From Bradyrhizobium genosp. L (lineage in GTDB: Bacteria; Pseudomonadota; Alphaproteobacteria; Rhizobiales; Xanthobacteraceae): a stretch of DNA of 64,000 nucleotides. A program made the translations under genes and the position numbers. The notes beneath the pieces were generated by a model that ran no database searches, was not told where the DNA came from, and saw only the letters and a list, made by a program, of their open reading frames with translations. The stretch spans positions 2,728,001 to 2,792,000 of the forward strand of contig NZ_CP061378.1 in assembly GCF_015624485.1 (NCBI RefSeq), given 5' to 3'. Numbering within the stretch: the first letter of the stretch is position 1; every line of letters begins with the position of its first letter. Of this stretch, positions 1 through 64,000 are shown in pieces.

Positions 1-1109
1 AAGAACAAACGGATCAGCAGCGCAGCCGCAACGATAATCGCGGCCGCGAGACCGATCCAGCCGGTATCGGCAAAAATGCCGACGGCAGCGCAGGGCGCGG
101 TGAGGAGCGCGGCGGCGTCGCTTTGATAGATCTGGCCGACGGCCGCAAAACTGCCGGCGCCCGCGCCGAGCCACCTCGTATCGGCCAGCATGCGCTCCAG
201 CGCGGCCGTGGTCTCGGCCGGCAGTGGCGGGACAAGCCGCAACAGCGTCAGGCCGGTGCTCTTCTCGAACACGAACGCCAGCACGATGCCGGCGCCGACC
301 AGGGCAGCGACCGATAGAGCGGTAGCGGCGATCGTCGACAGATCGAGCCTGCGGATGACGAGGATGAGCAGCAGCAGCACCATGCCGAAGGTCGCGGCGA
401 CCGCGCTGTTGGTGCTGGCGAAGCCAAAGATCGCAACCGCACTGATCAGGACGCCGGCAAGGCCGGCGAGGCCGATCGCGACCGAGCGCGACAGCGCGTG
501 ATGGGTCTCGGCCCGCTCGGCGGCGAGCTGCATCACCGCGAGATTGAGCACCAGGCCGAACCCGGCCAGGGCAGGGGCGCCATCGACCGTTTCGGCGCTG
601 ACCAGCCCCGGCACCGAGCGGTGCAGGTCCAGCGCCAAGGCCGACACCGCGGTTACGCCGGCGAGGACGAACAGGATCAGCTCGGCGCGGCTGCGATCGC
701 GGGCGACCACGATCGCGACGCCGATTAGCGCGATGGCTGATAGCTCCAAGACCAGCGCGCCCAGCGTCAGGCCGAGATCGGCCGTGACATAGCCGGTCGG
801 CAGGCCGCCCAGGGCGTCATGGGCGCTGCTCCAGATCGGGTGCGCCAGCGGAAGCCATATTGGGACCAGTTGGACCGCGATCAGTGTGGGAATGACGAAC
901 AGGGCCCAGCGCACCCAGGCTGACGCGCGTAGATAGTGATCGTAGTCGGCCTTGCGGGCGGAGAGCGAGGCCGCCAGCAGGCTCAACGCCGCGGCCATCG
1001 TCCCGAGCTGCGCGCCGAATCTGGCGCCGGCAATGTCGAGATTGGAAGCAGAAACGATGGAAACGATGAGGGCAAAATAAGCGAGGGACAAACGGCGCGC
1101 TCGAGGCAA
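1..1109 (-). CDS. O-antigen ligase/polymerase-like membrane protein, 3' end cut by window edge
   Basis: The minus-strand frame stays open from an in-frame stop at 1155-1157 down to the left edge and encodes at least 369 residues, almost all hydrophobic segments with short loops. Near the visible end it reads ADTRWLGAGAGSF followed about 30 residues later by FADTGWIGLAA. This matches the pattern of the Wzy_C (O-antigen ligase) family, where a WxxxxxxPLLGxGxGTF stretch precedes a conserved E/D-x-G-hydrophobic motif. Such inner-membrane proteins join or polymerise lipid-linked sugar repeat units. No ATG lies near the 5' end: a TTG at 1107-1109 is a plausible start just before the first membrane segment, with TTG 1089-1091 or ATG 996-998 as alternatives. 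Family call by inspection only. Confidence 0.6.
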   Translation of the reverse strand, partial: MPRARRLSLAYFALIVSIVSASNLDIAGARFGAQLGTMAAALSLLAASLSARKADYDHYLRASAWVRWALFVIPTLIAVQLVPIWLPLAHPIWSSAHDALGGLPTGYVTADLGLTLGALVLELSAIALIGVAIVVARDRSRAELILFVLAGVTAVSALALDLHRSVPGLVSAETVDGAPALAGFGLVLNLAVMQLAAERAETHHALSRSVAIGLAGLAGVLISAVAIFGFASTNSAVAATFGMVLLLLILVIRRLDLSTIAATALSVAALVGAGIVLAFVFEKSTGLTLLRLVPPLPAETTAALERMLADTRWLGAGAGSFAAVGQIYQSDAAALLTAPCAAVGIFADTGWIGLAAAIIVAAALLIRLF

Positions 1110-1230
1110 TGTCTGGGACCAGCGCGGGCCACCATACAAGCCGTCAGTCGGTTTTCAAGCAGGGGCGCATCACAAGACGCGGATGCACGCGCTTTAGCGT
1201 CGCGACAAGCGCGAAGCGTTTGCGTGGGGG

Positions 1231-1515
1231 TCAGCGCGCGGTCTTCGCGGCCTTGAAGGGACGGGGCAAGACGCGTGTCGCACGGGCGGCGGCAAGCCAA
1301 TAGCGCACCGCCGATCCGAAGAGGTAGCCCGCTTGCAGCACCAGGGCGCCGAGCACGAGATCCTTCAACGCATCGAGAAAGCTGAGGTTGGCGATCAGCC
1401 CGGCCGGGATCGCAATCAGCGCCATGACAAAGGTCAGCGGCAGCAGCACCAGCACCTGGAAGCGCTGGCCCAGCACGGCTCCGACGAGAAAGGTCAAAAT
1501 CAAAATCGCGGTCAT
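1231..1515 (-). CDS. small conserved-type membrane protein, unknown function
   Basis: 94 residues with about three hydrophobic segments (roughly residues 2-20, 22-42 and 50-72) and a basic C-terminus ending in PRPFKAAKTAR. The ATG is preceded by GGAG nine bases upstream, and that site lies inside a palindrome. The protein probably sits in the inner membrane with its basic tail in the cytoplasm. It precedes the O-antigen-ligase-like gene on the same strand, so the two may be co-transcribed. I do not recognise a family and no catalytic residues are evident. Confidence 0.6.
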   Translation of the reverse strand: MTAILILTFLVGAVLGQRFQVLVLLPLTFVMALIAIPAGLIANLSFLDALKDLVLGALVLQAGYLFGSAVRYWLAAARATRVLPRPFKAAKTAR

Positions 1516-1519
1516 TCCA

Positions 1520-1535
1520 AAGCACTCCAGTGCTT
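1520..1535. promoter_or_regulatory. palindrome overlapping the ribosome-binding site of the small membrane gene
   Basis: AAGCACT-CC-AGTGCTT is a perfect 7-base inverted repeat with a two-base centre, five bases upstream of the ATG at 1515. The GGAG ribosome-binding site of the minus-strand gene (complement of 1525-1528) is at its centre. It could be an operator or a structure that masks the ribosome-binding site; which one is inference. Confidence 0.4.
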
Positions 1536-1606
1536 CGGAGAGTGCCGTTTGTGGCCTTAAAACGGCATTAAGTTGAGGACAGTGATTTTATCCTTTGCGG
1601 CTAATT

Positions 1607-2155
1607 TTACAGGCTGCAGCTGGCGAGCAGCGAATTATAGGCTTCGCGGAGCCCGTTCAGCGCGACCATCCCTTTGATCTCGCTGTCGTTTTCTTTCACG
1701 CTGATCGCGAGCGAGGGCGTGGTTTGCCATTTTGCCGCAGCAAAGGCCGACACCTCGTCGGGCAACAGCACGGCTACGCCTGCTCCGGCCATGCTGGCCT
1801 CGAACGTCAGGCTGCCGCCGCCCGCCGAGGCAATCGTCACCTGGGGATGGCTGCGTGGCGGGAACGGGCGGATCAGGGCCACCAGCACGTCGACCTTGCC
1901 CTTCGGTGCGCAGCGCACGATCAGGCCGGCAAAGTCCGGGTCGGACTGGGCGGTGTCGGCGGTCTTCATGATGGCGGCTAAGGTCTCGCCCTCCTTGGCG
2001 CCCTGGGTCCGGGTGAACTTCCAGGCGGAGGAGGGGGCGGCCGTCTGGACGATGCAGGACGACCGCGACAGATCGCCTGCGCACGACCGGTCGGCGGGAG
2101 CCGCAACGAGATGGCTGGAGACCAGTCCAGCGAGAGCAACAGCCAAAGTCGGCAC
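1607..2155 (-). CDS. exported protein of unknown function
   Basis: 182 residues starting at a GTG at 2155, chosen because AAGGAG lies nine bases upstream and because the protein then opens with a typical signal peptide (hydrophobic VPTLAVALAGLVSSHLVAAPA followed by a short polar region). A longer open frame reaches 2332 but its extra N-terminus looks non-coding. The mature part has three or four cysteines and a mixed alpha/beta look, with no recognisable catalytic motif. It is divergent from the export lipoprotein gene at 2449, so the 293-base gap between them probably holds both promoters. Function unknown; a periplasmic role is inferred from the signal peptide. Confidence 0.6.
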   Translation of the reverse strand: MPTLAVALAGLVSSHLVAAPADRSCAGDLSRSSCIVQTAAPSSAWKFTRTQGAKEGETLAAIMKTADTAQSDPDFAGLIVRCAPKGKVDVLVALIRPFPPRSHPQVTIASAGGGSLTFEASMAGAGVAVLLPDEVSAFAAAKWQTTPSLAISVKENDSEIKGMVALNGLREAYNSLLASCSL

Positions 2156-2448
2156 GTTCGAAGGCTCCTTGGATCGCGAGAATGGCTTCTTACCAACGAC
2201 AGTGCGCGGAATGAGATCAGGCGCGCCGTGGGGGGGATGTCTACCTACAATCAATTTGCACTCAGAAGCGGCAAAGAAAGTACATCGTTTAGTCATAAAC
2301 AATTGGTCGGGCTGCGAAAGAGTCACCGCCACGCAACACTGTCGGACTCATTGCGCCGTTAACCACCCTGTTCCGGCCTGGAACCCTTGCCGCACCGCCC
2401 TCGACGCCGTACCAATTTCCCCAATTGGGGATTTCTGGGGCGCGATTC

Positions 2449-3648
2449 ATGCATTCCTTTGCCAAGACCTTTGTATTTCGGCCGGTATTTCTGGCCGCCG
2501 CGCTGGCCCTCGGGGCCTGCTCGACCAATCCTGGTTCGGGACCGCTGACCGACGACGTGCTGTCGCAGCAGACGGCCAACGGTCCGCAGTTTGAGCTCAT
2601 TCCGATCAACAACGCGACGGTGAAGATCCTTCACACGCACGAGCCGCAGGGGCTCGCGGGTGCCTTCACCGACCAGCGGCCGCCGGCGAGCATCGTGTTC
2701 GGCATCGGCGACGTGGTCAGCGTCACGATCTTCGAAGCCGCCGCGGGCGGTCTGTTCATCCCGGCGGAAGCCGGCGTCCGTCCGGGCAACTACGTGACGA
2801 TCCCGGACCAGACTGTCGACAATGACGGCTTCATCACGGTACCTTATGCCGGCCAGATCAAGGCCGATGGCAAGACCGCCGTCGATATCCAGCGCGCGAT
2901 CGTCGAGAAGATCGCCAACCGCGCCATCGAGCCGCAGGCGGTGGTCTCGATGTCGTCGCAGCGCACCCAGCTGATCAGCGTGCAGGGTGAAGTCAACGCG
3001 CCGGCGCGTTATCCGGCGAGCGCCGCGGGTGCCAAGGATCGCGTGCTCGATGCCATCACCCGTGCCGGCGGCATCAAGGGCCAGGGCTTCGAGACCTGGG
3101 TCATGCTCGAGCGCAAGGGCAAGCGGGCGACCGTGCCGTTCGAAAATCTCGTGATGGCGCCCGAGAACAACATCTATGTGCGGCCCGACGACAGCATCTA
3201 TGTCTATCGCGAGCAGCAGAAGTTCATGGCGTTCGGCGCCAGCGGCCAGAGCGGCGAGTTCAATTTCGATGCCTGGCGAATCAATCTGAGCGAAGCTGTC
3301 GGCAAGGCCGGTGGTCTGCTCGACGCCCAAGCCGATCCGGCCGCCGTGTTCATGTATCGCCGCGAGCCGCGTGACGTCGCCCAACAGCTCGGCATCGACG
3401 TCAGCAAGTACACGTCCGACACCATTCCGGTGATCTTCAGCGTGAACCTGCGCGATCCCGGCGGCTTCTTCCTGGCCACAAAGGTCATGATGAAGAACCA
3501 GGACATCATCTACGTCTCGAACTCGCGCAACGTCGAAGTCACCAAGTTCCTGACTTACCTCCGGGTGATCATGGGTACGGGCAGCGATGCGGTGAACCTC
3601 GCCAACGACTCGCTGATCTTCCGCAACAACATCAAGCTCGCGCCGTAA
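2449..3648 (+). CDS. outer-membrane polysaccharide export lipoprotein (Wza/ExoF/OPX family)
   Basis: 399 residues from ATG 2449. The N-terminus is a lipoprotein signal with lipobox LALGAC (Cys at about residue 24), so the mature protein is lipid-anchored to the outer membrane. The Poly_export domain begins at FGIGDVVSVTIFEAA (about residues 85-100) with the typical GDxVxVxVF pattern, followed by FITVPYAGQIKADGKT, and then two SLBB-type repeats, the first starting near VSVQGEV-like ISVQGEVNAPARYP. OPX proteins form the outer-membrane channel for EPS and work with a Wzc/ExoP co-polymerase. It is the only OPX gene in this window although two co-polymerases are present. A longer start at TTG 2425 would place extra residues before the lipoprotein signal and is unlikely. 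A strong terminator follows at 3676. Confidence 0.93.
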   Translation: MHSFAKTFVFRPVFLAAALALGACSTNPGSGPLTDDVLSQQTANGPQFELIPINNATVKILHTHEPQGLAGAFTDQRPPASIVFGIGDVVSVTIFEAAAGGLFIPAEAGVRPGNYVTIPDQTVDNDGFITVPYAGQIKADGKTAVDIQRAIVEKIANRAIEPQAVVSMSSQRTQLISVQGEVNAPARYPASAAGAKDRVLDAITRAGGIKGQGFETWVMLERKGKRATVPFENLVMAPENNIYVRPDDSIYVYREQQKFMAFGASGQSGEFNFDAWRINLSEAVGKAGGLLDAQADPAAVFMYRREPRDVAQQLGIDVSKYTSDTIPVIFSVNLRDPGGFFLATKVMMKNQDIIYVSNSRNVEVTKFLTYLRVIMGTGSDAVNLANDSLIFRNNIKLAP

Positions 3649-3675
3649 GGTTAAGGCGCGAAGGCTGCGAGACAG

Positions 3676-3709
3676 ATGGCACCGGGCTTTGTCCCGGTGC
3701 CATTTTCGT
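3676..3709 (+). terminator. rho-independent terminator after the export lipoprotein gene
   Basis: Perfect 11-base-pair stem (3676-3686 with 3693-3703), six-base loop CTTTGT, then TTTTCGTTT. It lies 28 bases after the stop of the OPX gene and before the ribosome-binding site of the next gene, which argues that the next gene starts at 3766 rather than further upstream. Confidence 0.88.
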
Positions 3710-3765
3710 TTAGATGCAATCCTTCGCTTGGATCGAGGTCATTTCGCCGCCCTTCGGGAGCCCTT

Positions 3766-4347
3766 ATGCATTGCAGGCAGCCATGGCTTTGCCGCGCTCT
3801 GATCGTGGTGGCGGTCATCTGCGGGCCCGGTCGCGAAGCTGCGCCGGCCCAGACGACGATGGGGGTCCGCCATCGGATCGATGTCGTCGTCTCGGCCGAG
3901 CCCAACTCGCCGATCCTCGCGCGTTTGCGCCGCGCCAAGGGCTCGCTGACCTTCACCGTCAGACTTTCGGCCAACTCCATGGAGAGCCGGTTTTTCGGCA
4001 TGCTGCATCCCGCCTTTTCGGATATCGTGGTGCCGGACAAGGCGGGTGAACCGCTCGTCAGACAGACCAAGCTGTGGGAGGAGGAGAAGTGCCATCAGCG
4101 GCGAGGGCTGCCGAAGGTCACCGTGACGCAGCTTGCCGGGGAGTTTGGCGAGGGCGAGCACCGGATCGCCATCTCAGCCATCAACCGTCACATCGGGCTG
4201 CTCGTGCCGCCTGACGAACTGACCCCGGGAATAAAGCTCGAGCCGGGGAGTGATAGTCTCGGGCCATTCTATGCGTTTCGGGCGCAGACCCGGGACAGCA
4301 GGCTGAATGTCGACCTGAAGATCTATCCGTTCGATTGCTTCCTTTAA
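3766..4347 (+). CDS. exported protein of unknown function in EPS operon
   Basis: 193 residues from ATG 3766, with GGGAG five bases upstream. An N-terminal signal peptide (hydrophobic ALIVVAVICGPGREAAPAQ) suggests export to the periplasm. The mature part has no motif I recognise; it contains WEEEKCHQRRGLPKV and a C-terminal Cys (PFDCFL), so one disulphide is possible. It is 15 bases upstream of the O-antigen ligase gene and probably shares its transcript. A role in polymer assembly is suggested only by position. Confidence 0.65.
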   Translation: MHCRQPWLCRALIVVAVICGPGREAAPAQTTMGVRHRIDVVVSAEPNSPILARLRRAKGSLTFTVRLSANSMESRFFGMLHPAFSDIVVPDKAGEPLVRQTKLWEEEKCHQRRGLPKVTVTQLAGEFGEGEHRIAISAINRHIGLLVPPDELTPGIKLEPGSDSLGPFYAFRAQTRDSRLNVDLKIYPFDCFL

Positions 4348-4362
4348 GAACAGGCCCCGGCC

Positions 4363-5874
4363 TTGACGACGATGCGCCTTCGGCTTCCCAACATCAGCTG
4401 GTCCAATATCTCCTGGTCTTGGAGCCTGCCGGCTACGTTCATCCTGTTTTTCGTCGTCGCCAGCGCGCCGTTTCCGTTCGGCTCGACCAACGACATTTCG
4501 ATTGCGTTCTGGTGCTTGTGCCTCGGCGTCGCATTGATGGTGGCGCCGTTGCGCGATCTGCGCCGCCCGCATTTGTGGATGATCGCAGGCATCGGTGTGA
4601 TCGTCGTGGCTTACGCCTTCGTGCTGCACGAGCAGCTCTCCGACCATCCCTGGGTTGCCCCGTTTCATCCGATCTGGAAGCAGGCCTCGGAGCTGCTCGG
4701 CGTGCCGATCGCGCCGTCGGCCTCGATTGTGAAGAACGAGGCGTTCTTCGCACTAGGGGCGCCGCTTGCGAATATCCTCGCCATCCTGCTCGGAATCTGC
4801 GTCGGTGCGGACCGTGGCCGGGCGCGGCAGATCCTGTGGGTGATCGCGATCTCCGGCAGCCTCTATGCGCTGTATGGCGTGTTGTCGTTCCTGATCGAGC
4901 CGACCATGATCCTGTGGCGCGACAAGCAGTATTATCTCGGCAGCGTCACCGGCACCTTCATCAACCGCAACACGGCGGCAGCTTATTTCGGCTCGTCCGC
5001 GGTGATCTGGATGCTGCTGATCCTTGAGGACGTGCGCCGCCGGCTTCCCGAACGGCACCTCGAATGGCGGCGGCTGTGGCGGGATGTCTCCGACATCCCG
5101 CCACGCGAGATCCTGCCGCAGCTCGCCGCGCTGTTGATCTGCCTGATGGCGATGTTCATGACCACCTCGCGCGCTGGCGTCGGCCTATCGCTGCTCGCCA
5201 TGATCGTGTCGTTCACCGTATTCCTGCGCAAAGATCTGCCGCCGCGCATCGGCATCTGGATTTCGCTCGGCTCGGGCGTCGCGGTCGCGCTCGGCCTGCT
5301 GCAGCTGCTCGGCGGCCGGGTCTCCAGCCGCTTCGACAGCCAGGGCCTGGTCGACGAGGGGCGGGTGGAGGCCTGGAAATCCACGCTGCATATCATCGCC
5401 GACAATCCCTGGTTCGGCACCGGCATGGGCACCTTCCAATGGGCCTTCCCGCCCTACCGCAGCCCGAACATCTCGATTCGCGGCATCTGGGATGCGGCGC
5501 ATTCCACGCCGCTCGAGCTTGCCTCCGAGGTCGGCATCCCGATGGCGCTTTTGGTGGCGGCCGCATGGGCAATCATGTTCGTCATCCTCGCCAAGGGCGT
5601 GTTCGGACGCCGGCGCGACGCCATCATCCCGCTGGCAGCGGCGGCCACCGCGACCCTGTCGCTGCTGCATTCGTGCCTCGACTTCACCCTTCAAGTCCCC
5701 GGTTACAGCATTCCGTTCTTTGCACTTTTCGGCGTGGGGCTGGCGCAATCCTTGCGCAGCACCGAGGCTGCCGGACGGGTCGAGATGGTGCCGCAAAATC
5801 CGCGCGAGGAGGAGCCGGGCGCGAGCCGTAACGGGACTGCCCGACGGACACCGGAGCTTCATAAAAGTGTCTAG
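4363..5874 (+). CDS. O-antigen ligase/polymerase family protein (Wzy/ExoQ-like)
   Basis: About 503 residues with ten or more membrane segments. The central region carries GTFINRNTAAAYFG (residues about 200-213), a hallmark of the family, and the large periplasmic loop reads GRVEAWKSTLHIIADNPWF followed by GTGMGTF and then AHSTPLELASEVGIP, the classic Wzy_C layout with conserved Arg and His. Members polymerise undecaprenyl-linked repeat units at the periplasmic face. The start is either TTG 4363 (ACAGG eight bases upstream) or ATG 4372. The polar C-terminal 40 residues are cytoplasmic. It lies in the same operon as the exported protein at 3766. Confidence 0.9.
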   Translation: MTTMRLRLPNISWSNISWSWSLPATFILFFVVASAPFPFGSTNDISIAFWCLCLGVALMVAPLRDLRRPHLWMIAGIGVIVVAYAFVLHEQLSDHPWVAPFHPIWKQASELLGVPIAPSASIVKNEAFFALGAPLANILAILLGICVGADRGRARQILWVIAISGSLYALYGVLSFLIEPTMILWRDKQYYLGSVTGTFINRNTAAAYFGSSAVIWMLLILEDVRRRLPERHLEWRRLWRDVSDIPPREILPQLAALLICLMAMFMTTSRAGVGLSLLAMIVSFTVFLRKDLPPRIGIWISLGSGVAVALGLLQLLGGRVSSRFDSQGLVDEGRVEAWKSTLHIIADNPWFGTGMGTFQWAFPPYRSPNISIRGIWDAAHSTPLELASEVGIPMALLVAAAWAIMFVILAKGVFGRRRDAIIPLAAAATATLSLLHSCLDFTLQVPGYSIPFFALFGVGLAQSLRSTEAAGRVEMVPQNPREEEPGASRNGTARRTPELHKSV

Positions 5875-6002
5875 ATTTGAAGCAGTTGCGCTATTTACGA
5901 AGTCTTTAGATTAAGTGGACAGTTCCATCGGCTTCAGCTAGTTTCTGCAATGCACAGCCATTTTGTCCGCTGCAAGCGGCAGTCGATATTTGGAGATTTG
6001 TT

Positions 6003-6623
6003 ATGAGCGTTTTCAGCTTTGCGCTTCGTCTGGCTGCGGCCGCAGCCGTCGCGGCGACGATTTCGACGGCGGCAAGCGCCGCCGTCTATCCGCCGCAGCG
6101 CCAGCTGCCGCCCCAAGTCATCACCGATTTCAAGGCCTCGCCGAAGACCCTGCTACAGCAGTACCAGGGCGGCCCGCAGCTGATCTCCCGCGTCCGCGAC
6201 CTCGGCGCGTCCGACCCGACGACACTCCCGGGCATCATTTCGCTGTTGACCGATCCGACCACGACGAAGGAGCAGGTTCGCGCGATCGTCGCCGGCCTCG
6301 CCCAGGTGGCGCGTATGGCGGCCTCGACCGACCAAGCCTACGCCAATGAGATCCAGACCGCGATTGCGGGGACGAAGAATGCCGACGTGATCGCTGCGTA
6401 TCAGGCCGCAACGGGTGACGTCGCGATCGCGGCGTCCGGCGGTGGCGGTGCAGGCGGCGGTGGTTCGGGCGCAGGTGGTTCGACCGGCACCGGTGGCTTT
6501 GCGTTTGGCGGGACGAGCACCGGCGCCAGCTCGATCGGTGGGCTGCACTATGCGACGTCCGGGTCGAGCATCAGCGGCGGCGGCGTCGGCGGTGCCTCCG
6601 GCAGCAGCGTCAGCCCGCGCTGA
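6003..6623 (+). CDS. glycine/serine-rich exported protein, unknown function
   Basis: 206 residues with a clear Sec signal peptide (hydrophobic residues 5-25, cleavage likely after TAASA). A helical domain of about 110 residues, rich in Ala and Gln, is followed by a C-terminal 60-residue tract made mostly of Gly, Ser and Ala (GGGGAGGGGSGAGGS type). Low-complexity tails like this are usually flexible. No enzyme motif is visible. It sits between the polymerase and the ExoP co-polymerase genes and is followed by its own terminator at 6677, so it may be a separate transcript. Some envelope or matrix role is possible but unproven. Confidence 0.7.
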   Translation: MSVFSFALRLAAAAAVAATISTAASAAVYPPQRQLPPQVITDFKASPKTLLQQYQGGPQLISRVRDLGASDPTTLPGIISLLTDPTTTKEQVRAIVAGLAQVARMAASTDQAYANEIQTAIAGTKNADVIAAYQAATGDVAIAASGGGGAGGGGSGAGGSTGTGGFAFGGTSTGASSIGGLHYATSGSSISGGGVGGASGSSVSPR

Positions 6624-6676
6624 GCTCCAAACCGAGTAAGTTGTGACCTGACTTGGCACGGGGTCACTTGACAGTT

Positions 6677-6712
6677 GAAACGGCGCGTCGTTGAGCGCCG
6701 TTTCGCGTTTTG
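6677..6712 (+). terminator. rho-independent terminator after glycine-rich protein gene
   Basis: GAAACGGCGC (6677-6686) pairs perfectly with GCGCCGTTTC (6695-6704) across an eight-base loop, followed by GCGTTTT. It lies 53 bases after the stop codon. Confidence 0.8.
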
Positions 6713-6862
6713 GCGTTAAGCTTTTGAGCAAATTGTAATGCGCCAACGCCTTTGTGCGACCGCAATTGAGTTCAGGTGTGCTCTTGAGCGTGCTATAGCT
6801 AACATAGGTCGTTGATCTCATTTTGCGACGCCGATGTCGGAATCCTTTTCAGGAAAAATTCA

Positions 6863-9130
6863 ATGTTGCAGGTGAACAAGCCGTCATCCGAGATCAACCG
6901 CGATTACGTCGCTTCGGAAGGCTCAACGGTCCAGACACTCACCTCCTACGTTGATATCATTCGCCGGCAATTTCCGACGATTGTCGCTATCGTATCGGCC
7001 TGCGTGCTCCTTGCCTTGCTGTATCTCTTCACCGCAGCTCCGCAATTCACCTCGACCGCGACGATGGTGATCGACACGCGCAAGGTTCAGCTATTCCAGC
7101 AACAATCGGTGCTTGGTGATATCGCAGTCGATTCAGCAACTGTGGAGACGCAGGTTGAGATCCTGAAATCCGAGAATATCAGCCTCGCGGTGATCCGTGA
7201 TTTGCACTTGATCGAGGATCCCGAATTTACCGGTAGTGGAGGCGGGCTGCTTGGCTCGGTGATCAGCAGCATTTCCGATTTGTTTTCGGATGGGCGCGCA
7301 CCATCGGAGTTCGAGCAGACCCGTAAGGCTCTGGAGCGCTTCGAGAAGAACCGTACCATCAAGCGGCTCGGGCTGACTTACGTGATGGAGATCGGCTTTA
7401 CGTCGAAGGACCCGCAAAAGGCGGCCAAAATTGCAAATGCGATCGCGGACTCCTATATCGTGGACCAGCTGGAAGCGAAGTATCAAGCGACCCGCCGCGC
7501 GAGCGTCTGGTTACAGGACAGGATCAAGGAGCTGCGCACGCAGGCTTCTGGTGCTCAGAAGGCCGTGGTGGATTTCAAGACCGCCAACAATATCGTCGAC
7601 ACAGGCGGTCGGCTGATGAATGAGCAGCAGCTTGCGGAAGTGAATAGCCAGCTCGTTCTGGCGCATGCCGCTACTGCGGAGGCCAAGGCGCGGCTCGATC
7701 GCATGACCGAAATCCTCAAGCAGGATATTCCGGATGCCAACGTGGCCGACGCGCTCAAGAACGACACCATCGTCAAGCTGCGCGGCCAGTTTGTTGATAT
7801 GGCTTCGAAGGAATCGATCTGGTCGGCCAGATATGGCTCGGACCATCTTGCCGCCGTCAATCTGCGCAAGCAGATGGCCGAGATCAAGAAGAACATTCAA
7901 GACGAACTGAAGCGCATTCAGGAGTCCTACAAGAGCGACTACGACATCGCCGTTACGCGCGAGGACGCAATCAAATCGAGTCTCAACAATGTTGTCTCGG
8001 AATCGCAACTCACCAATCAAGCGCAGGTGCAGCTGCGCGAGCTTGAGAGCAATGCGCAGTCCTACCAGGCCATGTATGACAATTTCCTGCAGCGCTACAT
8101 GGAATCGGTGCAGCAGCAGTCATTCCCGATCACCGAGGCGCGAGTCATCAGCGCGGCGACCACGCCGCTGAAGAAGAGCTATCCCAAGACGTTGATCATC
8201 CTCGCTATAAGCTTGCTCGGTGGGTTGATCCTGAGCTTCGGCACGGCGATGGCACGAGAGCTTACCGACAAGGTCTTCCGCACCACGGGTCAGGTGGAGG
8301 AGGCGCTGGGCGAGAATTGCATCGCCATCCTGCCCGCACTCGGCGCTGCCGCGTCGGTGCAGGGGCTTGGAGAGAAATTTGCCGGTCGCAAGTCTCCGAA
8401 GAAGAACAATCCGCAGCCTGACCTGCTGCGCTATGTCGTCAACAATCCGCTGTCGCGCTTCTCGGAGGCGATCCGCTCGCTCAAGGTGGCGGTGGATCTC
8501 AATTCAATCGTACGTGAAAACCGAGTGCTCGCAGCCACATCTACGCTTCCTAACGAGGGCAAGAGTACATTGTCGACCAACCTCGCCCAGCTCATCGCAC
8601 ATGGTGGCGCGCGCGTTATCTTGGTCGATGCGGATCTGCGCAACCCATCACTATCGCGCGCTCTGGTGCCGGACACCAAAGTCGGGCTGGTGGACGTTGT
8701 GGCGCAGAAGGTGCAACTCGAGGATGCCGTCGTCGTCGATCCGGAAACTAAGCTCTCGATCTTGCCAGCCGGTACGACCTCAAAGTTGTTGCACACGAAT
8801 GAAATTCTGGCGTCAAAGGCGATGCATGCCCTCGTGATGCTCTTGCGCTCGAAATACGATTACGTCGTGCTCGACATGCCCCCGATGGCGCCTGTGGTCG
8901 ACGTGCGCGTGACATCGTCCTTCGTGGATTCCTATGTGTTTGTAGTGGAGTGGGGTAAGACCAATATCGATGTCATCAAGCATAACCTGCGCAGTGCGCC
9001 GGAGATACAGGAGAAGTTGCTTGGCGTCGTCCTGAACAAGGCCGATACCAAGCTTCTCGCACGTTATCAATCTTACCATGGCCGCTACTATTACCAGAAG
9101 TACTACGCCCGCTATGGTTACGTGGAGTAA
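6863..9130 (+). CDS. ExoP/Wzc-type polysaccharide co-polymerase with tyrosine-kinase-like ATPase domain
   Basis: 755 residues from ATG 6863, with AGGAAAA upstream. Domains in order: N-terminal Wzz-type chain-length domain with the first membrane segment at about residues 40-65, a long coiled-coil periplasmic part, the second membrane segment near residues 435-460 (SYPKTLIILAISLLGGLIL), then a cytoplasmic BY-kinase domain. The kinase has Walker A LPNEGKST (about residue 562), Walker A' VILVDADLR (about 585) and Walker B YDYVVLDMPP (about 665). The C-terminus is rich in tyrosine (YHGRYYYQKYYARYGY), the usual autophosphorylation cluster. The protein controls chain length and couples polymerisation to the OPX channel. 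The next gene overlaps its end by 17 bases. The domain calls are strong; which polymer it serves is inferred from position. Confidence 0.93.
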   Translation: MLQVNKPSSEINRDYVASEGSTVQTLTSYVDIIRRQFPTIVAIVSACVLLALLYLFTAAPQFTSTATMVIDTRKVQLFQQQSVLGDIAVDSATVETQVEILKSENISLAVIRDLHLIEDPEFTGSGGGLLGSVISSISDLFSDGRAPSEFEQTRKALERFEKNRTIKRLGLTYVMEIGFTSKDPQKAAKIANAIADSYIVDQLEAKYQATRRASVWLQDRIKELRTQASGAQKAVVDFKTANNIVDTGGRLMNEQQLAEVNSQLVLAHAATAEAKARLDRMTEILKQDIPDANVADALKNDTIVKLRGQFVDMASKESIWSARYGSDHLAAVNLRKQMAEIKKNIQDELKRIQESYKSDYDIAVTREDAIKSSLNNVVSESQLTNQAQVQLRELESNAQSYQAMYDNFLQRYMESVQQQSFPITEARVISAATTPLKKSYPKTLIILAISLLGGLILSFGTAMARELTDKVFRTTGQVEEALGENCIAILPALGAAASVQGLGEKFAGRKSPKKNNPQPDLLRYVVNNPLSRFSEAIRSLKVAVDLNSIVRENRVLAATSTLPNEGKSTLSTNLAQLIAHGGARVILVDADLRNPSLSRALVPDTKVGLVDVVAQKVQLEDAVVVDPETKLSILPAGTTSKLLHTNEILASKAMHALVMLLRSKYDYVVLDMPPMAPVVDVRVTSSFVDSYVFVVEWGKTNIDVIKHNLRSAPEIQEKLLGVVLNKADTKLLARYQSYHGRYYYQKYYARYGYVE

Positions 9131-9884
9131 CCTTCATCCACTGCGACGCGTGGTTTCTATGGTGCCCCTGTTTGCGCTTGGGCTCGCCTCGGTAATCTGG
9201 TCCTGTTCGGCTTTACCTCTTTTCGTGCTCGCGCTGCCGGCCCGGGACATTGCCGGTCGGATTGTAGCCGACGAGCGCTTCCGAGCCGGCACGCTGGCTG
9301 AGATGGTCTCAAACGCCAGGCTCGAACAAAAAGTGGCCATCCTGCAACCGGAGTTGGCAAGCGCCCGGGCATTAATGCAGCTGCGCGTCGCAGAAGAAGC
9401 GATGCAGCGAGAGAGCTCAGACGTAACGTCACGCAAGATGGACGAGGCCTACGAGGACGTTAGAACAGCGCTGACCGTGGCGCCAACTAACTCGTTCCTC
9501 TGGCTATTGCTCTATTCGGTGCAGATGGTCCGTACGGGACTTGAATCTAGCGTGGTCGTCTACCTCGGTCATTCATACACCACCGGGCCCCTGGAGGGCT
9601 GGATTGCCTTGCGGCGAAATCGGCTTGCTCTGTCTGCCTTTCCATTTCTCAACCCGGTCACACAAAGATTGGCAATTTCCGAGTTTGCCGAGATGGTTGA
9701 TGCGGATCTTACTGACGAGTCGGCCACGAACCTGTCGGGGGTGGGTTGGCTTTATCGTGATCGGTTGTTGGCGGGACTGGAAGGCGTTGATATGGCCAGT
9801 CGCGAGAAATTGGCCAAGCGTCTCGCGCGCGATGGCATTAAGGTACGTGTTCCAGGTGTCGAACAGGATGACAGGCCGTGGTAG
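9114..9884 (+). CDS. unknown membrane-anchored protein coupled to exoP-like gene
   Basis: 256 residues if started at ATG 9114, which overlaps the end of the co-polymerase gene by 17 bases; ATG 9159 is an alternative. One hydrophobic segment near the N-terminus (VPLFALGLASVIWSC and following) suggests a membrane anchor with the rest periplasmic. The remainder is helical (LAEMVSNARLEQKVAIL, RKMDEAYEDVRTALTVAP) and could fold as TPR-like helices, but no motif is certain. The overlap implies translational coupling with the co-polymerase and therefore a role in the same assembly machine. From here base composition becomes clearly less GC-rich than in the first 6 kb. Confidence 0.65.
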   Translation: MVTWSNLHPLRRVVSMVPLFALGLASVIWSCSALPLFVLALPARDIAGRIVADERFRAGTLAEMVSNARLEQKVAILQPELASARALMQLRVAEEAMQRESSDVTSRKMDEAYEDVRTALTVAPTNSFLWLLLYSVQMVRTGLESSVVVYLGHSYTTGPLEGWIALRRNRLALSAFPFLNPVTQRLAISEFAEMVDADLTDESATNLSGVGWLYRDRLLAGLEGVDMASREKLAKRLARDGIKVRVPGVEQDDRPW

Positions 9885-10297
9885 TAGCGACCAAATGTGC
9901 GCGCAACTCACTCGATTTTTGTCTCATCTTGCTGGTTACTGTCCAGTCGACCTGTTCGCCAGCGCGATCCCAGACAAGTCAGCCCTCATCCAGCACATCG
10001 CGTTTGACGTTGCAGGCGCCGATCGAGCAGACCGGCACCGGCATAGTCCGAGATGGGCTGGGACGGCCCTGTCTCGACGTTGAGGCCGCAGCGCGAGGGC
10101 ACGTCGCGAACCCCCAGGTGGTCGATCATGTTGTTAGCGTTAAGAACAACTGTCCTCGTGTGATCAAAGTGAAGGCCTGCTACTATGGGTCTGACCGATG
10201 TAACAATCTCGTGCTGCAGCCCTACGGGCGGGTCGACACAATATTGGGGACGATGTCAGGGGTGACGACCTTTCGATACTCGTTGTCTCAACAATGA
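9878..10297 (+). CDS. small exported cysteine-containing protein, unknown function
   Basis: 139 residues starting at GTG 9878, which overlaps the stop of the preceding gene by seven bases. The N-terminus contains a hydrophobic stretch with Cys (LILLVTVQSTC), which could be a signal peptide or lipobox-like segment. The conserved-looking core at the C-terminal end has NNCPRVIKVKACYYGSDRCN, three cysteines spaced as in small disulphide-bonded secreted domains. It ends nine bases before the beta-helix protein gene, so the genes 6863-12454 form one tight operon. Function not recognised. Confidence 0.6.
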   Translation: MVVATKCARNSLDFCLILLVTVQSTCSPARSQTSQPSSSTSRLTLQAPIEQTGTGIVRDGLGRPCLDVEAAARGHVANPQVVDHVVSVKNNCPRVIKVKACYYGSDRCNNLVLQPYGRVDTILGTMSGVTTFRYSLSQQ

Positions 10298-10306
10298 CAG
10301 GTCCCG

Positions 10307-12454
10307 ATGGCCATCTCGCGTCGCCTTTTTCATCGACTTGCCGGCGGATCCGTACCAGCACTTGCCGGAAGCTCGAGTGGTGGTCTGGCCTCCGAGCGGA
10401 CATCCGGTGTCGTCCGTTCAATTGCCGATCTGCGTAATACATCCATCGCAAGCGATCTCGTATTTTCCGAAGGCTTTGCCGCACCAGGAGATGGCGGCGG
10501 CGGTTTCTTCTTTTGGTCTCCCAATGATGAGCGTCCCGACGACGGGGCTATGATCGTTGCTCGGCCGGACGGCGCACTAGGCCGATGGGTCCGTCAACAT
10601 ACCTTCGGCGAGATCGATGTTCGGTGGTTCGGCGCAAGGGGAGATGGTCAATCAGACGATACTCTCGCTTTCGAGAAGGCGCGGGATTTCGCCAAGAGCC
10701 GATCGCGAAAGGATCCGCAACTTGCGACGGACCCTCTCGGATCAATCAAAATAAGGATTCCTTCCGGGACGTATCTGATCACCCGGCCTGAAGCCATGCT
10801 CGATCGCGACTGGCCGAGCTCGACACTCGGACTGAGCTACGAAGGCGCGGGGGCAGGAATATCAGCGATCAACTATCGGCCGGCGCGGGCCGGTTCGCTT
10901 TTCTTCAACAACAACGCGGTCCTGTACCTGCGCTTGTCCGGAATTCTGTTCGCGTGCAACGACGGACTCTCAGTTTTCTATGAGGCGGTGTCCGCAGCGA
11001 AGGCTCAGGACGTCCGCTGCGACGACATCGTTTGGAATGGTTCGTGGTCAACCGGCTTCAAGCTGTCGGGAACGAATACCAACAGCGAATACAAATGGAC
11101 GGCATGCACGATCGCCGGATCATGGGACTACTTCCTGGACCTTGACGGAAACGATCAGCTCCTCAACTATTGGTTCACGCAGTGCAAATTCTGGGTGACG
11201 AGAGGAGGCGGATGGGTCCGTGCCAGGCGCGGAGGCCATATAAAAATCTCCGAGTGCGACGTTAGCGGTTGGATCGAGCGAACCGGTCGCCCGCTGTTCG
11301 CGCTGTTAGGAACGGCGCACGCGCGAGGCGTATGCCACTTTCTCTGCATTGGATCTCGGTTCGAAATTCGGGCTGACAATGCGCCGATCATCAGATCGCA
11401 ATGGCCGCACGGAGTCATCTCGTTCATAAACGTCGACTTCGGGTCGCAGGCGCCCTGGCGATCTCATGACTATGTAGAGGCATCGTTCGAGATCGGTCCG
11501 GCTGGCCACGCGATGGTGCGGTGGCAGGATTGCTCACTCATCGGCCGGCACACTTACGCGGCAATCCAATCGCCGGTGCCGACGAGCCTTAGCGAAGCGT
11601 ACCGCTACCTGGCCGATCCGATACGCACTCAACCGCGAGTTATGGTGCAATATGATGGCTGCACTCATCTTTCCGCGGCTACGCCCGACGAAATGGTTGT
11701 CTTGGATGAAGCCCTTTCCAAATCGTCAAATTCCCCACTGATCACCTTTAACAATTGTCGATCTGAGAACGTACGCGACGGTCGTCCTGTCCTGCCGTGG
11801 ACGAACACGTTCGGGTGGAACTCTTCGCGTCCCTCGATCATTTGCCGCAAGACCGAGTGCTGCTCACTGTTCCTTCCCAATCTTACCGGCCTGAGAGCCA
11901 GCGTCCCCCAAGGCGCACTTATAACTAAGGTCCAGCTTTGCATCTTGCAGGATACGACCTTCAAGGAGCAGGATTTCGTCAGCGTGTCCGCGCCAGGGCC
12001 GGAGGTTGTCCTGTACGAACCTGCAAAGAGCGAAGGGCCGGACGGTTGGTTGATCCCGGATCCAGGAAATTATCTGGTTAGGGTGGTTGTAAGTGGCCGG
12101 TCAAAAGGCTCGCTGGTTTTACGCGATCCTCAGAGGGAATTGGGGCGCGTTTCGCAGAATGGCCCTTCCTCGTTGCTTTTCTCCATGAAAGTCGGTGAAA
12201 AAGTTACTGCCGAGAAAGACAGCGAATTTGATGGAAAGCTCGAGCGGATCGTCGTTCGTCGGCTTGGCGCAAGGAAGATTTGCGAATTCGACGGGCGTGC
12301 ACTCCAGAGTTCGTCACTTGCCGTCGATAACCTGAGTTTCCTCGTCGACGGCTTCAACGGTGGTATCCTTGATGTCGCAGCAAGCATCGGTGATCACACG
12401 CGGAACTCGAGCGATAAGGCTTGGGGAATTGTGTTGATCGACTTTCTAGGCTGA
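10307..12454 (+). CDS. pectate-lyase-superfamily parallel beta-helix protein
   Basis: 715 residues. The N-terminus (ISRRLFHRLAGG and a following Ala/Ser stretch) resembles a twin-arginine-type or Sec export signal. At about residues 103-125 it has VRWFGARGDGQSDDTLAFEKA, the DxGAxGDGxxDDTxAxxxA motif that opens Pectate_lyase_3 and phage-tailspike beta-helix domains. The next 350 residues show short repeating beta-strand turns (Asn/Gly/Asp-rich) typical of a right-handed beta helix. The C-terminal 170 residues are a separate beta-rich domain. Enzymes with this fold next to EPS genes usually cleave or trim the polymer; here the substrate is unknown and no catalytic residues can be assigned by eye. 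AGG lies five bases before the ATG. Confidence 0.75.
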   Translation: MAISRRLFHRLAGGSVPALAGSSSGGLASERTSGVVRSIADLRNTSIASDLVFSEGFAAPGDGGGGFFFWSPNDERPDDGAMIVARPDGALGRWVRQHTFGEIDVRWFGARGDGQSDDTLAFEKARDFAKSRSRKDPQLATDPLGSIKIRIPSGTYLITRPEAMLDRDWPSSTLGLSYEGAGAGISAINYRPARAGSLFFNNNAVLYLRLSGILFACNDGLSVFYEAVSAAKAQDVRCDDIVWNGSWSTGFKLSGTNTNSEYKWTACTIAGSWDYFLDLDGNDQLLNYWFTQCKFWVTRGGGWVRARRGGHIKISECDVSGWIERTGRPLFALLGTAHARGVCHFLCIGSRFEIRADNAPIIRSQWPHGVISFINVDFGSQAPWRSHDYVEASFEIGPAGHAMVRWQDCSLIGRHTYAAIQSPVPTSLSEAYRYLADPIRTQPRVMVQYDGCTHLSAATPDEMVVLDEALSKSSNSPLITFNNCRSENVRDGRPVLPWTNTFGWNSSRPSIICRKTECCSLFLPNLTGLRASVPQGALITKVQLCILQDTTFKEQDFVSVSAPGPEVVLYEPAKSEGPDGWLIPDPGNYLVRVVVSGRSKGSLVLRDPQRELGRVSQNGPSSLLFSMKVGEKVTAEKDSEFDGKLERIVVRRLGARKICEFDGRALQSSSLAVDNLSFLVDGFNGGILDVAASIGDHTRNSSDKAWGIVLIDFLG

Positions 12455-12470
12455 CTTCCCAGCGGGCGAT

Positions 12471-13856
12471 ATGACAATTGCAAGAGAACTTCCCCGGTTT
12501 GAATCTGTCGCGCGGTCTACCAGTACGCGGAATGCGTTCTGGGTTGACATTTGCTTTGCGACATTGGTCGCGACGTACGCGGCGTACTATTTAGTCACGC
12601 TGATTGCGGGCAACTTGATCGACGATGCTGCGGTTCTGATGTTGTTTGCGATATCGATCATCAACGCTTTCGGGGTGGTCATCGCGCTTAGAAAGAACAG
12701 CCTGTCCTACACGGCCATCTTTTACTTCAACACGACCTTTTTTGTTTTTGCTCCCCTTCAGCAGCTGTATCTGGCCTTCGATCCAATATTCAACAACGCG
12801 GAGGTGATGCATACCGCGCTCGCGCTCGTTCTCATGTGGTGCACTTTAAGCATGATCTTCCTGATCAGGAGTCAAGACGGCGGTAACTCCAGAGAGTTCT
12901 GGCGAACACAATCTCTTCCGTTCAATCCCCTGGTCCTTTGGATATTCAGCATCACCGCGTCCGCGGTCGGCATAACCATATACGGATCCAATCTGTTTAG
13001 CTCGCGGGAGCTTGCGAGCAAGGCCATGGCCGAACGGTTCGATTTGTCGATCAGCCTCCTGCTTACGGGTTGTATCTTCCCGTTCTCGTTTTATAGCGCG
13101 CTGGTCGGGTTGCGCCTTGCCTACTTGAGAAATCATGTGCATTGGCGATTTCTATTTCTGGTCGCCATGGTCATGTCGCTCATGCTCAACAACGTGACCG
13201 TCCTTTCTCGATATCAGGTCGCAGCGTTTGCTTTCGCTGGTCTGTTCTTTTGGCTCGGTGTACGCCCGTGGAGTTCCAGGCTGCTGCTGGTTACCTTGTT
13301 GGCAGGCACTTTCGCGTCGCCTCTGTTTCACGTCTTTCGATCGACGCAGGGAACGACGGGAAGCCTGGACTATGAGACCTTCTTTTCCGCGATGGATTAT
13401 GATGCGTTCTCGATGCTCTGCCACACGATCCTTCACGTTGATCATAGTGGTACGACCTACGGCGCAAACATCCTTAGCGCGGTATTTTTCTTTGTTCCCA
13501 GAGGTGTTTGGGCCGACAAGCTCCAGGCGACGCCGTTCTATCTGATGGATACGCTGTCATTCTATCGCGGACTGTGGAGTTTCAATCTTTCAGAGCCCCT
13601 GATCGCAGAAGGCTATTTTGCCTTGGGTTGGGCGGGAGCCGTGGCTGTTTCGGCGATATTCCTCATGCTCGTTAACAGGCTGGAGTCAGCCAGCCGCGGG
13701 TCGTTTAGCACCTTGCTTTTATTCGGATGCGCCTTTCCGATTATCGCGCTAATGGTCTTGCGGGGATCGCTGATTGTTGGCGTCTCAATCGTTATCGGCC
13801 ACTTGATTGCAGTAAAGATGGCGATCGTACTTTCCCAACTCAGAGCGTCACGATGA
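12471..13856 (+). CDS. Wzy-like oligosaccharide repeat-unit polymerase
   Basis: 461 residues with about 11-12 hydrophobic segments and one larger extracytoplasmic region around residues 285-345 (FRSTQGTTGSLDYETF to FFVPRGVWADK). That is the layout of oligosaccharide repeat-unit polymerases of the Wzy/O-antigen polysaccharide polymerase type, which are recognised more by topology than by sequence. The RxxQG-type loop residues and VPRxxWxxKP-like motif (FVPRGVWADKLQATPF) are shared with that family. GC content is low relative to the flanks, as usual for polymerase genes that are exchanged between strains. It lies 16 bases after the beta-helix gene, in the same operon. Confidence 0.75.
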   Translation: MTIARELPRFESVARSTSTRNAFWVDICFATLVATYAAYYLVTLIAGNLIDDAAVLMLFAISIINAFGVVIALRKNSLSYTAIFYFNTTFFVFAPLQQLYLAFDPIFNNAEVMHTALALVLMWCTLSMIFLIRSQDGGNSREFWRTQSLPFNPLVLWIFSITASAVGITIYGSNLFSSRELASKAMAERFDLSISLLLTGCIFPFSFYSALVGLRLAYLRNHVHWRFLFLVAMVMSLMLNNVTVLSRYQVAAFAFAGLFFWLGVRPWSSRLLLVTLLAGTFASPLFHVFRSTQGTTGSLDYETFFSAMDYDAFSMLCHTILHVDHSGTTYGANILSAVFFFVPRGVWADKLQATPFYLMDTLSFYRGLWSFNLSEPLIAEGYFALGWAGAVAVSAIFLMLVNRLESASRGSFSTLLLFGCAFPIIALMVLRGSLIVGVSIVIGHLIAVKMAIVLSQLRASR

Positions 13857-13862
13857 CAACTG

Positions 13863-14702
13863 GTGAACAATTGTATGGATAGCAGTGTTGGAACGGCGCA
13901 ACAGGGCGCGGCCTCTGTTGGCGAGGCGCCCCGTCAATCTCTGTTCGAGGCCGTGGGACGTCTCCTGCTGGCCGTTGGTCTTGACCCCCGGCGGCTGCGG
14001 CTGCTTGTCAAGTATCCACGGTACATCGTTGACTACCGGAAGTTTAAGGCTAGGGGCGGTCGTGTTGCAAAAATTTATCCAGTGCTCATTGACTTTGCGG
14101 CGCAGGCTGGATCTGTCCGCGGCCATTATTTCCATCAAGACCTGCTTGTTGCATCGCTCGTTTTCCAGGCTAATCCGGTACGGCATATCGACATCGGCTC
14201 GAGGGTAGACGGATTCGTCGCGCATGTGGCCGCATTCAGAAGCATCGAAGTGATGGATATTCGAGCCCTCGATGACACCGGTCATCCAAACATCAGTTTC
14301 CTGCAAGCAGATCTGATGCAGTTGCGAGCTGAGTATACCGAAAGTGCGGATTCGATTTCATGCCTGCATGCGCTCGAGCATTTTGGTCTTGGACGATATG
14401 GCGACGATATCGACCCTGCCGGCCACATTGCCGGATTTCGCAACATACTGAAGATGCTCAAGACGGGCGGCACGCTTTACATCAGCTTCCCGATCGGTCG
14501 ATCGAGCCAGGTTCATTTCAACTCGCAACGGGTTTTCACCCCGCTCGAGGTGCTCGGCTGGATCGATTCGGACGTGAAGCTGGAGTTGATGCGCTTCGAT
14601 TTTGTCGACGATGATGGCGTCCTGCATACGAAGGTGAATATCCACGAAGCCGATATCGACGTGAGATATGGATGCGGGATTTACACCTTCTGTAAATTGT
14701 AG
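13863..14702 (+). CDS. DUF268-type methyltransferase-like protein
   Basis: 279 residues from GTG 13863 (ATG 13875 is possible). The second half contains RHIDIGSRVDGFVAHV (about residues 105-120, a glycine-rich SAM-binding-like loop), an acidic strand end EVMDIR, then ISCLHALEHFGLGRYGDDID and GGTLYISFPIG. This SCLHxxEHFGLGRYGDxxD signature matches the DUF268 family, a methyltransferase-like fold found in polysaccharide clusters. Probable role: modification of a sugar or regulation of the glycan assembly; substrate unknown. It ends the + strand operon and is convergent with the FkbM gene. Confidence 0.75.
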   Translation: MNNCMDSSVGTAQQGAASVGEAPRQSLFEAVGRLLLAVGLDPRRLRLLVKYPRYIVDYRKFKARGGRVAKIYPVLIDFAAQAGSVRGHYFHQDLLVASLVFQANPVRHIDIGSRVDGFVAHVAAFRSIEVMDIRALDDTGHPNISFLQADLMQLRAEYTESADSISCLHALEHFGLGRYGDDIDPAGHIAGFRNILKMLKTGGTLYISFPIGRSSQVHFNSQRVFTPLEVLGWIDSDVKLELMRFDFVDDDGVLHTKVNIHEADIDVRYGCGIYTFCKL

Positions 14703-14741
14703 GTTCTGCCAGCTCGATGTTGGCTTGAGGAGCGGCGCAAC

Positions 14742-15443
14742 TCAAGCAGGCGAAACAAAGAGGTTGCAGCCGATCTCGTTGACTATCTTGTAGCCCGCAC
14801 GGTCGAAGATCTGCGCGGCAGTCTCCCGGGTCTCGCTTGAAATGATCTCAACGCAGATCAATGAAGGACGAAAGCGGGAGTAGTCGATCGAATTGATCAC
14901 GTCCGCATCCAAGCCTTCAATATCGATCGAAAGGAAATCGACTTGGCCTTGCTCTGTTGTTTGGCGGATAACCTGATCAATAGTCAGAACCGGAATGTGG
15001 TATTTCTTGAGAAGCGTAGCTTTCCCTTGGGCTATGTACTCATTCGCGACCGATGCATCGAGCGTCGAAAGCACCGACGGAAGCATCTCGAAGAACTCGA
15101 GCTCACCTGCGGTCGTACCCACGCCGACGGGCAGCAGCTTATCTCTCGGACGCCATCGTCTGTGAAGCGCTCCGAGGCGTGGAATTGGTTCAACCGTAAC
15201 CCCTTTCCAGCCTGAGCGATAAAGGAGGTAAGTATTGCTTATCTTGAAGGGATGAGACGCTCCAATGTCCAAGTACACGCCCGTCTTTCGCGACGTGAAG
15301 AAATCACGAATGAAGCGGTCTTCACCATGCTGCGAGAAACTGCCCTTTCGGGTCGCCCTTACCCACACCTGTAGGTCATGAGCCCACATCGCGCTGGAAT
15401 AGATCGGACTCGTTCTGATCCGCTTGGCAATCTCTAGTTTCAC
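14742..15443 (-). CDS. FkbM-family methyltransferase
   Basis: 233 residues starting at GTG 15443, preceded by GAGGGG six bases upstream inside the end of the flippase gene. Motif I is GVYLDIGASHPFKISNTYLL (about residues 55-74), and the FkbM hallmark near the C-terminal third is VDFLSIDIEGLDADVINSID. FkbM-family enzymes are SAM-dependent O-methyltransferases, here most likely for a sugar hydroxyl in the repeat unit. It is the last gene of the minus-strand run 20557-14742, so it probably shares a transcript with the flippase and glycosyltransferases. Confidence 0.85.
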   Translation of the reverse strand: MKLEIAKRIRTSPIYSSAMWAHDLQVWVRATRKGSFSQHGEDRFIRDFFTSRKTGVYLDIGASHPFKISNTYLLYRSGWKGVTVEPIPRLGALHRRWRPRDKLLPVGVGTTAGELEFFEMLPSVLSTLDASVANEYIAQGKATLLKKYHIPVLTIDQVIRQTTEQGQVDFLSIDIEGLDADVINSIDYSRFRPSLICVEIISSETRETAAQIFDRAGYKIVNEIGCNLFVSPA

Positions 15444-15453
15444 TCTAAACCCC

Positions 15454-16770
15454 TCAGGTTTGCGAGCCGGCCTTAGTGCCGCTTCGCCAAATTAGATGGT
15501 GGATCGCCACCAGCAAGATCATTGGTAGGCCCATTCCCAAAGCGAGGACTTCAAGTGCGCGGTGAGGCCCACCTGTAACCCAGCCAACGACGGCTGCAAC
15601 CGATGCGGCCAGCACGACGGCGAATGTTCCTAGGGAAAGAAGGCGCGCTTCTGCAATCGAATAGACCAACTGGGCGTATGCCTTTTGTGCAACGATAGCG
15701 CCGAAGAACAACGCGATCGCGACGAGGTCGAATGTCGTCGGTCGAGGAAGATCGTGGAAGATCGATAAATAGTGATCTGAGCCAAAATAGATGACGCTTG
15801 CGACAACGCATCCGTAGGAAAGCCCCACCATGGCCATGGTTCGAATGGCCCTGAGGCGAGTTTGTAAGGGCCAATGCGGCCATTTGAGAGCAACAAAGGT
15901 CGTTACCGGCAAAAGAACTAATAACACCGGGGCAAGTAGAGTTTGAAATGCGCGCATCAGGGTGCCGTACCAAGCAGCGACATCGGTCGCGCCAAGAGCT
16001 CCGAAGCTATATAGGCTGGTATTCAGGGCGGCAAAGACGGCTCCGTCGGCAAGCGTGACCAATAACGCCGACCTCAGAATTTTCGGTATCTCGGGTGAGA
16101 ACTTGAGGTTGATCAGGATAGGGCGCTCCCGAATCAACATGAGAAACGTCAACAGGCTTGAAACAACGAAGGGCAGCGTCAGCACGAGCCCTGACGTGAA
16201 TACCGCGCCTTGTGCCACACCAAAGTAGATGACGATGCCATAGATTATGAGCTGCGATATCGTGAGGAAGACAGCGGTTATGTACTGCTCGTTATAAGCG
16301 GCCCGGAGATTGTCGAAGATATTTGCGGAAGCTGCCGCGACGGGGAGGATCGACAAGGCGGCGAGCGACCAGCTACTGGCCGTGACCGCAGCAACGATCA
16401 TCGTAGGGAGAGCTGTGACGAGACCGACCAGGAGGGAGCACAATATGGCCTCCGAAACTGCGACGGATTGGGCCGTAACGTCACCACGGGCGACCACGGC
16501 GCCTAACCGGCGGCGTCCGACGACGTTAATGCCTCCAAACAGGAGGGTGGACGCTGAACCGAGAGCCAGCATCGAAAGAAATTCACCGTATGCCGCGGTG
16601 CCGAGGCTCTTGTTGATCAGCGGAAGAACGACTCCGATTGCCAAAATCGCCGGAGACTTCGCAACCAAGTTTAATCCAACCGACGCAAGCAAGCGCAGTC
16701 TGTCCGGCGACATCGCAAGTCGTTTGCAGGCAATCAGCATCGAGCCGTATCGAATCTTATAGGTTGTCAT
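15454..16770 (-). CDS. Wzx-like polysaccharide flippase (MATE/MOP superfamily)
   Basis: 438 residues with about 12 hydrophobic segments, a positively charged N-terminal segment, and an early pattern KSLGTAAYGEFLSMLALGS (about residues 54-72), typical of Wzx/PST proteins (LGxxxYGxxxxxxA). These proteins flip undecaprenyl-diphosphate-linked repeat units across the inner membrane. The ATG overlaps the stop of the GT11-like gene by four bases (ATGA), indicating translational coupling; internal ATGs at about residues 11 and 20 are alternative starts. With the polymerase at 12471 it would give cassette 1 its own Wzx/Wzy pair. Confidence 0.85.
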   Translation of the reverse strand: MTTYKIRYGSMLIACKRLAMSPDRLRLLASVGLNLVAKSPAILAIGVVLPLINKSLGTAAYGEFLSMLALGSASTLLFGGINVVGRRRLGAVVARGDVTAQSVAVSEAILCSLLVGLVTALPTMIVAAVTASSWSLAALSILPVAAASANIFDNLRAAYNEQYITAVFLTISQLIIYGIVIYFGVAQGAVFTSGLVLTLPFVVSSLLTFLMLIRERPILINLKFSPEIPKILRSALLVTLADGAVFAALNTSLYSFGALGATDVAAWYGTLMRAFQTLLAPVLLVLLPVTTFVALKWPHWPLQTRLRAIRTMAMVGLSYGCVVASVIYFGSDHYLSIFHDLPRPTTFDLVAIALFFGAIVAQKAYAQLVYSIAEARLLSLGTFAVVLAASVAAVVGWVTGGPHRALEVLALGMGLPMILLVAIHHLIWRSGTKAGSQT

Positions 16771-17717
16771 GTCGGGAAGGAGCTCAGAGCTCCATCGGCT
16801 CCCACCGGGATGTAGTACATATTTCGATCATCGCGAGATGGAGTTTCGTCTCGCTTCAGACGTGCTGTCCAGATGGATGGCATTCCGCCGAGGAAGGATG
16901 CCCAGCGCGAGAACGTCGAGTTGGATCCAACAAGAAGTGAAGCGGACGCCAGGGACAAAAGGTCACCGATATCTGATCCGGTTCTCAACAATCGTGCGCC
17001 TGCATTGATCAGTTCTGCGAGTTCGGCCTCTTGGCCGTCGGAGACGATCAGTATCGGTCGATCCGGAGACGATTGCTTTATTCTTTTGATGATGTGGACA
17101 TACCAAGACATCGGTACGCGCTTGTTCGACGCTCCCCCGTTGATGGCTGCAATATCCGTCGTGGTCGCAAAATCGCCCAGCCGCACATGGATCGCCGCAT
17201 AAGGAGAACTCCCCCAGCCAAAGCCATCGGGAAGCGACTTACGGGTCATAGCGACGAGGCGTTTGCGAATGAGGTCCTTGTGCTCATAAAGGCCGCGAAA
17301 AATGAACTCCTTGCAGTTTACCAAGTTCAGTCGCGCCGCGTCGACCGTAACTCGTTCGGCGTCACCTATGGTAATTACGTTTGGGCGAAAAAGGGCTTTT
17401 CTGAGCAGGACGTACTTCATCAGTCCGGCCATCTCGTCATCCTGCGGCTCGAACAGCCCGATATAGAGCCGCTTGCTTGCGTCACCGCGCCGAATGGGGC
17501 CCGACTTCAGGGACATCCAAGCAGGAAAGATCAGTTGCCCATTGCATTGGTTCGCCAGCACGAATGCGTGAAAATAGCTGTAGAAGCTGTTTCCGAGACC
17601 ATTGCCGGATAGTCGCACAAAGCCAAGATCCTTGGCGCCCCCGAGCACGGGATAAATGATTGGCCGATCTCGCCCTGATCTAGTAGCGGTATCCAACTGA
17701 TGATTGAGTTGAGTCAT
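16767..17717 (-). CDS. GT11-like glycosyltransferase (fucosyltransferase type)
   Basis: 316 residues from ATG 17717; an open frame continues upstream to 17831 but would overlap the preceding GT4 gene. The N-terminal part has RLSGNGLGNSFYSYFHAFVL, resembling the GGLGNQLFQYAFA opening of GT11, and residues about 173-182 have AIHVRLGDF, resembling GT11 motif I (HxRRGDY, which binds GDP-fucose). A C-terminal LLVGSNSTFSRWASFLGG corresponds to the SxSSFSWWAA region. GT11 enzymes are GDP-L-fucose alpha-1,2-fucosyltransferases. The fcl and gmd genes at 24860 and 28401 would supply the donor. The second Arg of the motif is replaced by Leu, so donor specificity is uncertain. Confidence 0.7.
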   Translation of the reverse strand: MTQLNHQLDTATRSGRDRPIIYPVLGGAKDLGFVRLSGNGLGNSFYSYFHAFVLANQCNGQLIFPAWMSLKSGPIRRGDASKRLYIGLFEPQDDEMAGLMKYVLLRKALFRPNVITIGDAERVTVDAARLNLVNCKEFIFRGLYEHKDLIRKRLVAMTRKSLPDGFGWGSSPYAAIHVRLGDFATTTDIAAINGGASNKRVPMSWYVHIIKRIKQSSPDRPILIVSDGQEAELAELINAGARLLRTGSDIGDLLSLASASLLVGSNSTFSRWASFLGGMPSIWTARLKRDETPSRDDRNMYYIPVGADGALSSFPT

Positions 17718-17743
17718 TGGCTTTGTGCTTGATGAATGTTGTC

Positions 17744-18886
17744 TTATCTGCGCGCGTGGATCGAGGTCGCGCCTTCCAAAATTCCGCGAGCGGCTATTTG
17801 CGGGGTGAAAGCCTCGCTCTTCTGTATGCATGCCTCGGCGATGGAGAGCCCGTCGCTGAAGCGCGCGGGAGCGCTGACAATTTTGTCCGTGAGGTCGTCG
17901 AGACTACCCCAGTCGAAGGAGTATCCGGTTTGCCCCTCGTCGATCAATTCTGGCACGCAGCCACAGCGATTGCTGACGATAGCAGGACATCCGAAGCTGA
18001 GGCTCTCGTTCACGACGAGTCCCCAAGGTTCGCTGTAGCTCGGAAGAACAAGGCAAGTTGCTTTCAGATACTCTTCGACGAGGCTTTCGTCGAACTTTGC
18101 CCCCGCAAATTGGACGTGCTGCGATATGCCAAGGTTGCCCGCCAGTTCTTGCAACGCATTTTCCGCCGGCCCCTTGCCGACCAGGACAAGCGTCGCGGAG
18201 GGGTGTTTCGGCAGTACGCGAGAAAATGCTCTCAGCAGTAGGTCTAGGCTCTTCTCGGTAGAAAGCCGGCCAACGTACAAATATCTAGGCTTATCCGGGC
18301 TGGGTGACAGAGCGGCGCGCCGCGCGAAGGCGGTTTCGCGCGAATAATCCTTTGGCAGCGCTGCTGCTTGCCGTCGTATAAAGATCTTGTCCTTAGGCAC
18401 ACCATGGTTGTGGATGTAGTCCGATGCTCGCTCTCCGTAACAAAATACTCCGTCGGCCATTCGAAACAGAACGCGTTTGGCGAGGCTCTTTGGGCCATTC
18501 GGTGGATTGTCGTAAATTGTCGAGTCGCAGAACCAGGCAAATCGTCTGCGCAGAAGGAACAGAACGCACGCTTGAACCCAAATATGTGGATGTTCATAGC
18601 CGGTGAGTATCGTTACATCGGCCCGGTCACTCCAGGTGCGACGAACAAGTTGCTTCAATAGGGCGAGGCGCGGTATGGCCGAATATGGACCTTTGAATAA
18701 CAGTACATGGGGGTATACATGCCAACTGGCGTCAACAGGCGAAAGTGCAACGCGATTGCTGTCCGTTTCCGCGATTTGGTAGATCCTTAAGCCAACGCCC
18801 TGGCTCTTGGACTGTTGGTGCAGCGCGGAGAAAACCGCGGCCTTGTAGCGGGCCCACATGATATTGTGCCAAACGATTAGCTTCAT
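17744..18886 (-). CDS. GT4-family glycosyltransferase
   Basis: 380 residues from ATG 18886. It has the GT-B layout: an N-terminal Rossmann half, then PRYLYVGRLSTEKSLDLLL (about residues 200-218), the usual GRLxxEKG linker into the nucleotide-binding half, and CLVLPSYSEPWGLVVNESLS with the E-x7-E motif that binds the donor sugar-nucleotide. It is a retaining transferase of the GT4 type acting on the cytoplasmic face. The donor and linkage cannot be read from sequence. Neighbouring genes on the same strand (18916 upstream, 17717 downstream) are spaced by about 30 bases, consistent with one operon. Confidence 0.88.
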   Translation of the reverse strand: MKLIVWHNIMWARYKAAVFSALHQQSKSQGVGLRIYQIAETDSNRVALSPVDASWHVYPHVLLFKGPYSAIPRLALLKQLVRRTWSDRADVTILTGYEHPHIWVQACVLFLLRRRFAWFCDSTIYDNPPNGPKSLAKRVLFRMADGVFCYGERASDYIHNHGVPKDKIFIRRQAAALPKDYSRETAFARRAALSPSPDKPRYLYVGRLSTEKSLDLLLRAFSRVLPKHPSATLVLVGKGPAENALQELAGNLGISQHVQFAGAKFDESLVEEYLKATCLVLPSYSEPWGLVVNESLSFGCPAIVSNRCGCVPELIDEGQTGYSFDWGSLDDLTDKIVSAPARFSDGLSIAEACIQKSEAFTPQIAARGILEGATSIHARR

Positions 18887-18915
18887 GAGGCGGCCCAATC
18901 CCAATCCGACCGTGG

Positions 18916-19998
18916 TCAGGTTGCTGTCAGGTTCGTCGCCGCGGCAAGCGCGAGAGCCCTGGATTGATTGAAGTTGCGAATAATGGTCCGCCGCTGGGCG
19001 GCGGACCTTTGTTGACTGAGTTCCAGAATGAAGTCGCAGGCTCGTGCGCAGAAGTCATCTGTGGCCGCAATCGCAATTCCATTTTGTTTCACTTGGGACG
19101 CTATGCAGCCACGGTCGAACGCAATGATCGAGTTGCCGGCGGCGAGCGCCTCGAAGAGAACGGTCGGCTGGGCTTCGTTCGCGTATTGCGTAGGAAAGAC
19201 AAAAACATCGAGCTCGCGATAGAATTGATCCTTCGCCGCGCCATAGACAGGGCCGACGTAGTTAAGCGCGCCGCCCAATTCTCTTTCTGCCACGGCGACG
19301 TTGGCCTGGTCCCGCGGATCCGCGATCGGACCTGCCAAGACGGCCTCTACTCCGAGCTTCATGTCCTTCAAGGCTCGTACTAGGTCGATGAATGTGTAGA
19401 GCCCCTTTTCCCGCGTGAGATTGCTCAGCATCCCAATCCGGATTGGATTGGATTGGATGGAGGAGTCCTGGATGTCCTGTCCGGGCGCGACGAAAGCGGC
19501 ATTTGAGATGATCTGAGTATAATGAGCTCGACCGTATTGGCTCTCAAAGCGGTCACGCATGGTCGTGCAGAGAAATATGTGGCGAATGTGATCGCCGCCA
19601 ATGTGAGTAATGAACCGCATCATCGAGAATGATTTGTCGACATAGCCAAAGCTATGATGGTGAAGAAGGACCGCATAACCAAGCATGCGTGCGGTCATAA
19701 CGAGCGCGCTTGTATAGACGAGTCCCCAGTCGCCTTCGCAGCCGATGTAGGTAAGCTTTGCGCCTCTGGTGTGGCGCGTCAGCTGCCAGCAAGCCCATAG
19801 GGTTTGATAAGTCTTGTGCACGTGCTTCAGCACGCCACGGCGATGACCGGGCGAAATGTTGACCGTTTCGACCTCAGCGGATTGCTGGAGGGTTTCGATC
19901 ATGCGGGCAGTGATGTACGCGTAACCGGTCACGGGAGGGGGAACTTGTCCCACTGCAATGATCCGGGCTCGCGCGCCGGGTCTAGCTGCTGCAGGCAC
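18916..19998 (-). CDS. GT4-like glycosyltransferase
   Basis: 360 residues starting at GTG 19998, chosen for AAAGGA seven bases upstream; it overlaps the end of the acetyltransferase gene by 17 bases. The N-terminus IIAVGQVPPPVTGYAYITARM is the donor-half opening seen in GT4 proteins (PPxxGGxxxxxxxL). The C-terminal half has IGMLSNLTREKGLYTFIDLV and DVFVFPTQYANEAQPTVLFEAL, matching the EKG and E-x7-E elements. Catalytic donor unknown. A pentanucleotide run (GATTG)x3 lies inside the coding region at 19441-19455. Confidence 0.85.
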   Translation of the reverse strand: MPAAARPGARARIIAVGQVPPPVTGYAYITARMIETLQQSAEVETVNISPGHRRGVLKHVHKTYQTLWACWQLTRHTRGAKLTYIGCEGDWGLVYTSALVMTARMLGYAVLLHHHSFGYVDKSFSMMRFITHIGGDHIRHIFLCTTMRDRFESQYGRAHYTQIISNAAFVAPGQDIQDSSIQSNPIRIGMLSNLTREKGLYTFIDLVRALKDMKLGVEAVLAGPIADPRDQANVAVAERELGGALNYVGPVYGAAKDQFYRELDVFVFPTQYANEAQPTVLFEALAAGNSIIAFDRGCIASQVKQNGIAIAATDDFCARACDFILELSQQRSAAQRRTIIRNFNQSRALALAAATNLTAT

Positions 19999-20557
19999 TT
20001 CTATGTCCTTTGAACTCCGCTGGATGACCGGCGACAATGGTCGCCGGAGCAACAGAGCTTAGCACGGTGCTGCGAGCGCCCACTATGGCTCCAGCGCCGA
20101 TTGTTACCCCCGGTGCAATAAAGCAGTCTGTGGCGATCCAAGCTTCACTTTCGACGAGGACGGACCTCGCTACGAGGGGAAACGTGATGTCGTTGTAGTT
20201 GTGTGTTGCGGCACAGATGTACGAGCGCTGGGAGATCACCGCGTGTTCGCGGATCGTGATCGAGCCCAAGCTGTAGAGCTCGGCATTGTCACCGATCCAG
20301 CAGTAGTCACCGAGTTTGACTTTCCACGGATACGTTATGCGGGCGGTAGGCCTCACAAGGACTCCCTTGCCCACCTCAGCTCCAAACAACCGCAGCAACC
20401 ATCTACGCCAAACGTAGGCTGGTTGAGGAGACCACGCGAATAGAGTTTGATGGACGATCTGCCAAAGCAGGACAATTATCCCCGAACGGCCTCTGAAGTC
20501 CGCGGGCACGGTGAATCGCGATAGATCTTGAAACCTTAGGCGTTCGTGGGCCGTCAT
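19982..20557 (-). CDS. WcaF-like left-handed beta-helix acetyltransferase
   Basis: 191 residues from ATG 20557, close to the length usual for WcaF-type enzymes. The N-terminal half contains VWRRWLLRLFGAEVGKGVLV, typical of the family, and the second half is a run of hexapeptide repeats (IGDNAEL, ITIREHA, VISQRS, YICAATHNYNDITFPL, IAPGVTIGAGAIVGARSTV). The THxxxD-type element (ATHNYND) is where the active-site His sits in this family. It would O-acetylate a sugar of the repeat unit with acetyl-CoA. It is the first gene of the minus run to 14742; a 158-base gap separates it from the methyltransferase upstream. Confidence 0.85.
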   Translation of the reverse strand: MTAHERLRFQDLSRFTVPADFRGRSGIIVLLWQIVHQTLFAWSPQPAYVWRRWLLRLFGAEVGKGVLVRPTARITYPWKVKLGDYCWIGDNAELYSLGSITIREHAVISQRSYICAATHNYNDITFPLVARSVLVESEAWIATDCFIAPGVTIGAGAIVGARSTVLSSVAPATIVAGHPAEFKGHRSACSS

Positions 20558-20715
20558 TTCTGGTTCGCGATCAACGGGGAAGGCGCGGTCAAGCTGGCCA
20601 CCAGCACGCGCGCCGACCTGAAAGACGAAGAAACCCATTTGATCTCGGCCAGCTTCCGAATCAGTTTCAGCCGATGGCGTCCAATCGCGTTCATGTTCGA
20701 TCCCGGACGCCGCCT

Positions 20716-21342
20716 CTACGACAACTTCGTAAGCAGGGTGGTTTCGTTAGGATGCAGCACACCCGGTGCGTAACCTGAATATCTTTCGACGTCGAAAGTG
20801 CCTGAAGCGAGTGCAGCTGGGATTAGATCGAGATTTACGTCTGTGTTGTCGAGAATGAGTAGACCTCCCTTGCGTAGCCTAGGAACCCCTTCCTCGACGC
20901 AGCGCCGGCGATTAATTCCGTCGACCAGGATTATATCGAAACTTTCCTCCGACAGATTGATCCGACGTGCATATTCTTCAGGATCTGAAACAAGTAGGAC
21001 ACCGGCCTTACCTTCGGTCGCAAGAGCCGAGTTGATTCGATTTGCCCAGTCCTTGTTGGATTCTACCGAGGTGACCGAAGCTGCCCTCTCCGAGAACCAC
21101 AACGTGGACATTCCCGCGCCAAATTCAAACACACGGGCGTCGTTGACGTGGCGCTCAATGGCGGGAAGTGCCTTGCCGACAAGCCAAGGGCGCTTTGCGA
21201 GTATTCCAAATACGGCGCGGTTGAATGTCGTGGCCGCCGCATAGCTGAGCTCAAGAGGGTCGGCGCACAAGACGCCTGTGGCGGTGTGAAAGCGCGACTT
21301 GCGGCTTTCGTCAGCGCGGTAGACACGCTCGATGAAATTCAA
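20716..21342 (-). CDS. class I SAM-dependent methyltransferase-like protein
   Basis: 208 residues starting at TTG 21342, which has GGAG eight bases upstream. Motif I is ARVFEFGAGMSTLWFSERA (about residues 68-87), followed by an acidic strand SVTSVESNKDWANRI, and DIILVDGINRRRCVEEG and GGLLILDNTDVN for motifs IV and V. This is the Rossmann layout of class I methyltransferases that act on small molecules or sugars. It begins 24 bases after the end of the phosphotransferase gene and may be read through from it. Substrate unknown. Confidence 0.75.
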   Translation of the reverse strand: MNFIERVYRADESRKSRFHTATGVLCADPLELSYAAATTFNRAVFGILAKRPWLVGKALPAIERHVNDARVFEFGAGMSTLWFSERAASVTSVESNKDWANRINSALATEGKAGVLLVSDPEEYARRINLSEESFDIILVDGINRRRCVEEGVPRLRKGGLLILDNTDVNLDLIPAALASGTFDVERYSGYAPGVLHPNETTLLTKLS

Positions 21343-21366
21343 ACGAGTATCTCCGTACGATAGTGG

Positions 21367-22866
21367 CTAGTAAGCCTTGCCCTGCTCAAAAATGCCTACG
21401 CCAGTGCCGATAATGATCCGCACATCCAACCACAGGGTCCAATTGTTGATATACCACAGATCATACTCCACGCGCTTCTCCATCAGCTCGAGCGTGCGGG
21501 TTTCTCCGCGGTAACCATTAATTTGGGCCCAGCCCGTGATGCCGGGTTTGACGTGGTGGCGGAAGGCGTATTGGCCGATCAGGCGCTCATATTCGGAATT
21601 GTGAGCGGCAGCGTGAGGGCGGGGGCCGACCAGGGACATGTCGCCCTTGAGCACGTTGAAGAGTTGCGGCAACTCGTCGATCGAGGTCTTGCGCAGCCAT
21701 TTGCCGACCGCCGTCACGCGCGGGTCGTCCTTGGTCGCCTGCACGATCTTCGGGCCATCCTCGAGCACGCGCATGGTACGGAATTTGAAGATCCTGAAGG
21801 CGCGGCCGTTGAAGCCGTTGCGGGTCTGGCGGAAGAACACCGGGCCGCGCGAGGTGCATATGACGAAGAGGGCTGCGACCAGCATGATCGGGCCGAATAC
21901 GATGAGGGCGACGCTGGCGCCGACGATATCGAGCAGGCGCTTCAGCGCGCGTTCCTTCCAGCTCAGCGGCGCGCGGCGGAGCTCGGCGGTCCAGGTGTTG
22001 CCGGTGTTGGCCAGCGGATAGCTCAGGAAGCGCGATACATTGGCGTCCGGCACGAGATGCACCGGGATCGGCAAGATCTTGAGTGCATCGAGGATGCTGT
22101 TGATGGCGTGCTGGCGGCTCCAGTCCATCAAGAGGAATACGTGCTCGATGCGGTGCTCGCGCGTGAAGGCAATCAACTCCTCGAACTGGGCGTTGATCTG
22201 CGACATCAACAGTGGCGAGGCGAGCTCTTTGCCGCGGATCTCCAGCGTGTGCATGACGCGATAGCCGTGCTGGCACAGGTCCATCAATGCCGCCGAGGAG
22301 GCCGGCAATCCGAATTCGGCGATCACCACCACCTGGCTGTTGGCAAACGCGCCGGTGCGCAGGGTGTTTGCGGTCCAGCGCGAGGCGGCCGTGCGCCAGA
22401 TCAGTAGCGCGATGAGGCCGACGAGATAGAACGAGATCGTGGTGCCGCGGGAGAACTCGTCGCTCACCTTCATGGTGAAGGCGATCGCCAGCAGCGCGGC
22501 GAATACGCCGGTCCACGTTGTCAGGATGATCCGCCACTGCCGCGGCAGGTTGGTGATGTTCTTCAGGCGGTAGCCGTGCTGCACCGTGACCAGCAGGCCA
22601 AAGTTGACCGCCACCAGCAGGCTAGCGGCACCGTAGACGTCGGTCTTCCCGAGCGACGACTGCGTGTATAGGTGATATACTACCGCGCAGCCAATGCCGC
22701 AGGCCAGGATCAGGAAGGCGTCGCTGACCATCATCAGCCACTCGACGAATTCGGGACGCAGCCACGTCAATCCGGCACGGGCGGGCGCAAGGGCCGGCGC
22801 GTCCGCGACCCGCAAATCGGCCCGCTCGTCGGGGCCGGGATCTGAGCGATAGGATGCAATCGTCAT
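21367..22866 (-). CDS. undecaprenyl-phosphate glycosyl-1-phosphate transferase (WcaJ/ExoY type), EPS-initiating
   Basis: 499 residues. N-terminal half: four or five membrane segments and a CoA-binding-like Rossmann domain. C-terminal bacterial sugar-transferase domain from about residue 305 (KERALKRLLDIVGASVALI), with FFRQTRNGFNGRAFRIFKFRT, the acidic DELPQLFNVLKGDMSLVGPRP core and HHVKPGITGWAQINGYRGET. This enzyme transfers hexose-1-phosphate, most often glucose, from the UDP-sugar to undecaprenyl phosphate and starts repeat-unit synthesis. It is divergent from the binding-protein gene at 23039; the 172-base spacer contains a palindrome. A second paralogue is at 32730, which is consistent with two EPS assembly lines. 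Confidence 0.93.
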   Translation of the reverse strand: MTIASYRSDPGPDERADLRVADAPALAPARAGLTWLRPEFVEWLMMVSDAFLILACGIGCAVVYHLYTQSSLGKTDVYGAASLLVAVNFGLLVTVQHGYRLKNITNLPRQWRIILTTWTGVFAALLAIAFTMKVSDEFSRGTTISFYLVGLIALLIWRTAASRWTANTLRTGAFANSQVVVIAEFGLPASSAALMDLCQHGYRVMHTLEIRGKELASPLLMSQINAQFEELIAFTREHRIEHVFLLMDWSRQHAINSILDALKILPIPVHLVPDANVSRFLSYPLANTGNTWTAELRRAPLSWKERALKRLLDIVGASVALIVFGPIMLVAALFVICTSRGPVFFRQTRNGFNGRAFRIFKFRTMRVLEDGPKIVQATKDDPRVTAVGKWLRKTSIDELPQLFNVLKGDMSLVGPRPHAAAHNSEYERLIGQYAFRHHVKPGITGWAQINGYRGETRTLELMEKRVEYDLWYINNWTLWLDVRIIIGTGVGIFEQGKAY

Positions 22867-22950
22867 AAGTATGAAGGGTCCTGCCCCTAAAAAAGCTTAC
22901 CAGTATCCGCCGCACACTTGAGAAAAATGACAGTTAGAACAACGATTACG

Positions 22951-22966
22951 GTTAAGTAACCTTAAC
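22951..22966. promoter_or_regulatory. inverted repeat in divergent promoter region
   Basis: GTTAAG (22951-22956) and CTTAAC (22961-22966) form an inverted repeat with a four-base spacer (TAAC), in the spacer between the divergent phosphotransferase and binding-protein genes. It could be an operator; no regulator is assigned. Confidence 0.35.
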
Positions 22967-23038
22967 GCCATCAGTGTACCGCGACGGCTCCATAAGCTCA
23001 ACTGGTGCGCTCTGCGCGAAGACTGCAGGAAATCCGAA

Positions 23039-24124
23039 GTGGCTCGAACACGGTCGCGGCGAACGCCCAGGCGAAGGTCCCGAATGGTGCTCAGTGTTGC
23101 GCTTGCGGTCGCGGCCGTCGCGGGCTTCGTCCTCCTGGCGCTGCGTCCAGACGTCGTGCCGCTGACGACAAGCCATCCCGAGGAAGCCGCGCAGCTGGCC
23201 TTCTTGCTGGACGGTCCGCTCGGAGCGCGTTTCGCCGGCGAGATGATCGCCCAGAAGCAGGGCTTCTTCGCTTCCAACATGGTGCTGCACGCCGACCCGG
23301 ACGATCCCGATTTTGTGGCAACCGTCGCACGCCAGCATGCCATCGGCGTGACAAGCGGCCAGAAGTTCTTGCTGGCGGCCTGGCGCGGTGCGCCCGTGAC
23401 CGCTTTCGCGGCGAGCCTGCTCGACACCTCAACCACGATCTTCACCCTGGAGAGCTCGGGCCTGCGGCGCCCGGCCGACCTGGTTGGCAAGCGGGTCGGC
23501 TACAGAATTGGCAGCGACGGGGATGTCATATTCGACGCGATGATGGCGCAGCTTGGCCTGCCGCGAAGTCAAATCACCAAGGTGGCCGGCCGGGACACCT
23601 TCGATGCCCTGCAGAAGGGCGAGGTGGATGCGATCATCGCGGCGGTCGGCCAGGAGCCGCTGCCGTCGGGCCCCGCTGCCCCGCGGTTGAACGCGATCAA
23701 GCCGCAGGAATATGCCATCCACGTCCCGGGGATGGTCTATTTCGCCAGTTCTGACCTGCTTCATGATCGTCCCTCGGCGATTGCGAAAGCCCTCGAGGGC
23801 CTCATCAAGGGCTGGCAGTTCGCCTATTCCGACTATGCACGCAGCGTGCCTGTTCTGGTCGGCTATGATCCGAAAAAGCTCGATCCGGACCGGGTGAAAT
23901 TCGAGCTGCAGCAGCAACGCAGCCTGATCCTGCCGACCGGTGGCCGCATCGCCGACTATGACGAAAGCCGCTGGAGAACGCTGCGGGATATCCTGATCTT
24001 CGCCAAGCTTGGGGAGGAGGACGTCCCGCTTGCGCAGTCGATCAATTACCAGATGTTGCGTGATGTCTACCGCCGTTCGCCTGACCTCGGCGCCCCCGGG
24101 GCCTGGAGCGGCAGTGAGAACTAG
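23039..24124 (+). CDS. NMT1/ABC-transporter substrate-binding-like protein, membrane anchored
   Basis: 361 residues from GTG 23039, with AGGAAA six bases upstream. A basic N-terminus is followed by one hydrophobic segment (VLSVALAVAAVAGFVLLAL, about residues 17-36) without a clear cleavage site, so it is probably membrane-anchored or a signal peptide. The rest has the periplasmic-binding-protein look of the NMT1/THI5 (SsuA/TauA-like) superfamily, for example GLRRPADLVGKRVGYRIGSD and DTFDALQKGEVDAIIAAVGQEP. No permease or ATPase gene is adjacent, so transport is not supported and a sensory or ligand-binding role linked to EPS is possible. Function uncertain. Confidence 0.7.
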   Translation: MARTRSRRTPRRRSRMVLSVALAVAAVAGFVLLALRPDVVPLTTSHPEEAAQLAFLLDGPLGARFAGEMIAQKQGFFASNMVLHADPDDPDFVATVARQHAIGVTSGQKFLLAAWRGAPVTAFAASLLDTSTTIFTLESSGLRRPADLVGKRVGYRIGSDGDVIFDAMMAQLGLPRSQITKVAGRDTFDALQKGEVDAIIAAVGQEPLPSGPAAPRLNAIKPQEYAIHVPGMVYFASSDLLHDRPSAIAKALEGLIKGWQFAYSDYARSVPVLVGYDPKKLDPDRVKFELQQQRSLILPTGGRIADYDESRWRTLRDILIFAKLGEEDVPLAQSINYQMLRDVYRRSPDLGAPGAWSGSEN

Positions 24125-24338
24125 GACACAGAAGCCACAGTCCCGGGCTATATCGACCCAAAGGGCAGATTTCGTTCCATCAGCACGTTGCCTTCCCCGG
24201 GGACGGCTTGGTAAACTTAAGCCGGCTATTGGGCTGACTCTATGAGTGTTTGGGGATCTCGTTTGCAGCCGGCCGCTGTTCGTTCGCAGGCTGCGCAATT
24301 CATTGGCAGATTCCGTTAGGGGCAAGGGAGCTTTTCGG

Positions 24339-24620
24339 ATGTTGAAGACATGGGCGCAGGTGGGTCTGTTGGCTTTGGCCGCTTCGGTCGGGCTGGCGGC
24401 CAGCTCGAATGCCGCAGTGCTGATGCCTGCAAAGGCCGCCATCCTAGCGGGTGAAGCGCAGGCCACGACGCCGGTCACATTCTGGGCCCAGCCCTATCCC
24501 TACCGCTTCGTACCGCGGCACGTTCGGTGCCCGCGGGTTCGCGTCGAGACTCCATACGGCTGGTATTGGGATCGCGCCTGCGTTGCCTCCGGCGAGCCGG
24601 TTCTCCGTCGCGCTTACTGA
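24339..24620 (+). CDS. small exported protein, unknown function
   Basis: 93 residues from ATG 24339, chosen because GGGAG lies eight bases upstream and a clean signal peptide begins at the same Met (LKTWAQVGLLALAASVGLA). The mature part carries aromatic and arginine residues (PYPYRFVPRHVRCPRVRVETPYG split over two elements) and two cysteines (VRCPR and RACVA), compatible with one disulphide. The aromatic/arginine pattern is common in short secreted Bradyrhizobium proteins. Function unknown. Confidence 0.6.
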   Translation: MLKTWAQVGLLALAASVGLAASSNAAVLMPAKAAILAGEAQATTPVTFWAQPYPYRFVPRHVRCPRVRVETPYGWYWDRACVASGEPVLRRAY

Positions 24621-24651
24621 GCTTCAAAGTTAGCTCGCATTGAGACCAGAG

Positions 24652-24687
24652 AGGCAGCTCCGCCGCTTGATGCGGCTGTGGCTGCCT
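24652..24687 (+). terminator. hairpin after small exported protein gene, candidate terminator
   Basis: AGGCAGC (24652-24658) pairs with GCTGCCT (24681-24687), with further internal CCGC/GCGG pairing. It is followed by ATTTGCG, so the U-tract is weak. It lies 32 bases after the stop codon. Confidence 0.45.
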
Positions 24688-24859
24688 ATTTGCGCGTCGG
24701 GATCTGTTCTCATTTTGCGCATCTGAGTTGCATTCACCATTAACCGCCTCGCGTTGCGAAACAGGCTGTTGCATGGTGAAGATTGTGTTAGCAATTTGCT
24801 GAGATTTCGCCGGTCTGCACGCCAGGTCGGGCTCTAGACGTTTTATTGAAGGCTGTAGC

Positions 24860-25834
24860 ATGACAGGGGTTTCGGCCTACGGGTTGTCCGGAAAGCGGGT
24901 TTTCGTTGCCGGGCATCGCGGCATGGTGGGGTCAGCCATCGTGCGCCGCCTCGCTTCGGAAACTTGCACGGTGCTGGTGGCAGACCGTCGCGAGCTTGAT
25001 CTCACGCAGGAAGCGCCGACGCTCCGATGGCTGGAGGCCAATCGGCCCGACGTCGTGGTTCATGCGGCCGCAAAGGTCGGCGGGATCGCCGCGAACAGCA
25101 ATTTCCCGGTCGATTTTCTCTGCGACAATCTTGCCGTCGAATTGAACGTCATCCGGGCGAGCCACGCCATCGGCGTTCAGCGTCTGCTGTTCCTGGGCTC
25201 GTCCTGCATCTATCCCAAGCACGCCAGGCAGCCGATCAGTGAGGATGAGTTGCTGACCGGCCCACTCGAGCCGACCAATGAGTGGTACGCCATCGCGAAA
25301 ATCGCCGGCCTTAAGATGTGTCAGGCGTATCGTCGGCAATTCGGCGACGACTTCATCTCGGCGATGCCGACCAATCTCTATGGCCGCGGCGACAATTATC
25401 ATCCCGATCACAGCCACGTGCCGGCGGCGCTTATCCGGCGTTTTCACGAGGCCAAGCTGGCGCAGGCGCCGACCGTCACCGTCTGGGGCACCGGAACGCC
25501 GCTACGCGAATTTCTCAACGTCGAGGATCTGGCCGACGCCTGCATCTTCCTCTTGAAGAATTATTCGAGCGACCTGCCGATCAATGTCGGCAGCGGCGAC
25601 GAAGTGTCGATCGCTGATTTCGCGACGCTGGTGGCTGAAGTCGTCGGCTTCACGGGACAGCTGGTTTTCGACACATCCAAGCCCGACGGCACGCCGCGCA
25701 AGCTGCTCGACAGCTCGCGGATCCGTTCGCTCGGATGGCGTCCGACCGTTGCCCTCAAGGCGGGTCTGCGCGCGGCCTACCACGATTTTCTCCAAGGCTA
25801 TGGTCGACACCTCGAAGTCGACGCAGTCCGCTGA
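24860..25834 (+). CDS. fcl: GDP-L-fucose synthase
   Basis: 324 residues, ATG with GAAGG seven bases upstream. The N-terminal NADP-binding loop is VAGHRGMVGSAIVRRL; the short-chain dehydrogenase catalytic pair is Tyr143-x3-Lys147 in NEWYAIAKIAG, and the family signature GSSCIYPKHARQPISE and NLYGRGDNYHP are present. The enzyme carries out the epimerase/reductase step that turns GDP-4-keto-6-deoxymannose into GDP-L-fucose. The Gmd that makes its substrate is encoded at 28401 and a GT11-like transferase that could use the product is at 17717. Length agrees with the family (about 320). Confidence 0.95.
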   Translation: MTGVSAYGLSGKRVFVAGHRGMVGSAIVRRLASETCTVLVADRRELDLTQEAPTLRWLEANRPDVVVHAAAKVGGIAANSNFPVDFLCDNLAVELNVIRASHAIGVQRLLFLGSSCIYPKHARQPISEDELLTGPLEPTNEWYAIAKIAGLKMCQAYRRQFGDDFISAMPTNLYGRGDNYHPDHSHVPAALIRRFHEAKLAQAPTVTVWGTGTPLREFLNVEDLADACIFLLKNYSSDLPINVGSGDEVSIADFATLVAEVVGFTGQLVFDTSKPDGTPRKLLDSSRIRSLGWRPTVALKAGLRAAYHDFLQGYGRHLEVDAVR

Positions 25835-25895
25835 CTTTGGCCGGCTCGCGCCGGTCAAGAAGCTTGGTGTGGAATTTTGAGTTGGATTGTATTTG

Positions 25896-27203
25896 ATGCG
25901 GATTCTTCTCATCGGAATTAATTATGCGCCCGATCTGATCGGGGTCGCGAAATATAATACTGAGCTGTGCGAGAGCCTCGCGGCTGATGGCCACGAGGTG
26001 AGGGTGATCACTGCGCCGCCCTACTACCCGGATTGGAAGATACCCGCGGCTTTTCCGAACTCGTATTTCAAGGCGCGAAACGTCGGCGGCGTTCGCGTGA
26101 CGCGCACACCGATCTACGTGCCCGCGCGTCCCTCCGGCGCCAGGCGTTTGCTCCATCACGCGTCGTTTGCGCTGACCAGCGTAGTGCCGATTCTTCGCGA
26201 AGCTTTCTCCTGGCGGCCCGATATCATGCTGTCTGTCGCCCCCTCGTTGATGTCGGCCGCATTGGTCCCCGTCGTTGCGCGCCGGGTCGGCGCGAAATCG
26301 TGGCTGCACGTGCAGGACTTCGAGGTCGACGCTGCGTTCGACCTTGGGCTGCTCAGCAACGGCTCGCTTCGCAAATCGATGCTCAAGGTCGAGGCGTCCA
26401 TTCTTCGTTCGTTCGATCGTGTTTCGTCGATCTCGTCTCAGATGGTGGGGCGCCTGAAGAGCAAGGGGGTCGCTGCCGAACAAACCGCCGAAGTCCGCAA
26501 CTGGATCGACACCGTCGCGATAACTCCTGGTTCGAAGCGCACGAGCTATCGCGAGGCGTTGGGTCTTGGCGAGGACGACGTCGTGGCGCTTTATTCGGGG
26601 ACCATGTCGGCCAAGCAAGGGCTCGATCTCGTGATCGAAGCCGCTGCGCTCCTCGAGGAGAGCCATCCGCGTATTCATTTCATCCTCGCGGGCGAGGGGC
26701 CACATAAGGCAAGGCTGGTCGAAATGGGCGCCGGCCGATCGCGTGTTCACTTCCTAGGATTGCAATCCAACGAGCGCTTCAACGAACTGATGGCGACCGC
26801 CGACATCCATCTGATCCCGCAAAGGGCCGAGGCCGCAGATCTGGTGTTGCCATCGAAATTGGGGGCGATCTTCGCGTCCGGACGGCCTGTGATCGCGATG
26901 GCCGGGCAGGGCACTGGCCTTGCGGCCGAGGTCGAGGGAGCGGGTCTCGTCATTCCGCCCGGTGACTCCCGTGCGCTCGCATCGGCGATCTGCAGGTTGA
27001 GCGAGGACCCGGCGATCTGCGCGCAATTTGCCGCGGAAGGGCGCAGTCGCTCGATCGAGCGTTGGGATCGCCAGACCATCGTTCGCCGCTGGGCCGACGA
27101 TATGGCCGCAACGCGGGGCCTCGCCGGCAGTGAAGGCGTCGGCCGTGCAAAGTCCGGGCAGAGGTTGCCGCTTCCGGTAGAAGACGCGATTCACTCATCC
27201 TGA
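25896..27203 (+). CDS. WcaI-like GT4 glycosyltransferase
   Basis: 435 residues from ATG 25896 (a TTG three codons upstream is less likely). The opening MRILLIGINYAPDLIG and TAPPYYPDWKIP are hallmarks of the WcaI family of colanic-acid glycosyltransferases. The C-terminal half has ALYSGTMSAKQGLDLVIEAA and IHLIPQRAEAADLVLPSKLG, corresponding to the nucleotide-binding half of GT-B enzymes. WcaI in colanic acid synthesis is believed to add a fucose; that role here is inferred from family similarity and the adjacent fcl and gmd genes. The gene lies 61 bases after fcl. A hairpin follows before gmd, which is convergent. Confidence 0.85.
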   Translation: MRILLIGINYAPDLIGVAKYNTELCESLAADGHEVRVITAPPYYPDWKIPAAFPNSYFKARNVGGVRVTRTPIYVPARPSGARRLLHHASFALTSVVPILREAFSWRPDIMLSVAPSLMSAALVPVVARRVGAKSWLHVQDFEVDAAFDLGLLSNGSLRKSMLKVEASILRSFDRVSSISSQMVGRLKSKGVAAEQTAEVRNWIDTVAITPGSKRTSYREALGLGEDDVVALYSGTMSAKQGLDLVIEAAALLEESHPRIHFILAGEGPHKARLVEMGAGRSRVHFLGLQSNERFNELMATADIHLIPQRAEAADLVLPSKLGAIFASGRPVIAMAGQGTGLAAEVEGAGLVIPPGDSRALASAICRLSEDPAICAQFAAEGRSRSIERWDRQTIVRRWADDMAATRGLAGSEGVGRAKSGQRLPLPVEDAIHSS

Positions 27204-27205
27204 CG

Positions 27206-27239
27206 GAAACGAAAGACCGCCTGTTGGTTGCAGGCGGTC
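27206..27239 (-). terminator. terminator downstream of gmd (minus strand)
   Basis: GACCGCCTG (27215-27223) and CAGGCGGTC (27231-27239) form a perfect nine-pair stem with a seven-base loop. On the minus strand the stem is followed by TTTCGTTT, so it can terminate gmd transcripts. On the + strand it is 11 bases past the WcaI-like gene but has no U-tract. Confidence 0.75.
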
Positions 27240-27309
27240 GCGGATCGAAAGCGTCCAACTGGGGCGCCGCGCGAGCTCGGCGCCCTGAAGCCAAGCTATC
27301 GCCTGGCCG

Positions 27310-28401
27310 TCATTCGTGCCGCGGGAAATACCGGAAGCCGTGCTGCTTGATGAGCTCGTCCCGCTTGGCCGCCGCGAGGTCTTCCTGCATCATTTCTCGC
27401 ACCAGGCTCTCGAACGAGGTCTTGGGCACCCAGCCGAGCTTCTGTTTTGCCTTGGAGGGATCGCCGAGGAGGGTGGCGACCTCGGTTGGCCGGAAGTAGC
27501 GCGGGTCGACCGACACGATGCACTTGCCGGTTGCGGCATCGTAGCCCTTCTCGTGGGCGTCGCTGCCTTCCCAGCGCACACGGATCCCGACCTCGTTGGC
27601 TGCGACATTGACGAAGTCCCGCACCGAGTGCTGTACGCCGGTCGCGATCACGAAATCCTCGGGCTTCTCCTGCTGCAGCATCATCCACTGCATTTCGACG
27701 TAGTCCCGGGCATGGCCCCAGTCCCGCAAGGCGTCGAGATTGCCAAGATAGAGCCGCTCCTGCAGACCAAGGTGAATGCGCGCGAGCGCCCTTGTGATCT
27801 TGCGGGTGACGAATGTCTCGCCCCGGACCGGAGACTCGTGATTGAACAGGATGCCGTTGCAGGCGTACATCCCGTACGCTTCCCGATAGTTGACCGTGAT
27901 CCAGTAGGCGTAAAGCTTGGCCACCGCGTAGGGCGACCGCGGATAGAAGGGGGTGGTTTCCTTCTGTGGAATCTCCTGCACCAGGCCATAGAGCTCGGAC
28001 GTGGAGGCCTGGTAGAATCGGGTCTTCTGCTCGAGCCCGACGATGCGCATCGCCTCGAGGAGGCGTAAGGTACCGAGCCCGTCCGAATTTGCGGTGTATT
28101 CGGGCTCCTCGAACGACACGGCGACGTGGCTCTGTGCCGCGAGATTATAGATCTCATCCGGTTGCACCTGACCGACAATCCTGATCAGGCTCGATGAGTC
28201 CGTCAGATCCCCGTAGTGAAGGCGAAACGGCGGATCCGGCTCGTGCGGATCGAGGTAAAGATGGTCGATGCGGTCGGTGTTGAACAGCGAGGTCCGGCGC
28301 TTGATGCCGTGAACCTCATAGCCCTTCTCGAGAAGCAATTCCGCCAGATAGGCGCCGTCCTGACCCGTGACGCCGGTGATCAATGCTCGCTTTTTAGCCA
28401 T
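27310..28401 (-). CDS. gmd: GDP-mannose 4,6-dehydratase
   Basis: 363 residues from ATG 28401, with AAGAG just upstream; an in-frame extension to 28440 has no ribosome-binding site. It has the NADP loop [27 protein letters not shown](T)S typical of Gmd, and the catalytic Tyr158-x3-Lys162 in [12 protein letters not shown], with an upstream STSELYG segment containing Thr and Glu. It converts GDP-D-mannose to GDP-4-keto-6-deoxy-D-mannose, the substrate of the fcl product. The manC-type gene at the right end of the window can supply GDP-mannose. Convergent with the WcaI-like gene. Confidence 0.95.
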
Positions 28402-28976
28402 GCAATATCTCTTACGTATTGAAGCGCTGTTCTTACCCAAAAGGCGCCAACGGTGCTACCCAAAGCTAGAGATTTTCGGTCCGATCGTCCGCTAGTATTA
28501 ATGGATGGCGCATGGTTGTCCGAGATCGCCACACCCCGATAGTGGGCCAACGACGCCCAAGTTCTGGTTCGTGGCAGGGAGCGGCGAGAGCATCTTACTG
28601 GCAGATGCTCCCTACCGATACGCTCGTAAACCTAATCCCAAGTCTGCCTCTTTATCCGTCGAGGAAGACGTGTTTTAAGGCGGCCGTGGGCATATTCTGC
28701 TCGTCAAGGTCGGGTTCTTAATGTGCGTTGTCCGAACGAGGGGCGATCTCGAATAAGTCTCCTACGCGTATTTTGCTGGAGGGGCTCGTCCGTCGGTATG
28801 GAGCCCTACGCGGAATGTCTTGCGTCTGGGAGACCGAGAACAACTTGGACGTGAATGATCGGATCTAGCAAGCCAGATCAGTCGGAGAATTGAAGAGCGT
28901 GACTTTCAATAGGTGAGAGTAGCTTAGCTGATCGTGTCACAACAGTGCGATCGACGCGCATGTGCGGGGTAATTCG
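28402..28976. other. 575-base non-coding gap between gmd and methyltransferase
   Basis: No convincing gene: short open frames here lack coding character. The gap is less GC-rich than gmd and contains a perfect inverted repeat GAGCATCT-TACTGGC-AGATGCTC at 28588-28610. The gmd promoter must lie near 28402-28500. It may mark the edge of a transferred segment. Confidence 0.4.
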
Positions 28977-29693
28977 ATGCTTTCAGAAAGATTCGTTGTT
29001 CCCGCCTTCAACGTACATTACGAGGGCGAGTACTCGGAACGAGAACTTGTTTGGCGCCAGATCTGTGCGCGTGACAAAGCCGCGAATCTCCGAGCGTTGC
29101 TTGGAGATCGCAAAGTTGATGCAGTCCTTGAGGTCGGCTGTGGAACGGGGGCGGTCTTGGCTGCGGTAAGGGACGCGGGTGTCGGGCTGTCGCACGTCGG
29201 GGTTGATTACGCAGACCCTTCGGAACATACCGACCCACAGGCAAAAGACCTCAAACTAGGACCGTACGACGGCAAGAAACTTCCCTACGATGATGGCCGT
29301 TTTGACCTTGTCTTCGCGAGTCACGTCGTTGAGCATGTCCCGGACCCTCGCGGGTTCTTGGGAGAATTGGCAAGGGTTTCGCGCCGTTTCGTTTACGTCG
29401 AAGTTCCGTGTGAATTGCACTCGAGGACGTCGTTGTCGGCAATGCAGCGCACATTAAATATCGGTCACATCAATGCTTTCACGCCGGATTCGTTCTTGCT
29501 CCTTTTGCAAACGAGTGGACTCCAAGTAGAGAAAATTGACATCTTCGACCATTCGCTTGAAGTCCATTCCTTTCAGAAAGGACGGCTGAAGGGGAGCGTC
29601 GCGATGTCGCTGCGTCAAGCTCTTCGGAAATTTGACCGAAGGCTGGCTTCACGGGTGTTCACGTATCATTGCGGCGCGCTGTCAACTCGGTAA
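28977..29693 (+). CDS. class I SAM-dependent methyltransferase
   Basis: 238 residues from ATG 28977 (GTG 28962 in the same frame is possible). Motif I is DAVLEVGCGTGAVLAAV (about residues 48-64), followed by HVGVDYADPSE, then FDLVFASHVVEHVPDPRGFLGEL, the Methyltransf_11 signature with His and Glu after the acidic patch. The substrate cannot be told from sequence; it may methylate a sugar or a nucleotide sugar. Base composition is less GC-rich than the UDP-glucose dehydrogenase gene that follows, so it may belong to the same transferred material as the gap before it. It stands alone between two non-coding gaps. Confidence 0.8.
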   Translation: MLSERFVVPAFNVHYEGEYSERELVWRQICARDKAANLRALLGDRKVDAVLEVGCGTGAVLAAVRDAGVGLSHVGVDYADPSEHTDPQAKDLKLGPYDGKKLPYDDGRFDLVFASHVVEHVPDPRGFLGELARVSRRFVYVEVPCELHSRTSLSAMQRTLNIGHINAFTPDSFLLLLQTSGLQVEKIDIFDHSLEVHSFQKGRLKGSVAMSLRQALRKFDRRLASRVFTYHCGALSTR

Positions 29694-30012
29694 TCGAATC
29701 GATTGGTCGAGGGGTCTGGAGGTCTCGAGAGGAACTGACGGGCGGCGCTTCCACAGCCAGGGCTGGAGATTCTGTGCATCCAAGTTCGATCGGGCCGCGC
29801 ATTTCAACAATGGGATGGCTCTCGCTCGAATCTCGGTGCTGGTGAACCGAGTGCAATCGTTGGGCGTGTCGGTTGTACTGATGCTGCGGGACGTCCACGC
29901 GTTTTGGCACCGCTGCAGACCTTATCGCCAAAGCAATCCTTTCACGCCAAGTGAAATGCGTGTTCTAAGACGTCAATAGACGTTCGCCACTTTAGACAGA
30001 CAGGATTTACTT
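29694..30012. other. 319-base non-coding gap before UDP-glucose dehydrogenase
   Basis: A 115-residue open frame crosses this gap but overlaps the methyltransferase and has no ribosome-binding site or recognisable motif, so I treat it as non-coding. It must hold the promoter of the UDP-glucose dehydrogenase gene, whose ATG at 30013 is preceded by AGGA seven bases upstream. No other signal seen. Confidence 0.4.
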
Positions 30013-31347
30013 ATGCGCATTGCGATGATCGGCACGGGTTACGTGGGATTGGTATCCGGTGCCTGCTTTGCGGATTTCGGTCACGAGGTGACTTGCGTCG
30101 ACAAGGATGCGAGCAAGATCGCAGCGCTCCATCGCGGCGAGATCCCGATCTACGAGCCTGGACTGGACGAACTGGTCGTAGCCAATGTGAAGGCGAAGCG
30201 GCTTGACTTCACGACGGATCTTACTGGGCCGGTGGCCGAGGCGGACGCCGTGTTCATCGCCGTCGGCACGCCGTCGCGTCGCGGTGATGGTCACGCCGAT
30301 CTGTCCTATGTCTACGCGGCTGCGCGTGAGATCGCGAAGGCCATTTCCGGCTTCACCGTCGTGGTGACGAAATCCACCGTTCCGGTCGGCACCGGCGACG
30401 AAGTCGAGCGCATCATTCGCGAGACCAATCCCGACGCCGATGTTGTGGTCGCCTCGAATCCGGAGTTCCTGCGCGAAGGTGCGGCCATCCGTGACTTCAA
30501 GTTTCCGGACCGGATCGTCGTCGGCACGGCCGACGAGCGCGGCCGCAAGGTGATGGGGGACATTTACCGTCCGCTGTCGCTGAACCAGGCGCCGCTGATG
30601 TTCACCGCGCGGCGGACCGCGGAGATGATCAAATACGCCGCGAATGCGTTCCTGGCGACCAAGATCACCTTTATAAACGAAATTGCCGATCTCTCCGAAA
30701 AGGTCGGCGCCGACGTGCAGGAGGTCGCGCGCGGCATCGGCCTCGACAACCGTATTGGCACCAAGTTCCTGCATCCGGGCCCGGGCTTCGGCGGCTCATG
30801 CTTCCCCAAGGACACTCGCGCGCTGATCAAGATCGGGCAGGACTACGACGTGCAGCTTCGCATCGTCGAGGCCGTTCTGGCCGTCAACGAGAACCGCAAG
30901 CGCGCGATGTCGCGCAAGGTGAGCCAGGCGCTCGGCGGCACGTTGCGCGGCAAGACCATCGCCGTGCTTGGCCTGACGTTCAAGCCCGATACTGACGACA
31001 TGCGCGAGGCGCCGTCGATTCCGCTGGTCACCGGTCTGTTGGACATGGGCGCGAAGGTGCGCGCCTATGATCCGGCCGGGATGGAGCAGGCGCGCGCCGA
31101 TCTGCCCAGTATCGAATACGCCACGGACGCCTATGCTTGCGCTGCCGGCGCCGACGCGCTCGTCATCGTGACTGAGTGGGTGCAGTTTCGCGCGCTGGAC
31201 CTCGATCGCCTGAAGCAGGCGATGGCGCAACCTGTCATCGTCGATCTGCGCAATATCTATCGGCCGGAGGAAATGGCCGCCGCCGGCTTTGTCTATGAAA
31301 GCGTCGGGCGGACGACGATTTCTGCCGAAACAACGGGCGAGCGTTGA
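30013..31347 (+). CDS. UDP-glucose 6-dehydrogenase
   Basis: 444 residues. N-terminal NAD-binding loop GTGYVGLVSGACFADFG, catalytic cysteine Cys263 in GFGGSCFPKDT, the linking helix with EMIKYAANAFLATKITFINE, and the C-terminal UDP-binding domain with LGLTFKPDTDDMREAPS. It oxidises UDP-glucose to UDP-glucuronate using two NAD+, a donor precursor for acidic exopolysaccharides. Length and motifs are typical of the family (Ugd/RkpK). It is 25 bases upstream of the VanZ-like gene and may share its transcript. Confidence 0.96.
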   Translation: MRIAMIGTGYVGLVSGACFADFGHEVTCVDKDASKIAALHRGEIPIYEPGLDELVVANVKAKRLDFTTDLTGPVAEADAVFIAVGTPSRRGDGHADLSYVYAAAREIAKAISGFTVVVTKSTVPVGTGDEVERIIRETNPDADVVVASNPEFLREGAAIRDFKFPDRIVVGTADERGRKVMGDIYRPLSLNQAPLMFTARRTAEMIKYAANAFLATKITFINEIADLSEKVGADVQEVARGIGLDNRIGTKFLHPGPGFGGSCFPKDTRALIKIGQDYDVQLRIVEAVLAVNENRKRAMSRKVSQALGGTLRGKTIAVLGLTFKPDTDDMREAPSIPLVTGLLDMGAKVRAYDPAGMEQARADLPSIEYATDAYACAAGADALVIVTEWVQFRALDLDRLKQAMAQPVIVDLRNIYRPEEMAAAGFVYESVGRTTISAETTGER

Positions 31348-31372
31348 TTTTAGAGCAAGTCAACCAAAGCTG

Positions 31373-31747
31373 ATGTCCAGAAAGCTAGTCATAGGGGCCG
31401 CTGCAGGAATTCTCGTCCTGATTGTTTTTGCAACATTGTCTCCGATGGCGTGGCGGCCTGTGCTTATCAGCCACATGGAGAGCGAAAATATTGCGGTTGT
31501 CGAGCGATTGCTTGCCTATGCTTTGATGGGTGCACTGATCGCTGTCCTGCTGCCAAGGCGCGCGCTCCTGGCCTATATACTTATCGTGTTGTTGGCGGCT
31601 GGTCTGGAATTCCTGCAGGAGTTTCGTCCCGACCGCCACGCCCTGATCGGGGACGGGCTCCAAAAGGCCGCTGGGGGCGTTATTGGCGTATTTCTCGCCA
31701 ACCTGATCAATGCGAAACTGTTTGGCGTCAAGCACGGCGAAAAGTGA
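31373..31747 (+). CDS. VanZ-like membrane protein
   Basis: 124 residues from ATG 31373; an open frame from 31289 overlaps the dehydrogenase gene and is unlikely. There are about four hydrophobic segments, with LLAYALMGALIAVLLP in the middle and, near the C-terminal end, AGLEFLQEFRPDRHALIGDGLQKAAGGVIG. The E-x2-Q-x4-R-x4-D spacing is characteristic of VanZ-like proteins. Biochemical role unknown; members are often found near EPS genes and proposed to affect envelope processes. No clear terminator follows. Confidence 0.75.
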   Translation: MSRKLVIGAAAGILVLIVFATLSPMAWRPVLISHMESENIAVVERLLAYALMGALIAVLLPRRALLAYILIVLLAAGLEFLQEFRPDRHALIGDGLQKAAGGVIGVFLANLINAKLFGVKHGEK

Positions 31748-31958
31748 GGGCCGTAGAGCAAGTCGTGTGTCTTTCCTGGACGAGACTTGTGAAAACCCGA
31801 TTCGGAGCCGGAATCCTGAGGAGATCCCTATTTTCGAGCTGGCGCAGATCGCTTTGCGAGCCGGATTGGCACCGATCGCGGCGGACGGCGCCGCCGGACC
31901 AGCTATCGGGCGCGCATTGGTCTCCAGCCCAGGTGCGGTGAGCACGTCGCGTGCTCTG

Positions 31959-32060
31959 GTTGGGTTCGGCGATTTTGATAACAACGGTCACGGCGATATT
32001 TTCTGGCGTGAGAGCAACGATGCCGTGACGATCCGGGATAACGGTCAACGGGGCTCGCTC
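31959..32060 (+). pseudogene. remnant of an FG-GAP/VCBS-repeat protein
   Basis: One reading frame encodes VGFGDFDNNGHGDIFWRES followed by AVTIRDNGQ, which resembles the FG-GAP/VCBS consensus GDFNGDGKxDIxW-R-x-x-x-GxVxIW. Only about one repeat is visible. The surrounding residues do not continue the repeat and no start or signal peptide fits, so it looks like a decayed fragment of a larger secreted protein. Confidence 0.4.
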
Positions 32061-32534
32061 ATACGAGTGGTCCTGGTGGAGCCGCGACCGAGGTGGGCGG
32101 CCGACGCGAGCATCCGGTTACGCCACAAAGCGGCATCCTCAAAAAATCCGTATGGCTCTAGAGTTCCTGCCGCGAATGCAATTTATCGGGCGACCGTCGC
32201 AGCGACCCGCTCGAAGGAGCATTTCATTGCACGAGCCGCGCCGCACAGCGTTAGCTGGACGATCTGCATCCAGGCCTGGACGATTGCGAGGCATATCGAA
32301 CAATGGGAGCAGAACAAGTTCTGCATATGTGGGTAAATTTATTCAGAGGAAGAAGAAAAAGACTCAGCCAACCGGTACGGCAGAGCTGAAAATGGAACTG
32401 CGAGAACCAAGCGATAGGCAGCGTGTAGCAATTCGATAGAATGCGCGTATTGCGTGTGCAGCAGTGTTCCATTCTTGTTATCGATCAAATTGCGTACAGA
32501 ACTCGCTGCAAAATGTGGCACCATCTGCACATCA

Positions 32535-32623
32535 TGTCAGCTTGGTGACAGAAGCAGAGCACGTTCGTCGCATATGTGAATCCAATGAATCTGCATCGCG
32601 ACTCTGCAGCGCAAAAATTTGCG
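32535..32623. promoter_or_regulatory. palindromic elements upstream of second phosphotransferase gene
   Basis: Two inverted repeats: TGTCA (32535-32539) with TGACA (32546-32550), spacer six; and CGCAAA (32610-32615) with TTTGCG (32618-32623), spacer AA. They lie about 195 and 120 bases upstream of the ATG at 32730, in a locally AT-richer stretch. Operator function is inference. Confidence 0.35.
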
Positions 32624-32729
32624 TGCAGCGCCACAATGTCGCTCTGATCAGTTCGCACTTTGCGCCGCGCAAGTTGCAAATCACCGCATCGCGATGAGTG
32701 TCACGTGCTCTCGAGACGTAGAGGTTCGA

Positions 32730-34166
32730 ATGGCTGTTGCTGCTTACGGTTCTCATAACACCCATTCCGTCTCTGCCCCTCGCGGCACCGCTCTTCAGAG
32801 ACCGTTCCAGGTTTTCGTCATCGCCGCGGATCTGCTGCTGATCCTGCTCAGCTACGCAGTGGCTTTCGAGCTCTATCACGCTGCGATGACATCCGGCGCG
32901 GACGGCACGTCGACGTCGCTTGGCGCAGGGCTGATCGTCGGTGTCGTATTCGTCGCGATCGGCTATTTCCAGGGCATCTATGACACGCACCGGCTGCTCA
33001 ACCTGATCTGGCAATTGCGCAAATCGGTCGTCATCTGGCTGGTGTCGCTGACCATTCTCGCGGTCGCCGCCTTTCTGTTGAAATCGACCGACAATCTGTC
33101 TCGCGGAACGGTGATCGTCTTCGCCGTCATTGGCGGCGTGGGCCTGATCAGCCTTCGTTTTGCCTGGCAGTTCGCGCTTGGCACGAGCTTTGCCAAGGGG
33201 CGGTTGGTTGACCGCAAGGTCGTACTGCTCAGCCTGAAGCCGCTCGATTTCACCTCCAGCCGCTTCAAGGATTTGCGCAAGAACGGTTTTGACGTGGTCC
33301 GCCATTTCGTGCTCGGCGCCGACAGCGACGACAATCAGTGGGATCGGGAAATCCGCGACGTCATCCGTCAGTCGCGCGCGGCCGATGTCGATGAGTATTT
33401 GCTGGCGCTCGACTGGAATGAGCTGCCGCTGCTGCAGAAGCTCGGCCAATATCTGCGCGCCGTGCCGCAACCCATTCGCCTTCTGCCCGACAATTCGATC
33501 GCGGACCTGGTGTCGCGTCCGTTCCTGCCGGTCAGCGGAACGGTCGCGATCGAGATCCAGCGGCCGCCGCTTTCGGTGTTCGAACGTCTCCAGAAGCGCT
33601 GCCTGGATGTCGGCGTGGCCTCGCTCGCTTTGGTGACGTTGCTGCCCCTGATGATCACGGTCGCGATCCTGATCAAGCTGGATTCGCCGGGGCGCGTGAT
33701 CTTCCGGCAGTCGCGCCGCGGCTGCAACGGCAAGCCGTTCGAGATCTGGAAGTTCCGCAGCATGACGGTCACCGAGAATGGCCAGACGGTCACCCAGGCC
33801 ACCAAGGGGGATCTCCGCGTCACCCGGATCGGTCGTTTCCTGCGGATGACCAGCATCGACGAACTGCCCCAGCTCTGGAACGTGATCCGCGGCGACATGT
33901 CATTGGTCGGGCCGCGACCCCACGCGCTCGCCCATGACAATTATTATGACGAGCTGATCAGCAACTACGTGTACCGCCACCACATGAAGCCGGGCCTGAC
34001 CGGCTGGGCGCAGGTCAACGGCTTCCGCGGCGAGACGCCGACCATCGACCTGATGGAAAAGCGCGTCGAATACGACGTCTGGTACGTGAGCAATTGGAGC
34101 ATCTGGCTGGATTTGAAAATCCTGATCAAGACCGCGACGGCCTTGATCGCCCAGGAAGCCTATTGA
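32730..34166 (+). CDS. second undecaprenyl-phosphate glycosyl-1-phosphate transferase (WcaJ/ExoY type)
   Basis: 478 residues from ATG 32730, preceded by AGAGG; longer in-frame starts at 32619 and 32694 have weaker context. N-terminal membrane segments begin at VFVIAADLLLILLSYAVAF. The C-terminal sugar-transferase domain starts near residue 285 with RLQKRCLDVGVASLALV and carries IFRQSRRGCNGKPFEIWKFRS, DELPQLWNVIRGDMSLVGPRP and MKPGLTGWAQVNGFRGET. It initiates repeat-unit synthesis on undecaprenyl phosphate, probably for the second EPS line, because it precedes the second co-polymerase gene. Clearly paralogous to the 21367-22866 protein. Confidence 0.92.
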   Translation: MAVAAYGSHNTHSVSAPRGTALQRPFQVFVIAADLLLILLSYAVAFELYHAAMTSGADGTSTSLGAGLIVGVVFVAIGYFQGIYDTHRLLNLIWQLRKSVVIWLVSLTILAVAAFLLKSTDNLSRGTVIVFAVIGGVGLISLRFAWQFALGTSFAKGRLVDRKVVLLSLKPLDFTSSRFKDLRKNGFDVVRHFVLGADSDDNQWDREIRDVIRQSRAADVDEYLLALDWNELPLLQKLGQYLRAVPQPIRLLPDNSIADLVSRPFLPVSGTVAIEIQRPPLSVFERLQKRCLDVGVASLALVTLLPLMITVAILIKLDSPGRVIFRQSRRGCNGKPFEIWKFRSMTVTENGQTVTQATKGDLRVTRIGRFLRMTSIDELPQLWNVIRGDMSLVGPRPHALAHDNYYDELISNYVYRHHMKPGLTGWAQVNGFRGETPTIDLMEKRVEYDVWYVSNWSIWLDLKILIKTATALIAQEAY

Positions 34167-34356
34167 GCGACGTTGCAGCGCGCGGCGGGCAAACTAGCTA
34201 ATCCAATCCCGCGCTCCTGCTTCTTGCTGCCCGTTCGCAGACGATGCGTTTTGGCGCGAGAGCAATAGCTCTACAACTTTCCGGATAGTGCTCTGGACGC
34301 CGTGGCGGCGCTCAGCAGCGCATCCGCAGCCGGATGGTCTGCCTCACCGGCTCTGC

Positions 34357-34662
34357 TTAGCCGGGATCGTTCCTGCCCAGCGTTCTCTTCACCAGCCGCT
34401 CGATGGCATGAAGTGCTGCGATTAGCGGCGGCGTGAGGACGAAAAAAGCTCCCATCGCGATCGCCATGATGACGTGCCGCAGCGAGAGCGGCTCGTCGTG
34501 GTCGACCGGGCCTGCATTGTTGTTGTCGATCGACACCGGCGACAGCGCGGTTCTGGCAAGGTCGAGCTGCTTCCGCGGCTTGCGTGGGGGAACCATGATC
34601 AACACGAACAGGACGTTGATCAGCACCCATATTCCCAGGCAGGTCAGTACGGCTGTCAACAT
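34357..34662 (-). CDS. small membrane protein, unknown function
   Basis: 101 residues with two hydrophobic segments (LTAVLTCLGIWVLINVLFVLI at about residues 2-22 and IMAIAMGAFFVLTPPLIAAL at about 65-85) and a basic, polar middle. No family recognised. It is alone between two gaps and is divergent from neighbouring genes. Its existence is supported by codon periodicity and topology but not by a strong ribosome-binding site. Confidence 0.5.
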   Translation of the reverse strand: MLTAVLTCLGIWVLINVLFVLIMVPPRKPRKQLDLARTALSPVSIDNNNAGPVDHDEPLSLRHVIMAIAMGAFFVLTPPLIAALHAIERLVKRTLGRNDPG

Positions 34663-35101
34663 TTCAAACCACCGGAAAAGCCATATGAATATCGGGACAG
34701 CCTAGTTCCCAGATGCTTAAAAAGCATGCGCAAAATCATCGCACTGTCGATCTGCACGCCGTTTTGGTGATTATCGGCTTTATGCGAGCAATTTTCCGCC
34801 CTTCAACCCCGTGAATAGCTGGAAGGCCCGGCCAAGGCAACGCCCAGCGGACCGCATCCGGAGCACTACGGGTGGGCCGTCTCCTTGCGGCCTTAGGGCG
34901 CGCTAAGGAGCTGGCTCAGGCCAGATGGGGCAGGCGAAAACCTGCGGGGCGCGATCCGCGCGAGGCGCTGCGGCCCGCGGGTGCGGTCCGGCAACCGGAA
35001 CTGGCGCTGCAAGCGCAAAAAGGCCGTCGGTTCCGTGGAACCGAGCGGCTGCGGCTGGATGTTCGAACGTCTGGGCGGGGAGGGAACGTGCTTGCGGCCG
35101 C
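34663..35101. other. 439-base gap downstream of second co-polymerase gene
   Basis: No gene seen. It contains a palindrome CCTTAG-GGCGCG-CTAAGG at 34891-34908, about 195 bases beyond the stop of the minus-strand co-polymerase gene. No U-tract follows on either strand, so it is not a canonical terminator. The promoter for the small membrane protein gene must be near 34663-34750. Confidence 0.4.
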
Positions 35102-37357
35102 TCACGCCCCTTCGACGTAATAGCTGTTGTAATGCGAGCCCTTGTAGGCCTCGATGCGCTTCAGCATGTTCGGGTCGGCGCGGTTCAGCACGGCGCCGAG
35201 CAGCTTCTTCTGGATCGCCTCCGAGCTCGACACCGATTCCTGCAGCGCGCTGCGGGTCGTCTTGCCCCATTCGATCACATAGACCATGGCGTCGACGAGA
35301 TGGCTCATCGCCTTGGAATCGGCAACCGGCATCACCGGCGCGAGGTCGATGACGATGTAGTCGTAGTTCTGCCTGACGACCGCGAGCAGGTCGGCCATCG
35401 CCTTCGACGCCATGATGTCGGCCGAGTTGACCATGCGCGTCAGGTAGATCGAGGGCAGGAAGTCGAGGCCGGTCTCCTTGCTGCGCTGGATCTGATAGCC
35501 GAACGAATTCGGGTCCTGCAGTGCCTCGACGAGGCCGTTCTTGGCGTTGGGTGCCAGCTCGCGCGTCAGCGAGCGGGTGTGAAGGTCGCCATCGATCAGG
35601 AGCGTGCGATGGCCCGACAGCGCGGTGAGGTGGCCGAAATTCGCCGCCACCGTGGTCTTGCCCTCCTTCGGCAGCGACGACACGATGCCGATCACCTTCA
35701 CCTCGCGGGTCAACCGAGCGACGTCGATCGAGACCTTGATGTTGCGCAGGGTCTCGGCGAAGCGCGAGAACGGTCGATCGACGACGTAGCGCGACATCTC
35801 CGTTCCCATCCTGTCCTTGGCTGGCACGCCTTCCGATGGCAGCAGTGCACGCGCCTTTTCGGTCAGGCTCGGCTTGCGGATATCGGGCAGCACGCCGAGG
35901 CATTTCACGCCGATCTCGTCCTCGACCTCGGCCGGGGTACGGAGCACGTCGCTCAACAGTTCGCGGGCGAAGGCCGCGCCGAAGCCGAGGCAGAGGCCGC
36001 CGACCAGGCCGCCGGCGAGCGCGAGCAGTGTCTTCGGCGAGCTCTTCTCATAGGGCTTGACTGCGGTGCCGATGATCCGCGCGTCGCTGATCGGGAAGCT
36101 CTGGTTCTGCGTCGCGTTCTGCAGCTTCTCGAGGAAGTTGTTGTACAGGTTCCGGTAGGTGTCGGCCGCGCTTTCGAGATCGCGCAGCTTGACCTGGGCC
36201 TGCCCGGTGTTGTCGGCCTGGGCGACCAGGCTCTTGACGTTCTGATCGAGCGACGCTTCGCGGCTCTTGGCGATTTCATAGTCGCTGCGATAGGCGTCGC
36301 CGATGCGGTGAACCTCGTCGGCGATGGCCTTCTTCAGCTCTTCCATCTTGTTGGCGAGGTTGATCGAGGCTTGGTGGGTCTTGCCGTATTTGGTCGACCA
36401 ATCCGCATATTGGGCGGCCAGATCAAGATACTGGGCACGCAGGCGGGTGATGACCGTGTTGCTGAGGGCATCGGTCACGGTCGGCTGCACCAGGTCCTTG
36501 TCCTGGACCGCTTCGATGCGGTCGAGACGAGCCTTGGCTTCAGCGGTCGCCGCACGGGCCTGGACCAGCTGGGTGTTGAGGTCCGACAGCTGCTGCTCGC
36601 TCATCAGGCCGCGGCTGGTGCCGACGATATTGTTCTGCGCCTTGAAGGTCTGCACGGCGCGGTCGCTGGCGGTGGCCTGCTGGCGCAGCTCCTCGCTGCG
36701 CGCCTGGAGCCACTCGGTCGCGCGCTTGGTCGAATCGTATTTGGCTTCGAGCGCGCCTACGATATAGGCATTGGTGATGGCGTTGACGATCTTCATCGCC
36801 TTGTCCGGATCAACCGATTTGTAGCTGAGCGACATCACATAGGTGGTGAGAACGCGCTCGACCCTGAGGTTCTTCTGCAAGATGACGACCGCACCGTGCT
36901 CGATGCGATCCTTCGATGGCGGATCGCCGGAGCTGAACAGCGCCATCACCTTGCCCGCGATGAAGCCGATCACGCCGGGATTGGAGCCATTGAATTCAGG
37001 GTCATCGGTCAACCGCAGCCGGCGGACCACCGACAGGATCAGATCGTCGGAGTTGATGATCTCGACCTGGCTGTCGACAAAGCCGGGGTCGATCAGGGCG
37101 GTGTTGTTGCTGTCGCTGTCCTTGTTGAGGACCTGGGCCTGCTTGATATCGATCAGGATACGAGCGTTCGCCGTATACATCGGCTTGGCTACCAGCAGAT
37201 AGACCACGACGAGCGCCATCACGCCGCCAAGCACCGAGGCGATCAGGGGCCATTGCCGGCGCAGGACGTCGAGCACTCGTTCGGCGCTGAGGACCGCCCC
37301 GCCGATCTCGATGGCGAACTTCTGGCTGGGATGGAACTGTTCTCGCGGCTGATACAT
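35102..37357 (-). CDS. second ExoP/Wzc-type co-polymerase
   Basis: 751 residues. First membrane segment at about residues 38-60 (LIASVLGGVMALVVVYLLVA), long coiled-coil Wzz/periplasmic region with conserved NNFLEKLQNATQNQSFP, second membrane segment near 425-445, and a cytoplasmic BY-kinase domain with Walker A SSLPKEGKTTVAANF (about 557-571) and Walker B YDYIVIDLAP. Walker A' reads LLIDGDLHTRS, with His where most members have Arg. The C-terminus has only a few tyrosines (YKGSHYNSYYVEGA), fewer than the paralogue at 6863. It would govern chain length for the second EPS line. The exported protein at 37954 is 30 bases upstream in the same direction, so they are probably co-transcribed. Confidence 0.92.
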   Translation of the reverse strand: MYQPREQFHPSQKFAIEIGGAVLSAERVLDVLRRQWPLIASVLGGVMALVVVYLLVAKPMYTANARILIDIKQAQVLNKDSDSNNTALIDPGFVDSQVEIINSDDLILSVVRRLRLTDDPEFNGSNPGVIGFIAGKVMALFSSGDPPSKDRIEHGAVVILQKNLRVERVLTTYVMSLSYKSVDPDKAMKIVNAITNAYIVGALEAKYDSTKRATEWLQARSEELRQQATASDRAVQTFKAQNNIVGTSRGLMSEQQLSDLNTQLVQARAATAEAKARLDRIEAVQDKDLVQPTVTDALSNTVITRLRAQYLDLAAQYADWSTKYGKTHQASINLANKMEELKKAIADEVHRIGDAYRSDYEIAKSREASLDQNVKSLVAQADNTGQAQVKLRDLESAADTYRNLYNNFLEKLQNATQNQSFPISDARIIGTAVKPYEKSSPKTLLALAGGLVGGLCLGFGAAFARELLSDVLRTPAEVEDEIGVKCLGVLPDIRKPSLTEKARALLPSEGVPAKDRMGTEMSRYVVDRPFSRFAETLRNIKVSIDVARLTREVKVIGIVSSLPKEGKTTVAANFGHLTALSGHRTLLIDGDLHTRSLTRELAPNAKNGLVEALQDPNSFGYQIQRSKETGLDFLPSIYLTRMVNSADIMASKAMADLLAVVRQNYDYIVIDLAPVMPVADSKAMSHLVDAMVYVIEWGKTTRSALQESVSSSEAIQKKLLGAVLNRADPNMLKRIEAYKGSHYNSYYVEGA

Positions 37358-37387
37358 CTGGGGCGCTTCGCTGTGTTCGGGGGCGGG

Positions 37388-37954
37388 CTATTGCGGAATT
37401 GCGATCGGCTTGAACGGGTCGGCGATCTGGGTCCGCCACTGTCCCTCGAGCAGACCGTCGCCGGCGGGCGCCTTTTTCTTGTCGTCCTTTGCCGGCGTCG
37501 CGGTTTGGTCCTCGCCGGCCGTGTAGTATCCCTTGGCCACGGCCATATCGTCGATCCGCTGCGCGAAAGTGCTGATCTTCTGCGCGACACTTGGCTTGGT
37601 CACCGTGCAGCGCATCTCAGCGATTCGAAGCGCTGCGCCGATCGCCGAGCGTTCATTCGAGCTCGCTTCGGCGATCAGCGTTCGCACCGGCGTCAATAGA
37701 TCGGGATTGGTGACGAGATAGGCGGCAAGCTGGGTCTTCAGCTTGTCCGCGTCGTTATGCATGCTTTCGAGCAGAATGATCGGCGATTTCGAGAACGTGT
37801 CCATGTCAAGCTTCTTGGCACGTTCGGAAAAATCGACGCACTGGGCGCGGCATGGCGCAGCCGCAAGTGCAAAAGTCCCGCAGACCAGCAGTAGCGCCAG
37901 CTGTCGGCCTCTCGCAGTACGTCCCAAGCGTTGCATCATCGGCGTACTGCGCAT
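37388..37954 (-). CDS. exported helical protein, unknown function
   Basis: 188 residues from ATG 37954, with AGGA upstream; ATG 37939 is possible. A signal peptide is clear (QLALLLVCGTFALAAAPCRA), and the mature part begins with a Cys (QCVDFSER) and has a second in RCTVTKP, so a disulphide is possible. The helical body contains ESMHNDADKLKTQLAAYLV and SNERSAIGAALRIAEM. The C-terminus is lysine-rich then ends QWRTQIADPFKPIAIPQ. It lies directly upstream of the second co-polymerase gene, with an AT-rich promoter region before it. Periplasmic role in EPS assembly is an inference. Confidence 0.65.
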   Translation of the reverse strand: MRSTPMMQRLGRTARGRQLALLLVCGTFALAAAPCRAQCVDFSERAKKLDMDTFSKSPIILLESMHNDADKLKTQLAAYLVTNPDLLTPVRTLIAEASSNERSAIGAALRIAEMRCTVTKPSVAQKISTFAQRIDDMAVAKGYYTAGEDQTATPAKDDKKKAPAGDGLLEGQWRTQIADPFKPIAIPQ

Positions 37955-38717
37955 GCACGTCCTCGAATGTAGTGGTGAGTGATTGCGACGTTGACCGCTA
38001 ACTGTGTCAATTTTTGTGCGCCGCAAAATTGTTTTGTAGAATTGTGCAGCCTGCATCTTTCACGCCGCACAGATTGCGCGCGAATGCAGAGCCGCATGCG
38101 TCGTCAATGCGGAGAGAACAAGGCAGAGCATTCGGTGATGCCATCGCGTGCGAACTGGCGATGATGCAACTGACGCTGGCGTACAAATGATGCAGGTGTG
38201 ACGTCATCGTGACAGCATCGGCGATGTTGCCTTGAGAGATTCCAGTTCTCGCCGAATACTTCATCAGTGAAGATCGATATCTGCGCATCGCGCGAGCAAA
38301 GCACAACATGTCGTGCCTCGCAGAAAGTCATGCGGCCACGGAGTTGACGGATATGTGTCGAGCCGTCGCAACCTCGCCTCATTCGTGCAAGCGACGGTCG
38401 TATTCCCGCTATGATGCAGTTCCGTTGACGACGGGAGCGACAACAGAAGCTGCTTTGGCGTCCTTATCGGCAATATGCCGCCGCTTTCTCGGGCGCATCG
38501 TCCAATGTTCGATCAAATAGCGCGCCTGAAATCGCTCGAGCAGATTCGTGAGAGCTTCCCCGGCAAACAATTGGCGCAGCGTCATCAAAATGCCGCTTCC
38601 TGCGATGCATCAGTGAGGCGTGCCGCGCTGCAACCGTTGAGAGGGACGATGCTGGTCCATCGCAACGTTGTGGCAAGACGAAGATCAAGACGAAGATAGC
38701 GTCGGGATGTTGTGGTG
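37955..38717. other. 763-base AT-richer divergent intergenic region
   Basis: No convincing gene. It separates the minus-strand exported protein from the + strand acyltransferase operon, so both promoters must lie here. The stretch 38004-38050 is markedly AT-rich (runs of T and AAAA). TGACGTCA near 38200 is a perfect eight-base palindrome. Several GCA/TGC-rich patches recur but I could not define a consistent repeat. Confidence 0.5.
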
Positions 38718-39944
38718 ATGCAGCCGGTCCATCGTGAGAAAGCGCATGTCCTGCCGCTCGACAGCATCCGGGGGATTGCCGCGATCTCGGTGGTGATTCA
38801 CCATCTGATCCTGATGCCGACCTTCCTCGCGGCGTTTCCGCACAATGCGTGGATCAACTGGTCGTTCTTCCGCAGCGCCTGGCTGCTGGTCGACCTGTTC
38901 TTCGTGCTGAGCGGCATCGTGATGTCCCTGAGCTACGTCAGGGGCGAATTCGGGCAGTTCTCGCTGCGCGAATTCATGGGGCGGCGACTGGCGCGCGTCT
39001 ATCCGCTGCACATCGTGATGCTGTTTGCGAATCTGCTGTTTCGCCTGGCGCGAATCGCCCTTGTGATGGGCGGCGTCGTGGTGGCGGTACCCGCCGCGTT
39101 CGAGGTCAACAACGCCTATTCGTTCGTGCTCAATCTGTTCCTGCTGCATTCCATGGGACCGATCGACTATCTGAGCTGGAACGCGCCGAGCTGGAGCATC
39201 AGCGTCGAATTCTACACTTATCTGGTGTTTGGCCTGGTGGTGCTGTTCGCGCAGCGGCTGAGGTCGCTGCGTTACCTCTATCTCGGCGCGCTGCTGCTGG
39301 TCGCCGGGAGCTTGCTCTTCATCGTGTTCGTGCTGCAGAAGAAAAGCCTTGGGCTGCAGACCGATTTCGGCGTTTTGCGCTGCTTCGTAAGCTTCTTCCT
39401 CGGTGTGCTCACGGTGAGGGCGGTCGAGGTGCTGCCGCGCAGGATCGGCCCGGCCCTGCAGGGTGCCGTGCAGCTTGCGGCCATGATCGCGAGCATCGTC
39501 GTGGTCTCGCTGGTCGAGGCCTATCCGGCGGTCAGCTTCATCGCGCCGTTCACCTTCGCGGTCTTCCTCGGCTCGCTGCTGGCCTTCCCGGATGCCGCGC
39601 TGGTGCCCAGGATGCTGGTTGCGAAGCCCCTGGTCTGGCTCGGGCGGCGGTCCTATTCGGTCTATATGGTGCACGCGCTGGTGGTGCTGTTCGCGGAATA
39701 CTTCGTGCGCGCGGTCGGACCCAAGCTGATCCATGCGCTCGATTCGGTCTGCGCCGGACTGCCGGCGACGCTGAACCTCGTGGTGTCGCTTGCCGCGGTG
39801 CTTGCCGTTTCGCACTTCACTTATCTCTATGTCGAGATTCCCGGCGGCAAATTCGTCAATGATTTGTTGCGGAGCCGTCGTCGTCGCGAATTCGCGACGT
39901 CCGCTGCGCCTGCCACGGCGGTCGAAATGAGGCGCGGGCAGTGA
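38718..39944 (+). CDS. acyltransferase-3 family membrane protein (OafA/YrhL-like)
   Basis: 408 residues from ATG 38718 (two GTG codons precede it). It shows the family layout: a first segment with LDSIRGIAAISVVIHHL (about residues 14-30), the catalytic-type His in that helix, RRLARVYPLHIVML (about 90-103), and about ten membrane segments, with YVEIPGGKFVNDLL at the end. Members transfer acyl groups, mostly acetyl or succinyl, to extracytoplasmic sugars. The gene is followed by a polymerase-like gene with a four-base overlap, so it heads the operon 38718-43502. Acyl group unknown. Confidence 0.9.
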   Translation: MQPVHREKAHVLPLDSIRGIAAISVVIHHLILMPTFLAAFPHNAWINWSFFRSAWLLVDLFFVLSGIVMSLSYVRGEFGQFSLREFMGRRLARVYPLHIVMLFANLLFRLARIALVMGGVVVAVPAAFEVNNAYSFVLNLFLLHSMGPIDYLSWNAPSWSISVEFYTYLVFGLVVLFAQRLRSLRYLYLGALLLVAGSLLFIVFVLQKKSLGLQTDFGVLRCFVSFFLGVLTVRAVEVLPRRIGPALQGAVQLAAMIASIVVVSLVEAYPAVSFIAPFTFAVFLGSLLAFPDAALVPRMLVAKPLVWLGRRSYSVYMVHALVVLFAEYFVRAVGPKLIHALDSVCAGLPATLNLVVSLAAVLAVSHFTYLYVEIPGGKFVNDLLRSRRRREFATSAAPATAVEMRRGQ

Positions 39945-41284
39945 CAGCAATCGCGCAACGCCAGCCGGCGCTACCCCTCAGCATCAATATCGAGGCGATC
40001 GCGCTTGCGGTCTACCTGATACGCGACGCGTTCGGCGGCGTGATGCGATACTACACCAGCATCACGCATCTGGATGCGCTGTGGTACGTGCCCGACGGGG
40101 TCGCCATGCTGTGCTTCGTCCAGTTCATCGTCTATTGCATCATCCGTAATCGCAGCGTGATGGCGGTGCTGGTGTTGCTCCAGATCATGCTGTCGGTGGT
40201 GCTCGGCTATTTCTTTCTCGGCACCTCCACCGCAGCGGTATCGTCGTTCAAGATGATGCTTCCGGTGTTCGTCGGGTTCTGCTTCTGCGATTCGAACCTC
40301 GGCACCTACAAGAGGCTGCTGACGGTCATTGCCGTGACCTTCTATCTCTCCGTCGTCGGCGTGATCCTCACGAAGTTCTATGTGATGCCGTGGGTCGGCT
40401 TCAAATACGAATCGTTCGGCGCGACGCGCGAGGCCGGCCGGCTGTGGTGGGCCTATGGCGGCGACGACCAGCGGCTGATGGGCTTTGCCGCCGACAACAC
40501 CATGGCGGCGTTCTTCATCCTGGTTTCGTTCACCGTGACCTCGATCCGCAAGAGCACGCGCTGGTGCCTGGTGTTCGGGGGCATCGCGCTCTATACGATC
40601 AAGCTGACCACCAGTAAGACCACGATGATCGTGCTCTTGCTCTATCTCATCCTGCTGGTGCTGGTGCGGATGTTGCCCGAGCAGCAGCGTTTTCCCGCGA
40701 TCCGCAAGATCGCGCTGTGGTCGTTCGTCTCGATCCTGGTTCCGTTCTTCCTGATCCTGGCATTCGCAGGCTACGTTCCGATTGCGCATTCGACGATGTT
40801 CAGCATCCTGGACCGGATCAACAACAGCTGGCAGCTGCCGTTCGTCTATCTGAGCCAGCTGATGCCGGTCGGCATCTTCACCGGCTGCGGCGCAGGCTGC
40901 TTCAACTATCCGCAGAAGCTGTTCTCGCCGTTGGCGTCGTTCTGGGTGCCGGTCGACAATTTCTACATCGGGACCTACCTGATGTTCGGGCTTCCGTTCG
41001 TTATCTTCATGCTGATGGTGATCCGGGCGACCTTCGCGGTCACCGACGTCTACAAGCTCTCGCTGATCTTCGTGTCCAATCTGTTCACGATCACGGTCCT
41101 CAACTACGGGCCGGCGACCGGTCTTCTGATCATCGCGCTCGGCTTCAGCGAGGTGTTCTCGCGGCGTGTGACGGCTGCGACGGCCCAGACCACGCCCACG
41201 ATTCGCGTGCGCCCGGTGCAGGCGCTCGGACCTCAGGGCGGACTGGGAGAATTGGGCGGCGAGTTGCCGAGGCCGGCGCGCTAG
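39941..41284 (+). CDS. polymerase-like multi-spanning membrane protein (Wzy type)
   Basis: 447 residues starting at GTG 39941, overlapping the previous stop by four bases (GTGA). About ten hydrophobic segments and one larger loop with NNSWQLPFVYLSQLMPVG and CGAGCFNYPQKLF before the final segments. The layout and the loop carrying GxGxGxFxYP-type residues suit an EPS polymerase or O-antigen-ligase type protein, but the sequence signature is not strong enough to be sure. It is the only polymerase-like gene in the second EPS block, so I infer it polymerises that repeat unit. Confidence 0.65.
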   Translation: MTAIAQRQPALPLSINIEAIALAVYLIRDAFGGVMRYYTSITHLDALWYVPDGVAMLCFVQFIVYCIIRNRSVMAVLVLLQIMLSVVLGYFFLGTSTAAVSSFKMMLPVFVGFCFCDSNLGTYKRLLTVIAVTFYLSVVGVILTKFYVMPWVGFKYESFGATREAGRLWWAYGGDDQRLMGFAADNTMAAFFILVSFTVTSIRKSTRWCLVFGGIALYTIKLTTSKTTMIVLLLYLILLVLVRMLPEQQRFPAIRKIALWSFVSILVPFFLILAFAGYVPIAHSTMFSILDRINNSWQLPFVYLSQLMPVGIFTGCGAGCFNYPQKLFSPLASFWVPVDNFYIGTYLMFGLPFVIFMLMVIRATFAVTDVYKLSLIFVSNLFTITVLNYGPATGLLIIALGFSEVFSRRVTAATAQTTPTIRVRPVQALGPQGGLGELGGELPRPAR

Positions 41285-41304
41285 GTTGGAGACGAGAGGG
41301 CACG

Positions 41305-42411
41305 ATGCACAAACGGCTTGCATTCATCGATACGCTGCGCGGCATTGCCGTGATGTCGGTTCTGCTGCAGCACGCGCTCGAGGTGATCGTGCAGGACCAC
41401 CCGACCGGCGCCTATTACTGGACGTTCCACGATCTGATCGGCTACTACATGAACTTCGGCCGCTTCGGCGTCGTGCTGTTCTTCTTCGTCAGCGGTTTCG
41501 TGATCCCGTTCAGCTTCCCGGACAGCGCAACGCCGATCCGCGACTTCACCATCAGCCGCTTTTTCCGGCTCTATCCGGCGTACTGGACCTCGATCGTGAT
41601 CGGGCTGGTCACGATGTTCCTGCTCGACAGCAAGGCTTATCCGTTACATCAGATCCTGATGAACGTGACGATGTTCCAGACGTTCGTGAACGTCCCCAAT
41701 CTCTGGATCATCTACTGGACGCTGGCGATCGAGCTGATCTTCTACATCAGCTGCACCGTGCTGTTCGCGATGGGGCTGTTGAACCGGCCCATGACGGCGG
41801 TCTACATCGTTGCCGCGACGTCGCTGGTCTGCGCCATCGGCGCGGTCGCGATCGAGAACCGGCTGTTGTGGTCGCTGATGGAGGTCACGCTCAACATCAC
41901 CGCGATGTTCCTCGGCAAGGTGATCCGTGACACCGTGATCGGTGGAAAGCTGCGCTGGCAGCACGTCGCCGGCTGCATGGCGCTTTACAGCGTCTTCGCC
42001 ATCGTGCTGTCATACAAGCGTTTCGGCGGCGTCTATCACGAGAACTTCTTCTACAGCTACTCGATTGGCTCGGCCTATGTCTGCGCCGGGCTATTGTTCG
42101 TGCTGTTCGCGACGTTCGGTGAGCGGATGGCCTGGCGTCCGATGGCCTTTGTCGGCGTGATCAGCTATTCGGTCTACCTGATGTCGCCGTTCGTCATCGT
42201 CTGGGTGCATCACGGCATGGATATCGGCAGCGGGCCGCTCGGGTGGTCGTTGTTCGTCGCCGTGATCGTCGCGGCCTCGCTGCTGACGAGCTGGGTAACG
42301 TTTACCTTTGTCGAGAAGCCGTGCATCGCCTATGGGCATCGTTTCCGCTCGCAGCGCAAGCGGCCGGTGGTGCTTGAGCCGGCGCTCTCGAGCCAGGGCG
42401 CCGCCGAGTGA
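41305..42411 (+). CDS. acyltransferase-3 family membrane protein
   Basis: 368 residues from ATG 41305, with GAGAGGG five bases upstream. The family opening KRLAFIDTLRGIAVMSVLLQH (split over residues 3-23) with the helix His is followed by RFGVVLFFFVSGFVIPFSF, then ISRFFRLYPAYW. About ten membrane segments and a C-terminal FVEKPCIAYGHRF. An O-acyltransferase acting on EPS sugars at the periplasmic face. The stop overlaps the next gene by four bases, so it is translationally coupled. Acyl donor and target sugar unknown. Confidence 0.9.
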   Translation: MHKRLAFIDTLRGIAVMSVLLQHALEVIVQDHPTGAYYWTFHDLIGYYMNFGRFGVVLFFFVSGFVIPFSFPDSATPIRDFTISRFFRLYPAYWTSIVIGLVTMFLLDSKAYPLHQILMNVTMFQTFVNVPNLWIIYWTLAIELIFYISCTVLFAMGLLNRPMTAVYIVAATSLVCAIGAVAIENRLLWSLMEVTLNITAMFLGKVIRDTVIGGKLRWQHVAGCMALYSVFAIVLSYKRFGGVYHENFFYSYSIGSAYVCAGLLFVLFATFGERMAWRPMAFVGVISYSVYLMSPFVIVWVHHGMDIGSGPLGWSLFVAVIVAASLLTSWVTFTFVEKPCIAYGHRFRSQRKRPVVLEPALSSQGAAE

Positions 42412-43502
42412 CGGCGACGGCGGCCGCTCCAGGCGTGAGCACCGACGGCTCGTTCGTGCCGTCGGTGCAGGGGCTACGCGGCATCGCGGCACTCAGCGTC
42501 CTGATGGACCATTTCTACGACATGCCGAAGGGCGGGGTGTACGACATCCCGAATCCGGGCTTCCTGCCGCCGCTCTGGCTCTGGCTGCAATCGGTCATCA
42601 ATGTCGGCGGCCATGGCGTCGAGCTGTTCTTCATGATCAGCGGGTTCCTGATCCCGGCGAGCCTCGTGCGCCATGGCTCGCTGCCAAAGTTCTTCTTCGA
42701 CCGCGTGCTGCGCATCATGCCGGTGTTCGTCGTGCTGCACCTGGCGCTGTTCACGCTCGGGCCGATCGTCGGCTACAAATTCTTCCGCGGCATCGACGTT
42801 GGCAGCTATCTCGGGATCTTCTTCGCCAACCTGTTCTTCCTGCAGGATGCGGTCGGGCTTCCGATCGCCCAGCAGAACGCCTGGACGCTGACCTATGAGT
42901 GGGCGTTCTATATCTGGTTCGCGCTCGCCTTCGTGGCGATGCGGCTCGGCGGCTGGCTGCTAGCGGCACCATTGGTCCTGCTCGGGCTTGCCTGCGCGTT
43001 GCAGTGGCCGATCACGGCGTTCTTCTGCATCGGCATGCTGTTCAGCGCCGTCGACTTCCGCATCGATATCGCGGGGCGGACCGGGCTGGTCGTGGGCCTG
43101 ATCTGCGGTGCGGCGCTCTATGCGAGCCTGACGCTGTTCCACCCGTTTGTCGGCTTGCTGCCGGGCTTCCTGCTGTTCGGCATGGTGCTGGCGCAGGGCT
43201 CAGGCCTCAGCAATGCGCTGAGCACGCCGGCGCTGCAATATGTCGGCAAGATCAGCTACAGCCTTTATCTTGTGCACCCCTTCGTGCTGTTTCCGTTGCA
43301 GATGATCGGGCTCAAGCTCGTCGCCATGGGCGTCGATCGCTGGCTGTTGTGGGCGGCCTTCATCGTGCTGGGGTTGGTCATGGCGCTGGTTGCAAGCGCG
43401 ATCAGCTATGAGCTGATCGAGGTGCGGCTGCGCCGCTTGCTGGACCATGCCTTCCGCGGCCTGTTGTTCCGCCCGCTCGGCAAGATCGGGCAGTCCGTAT
43501 GA
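42408..43502 (+). CDS. acyltransferase-3 family membrane protein
   Basis: 364 residues from GTG 42408, coupled to the previous stop (GTGA). It has SVQGLRGIAALSVLMDHF (about residues 18-35), GHGVELFFMISGFLIPASL, FFDRVLRIMPVFVV, and YVGKISYSLYLVHPFVLF near the end, all typical of acyltransferase-3 proteins. A His in the first helix (DHF) is the likely catalytic residue. It closes the operon that begins at 38718 and is convergent with the GT4 gene, with only 13 bases between. Specificity unknown. Confidence 0.9.
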   Translation: MTATAAAPGVSTDGSFVPSVQGLRGIAALSVLMDHFYDMPKGGVYDIPNPGFLPPLWLWLQSVINVGGHGVELFFMISGFLIPASLVRHGSLPKFFFDRVLRIMPVFVVLHLALFTLGPIVGYKFFRGIDVGSYLGIFFANLFFLQDAVGLPIAQQNAWTLTYEWAFYIWFALAFVAMRLGGWLLAAPLVLLGLACALQWPITAFFCIGMLFSAVDFRIDIAGRTGLVVGLICGAALYASLTLFHPFVGLLPGFLLFGMVLAQGSGLSNALSTPALQYVGKISYSLYLVHPFVLFPLQMIGLKLVAMGVDRWLLWAAFIVLGLVMALVASAISYELIEVRLRRLLDHAFRGLLFRPLGKIGQSV

Positions 43503-43515
43503 CCGGCGGGCCTGC

Positions 43516-44652
43516 TTAGGCTGCGACGCCGGCGACTTGCCGATAAGTCGCGAACAGCCTGTCGGCGATGTGATCCCAGTTCAGCGAGCCGGTCGCGGTC
43601 TGCCGCGCGCCGTCGTGCAGCGTCGCGGCGAGCGACGTCGAGGTAAGCACGCGCTCCAGCGCGTCGGCCAGCGCTGTGGCGTCACCGGGCGGCACCAGGA
43701 GCCCGTTGACGCCGTTGCTGACCACGTCGGGAATGCCGCCGGTCGCGCTCGCAACCACGGGGCGCTGGTTGCCGAAGGCAGACGCCAGCACGCCGCTCTG
43801 GGTGGCGTCCTTGTAGGGCAGGGCGACCACCGCGGCGGACTGGAATAGCCGTGAGGTATCCGCGGGTGAAATGTAGGCATTGACTGCCTCGATTGTCGGC
43901 ATCGCAACCATCCGCGCGCCGAGCCGCGTCATCTCCGGCCCACGACCGGCGACGACAGCCCGGTGCGGCACGTCGCGCTTGGCGAGCATATCGATGGCGT
44001 CCAGGAAGACGTCGAGGCCCTTGTAGGCCCACATGCGGCCGAAGAACAGGATGCGCCCGGCGATCGGCTCAATCGGCGCGGCGTTGGCCGGCGGCACCAT
44101 CAGCACGCCGTGCATCGAGGACGTGACGCCGCCCTTGAAGGCAGGCGAGGCGTGGCGGAAATCCGCGATGCAGCTCTCGCCGTGCAGGGTGACATGCGCC
44201 GCAGCGGCGCGCATCCGCAGCCGCAGCCGCTCCTCGCTCTTGTTGGTGCCGGAGCCGCCTTCCGAATGCGGAATGGCGTCGTGCACGGTCAGGACCTGCG
44301 GAATGCTGGAGATGCGCAGGAGATCCATCAGCGCGGCGGTATAGTATTCGGGACATTCGTGGCAATGCACGACATCGGGCCGGAACCCGATCACGTCGCG
44401 GAACGAGTTCGGCAGACCGATTGCACCGAAACCGCGCATGCTGAGGTCGCGGATCTTGGTGTCGAACCGCTGGGGCGCCGGGATCGCGGACAATTCCCAT
44501 TGCTGGTTGGCATCCTTGCGGCTGAGCACCACGCGCACGTCGCAGTGACGCGCCAGCGCGGCGGCAAGGCGGTAGGAATATTCCGCGAAATGCGGCGCGT
44601 AAATCGCGACGCGAAGTCGACGTTTTTCGTAAACTGCCTTGGTTCCGTGCAC
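43516..44652 (-). CDS. GT4-family glycosyltransferase
   Basis: 378 residues. N-terminal Rossmann half begins LRVAIYAPHFAEYSYRLAAAL. Donor half: RILFFGRMWAYKGLDVFLDAI (about residues 210-230), then SAAVVALPYKDATQSGVLASAFG, where the E of the usual E-x7-E is replaced by Q, and a conserved GGIPDVVSNGVNGLLVPPGD. It is therefore a GT-B glycosyltransferase whose donor-binding motif is atypical. It follows the flippase gene 44736-46211 on the same strand by 83 bases, so the two probably form an operon. Confidence 0.85.
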   Translation of the reverse strand: MHGTKAVYEKRRLRVAIYAPHFAEYSYRLAAALARHCDVRVVLSRKDANQQWELSAIPAPQRFDTKIRDLSMRGFGAIGLPNSFRDVIGFRPDVVHCHECPEYYTAALMDLLRISSIPQVLTVHDAIPHSEGGSGTNKSEERLRLRMRAAAAHVTLHGESCIADFRHASPAFKGGVTSSMHGVLMVPPANAAPIEPIAGRILFFGRMWAYKGLDVFLDAIDMLAKRDVPHRAVVAGRGPEMTRLGARMVAMPTIEAVNAYISPADTSRLFQSAAVVALPYKDATQSGVLASAFGNQRPVVASATGGIPDVVSNGVNGLLVPPGDATALADALERVLTSTSLAATLHDGARQTATGSLNWDHIADRLFATYRQVAGVAA

Positions 44653-44735
44653 CGATAGCTCTCTCGTGTCGCCGCGGATGATTGCCGGCCAACATAGCGA
44701 TGAACACGGCTGAATTCAGGCTCGCGTCGATCACA

Positions 44736-46211
44736 TCATCTGCTGATGATATCCGGCACGTAACGGCGAATTTCTCCGCGGCTGACCGGAAACAGCGAGA
44801 CGATCGACAACGAGATCGCGTAGGACATGCAGAAGCAGGCCACAAGGTCCGTCAGCGCATCGATCGATCGCATCTCGAGCCAACGATGCAGCAGGCTGGT
44901 GGCCGCGACCGACGCGATCGCGCCGGCGAGATGCGGCCCGACCACCTTGACGACATCGTGATGACGGATCGGGCCGCTGCGTCCGACCAGCCACCACAGG
45001 ATCGGCGTTCGCAGGCATTCGCTCAGCGAGTAGGCACCTGCGACGCCGATCGGGCCGAAGGGCAGGCCGATGGCGAAAGCAAGCACGGACGTGCAGGCAC
45101 TGAAGAGGCCCCAGCGCATATATTCCCTGGTGCGGCCTTGGCTCAGGAACAGCCAGTTGGCCGGACTGTTGGTGGTCTGCAAAAGGCCGGCCACGCTCAG
45201 GCCGATGAAGATCGGCGTGACGTCTCTCCACTGCGCGCCGAGCAGGGTTTCGACCAGGGTATCCGCCGAGCCGATCATGAATGCAACGCCAGGTAGCACG
45301 ACGAGGAAGGCCGGCAGGATGGCGCGTCGAAACGAATCGCGGTAGCGCGCGGGCTCCTTCAACTGGCTCGACAGCATCGGCAGCATGATGCGGATCATCG
45401 GATTGGTGACCTGCTGCAGCGGAAACAGCAACAGGCGGTAGGCGCGGTTATAGGCGCCGAGCGACGCGGCGCCCCAGACCTTGCCGATCAACACGCCGTC
45501 GGTGTTGCGCGACAGGAATTCGGCGAGGTTGAATCCGGTGACGCCGAGGCCGAAATTCAACATGTCGCGCGCGCTCCTGATCGAGCCTGGCTTCGATGGC
45601 AGCCATCCCGAGCTCAGCCACGCGCCGCTTGCGAGCACCACACCGGAGGCGAGGCTGCCGGCGAGGATCGCCCAGTAGCTGTGCAGGAAGAACGCCGTTA
45701 CGATCGAGGTCAGAAGGCCGCCTAGCGCGGCCGCGGATTCCAGGCCGGCCAAGGTCCAGAAACGCATCTGCCGTGTCAGTAGCGACAGATGCTGGACGTC
45801 GGCGCCGCTGAGCAGCAGCGTCAGGCTCATGCCCGATGTCAATGCGGCGAGGTCCGGATCGCCGTAGAACAGCGCGACCAGTGGCGACAGCAGGATTTGC
45901 GTCAGCGCGAGCAGCGCGCCGACCGACAGGTTGACCCAAAACAACGAGCTCAAATCGTTCTGCGTCAACTCGTCCTTCTGCACCGTTGCGTGTCCGAGGC
46001 CGAGATCCTGAAACAGCACGGCAAAGGCGAGCACCGGCGAGGCCATCGCATAGGTGCCGAAGTCCGAAGGCGTCAGCAGGCGCGAGAGCGTGATGACGGA
46101 GCCGGCCTGCGTTGCGACGCGTACGACCTGGGTGGCGACACCGGCGAGTGCACCCTTCCGCATATTCCGGGACTGCTCATCCTCGGAGAAACGCATGTTG
46201 AGTTCGGTCAA
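44736..46211 (-). CDS. Wzx-type polysaccharide flippase
   Basis: 491 residues if started at TTG 46211, which has GGAGAA seven bases upstream; ATG 46196 is an alternative without a good ribosome-binding site. About 14 hydrophobic segments. Early part RNMRKGALAGVATQVVRVATQ and LLTPSDFGTYAMA are the N-terminal features of the polysaccharide-synthesis (PST) flippase family, and LGVTGFNLAEFLSRNTDGV is typical of the second half. It would move undecaprenyl-linked units across the membrane. Three flippase genes occur in this block (here, 47418 and 55444). Confidence 0.87.
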   Translation of the reverse strand: MTELNMRFSEDEQSRNMRKGALAGVATQVVRVATQAGSVITLSRLLTPSDFGTYAMASPVLAFAVLFQDLGLGHATVQKDELTQNDLSSLFWVNLSVGALLALTQILLSPLVALFYGDPDLAALTSGMSLTLLLSGADVQHLSLLTRQMRFWTLAGLESAAALGGLLTSIVTAFFLHSYWAILAGSLASGVVLASGAWLSSGWLPSKPGSIRSARDMLNFGLGVTGFNLAEFLSRNTDGVLIGKVWGAASLGAYNRAYRLLLFPLQQVTNPMIRIMLPMLSSQLKEPARYRDSFRRAILPAFLVVLPGVAFMIGSADTLVETLLGAQWRDVTPIFIGLSVAGLLQTTNSPANWLFLSQGRTREYMRWGLFSACTSVLAFAIGLPFGPIGVAGAYSLSECLRTPILWWLVGRSGPIRHHDVVKVVGPHLAGAIASVAATSLLHRWLEMRSIDALTDLVACFCMSYAISLSIVSLFPVSRGEIRRYVPDIISR

Positions 46212-46502
46212 GACAGGCTTCTCCGAGAGGCTAGCGAAGGAGTCTTCAGGCACCGCTTGAAAACGGATGGTCGCTGCAGCGACAAAGCGCGCGCTACAAA
46301 CGCGTCGCGATCGATCGAGCACGTCGGACGCGAGACGTCGTCATCGACGTGCGTTGCGCACAACATCGCGTGCAACGTCGTCAACAACGGCGACTATCCG
46401 TCGGCGCATGTCTTTTGAATGGCGTCGATCAATCGATCGCGCGGAAAAATTCAGGCGTGAGTGCGATACGACGAAGATACACGCTAAGCTGTCAGCTCGG
46501 TG

Positions 46503-47333
46503 TCAGCTTCTGCTCCAGAGATCGACAGGGAATGAATCGATCAGCGGCTGATGATTAAATTGCGGGCGCGCGACGCCGCCCATCTCCTTGCCTTCGTCGA
46601 TGCTTGACGCGAACTCGACATCGAAGCGTCCGGTGCCCTCGTAGTAGTCGCGATACTTGAACTCAGCTTCCGCGTTACTCAACCTGACGTAGCGTGCGGG
46701 AATGCCGTAGGCTTCGGCGATGATGATGCCGTGCAGCGAGCTCGCCAGCACGAACTCCGCTTCGAGGATGGCGTCGATACGACGATTCCAAGAGCCGAGC
46801 GGCGTGATGATGTTGGCGGCGTTCGGATCGAACATGCTGAGGTCGTGCAAATTGGGGACGAACGCCCACGGCAGTTTTGCGCGCGGCTGAAAGCGGCCGG
46901 GAAACAATTGCGGCATGAGCAACGCCGGATCGCCGAAAACCTCGGGCACCGACAGGCCGCGGCGACGCAGGATCTCCCTGGTGCGGGGACCGCGGACGGC
47001 GCGGACGTCGAGCTGCGTCACCGACGGATGCAGGTTCTCCTGGCCGGCGCGGCCGTTCAGGCCCGAGCCCCAGACGACGTCGCCATTGCGTGCGTAATGC
47101 AGGATCGATCCGATCGCGAGCATCCGCGCGCTGCGCGGCGCCTCGTCGGCGCGGGTGTAGCCGAACTGTCGCAAACATTGGTCGACGACGATGGCGGACA
47201 AAAAATCGCCGAAGTTGATTGTTCCGTCATCCGGCTCCCAATAGAACAGTTCGACATGCGGATAGGGAAGCGGATACGAATAGTCATAGCCGAACTTCCT
47301 GATCAATTTTCGGAAGTCGTGTCGAAAGTTCAT
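46503..47333 (-). CDS. polysaccharide pyruvyl transferase family protein
   Basis: 276 residues from ATG 47333 (an upstream in-frame extension to 47390 has no ribosome-binding site). The family pattern is present in order: DDGTINFGDFLSAIVV near the N-terminus (a NxGD motif), ARMLAIGSILHYARNGDVVWGSG, VRAVRGPRTREILRRRG, VFGDPALLMPQLFP, and near the end VLASSLHGIIIAEAYGIPA. These enzymes add pyruvate from phosphoenolpyruvate as a 4,6-ketal to a sugar, giving acidic EPS as in succinoglycan. Divergent from the flippase at 47418; the 84-base spacer must hold both promoters or one shared region. Confidence 0.9.
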   Translation of the reverse strand: MNFRHDFRKLIRKFGYDYSYPLPYPHVELFYWEPDDGTINFGDFLSAIVVDQCLRQFGYTRADEAPRSARMLAIGSILHYARNGDVVWGSGLNGRAGQENLHPSVTQLDVRAVRGPRTREILRRRGLSVPEVFGDPALLMPQLFPGRFQPRAKLPWAFVPNLHDLSMFDPNAANIITPLGSWNRRIDAILEAEFVLASSLHGIIIAEAYGIPARYVRLSNAEAEFKYRDYYEGTGRFDVEFASSIDEGKEMGGVARPQFNHQPLIDSFPVDLWSRS

Positions 47334-47417
47334 GCGGTGTCGGACCCCAAATGCTAGGATACGGATAGTGGCATTCCAGCGTCGAGGCAAGGCGACCGTT
47401 CGTCATAGCGACGCGCT

Positions 47418-48953
47418 GTGGTTGAAGTTCTGGAGGTCGCCCGTGTCCGAAATCTTGCGGCAAATTCGACATTGAACCAACACATTTCCTTCAAGCCGCG
47501 CTCGATCGTCTCGGGCGTGATCTGGTCCACGATCGACTCTGCCGTCGGGCAGGCGTTGACGCTTGCCATCTACGTGATGATGGCGCGGCTGCTGTCGCCG
47601 CAGATCCTCGGCATCGTGGCGACCGGCGCGCTGGCGCTGGATTTCTGCCGCGCCGTCATGATCGAGAGCATCGCGGTGGCGGTGCAGGCACGGCCGCATC
47701 CCAAGGACGAGGACTATAACGCCTCGTTCTGGCTGATCGCGGGCCTCTCACTGTTCGCCGCCGCATTGCTGTTCGCTTCGAGCAACGCGCTGGAGCGGTA
47801 TTTCGGCCTCCACGATCTGTCCCTTGTCCTGAAGGGATTTTCCGTCGTGGTCGCGGTGCAGGGGCTGTCGCGCACGCACGAGGCCTGGCTGACCCGCAAC
47901 CAGCAGTTCCGCTCGCTGGCAATGCGCACGCTGCTGTCGATCTCGATCGGCGGTGCAGTCGGCATCGGGCTTGCGAGCCAAGGCTACGGTGTGCTGGCGC
48001 TGGTCGGACAGCTGGTGACGACGGCGCTGACATCGCTGATCGGCCTGTGGTCGTTGACGCCGTGGCGTCCCGGGTTCCGCTTCGGCCGGAACACCGCCTA
48101 TGAGCTGCTGCGCTATGCACGCTACGTGGCGCTGACCGGAGTCACCAATTTCGCCAACGCCAATTCCGACCTGATCTTCGTCACCTGGTACACCGGCGCG
48201 GCCGGGGCGGGCTTCTACAGCCTGGCCAAGCGACTGGTCAATGCGGTCAGCACGGTGATCGGCAATGCACTCAACCGGGTGTTCTTCGCAACGGTCGCCG
48301 GCCTGCAGCACGATCGCGAGGCGTCGGCTGCGACGCTGCTCAACTTCGTGATGTATACCTCGCTCTTGACCGCACCGGTGTTTGCCGGGATCGCCGCGCT
48401 GTCGCCGGATCTGATCGCTGCTTTCTTCGGCGCGAAATGGCAGGACTCGGCGCCGCTGCTCTCGATCATGTCAGTGACGGGCTTCCTCACCACCATCGGA
48501 CTCTACAACCACTCGGTGATCCTGGCCTTCGGCAAGCCGCACTGGCAGACTTGGCTGACCTTCATCTACGCGGTCTCGAACATCGCGATCTTCTTCATGG
48601 CCGCCCCGTTCGGATTGATCGCGATCGCGGTGGGCTATGTGGTGCGCGCGCTGCTGCTCTATCCATTGTCGGCCGGCGCGTCGATCCGGATCCTGTCGGT
48701 GCCGGTCAGGCGATATGCTGCGGCCTTGCTGCCGGCCTTGACCGGCTCGGCGGTGATGGCCGCTGCCGTGGTCGCGGCATCCTTCGCGCTGCCGCCGGCA
48801 TCACCCTGGCTGCGGCTTGCCGCGCTCACCGTGCTCGGCGCGATCGTCTATCTCGCCGTCGTCCTGCTGGTGGCGCGGCCCGCGGTCAAGGAGGTGTGGC
48901 ATCAGGTCATGAGCCGCATCCGCCGCCCGGCGGGTGGCGCGACTACAGTCTAA
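47418..48953 (+). CDS. Wzx-type polysaccharide flippase (lipopolysaccharide biosynthesis protein family)
   Basis: 511 residues from GTG 47418; the start is uncertain because no strong ribosome-binding site is visible and several later GTG/TTG codons exist. About 14 hydrophobic segments. RSIVSGVIWSTIDSAVGQAL and MMARLLSPQILGIVATGAL give the PST N-terminal signature, and the middle has DLIFVTWYTGAAGAGFYSLAKR, typical of polysaccharide flippases. It is the only + strand gene between 43516 and 62285. Convergent with the acyltransferase at 48965, 11 bases apart. Confidence 0.87.
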   Translation: MVEVLEVARVRNLAANSTLNQHISFKPRSIVSGVIWSTIDSAVGQALTLAIYVMMARLLSPQILGIVATGALALDFCRAVMIESIAVAVQARPHPKDEDYNASFWLIAGLSLFAAALLFASSNALERYFGLHDLSLVLKGFSVVVAVQGLSRTHEAWLTRNQQFRSLAMRTLLSISIGGAVGIGLASQGYGVLALVGQLVTTALTSLIGLWSLTPWRPGFRFGRNTAYELLRYARYVALTGVTNFANANSDLIFVTWYTGAAGAGFYSLAKRLVNAVSTVIGNALNRVFFATVAGLQHDREASAATLLNFVMYTSLLTAPVFAGIAALSPDLIAAFFGAKWQDSAPLLSIMSVTGFLTTIGLYNHSVILAFGKPHWQTWLTFIYAVSNIAIFFMAAPFGLIAIAVGYVVRALLLYPLSAGASIRILSVPVRRYAAALLPALTGSAVMAAAVVAASFALPPASPWLRLAALTVLGAIVYLAVVLLVARPAVKEVWHQVMSRIRRPAGGATTV

Positions 48954-48964
48954 ACCTGCACTTG

Positions 48965-50104
48965 CTAACCTACGCTGGCTGGTTGTCCGCGCTCGGCGAG
49001 GTCGAGCACCTCGCTGCCGCTGGGGCGCGCCTCGCCAGCGGGCTTGGCGACCGCGGGAGCCAGACGGTTGATCAGCTTGCGCGTGGGATTCTCGACATAG
49101 GTGTAGGTGAGGTCGGCTGCGATGGTCAGCACAATGCAGCAGGCCAGCGCGAACAGCGCAAACGAGCCCGGCTGCAGGCCAAGATAGCTCCAGGCCGGCT
49201 TGAACAGGAGCAGCAGCAGCAATTCGTGTAGCATGTAGATCGCGTACGAGGTGTTGCCGAGACGGCCGAGCCAGGCCGCCCCTGGAAAGTTCTTGAATGC
49301 GCTTTCGCCGATCGCGGTGAAGAGGATCGCAAGCGAGAACAGGATGATTGCAAGGTCAGGCTTGGCGAATATGTTGAGGATCAGCACCGCGAGGCCGAAT
49401 ACGGCGATGCCCAGGATCGCAACGGGCTTCTTGCGGTAGGGACCGGACAGCTTGAACAAGATCGCGAGCAGGATGCCGTTCAGGAAGCTCGGCAGCGCGC
49501 GCAGCATGCCATAGTCGAAGTTCGCGCCGTACATCTGCGAGCGCTCCGCCCAGATCGGCAGGAAGCCGTGAGCGAGGATGCCGTAGCTCGCCGCCACGAT
49601 GATCGCGAGCACGACCGGACGGACCGAAGTCGCCAGCCACATCAGGAGCGGGAATAGCAGATAGCAGAACAGCTCGGCGCTGATCGACCAGGCCGGCGAG
49701 TTGAAGCTCAGATGATCGGTGACGCCCCAAGCCTGCACCAGGAACAGATTGTAGAGGAAGTCGGCGAAACTCTCGTGTCCCGCCGGGCCGGTGATTCCGA
49801 TCAGGGTGAGCCCGGCGAAGACCAATAGCGTCAGGACATGGAGCGGATAGATCCGCGCGATCCGTCGGACCAGAAACCGCACATAGGAGCGAACGCCTGT
49901 CGATGCCGGATAGGAATAGGAGATCACGAAGCCCGACAGGATGAAGAACATGTCGACGAACAGGCCAAAGGAGCCGTTCCACGCCGGCGAGATGCCCTGG
50001 TCGACGTTCTTGAGGTGGAAGATGAAGACGCCGAGCGCGGCGACGAAGCGGTAGAAATCGAGAACGACGAATCGCTTTGGCTCACTGACTTCCATATCGG
50101 GCAT
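48965..50104 (-). CDS. acyltransferase-3 family membrane protein
   Basis: 379 residues from ATG 50104 (ATG 50095 is also possible). The family elements are LDFYRFVAALGVFIFHLKN (about residues 15-33), FGLFVDMFFILSGFVISYS, FLVRRIARIYPLHVLTLL and SFNSPAWSISAELFCYLLF, followed by further membrane segments and LGNTSYAIYMLHELLLL. The helix His and the following Arg are the likely catalytic pair. Fourth acyltransferase in this block. It may respond to the promoter in the 283-base gap that separates it from the large repeat protein gene. Confidence 0.9.
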   Translation of the reverse strand: MPDMEVSEPKRFVVLDFYRFVAALGVFIFHLKNVDQGISPAWNGSFGLFVDMFFILSGFVISYSYPASTGVRSYVRFLVRRIARIYPLHVLTLLVFAGLTLIGITGPAGHESFADFLYNLFLVQAWGVTDHLSFNSPAWSISAELFCYLLFPLLMWLATSVRPVVLAIIVAASYGILAHGFLPIWAERSQMYGANFDYGMLRALPSFLNGILLAILFKLSGPYRKKPVAILGIAVFGLAVLILNIFAKPDLAIILFSLAILFTAIGESAFKNFPGAAWLGRLGNTSYAIYMLHELLLLLLFKPAWSYLGLQPGSFALFALACCIVLTIAADLTYTYVENPTRKLINRLAPAVAKPAGEARPSGSEVLDLAERGQPASVG

Positions 50105-50387
50105 CGCGTTTCTTGCAGACGGTCTTGGGGAGAGAATGTCTTAGACAGCGATTGTGACACAAGTGCGCGTAGGCGGCAGGGTGCGCCCTGCAAATGATGG
50201 TGAGATGCCGGCGCCATCTGCATGACGCTGCTACGTCAAATCCCACGAAATAAAGAATGCTAATTGCGCCGCATGCGCCTCTCGGTGAGGCAGTCGCCCA
50301 ATAATTGATCGGATGATCGGGACGACGCCCAGCATCGTTCCCGGTCATCCGCAATGTTGATTCACTCTCGCCAACAATCCGCCGTGT

Positions 50388-53300
50388 TCAGACGAAGTGG
50401 AAATCGTGGCTGGTCAGGCTGGCGACATTGATGTTCTTCAACAGGATCGAGTCGTTGGCCGAGATCGTGACCATGGCGTCGGTGCCGGACTGCGTGATCT
50501 GCAGATGGCTATAGTCCGTCACCAGGGCCTTGGAGATCTCGATCGTGTCGTGGTTGGTGGCATCGCCGGCGTGGAAGTTGAGCACCTGGTCATGGCCGTG
50601 ATCGAACAGCACGCTGATCGATCCCGGCGCCGTCGAGAAGCTGTCGTTGCCGTTGCCGCCCTCCAGCGTGACGCCGCTGGCGACCGCGGTCACGTTATGG
50701 ACGCCATCGGTGTTGAAGTCGTCGAAGAACTGCAGTTGGCTCGAGGCATTGTAGTTCTCGTGCTGGGTGACGCCCTCCTGGCCGTTGAAATTGAACAGGA
50801 AGACGTCCCGCGAGCCGTCTGCATTGTTGTCGACCTCCTGGGTCTTGGTGCCGCTCGCGTCGTAGAGGTCGGTGACCTTGCTGCCGTCGCTGTTGATGAC
50901 CTGCTGGTAGTCGAGCGTCCCGTCGGCGTGGGTCCGATCGATTTCCGTGAGGGTTCCGGACGCATTCAGATGCTGGTGCTGCGTGGTGTAGCTCTGGCCC
51001 TTGATGTTGTAGGAGTAGTTGTCCTGGCTGCCGTCGGCATTGTGGATGAAGGCCGCGGTGGCCACGCCGCCGGTGTACGTGGTCGTTGAATCGTAGCCGT
51101 TCGCCTTCGTCACGACTTCGCTGGTGATGACGCCGCTGGCGTCGTAAGCGTCGGTGGTCTTGGTGCCGTCGGTCGTCTGCAGCAGCTGGAAGGCGAGGCT
51201 GCCGTCGTCGTGAGTCCGCACGATGCTGGTGAGGAAGCCCGTCGTGTCGTAGCTGTCGTGCTCGCTGGTGTAGTTTTGCCCCGTGATGTTGGAGAGGAAG
51301 ACGTCGTGCGAGCCGTCGGCGTGATAGTCGGTCTCAGTCACCTTCACCCCAGCCGCGTTGTAGTTATCGACGATGCTGCTGCCGTCGGGATTGATGACCT
51401 GCAGGTAATCAGCCGTGCCGTCGGCGTGGTGGCGGTCCACTTCGGTCACCTTGCCCGACGCGTCGAGATGCTGGTGCTGGCTGGTGTAGGTCTGACCGGT
51501 GATGTTGTAGGAATAATTGTCCTGGGTCTGGTCGGCATTGGTGACGAAGACGCTCATCACCGCGCCGTTGGTGTAGAGCGTGGTCGAGCTGTAGCCGTTG
51601 GACTTCTGCACCGTCTCGCTGGTGAGGTGACCCGTGACGTCGTACCAGTCGGTGGTCTTGGTACCGTCGGTCGATTGCTGCAGGCTGAAGGCTAGGCTGC
51701 CGTCGGCATGACTGCGCACCAGTGCGGTGAGGAAGCCGGTGGCGTCGTAAGTGTCGTGCTCGCTGGTATAGGCCTGGCCGGTGATGTTGTAGGTATAGAC
51801 ATCCTTTGAGCCGTTGGCGTGGTAGTCGGTCTCCGACATCTTGACGCCGGTCGCATTGTAGTTGGCGACCACGCTGCTGCCATCCGTATTGATGACCTGG
51901 GTGTAGTCGAGCGTGCCGTCGGCGTGGGTGCGGGTCACCGCCGTCACCTTGCCCGACGCGTCGAGATGCTGGTGCTGCGTGGTGTAGCTCTGGCCGGTGA
52001 TGTTGTAGGAATAGTTGTCCTGGCTGCCGTCGGCGTTGTGGATATAGGCCGCCGTCTTGACGCCGTTGGTGTACACGGTCGTCGAGTTGTAGCCGTTGGC
52101 CATCTGCACCACTTCGCTGGTGAGGTTGCCGGTCGCGTCGTACCAGTCGGTGGTCTTGGTGCCGCTGGTGGTCTGCACCAGCTTGAAGGCGAGGCTGCCG
52201 TCGGCGTGCCGGCGCGCCAGCGTGGTCAGGAAGCCGGTCGTATCGTAGACATCGTGCTCGCTGGTGTAGCTCTGCCCGGTGATGTTGTAGGTGTAGACGT
52301 CCTTCGAGCCGTCGGCGTGATAATCGGTCTCCGCCATCTCGACGCCGGTCGCGTTGTAGTTGGTCACCACGCTGCTGCCGTCCGGATTGATGACCTGGGT
52401 GTAGTCGAGCGAGCCGTCGGCGTGCCGGCGGGTCACTGCGGTCACCTTGCCGGAGGCGTCGACGTGCTGGTGCAGCGTCGTGTAGCTCTGGCCGGTGACG
52501 TTGTAGGCGTAGTTATCTTGGCTGCCGTCGGCATTGTGGATGTAGGCCGCGGTCTCGACGCCGCCGGTGTACACGGTGGTCGAGTTGTAGCCGTTGGCCA
52601 TCTGCACCACTTCGCTGGTCAGCGTGCCCTTGGCGTCATACCAGTCCGTGGTCTTGGTGCCGCCCGTGGTCTGCACCATCTTGAAGGCGAGGCTGCCGTC
52701 GGCGTGCCGACGGGCGATCGTGGTCAGGAATCCGGTCGAATCGTAGATGTCGTGCTCGGTCGTGTAGCTCTGGCCGGTGATGTTGGAGGTGTAGACGTCC
52801 TTGCTCTTGTCGGCGTGATAGTCGGTCTCGACCAGCTTGACGCCCGCGGCGTTGTAGGTGGTGATGACGCTGCTGCCGTCGCTGTTGTAGACCTGCGTAG
52901 AGTCGAGCGAGCCGTCGGCATGGGTGCGGGTCACCGAGGTGACCTTGCCGTTCGTATCGACGTGCTGGACCTGCGTCGTGTAGCTCTGCCCGGTGATGTT
53001 GTAGGTCGTGTTGTCCTGGCTGCCGTCGGCATTCTTGACGTAAGCCTGGGTTTTCGCGCCGTTGCTGTAGAGCGTGGTCGAGTAGTAGCCGTTCGACTTC
53101 TGCACGACTTCCCGGGTGACGGTGCCGGTCGCATCATAATAGTCGGTGGTCCGGGTACCGTCGGTCGCGACGTGGATGAAGGAGGTCTTCACGCCGTTCG
53201 AATAGCCGATCGCGTCCGAGGAGCCGTCGACATAGCTGACATTGGTCGTCGTCGGCTGGCCGCTGCTGGTCAGGCCGGTGTTCGACGTCGACACCAGCTT

Positions 53301-54803
53301 ACCGGTCTGGTCGTAGCTGAGCGTGCTGGTCCAGTTCGAGGCCGAATTGGTCACGGAGAAGGAATAGCCGCCCTGGATCGCCGCCAGCGCCTTGCCGTAG
53401 TGCGAGATAATGTAGTTCATCGTCGACTGTGAGGCGACCGGCAGCACATGGGTGTCGGTCAGCGTGATCGACTGCAGCGCGGTCGCGTCGTTGAGCTCCG
53501 AAAGCTGCGGCACGATCTCGGCGGCGGTGCCGCTGACCGTGGTCGGGTTGGGTGGCGTGACCGGCGTGGTGTCGGGCGCGTCGATCTCGATGATCACAGG
53601 GTGATCGGTGACCGGAATGGTGATGGTGCTGACATCGGTATAGGTCGCGATCGCCGTGGTTCCAGTCAGCGTATCGTAGACCTTCACCGAGTGGTGCACG
53701 CTGCCGAGGTTGACGGTAACGGTCTGCGTCGAATTGGAGATTTCGGTATCGGTCGCATCGTTCCAGAGTTGCGGCTCGGCCCACACGACGAGGTCGTAGG
53801 CGCCGTTGCTCTTGCCGAGCACCATGCTCTCGCCGGTCGACGGCATGTTGCTCAGCGAATAGTCCAGCGCGGCGGTGGGCTGATGGCCGCCGGTGCCGTC
53901 GTCGGCGAGGATGGTGGTCAGGTTGTGGATCGCGGTCGCCGCCAGTTTCGGCGTCCCGTCGGAATTGAACAGGCCGTACTTGTCCTCGGGATTGGTGTCG
54001 CTGGTGGACGAGTTGCGATCGAACAGCTCGTAAAGATAGGTCGAGGAGACGCCGGCCTTGTAGGCATCGACCAGGGTGTTGAGGATGGACTTCGCCTGCA
54101 CCGTCTGATCGACGCCGACATAGCTCGTGTTGGCTTGCGTCGTGTAGCCCGTCTCGGTGATGACCACCGGCTTGCCGGGCGCCGCCGACTCGACCGCGCT
54201 CAGTGTCGCGGCGAGCGAGCTTTCCGGATTGGTGCCGGTAGAGACATAGGCGTGGGCGTTGGTGTAGTCGGTCGAGCCCGACATGTTGCCGAGCTGGCTG
54301 TAGCCCTGCGGATCGTTGTAGGCGAGCGTGAGATTGTAGACGGCAATGTCGGACAGATTGCCGTCGGCCTTCACGGCGTCGTAGAGCGCGGTCTGGAATG
54401 CCGCGGCGGCGCTGAGGCTCGAGCTGCCGTTGTAGGAGAACGGCTGGTGATTGGCCTCGTTCAGGCCTTCGATGGCGGAGATGCTGTCGGGATGCGCGGC
54501 AAGGAACTTGTCCAGCGACGCCAGATAGTTCTGCAAGCCGGCGCTGCCCGACGACGGCAGCGCCGAGGAGACGATGAAGTCGAAGCTGTAGCCGGCGGCG
54601 GCCAGGCCATCGACCACCGGTTGTGCGGCCGGACTGGTGGCCATCGCATCGCGCAGATGCGTGACGCCGAGATATTTCAGATCGTCGGTCATCATCGCGA
54701 GATCGTTGTACGCGCCCCACCCGAATCCCGCATGCGTGTTGACGCCGATGGAGTTGATGAAGCCGCTGGCGGAGAGGACCGTCTGGTCGGTTGAGGTCGA
54801 CAT
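50388..54803 (-). CDS. large secreted glycoside-hydrolase-like protein with tandem repeats and type I secretion-like C-terminus
   Basis: 1471 residues. Residues about 1-300 look like a clan-A glycoside hydrolase: IEGLNEANHQ (Glu116, acid/base position) and VVITETGYTT (Glu217, nucleophile position), 101 residues apart, with YLYELFDRNS and EDKYGLFNSDGTPKLAA downstream. Residues about 300-550 form a beta-rich linker. Residues about 550-1380 are five tandem repeats of exactly 166 residues built from YD/RHS-like units such as HADGSKDVYTYNITGQSYT. The last 90 residues contain a single RTX-like GGNGNDSF and a hydrophobic/Asp pattern typical of type I secretion signals. There is no N-terminal signal peptide. 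I infer secretion by a type I system encoded elsewhere and a role in cleaving or remodelling EPS; neither is shown. It is homologous in its N-terminus to the protein at 58206-59558. Confidence 0.8.
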   Translation of the reverse strand: MSTSTDQTVLSASGFINSIGVNTHAGFGWGAYNDLAMMTDDLKYLGVTHLRDAMATSPAAQPVVDGLAAAGYSFDFIVSSALPSSGSAGLQNYLASLDKFLAAHPDSISAIEGLNEANHQPFSYNGSSSLSAAAAFQTALYDAVKADGNLSDIAVYNLTLAYNDPQGYSQLGNMSGSTDYTNAHAYVSTGTNPESSLAATLSAVESAAPGKPVVITETGYTTQANTSYVGVDQTVQAKSILNTLVDAYKAGVSSTYLYELFDRNSSTSDTNPEDKYGLFNSDGTPKLAATAIHNLTTILADDGTGGHQPTAALDYSLSNMPSTGESMVLGKSNGAYDLVVWAEPQLWNDATDTEISNSTQTVTVNLGSVHHSVKVYDTLTGTTAIATYTDVSTITIPVTDHPVIIEIDAPDTTPVTPPNPTTVSGTAAEIVPQLSELNDATALQSITLTDTHVLPVASQSTMNYIISHYGKALAAIQGGYSFSVTNSASNWTSTLSYDQTGKLVSTSNTGLTSSGQPTTTNVSYVDGSSDAIGYSNGVKTSFIHVATDGTRTTDYYDATGTVTREVVQKSNGYYSTTLYSNGAKTQAYVKNADGSQDNTTYNITGQSYTTQVQHVDTNGKVTSVTRTHADGSLDSTQVYNSDGSSVITTYNAAGVKLVETDYHADKSKDVYTSNITGQSYTTEHDIYDSTGFLTTIARRHADGSLAFKMVQTTGGTKTTDWYDAKGTLTSEVVQMANGYNSTTVYTGGVETAAYIHNADGSQDNYAYNVTGQSYTTLHQHVDASGKVTAVTRRHADGSLDYTQVINPDGSSVVTNYNATGVEMAETDYHADGSKDVYTYNITGQSYTSEHDVYDTTGFLTTLARRHADGSLAFKLVQTTSGTKTTDWYDATGNLTSEVVQMANGYNSTTVYTNGVKTAAYIHNADGSQDNYSYNITGQSYTTQHQHLDASGKVTAVTRTHADGTLDYTQVINTDGSSVVANYNATGVKMSETDYHANGSKDVYTYNITGQAYTSEHDTYDATGFLTALVRSHADGSLAFSLQQSTDGTKTTDWYDVTGHLTSETVQKSNGYSSTTLYTNGAVMSVFVTNADQTQDNYSYNITGQTYTSQHQHLDASGKVTEVDRHHADGTADYLQVINPDGSSIVDNYNAAGVKVTETDYHADGSHDVFLSNITGQNYTSEHDSYDTTGFLTSIVRTHDDGSLAFQLLQTTDGTKTTDAYDASGVITSEVVTKANGYDSTTTYTGGVATAAFIHNADGSQDNYSYNIKGQSYTTQHQHLNASGTLTEIDRTHADGTLDYQQVINSDGSKVTDLYDASGTKTQEVDNNADGSRDVFLFNFNGQEGVTQHENYNASSQLQFFDDFNTDGVHNVTAVASGVTLEGGNGNDSFSTAPGSISVLFDHGHDQVLNFHAGDATNHDTIEISKALVTDYSHLQITQSGTDAMVTISANDSILLKNINVASLTSHDFHFV
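50665..53154 (-). repeat. five tandem 498-base repeats within the large secreted protein gene
   Basis: An anchor sequence encoding KTTDWYDA (or close variants) recurs at 53135, 52637, 52139, 51641 and 51143, each exactly 498 bases (166 codons) apart. Each unit contains two related sub-units of about 72 and 94 residues, each with a HADGS...YNITGQSYT core. The most similar are units 2 and 3 (near-identical over long stretches); the last unit degenerates at its end. No length change in any unit indicates recent amplification or gene conversion. Confidence 0.9.
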
Positions 54804-55443
54804 TGCATACCCGAGTTGGAGGCGAACGGAATTGTCCGCTGGCTTAGTGGTGAAGCGTCTACGTTGGGTATGAATTTCAGATAAAAATCGAAGCAGCCAA
54901 GATCGGATGTCGCAGTTCCGTTGCGGAACTCCTCCAACGTCGCCAGCGCGCGATGTACGTCTTCATGGCTAGGCACGATGGCGTGAGAAAGGCGTTTTTG
55001 CGAACTCACGCCCCGAAGACTGCGATTGCCGAAATTATGCGCAGCTTGCTTACAGATTCGCGCGTGCAACGACTACGCTTGCGAGACTCGTAGCGAAAGT
55101 TCACGACATGCGAGTGATGCACGCGCGTTGCCTGCGCGAATCTTCTTCCATCCGATCTTCGTCACGTGTGACGCATCCGCAATTCTACGGATAGGCCGAC
55201 GGCTCATCGGGCGATGGAAATAATTTTTTGCCGAAGACGCTGCGCTCGAAAGAATCGGCGCCGCCGTCGATGGCTCAAACGCGCAATGCGACAAGGTACA
55301 ATCACTGATTGAACGGATTTTTAAGGCTTCCAGTTCCGTAGACGGAACTGGAAGCGCCGCGCCACGATCGCTCGCCGGGCCGGAAGGTCGCGCGCGCCCG
55401 GACGGGACGGGATCAGCGCCATGTTCGATCGCGGGCATCGCCT
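54804..55443. other. 640-base gap upstream of the large secreted protein gene
   Basis: No convincing gene. A 121-residue open frame at 55073-55438 lacks a ribosome-binding site and motifs. The gap contains the promoter of the large secreted protein gene, one TCACGACATG element at 55101-55110, GTCAC-GT-GTGAC near 55161-55172, and a perfect hairpin at 55326-55355 just past the flippase stop. Confidence 0.5.
55326..55355 (-). terminator. perfect 13-base-pair hairpin after flippase gene
   Basis: GCTTCCAGTTCCG (55326-55338) pairs perfectly with CGGAACTGGAAGC (55343-55355) with a four-base loop. It is 89 bases past the minus-strand flippase stop at 55444. On the minus strand it is followed by CTTAAAAATCC, not a U-run, so it is either a weak or Rho-associated terminator or another RNA structure. 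Confidence 0.5.
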
Positions 55444-56835
55444 TCAGTCGCGGCGGGCCAGCATCAGGAAATCGCCGCGCCAGGCCACGATAGCGGTCGC
55501 GACGGCGGCGAGGGCGATCTTGGCCGCAAGCCAGGCCGGTGGCAGCGAAGGCGGAATCGCGAGCGACGCGATCAGGATGCCGGCCACGATCGCCTCGATC
55601 GCCAGCCGCACGCGCAGCAGGGCGTGGAAACGCAGCGTCGGGCCGAGCGCGAGCAGCAGCGTGCAGGCGGTTGCGGCCGCCGCGCAGCCGACCGAGCCGG
55701 CTGGCGATAGGCCGAGGCTGGTTGCAATGGCCGCGCTCGCCACGACGCTCGCCAGTTGCCCCACTGCCACGACGACCAGCCGGGTCGCGAGCTTTTCCAG
55801 ATGCGGAACGACGGCGGCCGTGGCCTGCAAATGGGTGTGCAGGAAATAGAACACCGCCACCATCGGCGCCGTGGCGATGAAGCCGTCCTGGCTCGCCTGC
55901 GGCAACAGGATGCGGGCCGCGTCGGGAATGAAGCCGATCAACCCGCCGAGCAGCACGATGGTGACGCAGATCATGAAGTCGAACATCCGTCCGGTGGTCT
56001 GTCGCGCCTTGAGTTCGCCGCCATGCTCGAAGTCGCGCACCACATCCGGATAGCTGACGGTGTGGATCGCCGCGTTGAGCACCCAGAACGGCCGCTGCAA
56101 CAAATCGAGCGCGATCGAGAAGCCGGCGCCGGCACCGGTCGCGCCGAGCCTGTGGATCACGATGTAGCGCAGCATCACCGGGACCGACAGATGCACCACG
56201 GAAGCGCCGGCCGCGAGCATGCCGTAGCGGCAGAACTCGGCCCAGTGTGCCAGCAAGGTTCGGAACGACACGCGTTGCAGTGGCGTGCGATGCGCGATCA
56301 AGCCGACAACAAGGCCGGTCGCATGGCCTGCGGCGACGCCGAGCAGCGTCGCCTGCGCCGTGCCTTCGACCAGCGCGCCGGTGACCGCTCCGCCCAGCAC
56401 GGCGCTCGCCCGCAGCGCCAGCAGGAACGACGCCATGCCGAGCCCACCCGACAGGCGGATCGCCATGAAATAAAGGTCGGTGACCCCCTGCAGCACCGCG
56501 ACCGCAAGCCCGACCACGATGACCCCCTCCGCGAACGCACCGACCAGGGATGCGCCGCTACCGACCGCAACCAGCGCCACCGCGCTCAGGCCGCCGGCGG
56601 CGAACAGCGATGCGCGCAATCGTGCGGCCTCGTCCTCCTTGGCCGCGGCCAGGAAGCGCAGCCCGGCCAGTTGCAGCCACTCGAACATCAGGACGCAAAG
56701 CAACTGGCTCGAGGCCAGTGCGAGCGAGAAATTGGTGTAGTCGGCGGCGGGCAGCAGATGACTGATCGCGAAGATCAGGACGATCGCGAGCAGGCTCTGG
56801 TAGACATAGCCGGCAATGGCGAGGAGGCGGATCAT
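55444..56835 (-). CDS. Wzx-like flippase / polysaccharide export membrane protein
   Basis: 463 residues with about 12-14 hydrophobic segments. The N-terminus IRLLAIAGYVYQSLLAIVLIF and HLLPAADYTNFSLALASSQ follow the PST layout (Y/F-x-x-F-x-L-A-x-S). The middle contains MLRYIVIHRLGATGAGAGFSIALDLLQRPF, reminiscent of the family's middle helices with a D and P. It would flip lipid-linked units. It ends the minus operon that starts with the GT4 gene at 60830; the next gene upstream, at 56894, is 58 bases away. Confidence 0.8.
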   Translation of the reverse strand: MIRLLAIAGYVYQSLLAIVLIFAISHLLPAADYTNFSLALASSQLLCVLMFEWLQLAGLRFLAAAKEDEAARLRASLFAAGGLSAVALVAVGSGASLVGAFAEGVIVVGLAVAVLQGVTDLYFMAIRLSGGLGMASFLLALRASAVLGGAVTGALVEGTAQATLLGVAAGHATGLVVGLIAHRTPLQRVSFRTLLAHWAEFCRYGMLAAGASVVHLSVPVMLRYIVIHRLGATGAGAGFSIALDLLQRPFWVLNAAIHTVSYPDVVRDFEHGGELKARQTTGRMFDFMICVTIVLLGGLIGFIPDAARILLPQASQDGFIATAPMVAVFYFLHTHLQATAAVVPHLEKLATRLVVVAVGQLASVVASAAIATSLGLSPAGSVGCAAAATACTLLLALGPTLRFHALLRVRLAIEAIVAGILIASLAIPPSLPPAWLAAKIALAAVATAIVAWRGDFLMLARRD

Positions 56836-56893
56836 GTCGGCTCTGAAGGTGCTTCGCGGCGGATGCCGGGGTGGCCCGCTGGGCTGAGAACTC

Positions 56894-58117
56894 TCAGCCG
56901 GCGCGCAACGCCATCGTCGACCTGACCTCGCGCAACCGTTCGTACAGCTTGCGATACTCGGTCACGACGTCGGCAAACGTCCACACATTCTTCGCATTGA
57001 TCAGGCGTTCGCTGATCTCCACGATCTTTTGCGGATCGGCTGCGATCTCGCGGATGCTTTCGGCCAGCGATTCCGGATCGGGTTCGGTCAGCCAGCCGGT
57101 GACGCCATGCTCGATCGCTTCCGGCATGCCGCCGAATCGTGTTCCGAGCAGCGGCCGGCCGGCGGCCTTGGCGTCGGCGACGACGAGCGGTCCCGGATCA
57201 TGCCAGATCGACGGCGCAACCACGACATCCACCGCCCGGTAGAAATCGTCGGGCGCGACGAAGCCCATGAACTCGACCCGTGCATCGGCCGCAAGCTCCT
57301 TGAGGCGCTGCTGCTCCTCCTCGCTGACACGGCCCGCGATCAGGGTGCGGAAACGGTCGCGCGGCAGCATGGCGAGCGCGCGCATCAGGTTCTCGATGCC
57401 TTTCTCCTCGGTCAGCCGGCCGATGAAGCCGAACGTCACCTCGCCGGCGCAGAGCGGCCGCGGATGCGGCGTGGTCGGCGGCGCCGTCGAGGCATTGTGG
57501 ATCACGGTGCGGATCGGCGTATCGGCGAACAGGCCGAGATCGGTATGGATCGACAGCACCCGCTCGCTGACGCCGACGACGGCGCTCAGCCAATGCGTGG
57601 CGCGCCTGCGATGATAGGTCAGGAGCTCGCAGCTCGGGCAGGTGTGCTCGCAGACGCGTCCGTCGGTGAACCGCGAGCATCGCGGGCAGGTCAGATAATA
57701 GTCGTGGATGGTGTGGATGACGGGAACGCCGAATTGCGCGGCAACGCGCCAGATCGCGGTCGTCAGTCCGGACAGGTTGTTGGAATGCAGCACGTCCGGC
57801 TTGAAGGTGCGGATTCGTTCCGCGATGACCGGTGCGAAGATCTGCCAGTCCTCGACGCTATGCCACAGGCTGCGCAACGCCACATTGCGCTGCTTGGTGA
57901 AGGGAAGATACAGGTTCTGCACCGGCGCGGAGTAGATGTCGATGCCGTTGCACTGCTCGAGCTCCTGTTCGGGCTCGGACGCAGCACGGATCACCTCGAC
58001 CTCGTCGCCATGCTCCTTGAGGTCTTCGGCGAAGCGACGGGCGAAGATTTCGGCGCCGCCGACCAGCTTTGGCGCCTTCGGGGTCGGGTAGAGGGAGGAC
58101 GTCAAAAGGATCTTCAT
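56894..58117 (-). CDS. GT4-family glycosyltransferase with cysteine cluster
   Basis: 407 residues from ATG 58117; an in-frame extension to 58168 looks non-coding. It begins KILLTSSLYPTPKAPKLVGGAE, a GT4 opening. Between about residues 160 and 180 it has HDYYLTCPRCSRFTDGRVC and then EHTCPSC, five or six cysteines in CxxC pairs that could bind zinc; this insertion is seen in a subset of GT4 proteins. The donor half has GFIGRLTEEKGIENLMRAL and APSIWHDPGPLVVADAKA, with D rather than E in the second acidic position of E-x7-E. Cytoplasmic EPS transferase; sugar unknown. Confidence 0.87.
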   Translation of the reverse strand: MKILLTSSLYPTPKAPKLVGGAEIFARRFAEDLKEHGDEVEVIRAASEPEQELEQCNGIDIYSAPVQNLYLPFTKQRNVALRSLWHSVEDWQIFAPVIAERIRTFKPDVLHSNNLSGLTTAIWRVAAQFGVPVIHTIHDYYLTCPRCSRFTDGRVCEHTCPSCELLTYHRRRATHWLSAVVGVSERVLSIHTDLGLFADTPIRTVIHNASTAPPTTPHPRPLCAGEVTFGFIGRLTEEKGIENLMRALAMLPRDRFRTLIAGRVSEEEQQRLKELAADARVEFMGFVAPDDFYRAVDVVVAPSIWHDPGPLVVADAKAAGRPLLGTRFGGMPEAIEHGVTGWLTEPDPESLAESIREIAADPQKIVEISERLINAKNVWTFADVVTEYRKLYERLREVRSTMALRAG

Positions 58118-58205
58118 TGTCAATCTCGCTCGAAAATCGGCCCTGAGGATTGCGTGATGCGGCCCCAAGGTCCGAACTCTGGATACAAGTCAGCTCATCG
58201 ACCAG

Positions 58206-59558
58206 CTACCGGGCTGGCCGCAATTCCAGGTCGGGAACGACACCGCCGACCGCGGTAATCAGAAGAGGCGTGCTTGAAACAGGCATCCACGCGCCCGAGG
58301 CGGGCTTGGCGGAGGCATCGCAAGGTGTTGCAAAGGTCGCATCTGGAACGTCGGCCTTCAGCCGCGCCTCGTAGCGTCGGCTGGGATCCTCGGTCCACAC
58401 CGCAAGCTTGTCGCCGCCCGCGCCCGAGGCGTGGATGGCAACGACGTCACTGGACAATTTCTTGAGGTCTGCCTTGACGCTGGAGCGAATGAAGGCCCAG
58501 GTGTCTTGAACCGCGCATGCAGCGGGCTTCGGCGTGTTGTCGAAATGGAATAGGCCGAAATTGTCTTCAAGTTCTGCCGGATTCTTTCCGCTGTCCTTGA
58601 GCTCGTAGAGCGAGATGCCCTTGAGCCAGGATGACGCGGTCGATGCCCACAGAATCAGCTGCGCCATGTTGTCGGCTTGCGCCTGCTCGCTGACGCCGCA
58701 TTTAGCCGACGTCGTCGGCCAGCCGGTCTCGGTGACGTAGATCGGAAAGTCCGCCTTGCCGCTCGCCTGCGTCACCAGCCGGCGAAACGCCTGCAGCCGA
58801 TCGATGACTTCGGCCGAGGTCCGCCGGTTTGGCGCCATGCAGAAATTGTAGAGATGGACCGAGATGCCGTCGGCATATTGCAGGACTCCGGTCTGCAGCA
58901 TCTGCTGGGTCCAGGCCCAGCCCGGATCGTCGGCGATCGCACCGACGACGAAGGTCGCATCGGGCGCGGCGCGCTTCACTGCCGGCTGCGTCGCCTTCGC
59001 CAGCGCCAGATAATTTGCCGCGGAGAAGCCGACAGGGTCCTTCTTCGCCGCACCATTCCATTCATTCCAGAGCTCGAACACCGGGCGTTGCGGCGCCACG
59101 GCGCGTGCTGCGGCGGCCGCGTAATCCGCAAAGCGCCGCCGCGCCTCGTCGGTGGTCGGCGGCATCGAGTTCGGAACGAGATGATGACCGAAGGCGAGGA
59201 TCAGGAATGGGCGCGCGACGCTCGCATCGATCTGGCGTTGCAGCCGGTTGAGCTGCGGCGTGAAACCCATCCTGCGGCCCGGCAACTCGAAATCCGACCA
59301 TGGAAAATCGTCGCGGAATGCGGTCAGGCCGAGCTGCCTGATCTGGTCGATGTTGACTGACGGCTCATACCCCCGCGTGCTGACCGGGCCGCCCAATCCC
59401 TGGTGGGTGCCGACGCCGAGCAGAAGCCGTTGGTCCAGCGGCTGTTGCGCGCCGGCGCTTGCGGTCAGTGCGCAGAGGCTGACAGCGAGCGCGGCCGCGG
59501 CAAGCCGGCAGCCGTCGCGCCACGCCCGGGATCCAGAGATATTCCCAGTCCTATCCAT
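58206..59558 (-). CDS. exported clan-A glycoside-hydrolase-like protein (GH39/GH5-type)
   Basis: 450 residues with a Sec signal peptide (CRLAAAALAVSLCALTASAGAQ, split hydrophobic core about residues 17-37). The active-site pair is ELWNEWNG with Glu166 (acid/base) and IYVTETGWPT with Glu277 (nucleophile), 111 residues apart; SVHLYNF lies between. After the nucleophile it has ISLYELKDSGKN and EDNFGLFHFDNTPKPAACA, which match the corresponding part of the 1471-residue protein. It probably acts in the periplasm on the polysaccharide, for example trimming or clearing misplaced polymer. Neighbours in the same operon are a GT4 gene and a flippase gene. Confidence 0.85.
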   Translation of the reverse strand: MDRTGNISGSRAWRDGCRLAAAALAVSLCALTASAGAQQPLDQRLLLGVGTHQGLGGPVSTRGYEPSVNIDQIRQLGLTAFRDDFPWSDFELPGRRMGFTPQLNRLQRQIDASVARPFLILAFGHHLVPNSMPPTTDEARRRFADYAAAAARAVAPQRPVFELWNEWNGAAKKDPVGFSAANYLALAKATQPAVKRAAPDATFVVGAIADDPGWAWTQQMLQTGVLQYADGISVHLYNFCMAPNRRTSAEVIDRLQAFRRLVTQASGKADFPIYVTETGWPTTSAKCGVSEQAQADNMAQLILWASTASSWLKGISLYELKDSGKNPAELEDNFGLFHFDNTPKPAACAVQDTWAFIRSSVKADLKKLSSDVVAIHASGAGGDKLAVWTEDPSRRYEARLKADVPDATFATPCDASAKPASGAWMPVSSTPLLITAVGGVVPDLELRPAR

Positions 59559-59663
59559 GTCAGCCAGCTAGCTTGGGTATGATTCGTTCAGCGCTGCAAA
59601 ACCCGGCACCGCGTCGACGTGATGTCCGTCCCGCAGATCGCCGCATCTATTCGTGCGTCGAAA

Positions 59664-60830
59664 TCACAACGTGTTGGAGAGATTGGACTGCAGCTCGGTC
59701 TGCTCTCTGGAACGAGAGAGATCGTCCTGCAGGACATCGAGATAGACCTGGCGCAGATTGCGATGCGTCTTCTCGATGTCATAGAGCTGCTTGAAACGGT
59801 CGTAGCCGCGCCGCCCGAGCACGCCGAGATCCTGCTCGAGCAATCGCTTGAAGCCGTCGGCCAGCTGGGTGGCGGTGACCGGCTGGCAAAGCACGCCGGT
59901 GACGCCGTCCTCGACGATCTCCGGCAGCGCGCCGATGCGAAACGCAAGGATGGGTTTGGCCGCGCGCATCGCCTCCAGCGCGACGAGGCCAAAGCCTTCC
60001 CATCGCGACGGGATCACGACGATGTCGGCCGCATCGAGCTGGGCCTCGATCTGCTGCCGATCGAGCCAGCCAAGCAGCGTGACATTGGCGGGGATGTTCG
60101 ATCCGTCGAACTTGCCGACGACGGCAGCCCCGACGATGCGAACATCGAGCACGTCCTCGAGCGACCGCGCCGCCTCGACCAGCAGGTCGTAGCCCTTTTG
60201 TCGATCCAGTCGGCCGATGAACAGCACTTTCTTCTTCGCCGAAGGCCAGCTCGCCGCGATCGTCCGCGGCGACGGGCGGCTCCGCGAGATGCCGTTATGC
60301 ACCAGGCTCAGGCGGTCGGACGGAATGCCGGCGCGCACCGCCTCGGTATGCTCGTCGCCGGAAATGCAGATGATTCGATCGGAGGTGCGGGCCAAGAGGT
60401 TTTCGATCGACTTGGTGGCCGCATGGCTCAACCGGCTTGTCTCGCGCGAGAAAGCCCAGCCATGTGGGCAATAGATGACGCGTGGTCTGCGGGTCCTGGC
60501 GGCGAGCGCCGGGCGCAGCACCAGCCCGGCAAAGGAGGAGTGCAGGTGGACGATGTCGGGCTGCATCGCGTCGATTGCCTGCAACGTCGCGCGCAACATC
60601 TGAAACAGGCCCGTGACGCCGCGGCCGGAGCGGTCGAACGTGGTGATCTCGGCGTCTTCGATGCCTGCAAGATCGTGCCGGTGATCGGACGGCACGACAT
60701 AGTGGACATTGCCGGCACCGAAGCTCGCGCGCTGCTGAGGATGAAGCTCGTTCAGGTAACTCGCGATGCCGCCTCGGATCGTTTCAGCGACATGCAGAAT
60801 CTTGATCGATGGTGCTGTGAGACCTGACAC
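59664..60830 (-). CDS. GT4-family glycosyltransferase
   Basis: 388 residues from GTG 60830, with AAGGA six bases upstream. Opening KILHVAETIRGGIASYLNEL, VVPSDHRHDLAGI, then KVLFIGRLDRQKGYDLLVEAA (about residues 205-225) and IVVIPSRWEGFGLVALEAM, with the full E-x7-E motif. GGALPEIVEDG-type element is present as GALPEIVEDGVTG. Retaining GT-B enzyme acting on the cytoplasmic face. It is the first gene of the minus operon 60830-55444 (GT4, glycoside hydrolase, GT4, flippase); the upstream gap carries palindromes. Confidence 0.9.
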   Translation of the reverse strand: MSGLTAPSIKILHVAETIRGGIASYLNELHPQQRASFGAGNVHYVVPSDHRHDLAGIEDAEITTFDRSGRGVTGLFQMLRATLQAIDAMQPDIVHLHSSFAGLVLRPALAARTRRPRVIYCPHGWAFSRETSRLSHAATKSIENLLARTSDRIICISGDEHTEAVRAGIPSDRLSLVHNGISRSRPSPRTIAASWPSAKKKVLFIGRLDRQKGYDLLVEAARSLEDVLDVRIVGAAVVGKFDGSNIPANVTLLGWLDRQQIEAQLDAADIVVIPSRWEGFGLVALEAMRAAKPILAFRIGALPEIVEDGVTGVLCQPVTATQLADGFKRLLEQDLGVLGRRGYDRFKQLYDIEKTHRNLRQVYLDVLQDDLSRSREQTELQSNLSNTL

Positions 60831-61193
60831 GGTTGATCCTTCGCTAAGTCGACGTCGGTACGACTAAAGTGCATTGCCATGCGCAGCAATATTGTGGCCG
60901 CGATGTGGTGTTCTTGGGCCATCATCTTCTGACGCATCAATCACGACATGTTCGTGAAGCGGTCGGCGATCTTGCTGACTGTCGAATAAGCTTGTCGTGA
61001 TGAATTCGCGCGCAGGATTGCGCGACATCGCGGCCAATCTTCACGGAGAACGGCCGATCCCGTTCAATTTTGACGAATTCAATTGGAGATTGTTCTCGAC
61101 GATCGAGACCGCGGCCGAAATGGACAGCAGGCCACGTATGCTTCGCGCGCTATGTCATGAATCTGTTGCTGCGCGCGACGTTTTGGAGCCGTT
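60831..61193. other. 363-base intergenic region with repeated TCACGACA-type elements
   Basis: No gene. Two copies of TCACGACA/TGTCGTGA occur (60941-60948 and 60993-61000), the first as part of a perfect inverted repeat TCACGA-CATGT-TCGTGA (60941-60957). The promoter of the operon beginning at 60830 lies here. Confidence 0.5.
60941..60957. promoter_or_regulatory. operator-like inverted repeat TCACGA-N5-TCGTGA
   Basis: Perfect six-base inverted repeat with five-base spacer (CATGT), about 110 bases upstream of the GTG at 60830. The half-site recurs in neighbouring intergenic regions (55101, 60993, 62437, 62733). A binding site for one regulator is inferred. Confidence 0.45.
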
Positions 61194-62285
61194 CTAGCGG
61201 TCTCCCTGTGTCGACAGGAACTGCAACAAACCTTCCGCGGACTTTCGCCACGAAAACGCCGCGATACGCTCGCGTTGCCTGCTGCGCTCGTCCTCGGTGA
61301 TTGTTCCGGCTGCCAATCTTTCGAGCATGCGCTGACGCAACTCGTCGGCGTTGCTGGCATCGAAATAGGCAGCGGCATCGCCGCAGGTCTCGCGAACCGC
61401 GTCGGCGGTCGAAGCGATGACCGGACATCCGAACAGCATCGCTTCGAGCGGCGGCACGCCGAATCCTTCGTAAAGGCTGGGGAACACGAAGGCCAGCGCT
61501 CGCGCATAAAGTGCAGCGATCTCGCTGTCGCTCAACCGACCGGCGAGAATGAGACCAGGATCGGCGACAGCCGTGTTGTCCTGGAACACTTTATTGTTGC
61601 CGCCGCCGACGACGACCAGTGGAACATCCGGGCGATCCAGCCGTCGCGCGGCCTCGATCGCGAGTGAAATGTTCTTGTTCTTGGTCATGGAACCGACGGA
61701 AAGAAAATAACGATTAGGTGCGAGGCCGAGCCGATCGAGGACCGCGAAATCCGGCTTCGTTGCGGCAAAATGTTCCGCGCTGTTCGAGAACACCGGAATT
61801 CTTTCGACAGACAAGTTCAAGACGGCTGCGAGCTCGCGACGCGAAAAGTCGGACACCGTGGCGATGGTCGCGCGCCGGGCGAGCAGGCGATCGAGTGTGC
61901 GGTGAACGGTCAGATAGCGCCGGCTGAAGAAATCCGGCCGCCGGAACACCTGTGCGTCGTGGATGACGACAAGGTGATCGGAATGCAGCACAGGGCCGGA
62001 ATTGGCGAGGCTGATCAGGCGGCCGCCCGCGGCGGCGCGCGGAAGATCGAGCTGATCCCAGGCGTGACCGTTCAACCGCCCGACATTGCGAATCCTTATG
62101 GCGCTCAGCGCGAGTTCCTCGCTCGCATCGAGCGGCGCGAGCAAAGTCCACTCTGCGCCCTGCAGCAAAGCGGACGCGTCACCGGACGTCAGCAGGCCGT
62201 CCATCGCCTTGACGATTTCGGCGGCATAGCGCTGAACGCCGGTCAGCTTCTGCGACAGAAAGCGGCCATTGATGAAAATCTTCAA
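61194..62285 (-). CDS. GT4-family glycosyltransferase
   Basis: 363 residues. It begins KIFINGRFLSQKLTGVQRYA, the family opening with GVQRYA. Later it has NRYFLSVGSMTKNKNISLAIE (about residues 185-205) and ALAFVFPSLYEGFGVPPLEAM, with the full E-x7-E motif, and GCPVIASTADAVRETCGDAAAYFD. These are the marks of the GT4 mannosyltransferase-like subgroup (WbaZ type); sugar specificity is not provable. It stands alone between two gaps and may have its own promoter in the gap above, where a palindrome lies about 40 bases upstream of the ATG. Confidence 0.88.
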   Translation of the reverse strand: MKIFINGRFLSQKLTGVQRYAAEIVKAMDGLLTSGDASALLQGAEWTLLAPLDASEELALSAIRIRNVGRLNGHAWDQLDLPRAAAGGRLISLANSGPVLHSDHLVVIHDAQVFRRPDFFSRRYLTVHRTLDRLLARRATIATVSDFSRRELAAVLNLSVERIPVFSNSAEHFAATKPDFAVLDRLGLAPNRYFLSVGSMTKNKNISLAIEAARRLDRPDVPLVVVGGGNNKVFQDNTAVADPGLILAGRLSDSEIAALYARALAFVFPSLYEGFGVPPLEAMLFGCPVIASTADAVRETCGDAAAYFDASNADELRQRMLERLAAGTITEDERSRQRERIAAFSWRKSAEGLLQFLSTQGDR

Positions 62286-62759
62286 GATATCGCCTCATCG
62301 GGGATCGGTGCGTTGAGAAGCACATCGCACCTGTGCGATCAATCATCAATCGTGCCCGCGAAGCATCTTCAATATGCAGCCTCTGCGCGACATTTGATCA
62401 ACGGGACTCAATCGATTCACAGATTCACCAAATTGTTGTCGTGACGGTGTGTGCAAACACATCTCTCTTGCACTGCCTGACATCAATCCGTGCACGCCGC
62501 GCACGCGCGAAATGTTCGATACCGTGAACATGATCGTGAATCCCTCCACGATGCTGCGGGACAGAGAGAAAATCTTGAGGCACGGAGATATGACGAACGC
62601 GGAATGCCCGGCGCTTGTCCTCGTTCGGTCACTTTCACACGGATGAAGTGGTTCGTGCTTATTGGCAGAGCAACCGGCAGCCGAGGGCGATGCCATCTTC
62701 CTGGCATCGTTCTTGCTGCGTAAGTAGCGCGATCACGACAGAACTAACTAGAGGCATCG
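62286..62759. other. 474-base divergent intergenic region between GT4 and manC-type gene
   Basis: No gene. It contains a perfect palindrome ATCGCAC-CT-GTGCGAT (62324-62339), and two TCACGACA-type elements at 62437-62444 and 62733-62740, the last about 20 bases before the ATG of the guanylyltransferase gene. Promoters of both divergent genes should be here. Confidence 0.5.
62324..62339. promoter_or_regulatory. operator-like palindrome ATCGCAC-CT-GTGCGAT
   Basis: Perfect seven-base inverted repeat with two-base centre, 39 bases upstream of the minus-strand GT4 start, a position suitable for repression or activation of that promoter. No regulator is assigned. Confidence 0.45.
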
Positions 62760-64000
62760 ATGGACCGACGAATTATTCCCCTGATCATGTGCGGCGGCGC
62801 GGGGACGCGGCTGTGGCCGGCCTCGCGCGAGGTGCATCCAAAGCAGTTCCTGTCGCTGTTCGGGGCCCGCTCGACCTTCCAGGAGACGCTGCTGCGGGTC
62901 GCGGACGCGACGCTGTTCGAGCGTCCGATCGTGATTACCAACGAGGCCTATCGCTTCATGGTGCTGGAGCAACTGGCCGAGATCGGCCGCGAGGCCGACG
63001 TGCTGCTGGAGCCGATGCGGCGCGATTCGGGTCCGGCGATCGCGGCCGGTGCGGCGTTCGCGCAAGGCCGCGAGAGCGGCGCGATCGTGCTGGCACTCGC
63101 CGCCGATCATCTGGTGCGCGACACGCCCTCCTTCGTCGCCGCCTGCCGCGAAGGATTGGCGGCGGCGGAGCAGGGCCGTATCGTGACGTTCGGCGTCCGG
63201 CCGGAACGACCCGCGACCGAATATGGCTACATCAACCCGGGCGAGACGGTCGCGGGAGAGGTGAGGGCGGTTGCAAAATTCGTCGAGAAGCCGGATGCGC
63301 AGACCGCGGCCGGCTATATCGACGCAGGCTATCTCTGGAACAGCGGCAACTTCATGTTCCGCGCCAGCATGCTGCTCGATGAATATCGCAACGTCGATGA
63401 CGCGAGCATTGCTTCGATCGAAGGCTCCGTGTCGAACGCGGCGCGCGATCTCGGCTTCGTCAAGCTCGATGCGCAGGCGTTCGGCGCGGCCAAGGCGATC
63501 TCGATCGACTATGCGGTGATGGAGAAGACCTCGCACGCCGCTGTCGTCCCGGTGGCCTGCGGCTGGTCCGACATCGGCTCGTGGCGCCAGGTCTGGGAGC
63601 TCTCCGACAAGGACAGCCAGGGCAATGCGGCGCGCGGCGCTGCGGTGTTCGAGGACTCCCGCAACTGCAACGTCACCACCGACCGTGCGCTGGTTGCGCT
63701 CGAAGGCGTCGACGATCTCGTCGTGGTCGCGACCCAGGACGCCGTGCTGGTGTCACGCCAGAAGGACGCCAACGGGCTGAAGCGGCTGGTCGCCAAGCTC
63801 AAGGCCATCGCACCTGAGGTGACCGAAAGCCACATCCAGGTGCATCGCCCCTGGGGCTCCTACCAATCGGTCGACAATGGCGACCGCCACCAGGTCAAGC
63901 GCATCATCGTCCGGCCGGGCGGGCGGTTGTCGCTGCAAAAGCATCACCACCGCTCCGAGCACTGGATCGTGGTGCGCGGCACCGCGCAGGTCACCGTCAA
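62760..64000 (+). CDS. manC: mannose-1-phosphate guanylyltransferase / mannose-6-phosphate isomerase (bifunctional), 3' end cut
   Basis: ATG 62760 with AGAGG five bases upstream; at least 413 residues visible, running off the right edge. N-terminal pyrophosphorylase signature CGGAGTRLWPASREVHPKQF, EPMRRDSGPAIAAG, TEYGYINPG and the FVEKPD element mark the nucleotidyltransferase domain. The last visible part VHRPWGSYQSVDNG and LQKHHHRSEHWIVVRGTA is the cupin domain of type II phosphomannose isomerases. It makes GDP-mannose, the precursor used by Gmd and Fcl (28401, 24860). Divergent from the GT4 gene at 61194. Confidence 0.95.
   Translation, partial: MDRRIIPLIMCGGAGTRLWPASREVHPKQFLSLFGARSTFQETLLRVADATLFERPIVITNEAYRFMVLEQLAEIGREADVLLEPMRRDSGPAIAAGAAFAQGRESGAIVLALAADHLVRDTPSFVAACREGLAAAEQGRIVTFGVRPERPATEYGYINPGETVAGEVRAVAKFVEKPDAQTAAGYIDAGYLWNSGNFMFRASMLLDEYRNVDDASIASIEGSVSNAARDLGFVKLDAQAFGAAKAISIDYAVMEKTSHAAVVPVACGWSDIGSWRQVWELSDKDSQGNAARGAAVFEDSRNCNVTTDRALVALEGVDDLVVVATQDAVLVSRQKDANGLKRLVAKLKAIAPEVTESHIQVHRPWGSYQSVDNGDRHQVKRIIVRPGGRLSLQKHHHRSEHWIVVRGTAQVTV

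Follow-up and report, generated by a model that had tools for sequence, protein, structure and literature searches.

An open reading frame in an exopolysaccharide (EPS) gene cluster of Bradyrhizobium genosp. L (50388..54803, minus strand) encodes a protein of 1471 amino acids that is probably a type I-exported, retaining endo-β-glycosidase acting on the EPS whose synthesis is encoded by its own gene cluster. The protein, which begins at an ATG, consists of a catalytic domain, a long repeat array and a type I-like C-terminus. This reading draws on the open reading frame, its conservation, predicted folds, the equivalence of catalytic residues, exporter genes and cluster context, all of which were computed here. 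The genome is a single contig of 7.40 Mb, and the stretch analysed, a window of 64,000 nucleotides to which the coordinates refer, lies at 2.73-2.79 Mb.

A PslG-like catalytic domain

The N-terminal region is predicted to be a glycosidase. AlphaFold2, run on an alignment of 44 relatives, produced a (β/α)8 barrel at residues 1-300 (53904..54803, minus strand) followed by a β-sandwich at residues 301-411 (53571..53903, minus strand), with a pLDDT of 89.1 and a pTM of 0.89 for a model extending to residue 425. Two programs return PslG as the best solved fold match of this model at 16% identity, in an alignment that includes the sandwich strands (model residues 1..408). The predicted fold is thus closest to a GH39 enzyme. 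GH39 Pfam models match neither the protein at E 0.1 nor the 44 relatives at E 1, and no GH39 chain turned up when the PDB was searched with their profile at E 10; for this reason the domain is called PslG-like and not a GH39 member. At E 0.1 the protein itself has no match to any Pfam glycoside hydrolase model, which counts against the preferred reading.

The catalytic residues can be traced to PslG through the family of a second hydrolase encoded nearby. The profile of the present family aligns with that of the neighbouring hydrolase (98.3%, E 2.1e-14), so that GLNEAN falls opposite LWNEWN and ITET opposite VTET. The neighbour family profile in turn aligns with PslG (2.2e-4) at WNE and STE, whose glutamates are residues 165 and 276 by the numbering of the PslG chain (416 positions, ending at residue 442). 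PslG is described as a retaining endo-β-glucanase in which Glu276 is the nucleophile and Glu165 the acid/base (PMC11912335). Glu116 (54456..54458, minus strand), preceded by Asn115 within GLNEAN, is accordingly the putative general acid/base, equivalent to PslG Glu165, and Glu217 (54153..54155, minus strand), within ITETG, the putative nucleophile, equivalent to Glu276. Neither varies among 44 non-redundant homologues, and together with Asn115, His184, Tyr186 and Trp341 both are identical in 81/81 domain sequences, a set that holds the window's own gene twice and some genomes from two collections and was found partly through a peptide containing Glu116. The domain as modelled has the features of clan GH-A: a (β/α)8 barrel, an Asn-Glu acid/base and a second Glu at the nucleophile position. 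The clan-A-type pair and the barrel on which an earlier note on this DNA had staked its case are thereby borne out, the barrel as a predicted fold.

Relatives of the catalytic domain occur with different partners. By eye, one (L019) carries repeats that look Ig-like together with a fuller RTX tail, another (L114) other repeats, and a third (L115) a signal-peptide-like segment without such repeats, a variety that supports an exported enzyme with changing accessory parts. Further relatives are split between two frames or contain one internal stop (L015/L020 and L016), and are perhaps decayed copies or assembly errors.

A long repeat array

Behind a linker, a small module and the first strand-turn units (residues 412-549, 53157..53570, minus strand), five tandem repeats of 166 residues span residues 550-1379, as the earlier note had recognised, with 67% mean identity at an offset of 166. 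All lie on the minus strand: residues 550-715 (52659..53156), 716-881 (52161..52658), 882-1047 (51663..52160), 1048-1213 (51165..51662) and 1214-1379 (50667..51164), the end of the last overlapping the C-terminal domain match. Tandem Repeats Finder reports a period of 498 bp and 4.6 copies. Over the first 144 residues per unit, copies 1-4 are mutually 67-88% identical and the diverged fifth is 55-65% identical. The region is very long, acidic and rich in Thr, Asp and Ser.

A structural model covering repeats 3, 4 and 5 predicts a long run of strands with YD-like turns, although AlphaFold2 models of repeats can be over-confident. This agrees with the repeat part of the stalk that had been proposed; the idea that it holds the catalytic domain off the cell surface gained no support, as no anchor was found. 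The repeats could equally bind polysaccharide. The repeat model shows local matches to the single-layer sheets of OspA, CPAP and MORN1; the larger OspA matches align at 10-24 Å, that is, only locally. Single-sequence comparison of the repeats with single-layer β-sheet proteins (OspA variants, the CPAP TCP domain and MORN1) gave no match. A tentative suggestion, which we hold to be somewhat doubtful, is that the region forms a natural secreted single-layer β-sheet of about 70 strands, an EPS-embedded scaffold that positions the PslG-like glycosidase in the matrix. If flat, such a sheet would be about 33 nm long at 4.7 Å per strand, larger than the solved single-layer sheets matched here, which it resembles only locally.

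The C-terminus and export

Residues 1356-1471 (50391..50738, minus strand) form a predicted RTX-type export domain that contains one GGxGxD motif and ends in DFHFV. Its predicted fold matches the C-termini of RTX lipases, in keeping with the RTX-like tail noticed earlier, and it is on this likeness that type I export is argued for. In MIS38 lipase and Serratia LipA the RTX roll is longer, whereas the protein described here has the single GGxGxD. Among 64 complete homologues (65 loci less one truncated locus), 52 have GGxGxD within the last 95 residues and all end in [DN]F.F[VAT]; several GGxGxD nonapeptides were found neither in the protein nor in these homologues, which have at most one each, and this counts against the preferred reading.

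A simple hydropathy scan detects no hydrophobic N-terminal segment, and hence no Sec signal, and no membrane anchor, consistent with the reported lack of a signal peptide. The gene start is conserved: in some homologues (L085, L025, L044) a stop lies a few codons 5' of the shared MS..DQT(I/V)LSAS start. Type I secretion genes, which the earlier note had expected in the genome, are present as two PrtD-HlyD pairs at 2.07 and 6.97 Mb that score over curated cut-offs. Both lie outside the window, and no exporter gene was found near the gene, a further point against the preferred reading. Because PrtD exporters occur in 254/257 Bradyrhizobium genomes, their presence does not discriminate. At another locus (L106, 5042-8722, plus strand), a frame of 1227 amino acids with calcium-stabilised adhesin-type repeats and the same kind of C-terminus lies directly upstream of a PrtD-HlyD exporter.

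Genomic context and distribution

The gene is surrounded by polysaccharide genes, as had been claimed. The window contains glycosyltransferases, acyltransferases, Wzx-type flippases, a pyruvyl transferase and nucleotide-sugar enzymes. On one side, all on the minus strand, lie an acyltransferase (PF01757, 48965..50104), a polysaccharide pyruvyl transferase (PF04230, 46503..47390) and a Wzx-type flippase (PF13440, 44736..46322). On the other, also on the minus strand, a conserved neighbour with many predicted membrane segments (13 hydrophobic stretches) and no Pfam match (55444..56835) and a glycosyltransferase (56894..58168) separate the gene from the second glycoside hydrolase (58206..59558), which has a signal-peptide-like N-terminus and matches Pfam GH5 (1.6e-7) and the structure 5jvk (9.6e-21). 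Within the stretches fetched, the membrane neighbour is found in 61/65 loci and the second hydrolase in 52/65, two of these being weaker and on the opposite strand. The window also holds two initiating sugar transferases (21367-22866, minus strand; 32619-34166, plus strand) and two Wzc-like proteins (6812-9130, plus strand; 35102-37357, minus strand), as if two polysaccharide clusters adjoin. Large frames in the polysaccharide region lack a Pfam match at 1e-5 (10307-12454 and 12471-13856, plus strand; 15454-16770 and 16767-17831, minus strand).

Upstream of the gene, the block TTTTATCTGAAATTCA (54871..54886, minus strand) is largely unchanged among 11 upstream regions of Bradyrhizobium chosen by hand and has one exact copy in the genome. 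Further conserved blocks lie 5' of the gene, at about 54800-55100, in the same 11 regions.

A search with six peptides, one of which spanned Glu116, located homologues at 65 loci, 62 of them labelled Bradyrhizobium. With the window's own genome included, the catalytic domain is matched in 108/265 Bradyrhizobium genomes (E 1e-60 or better), in 14/60 relatives (E 1e-3; 2/25 genera) and in 3/385 genomes drawn from the class (E 1e-15). The remaining 157/265 Bradyrhizobium genomes have no match at E 1e-60; the enzyme is therefore not universal in the genus, which also counts against the preferred reading. One contig (L079 and L081), as well as G014 C445, carries two oppositely oriented gene copies, separated by about 57 kb and each near similar neighbours, perhaps through duplication and inversion of the EPS region. 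A homologue at 69% identity labelled Streptomyces sp. AcH 505 (L058) seems likely to be an alphaproteobacterial contaminant or a mislabelled contig.

Alternative readings

The array and linker make up about 65% of the protein, 468-1020 residues in the 64 complete homologues, and PrsDE systems are described as exporting adhesion proteins besides glycanases (PMC2275737). The repeats might then be the working part of a structural or adhesion protein of the matrix, binding EPS, neighbouring cells or the plant surface, with the glycosidase domain mainly targeting or tethering it. This is unlikely given a catalytic pair invariant in 81/81 sequences and a catalytic alignment better conserved than that of the repeats (mean column identity 73% vs 57%, in different sequence sets and with repeats that are harder to align). 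Still less probable is a plant or other foreign glycan, such as β-glucan or hemicellulose, as the substrate instead of the bacterium's own EPS. Weak matches do point that way: the profile of the 44 relatives finds GH17 β-1,3-glucanase structures (best 6jms, 9.5e-5), and 16/44 and 8/44 relatives match the GH17 (best 6.6e-4) and Glyco_hydro_cc models weakly, with the GH17 cut-off not reached and no match for the protein itself. The gene sits, however, within EPS clusters beside glycosyltransferases, most loci hold the second PslG-like hydrolase, and PslG is the best fold match.

It is very improbable that the repeats close into an Rhs/YD-type shell enclosing the enzyme or a cargo. The repeats share strand-turn units with YD-like turns with Rhs/YD-repeat proteins, Rhs and teneurin shells make up the first 15 Foldseek matches (best E 5.3e-13) and a profile matches the Rhs effector Tse5 (1.1e-4), but no closed shell is indicated: the Foldseek matches are local (TM 0.09-0.14), Rhs shells are not among the 50 VIA matches listed, and Pfam RHS repeat models give no match at 0.1.

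A model for EPS trimming outside the cell

For export, activity, substrate, retention and the role of the repeats of the proposed EPS glycosidase, we infer the following. A single step would carry the protein out of the cell, by way of a PrtD-HlyD (PrsDE-type) exporter whose genes lie outside the cluster and which would recognise the C-terminal RTX-type domain. Outside, the PslG-like barrel would cut β-glycosidic bonds within EPS, using Glu116 as acid/base and Glu217 as nucleophile, and thereby set chain length or release oligosaccharides. The repeat region may serve as a rigid spacer and possibly bind polysaccharide along its surface, retaining the enzyme in the matrix. Most likely there is a division of labour, in which the exported enzyme would trim the cluster's EPS outside while the neighbouring hydrolase would work in the periplasm.

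ExsH of Sinorhizobium meliloti is an EPS hydrolase exported by PrsDE without a Sec signal. To our knowledge, the catalytic domains of ExsH, PlyA and PlyB come from other families, and none of the three has a giant repeat region. PlyA and PlyB of Rhizobium leguminosarum are described as PrsDE-exported EPS hydrolases that likewise lack a Sec signal (PMC2275737). The present protein would resemble all three as a type I-exported EPS glycanase. It differs from PslG, a GH39 enzyme of the Pseudomonas aeruginosa psl cluster, in its far greater length (1471 residues, against about 414 in the solved PslG chain), its repeats and its type I-like C-terminus; PslG itself is described as residing mainly at the inner membrane, with some in the periplasm.

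Significance

If real, the giant sheet would give the engineered OspA sheets a natural counterpart and provide a protein that can be expressed to test how single layers fold, and joined to a PslG-like glycosidase it would be a new architecture among type I-exported enzymes. The PslG literature presents the reason for glycosidase genes in EPS clusters as an open question (PMC9075953). Here, one cluster keeps two PslG relatives, of which one bears a Sec-type signal and the other a type I-like tail. The make-up of the latter, a predicted EPS-cutting domain joined to repeats and an export tail, suggests that the bacterium may trim its own EPS from outside. Since the cluster holds both kinds, this legume-symbiont genus is a place to test a periplasmic and an outside enzyme separately, comparing their effects on EPS length and on the oligosaccharides sensed by plants, a sensing for which the EPR3 receptor is discussed (PMC8707904).
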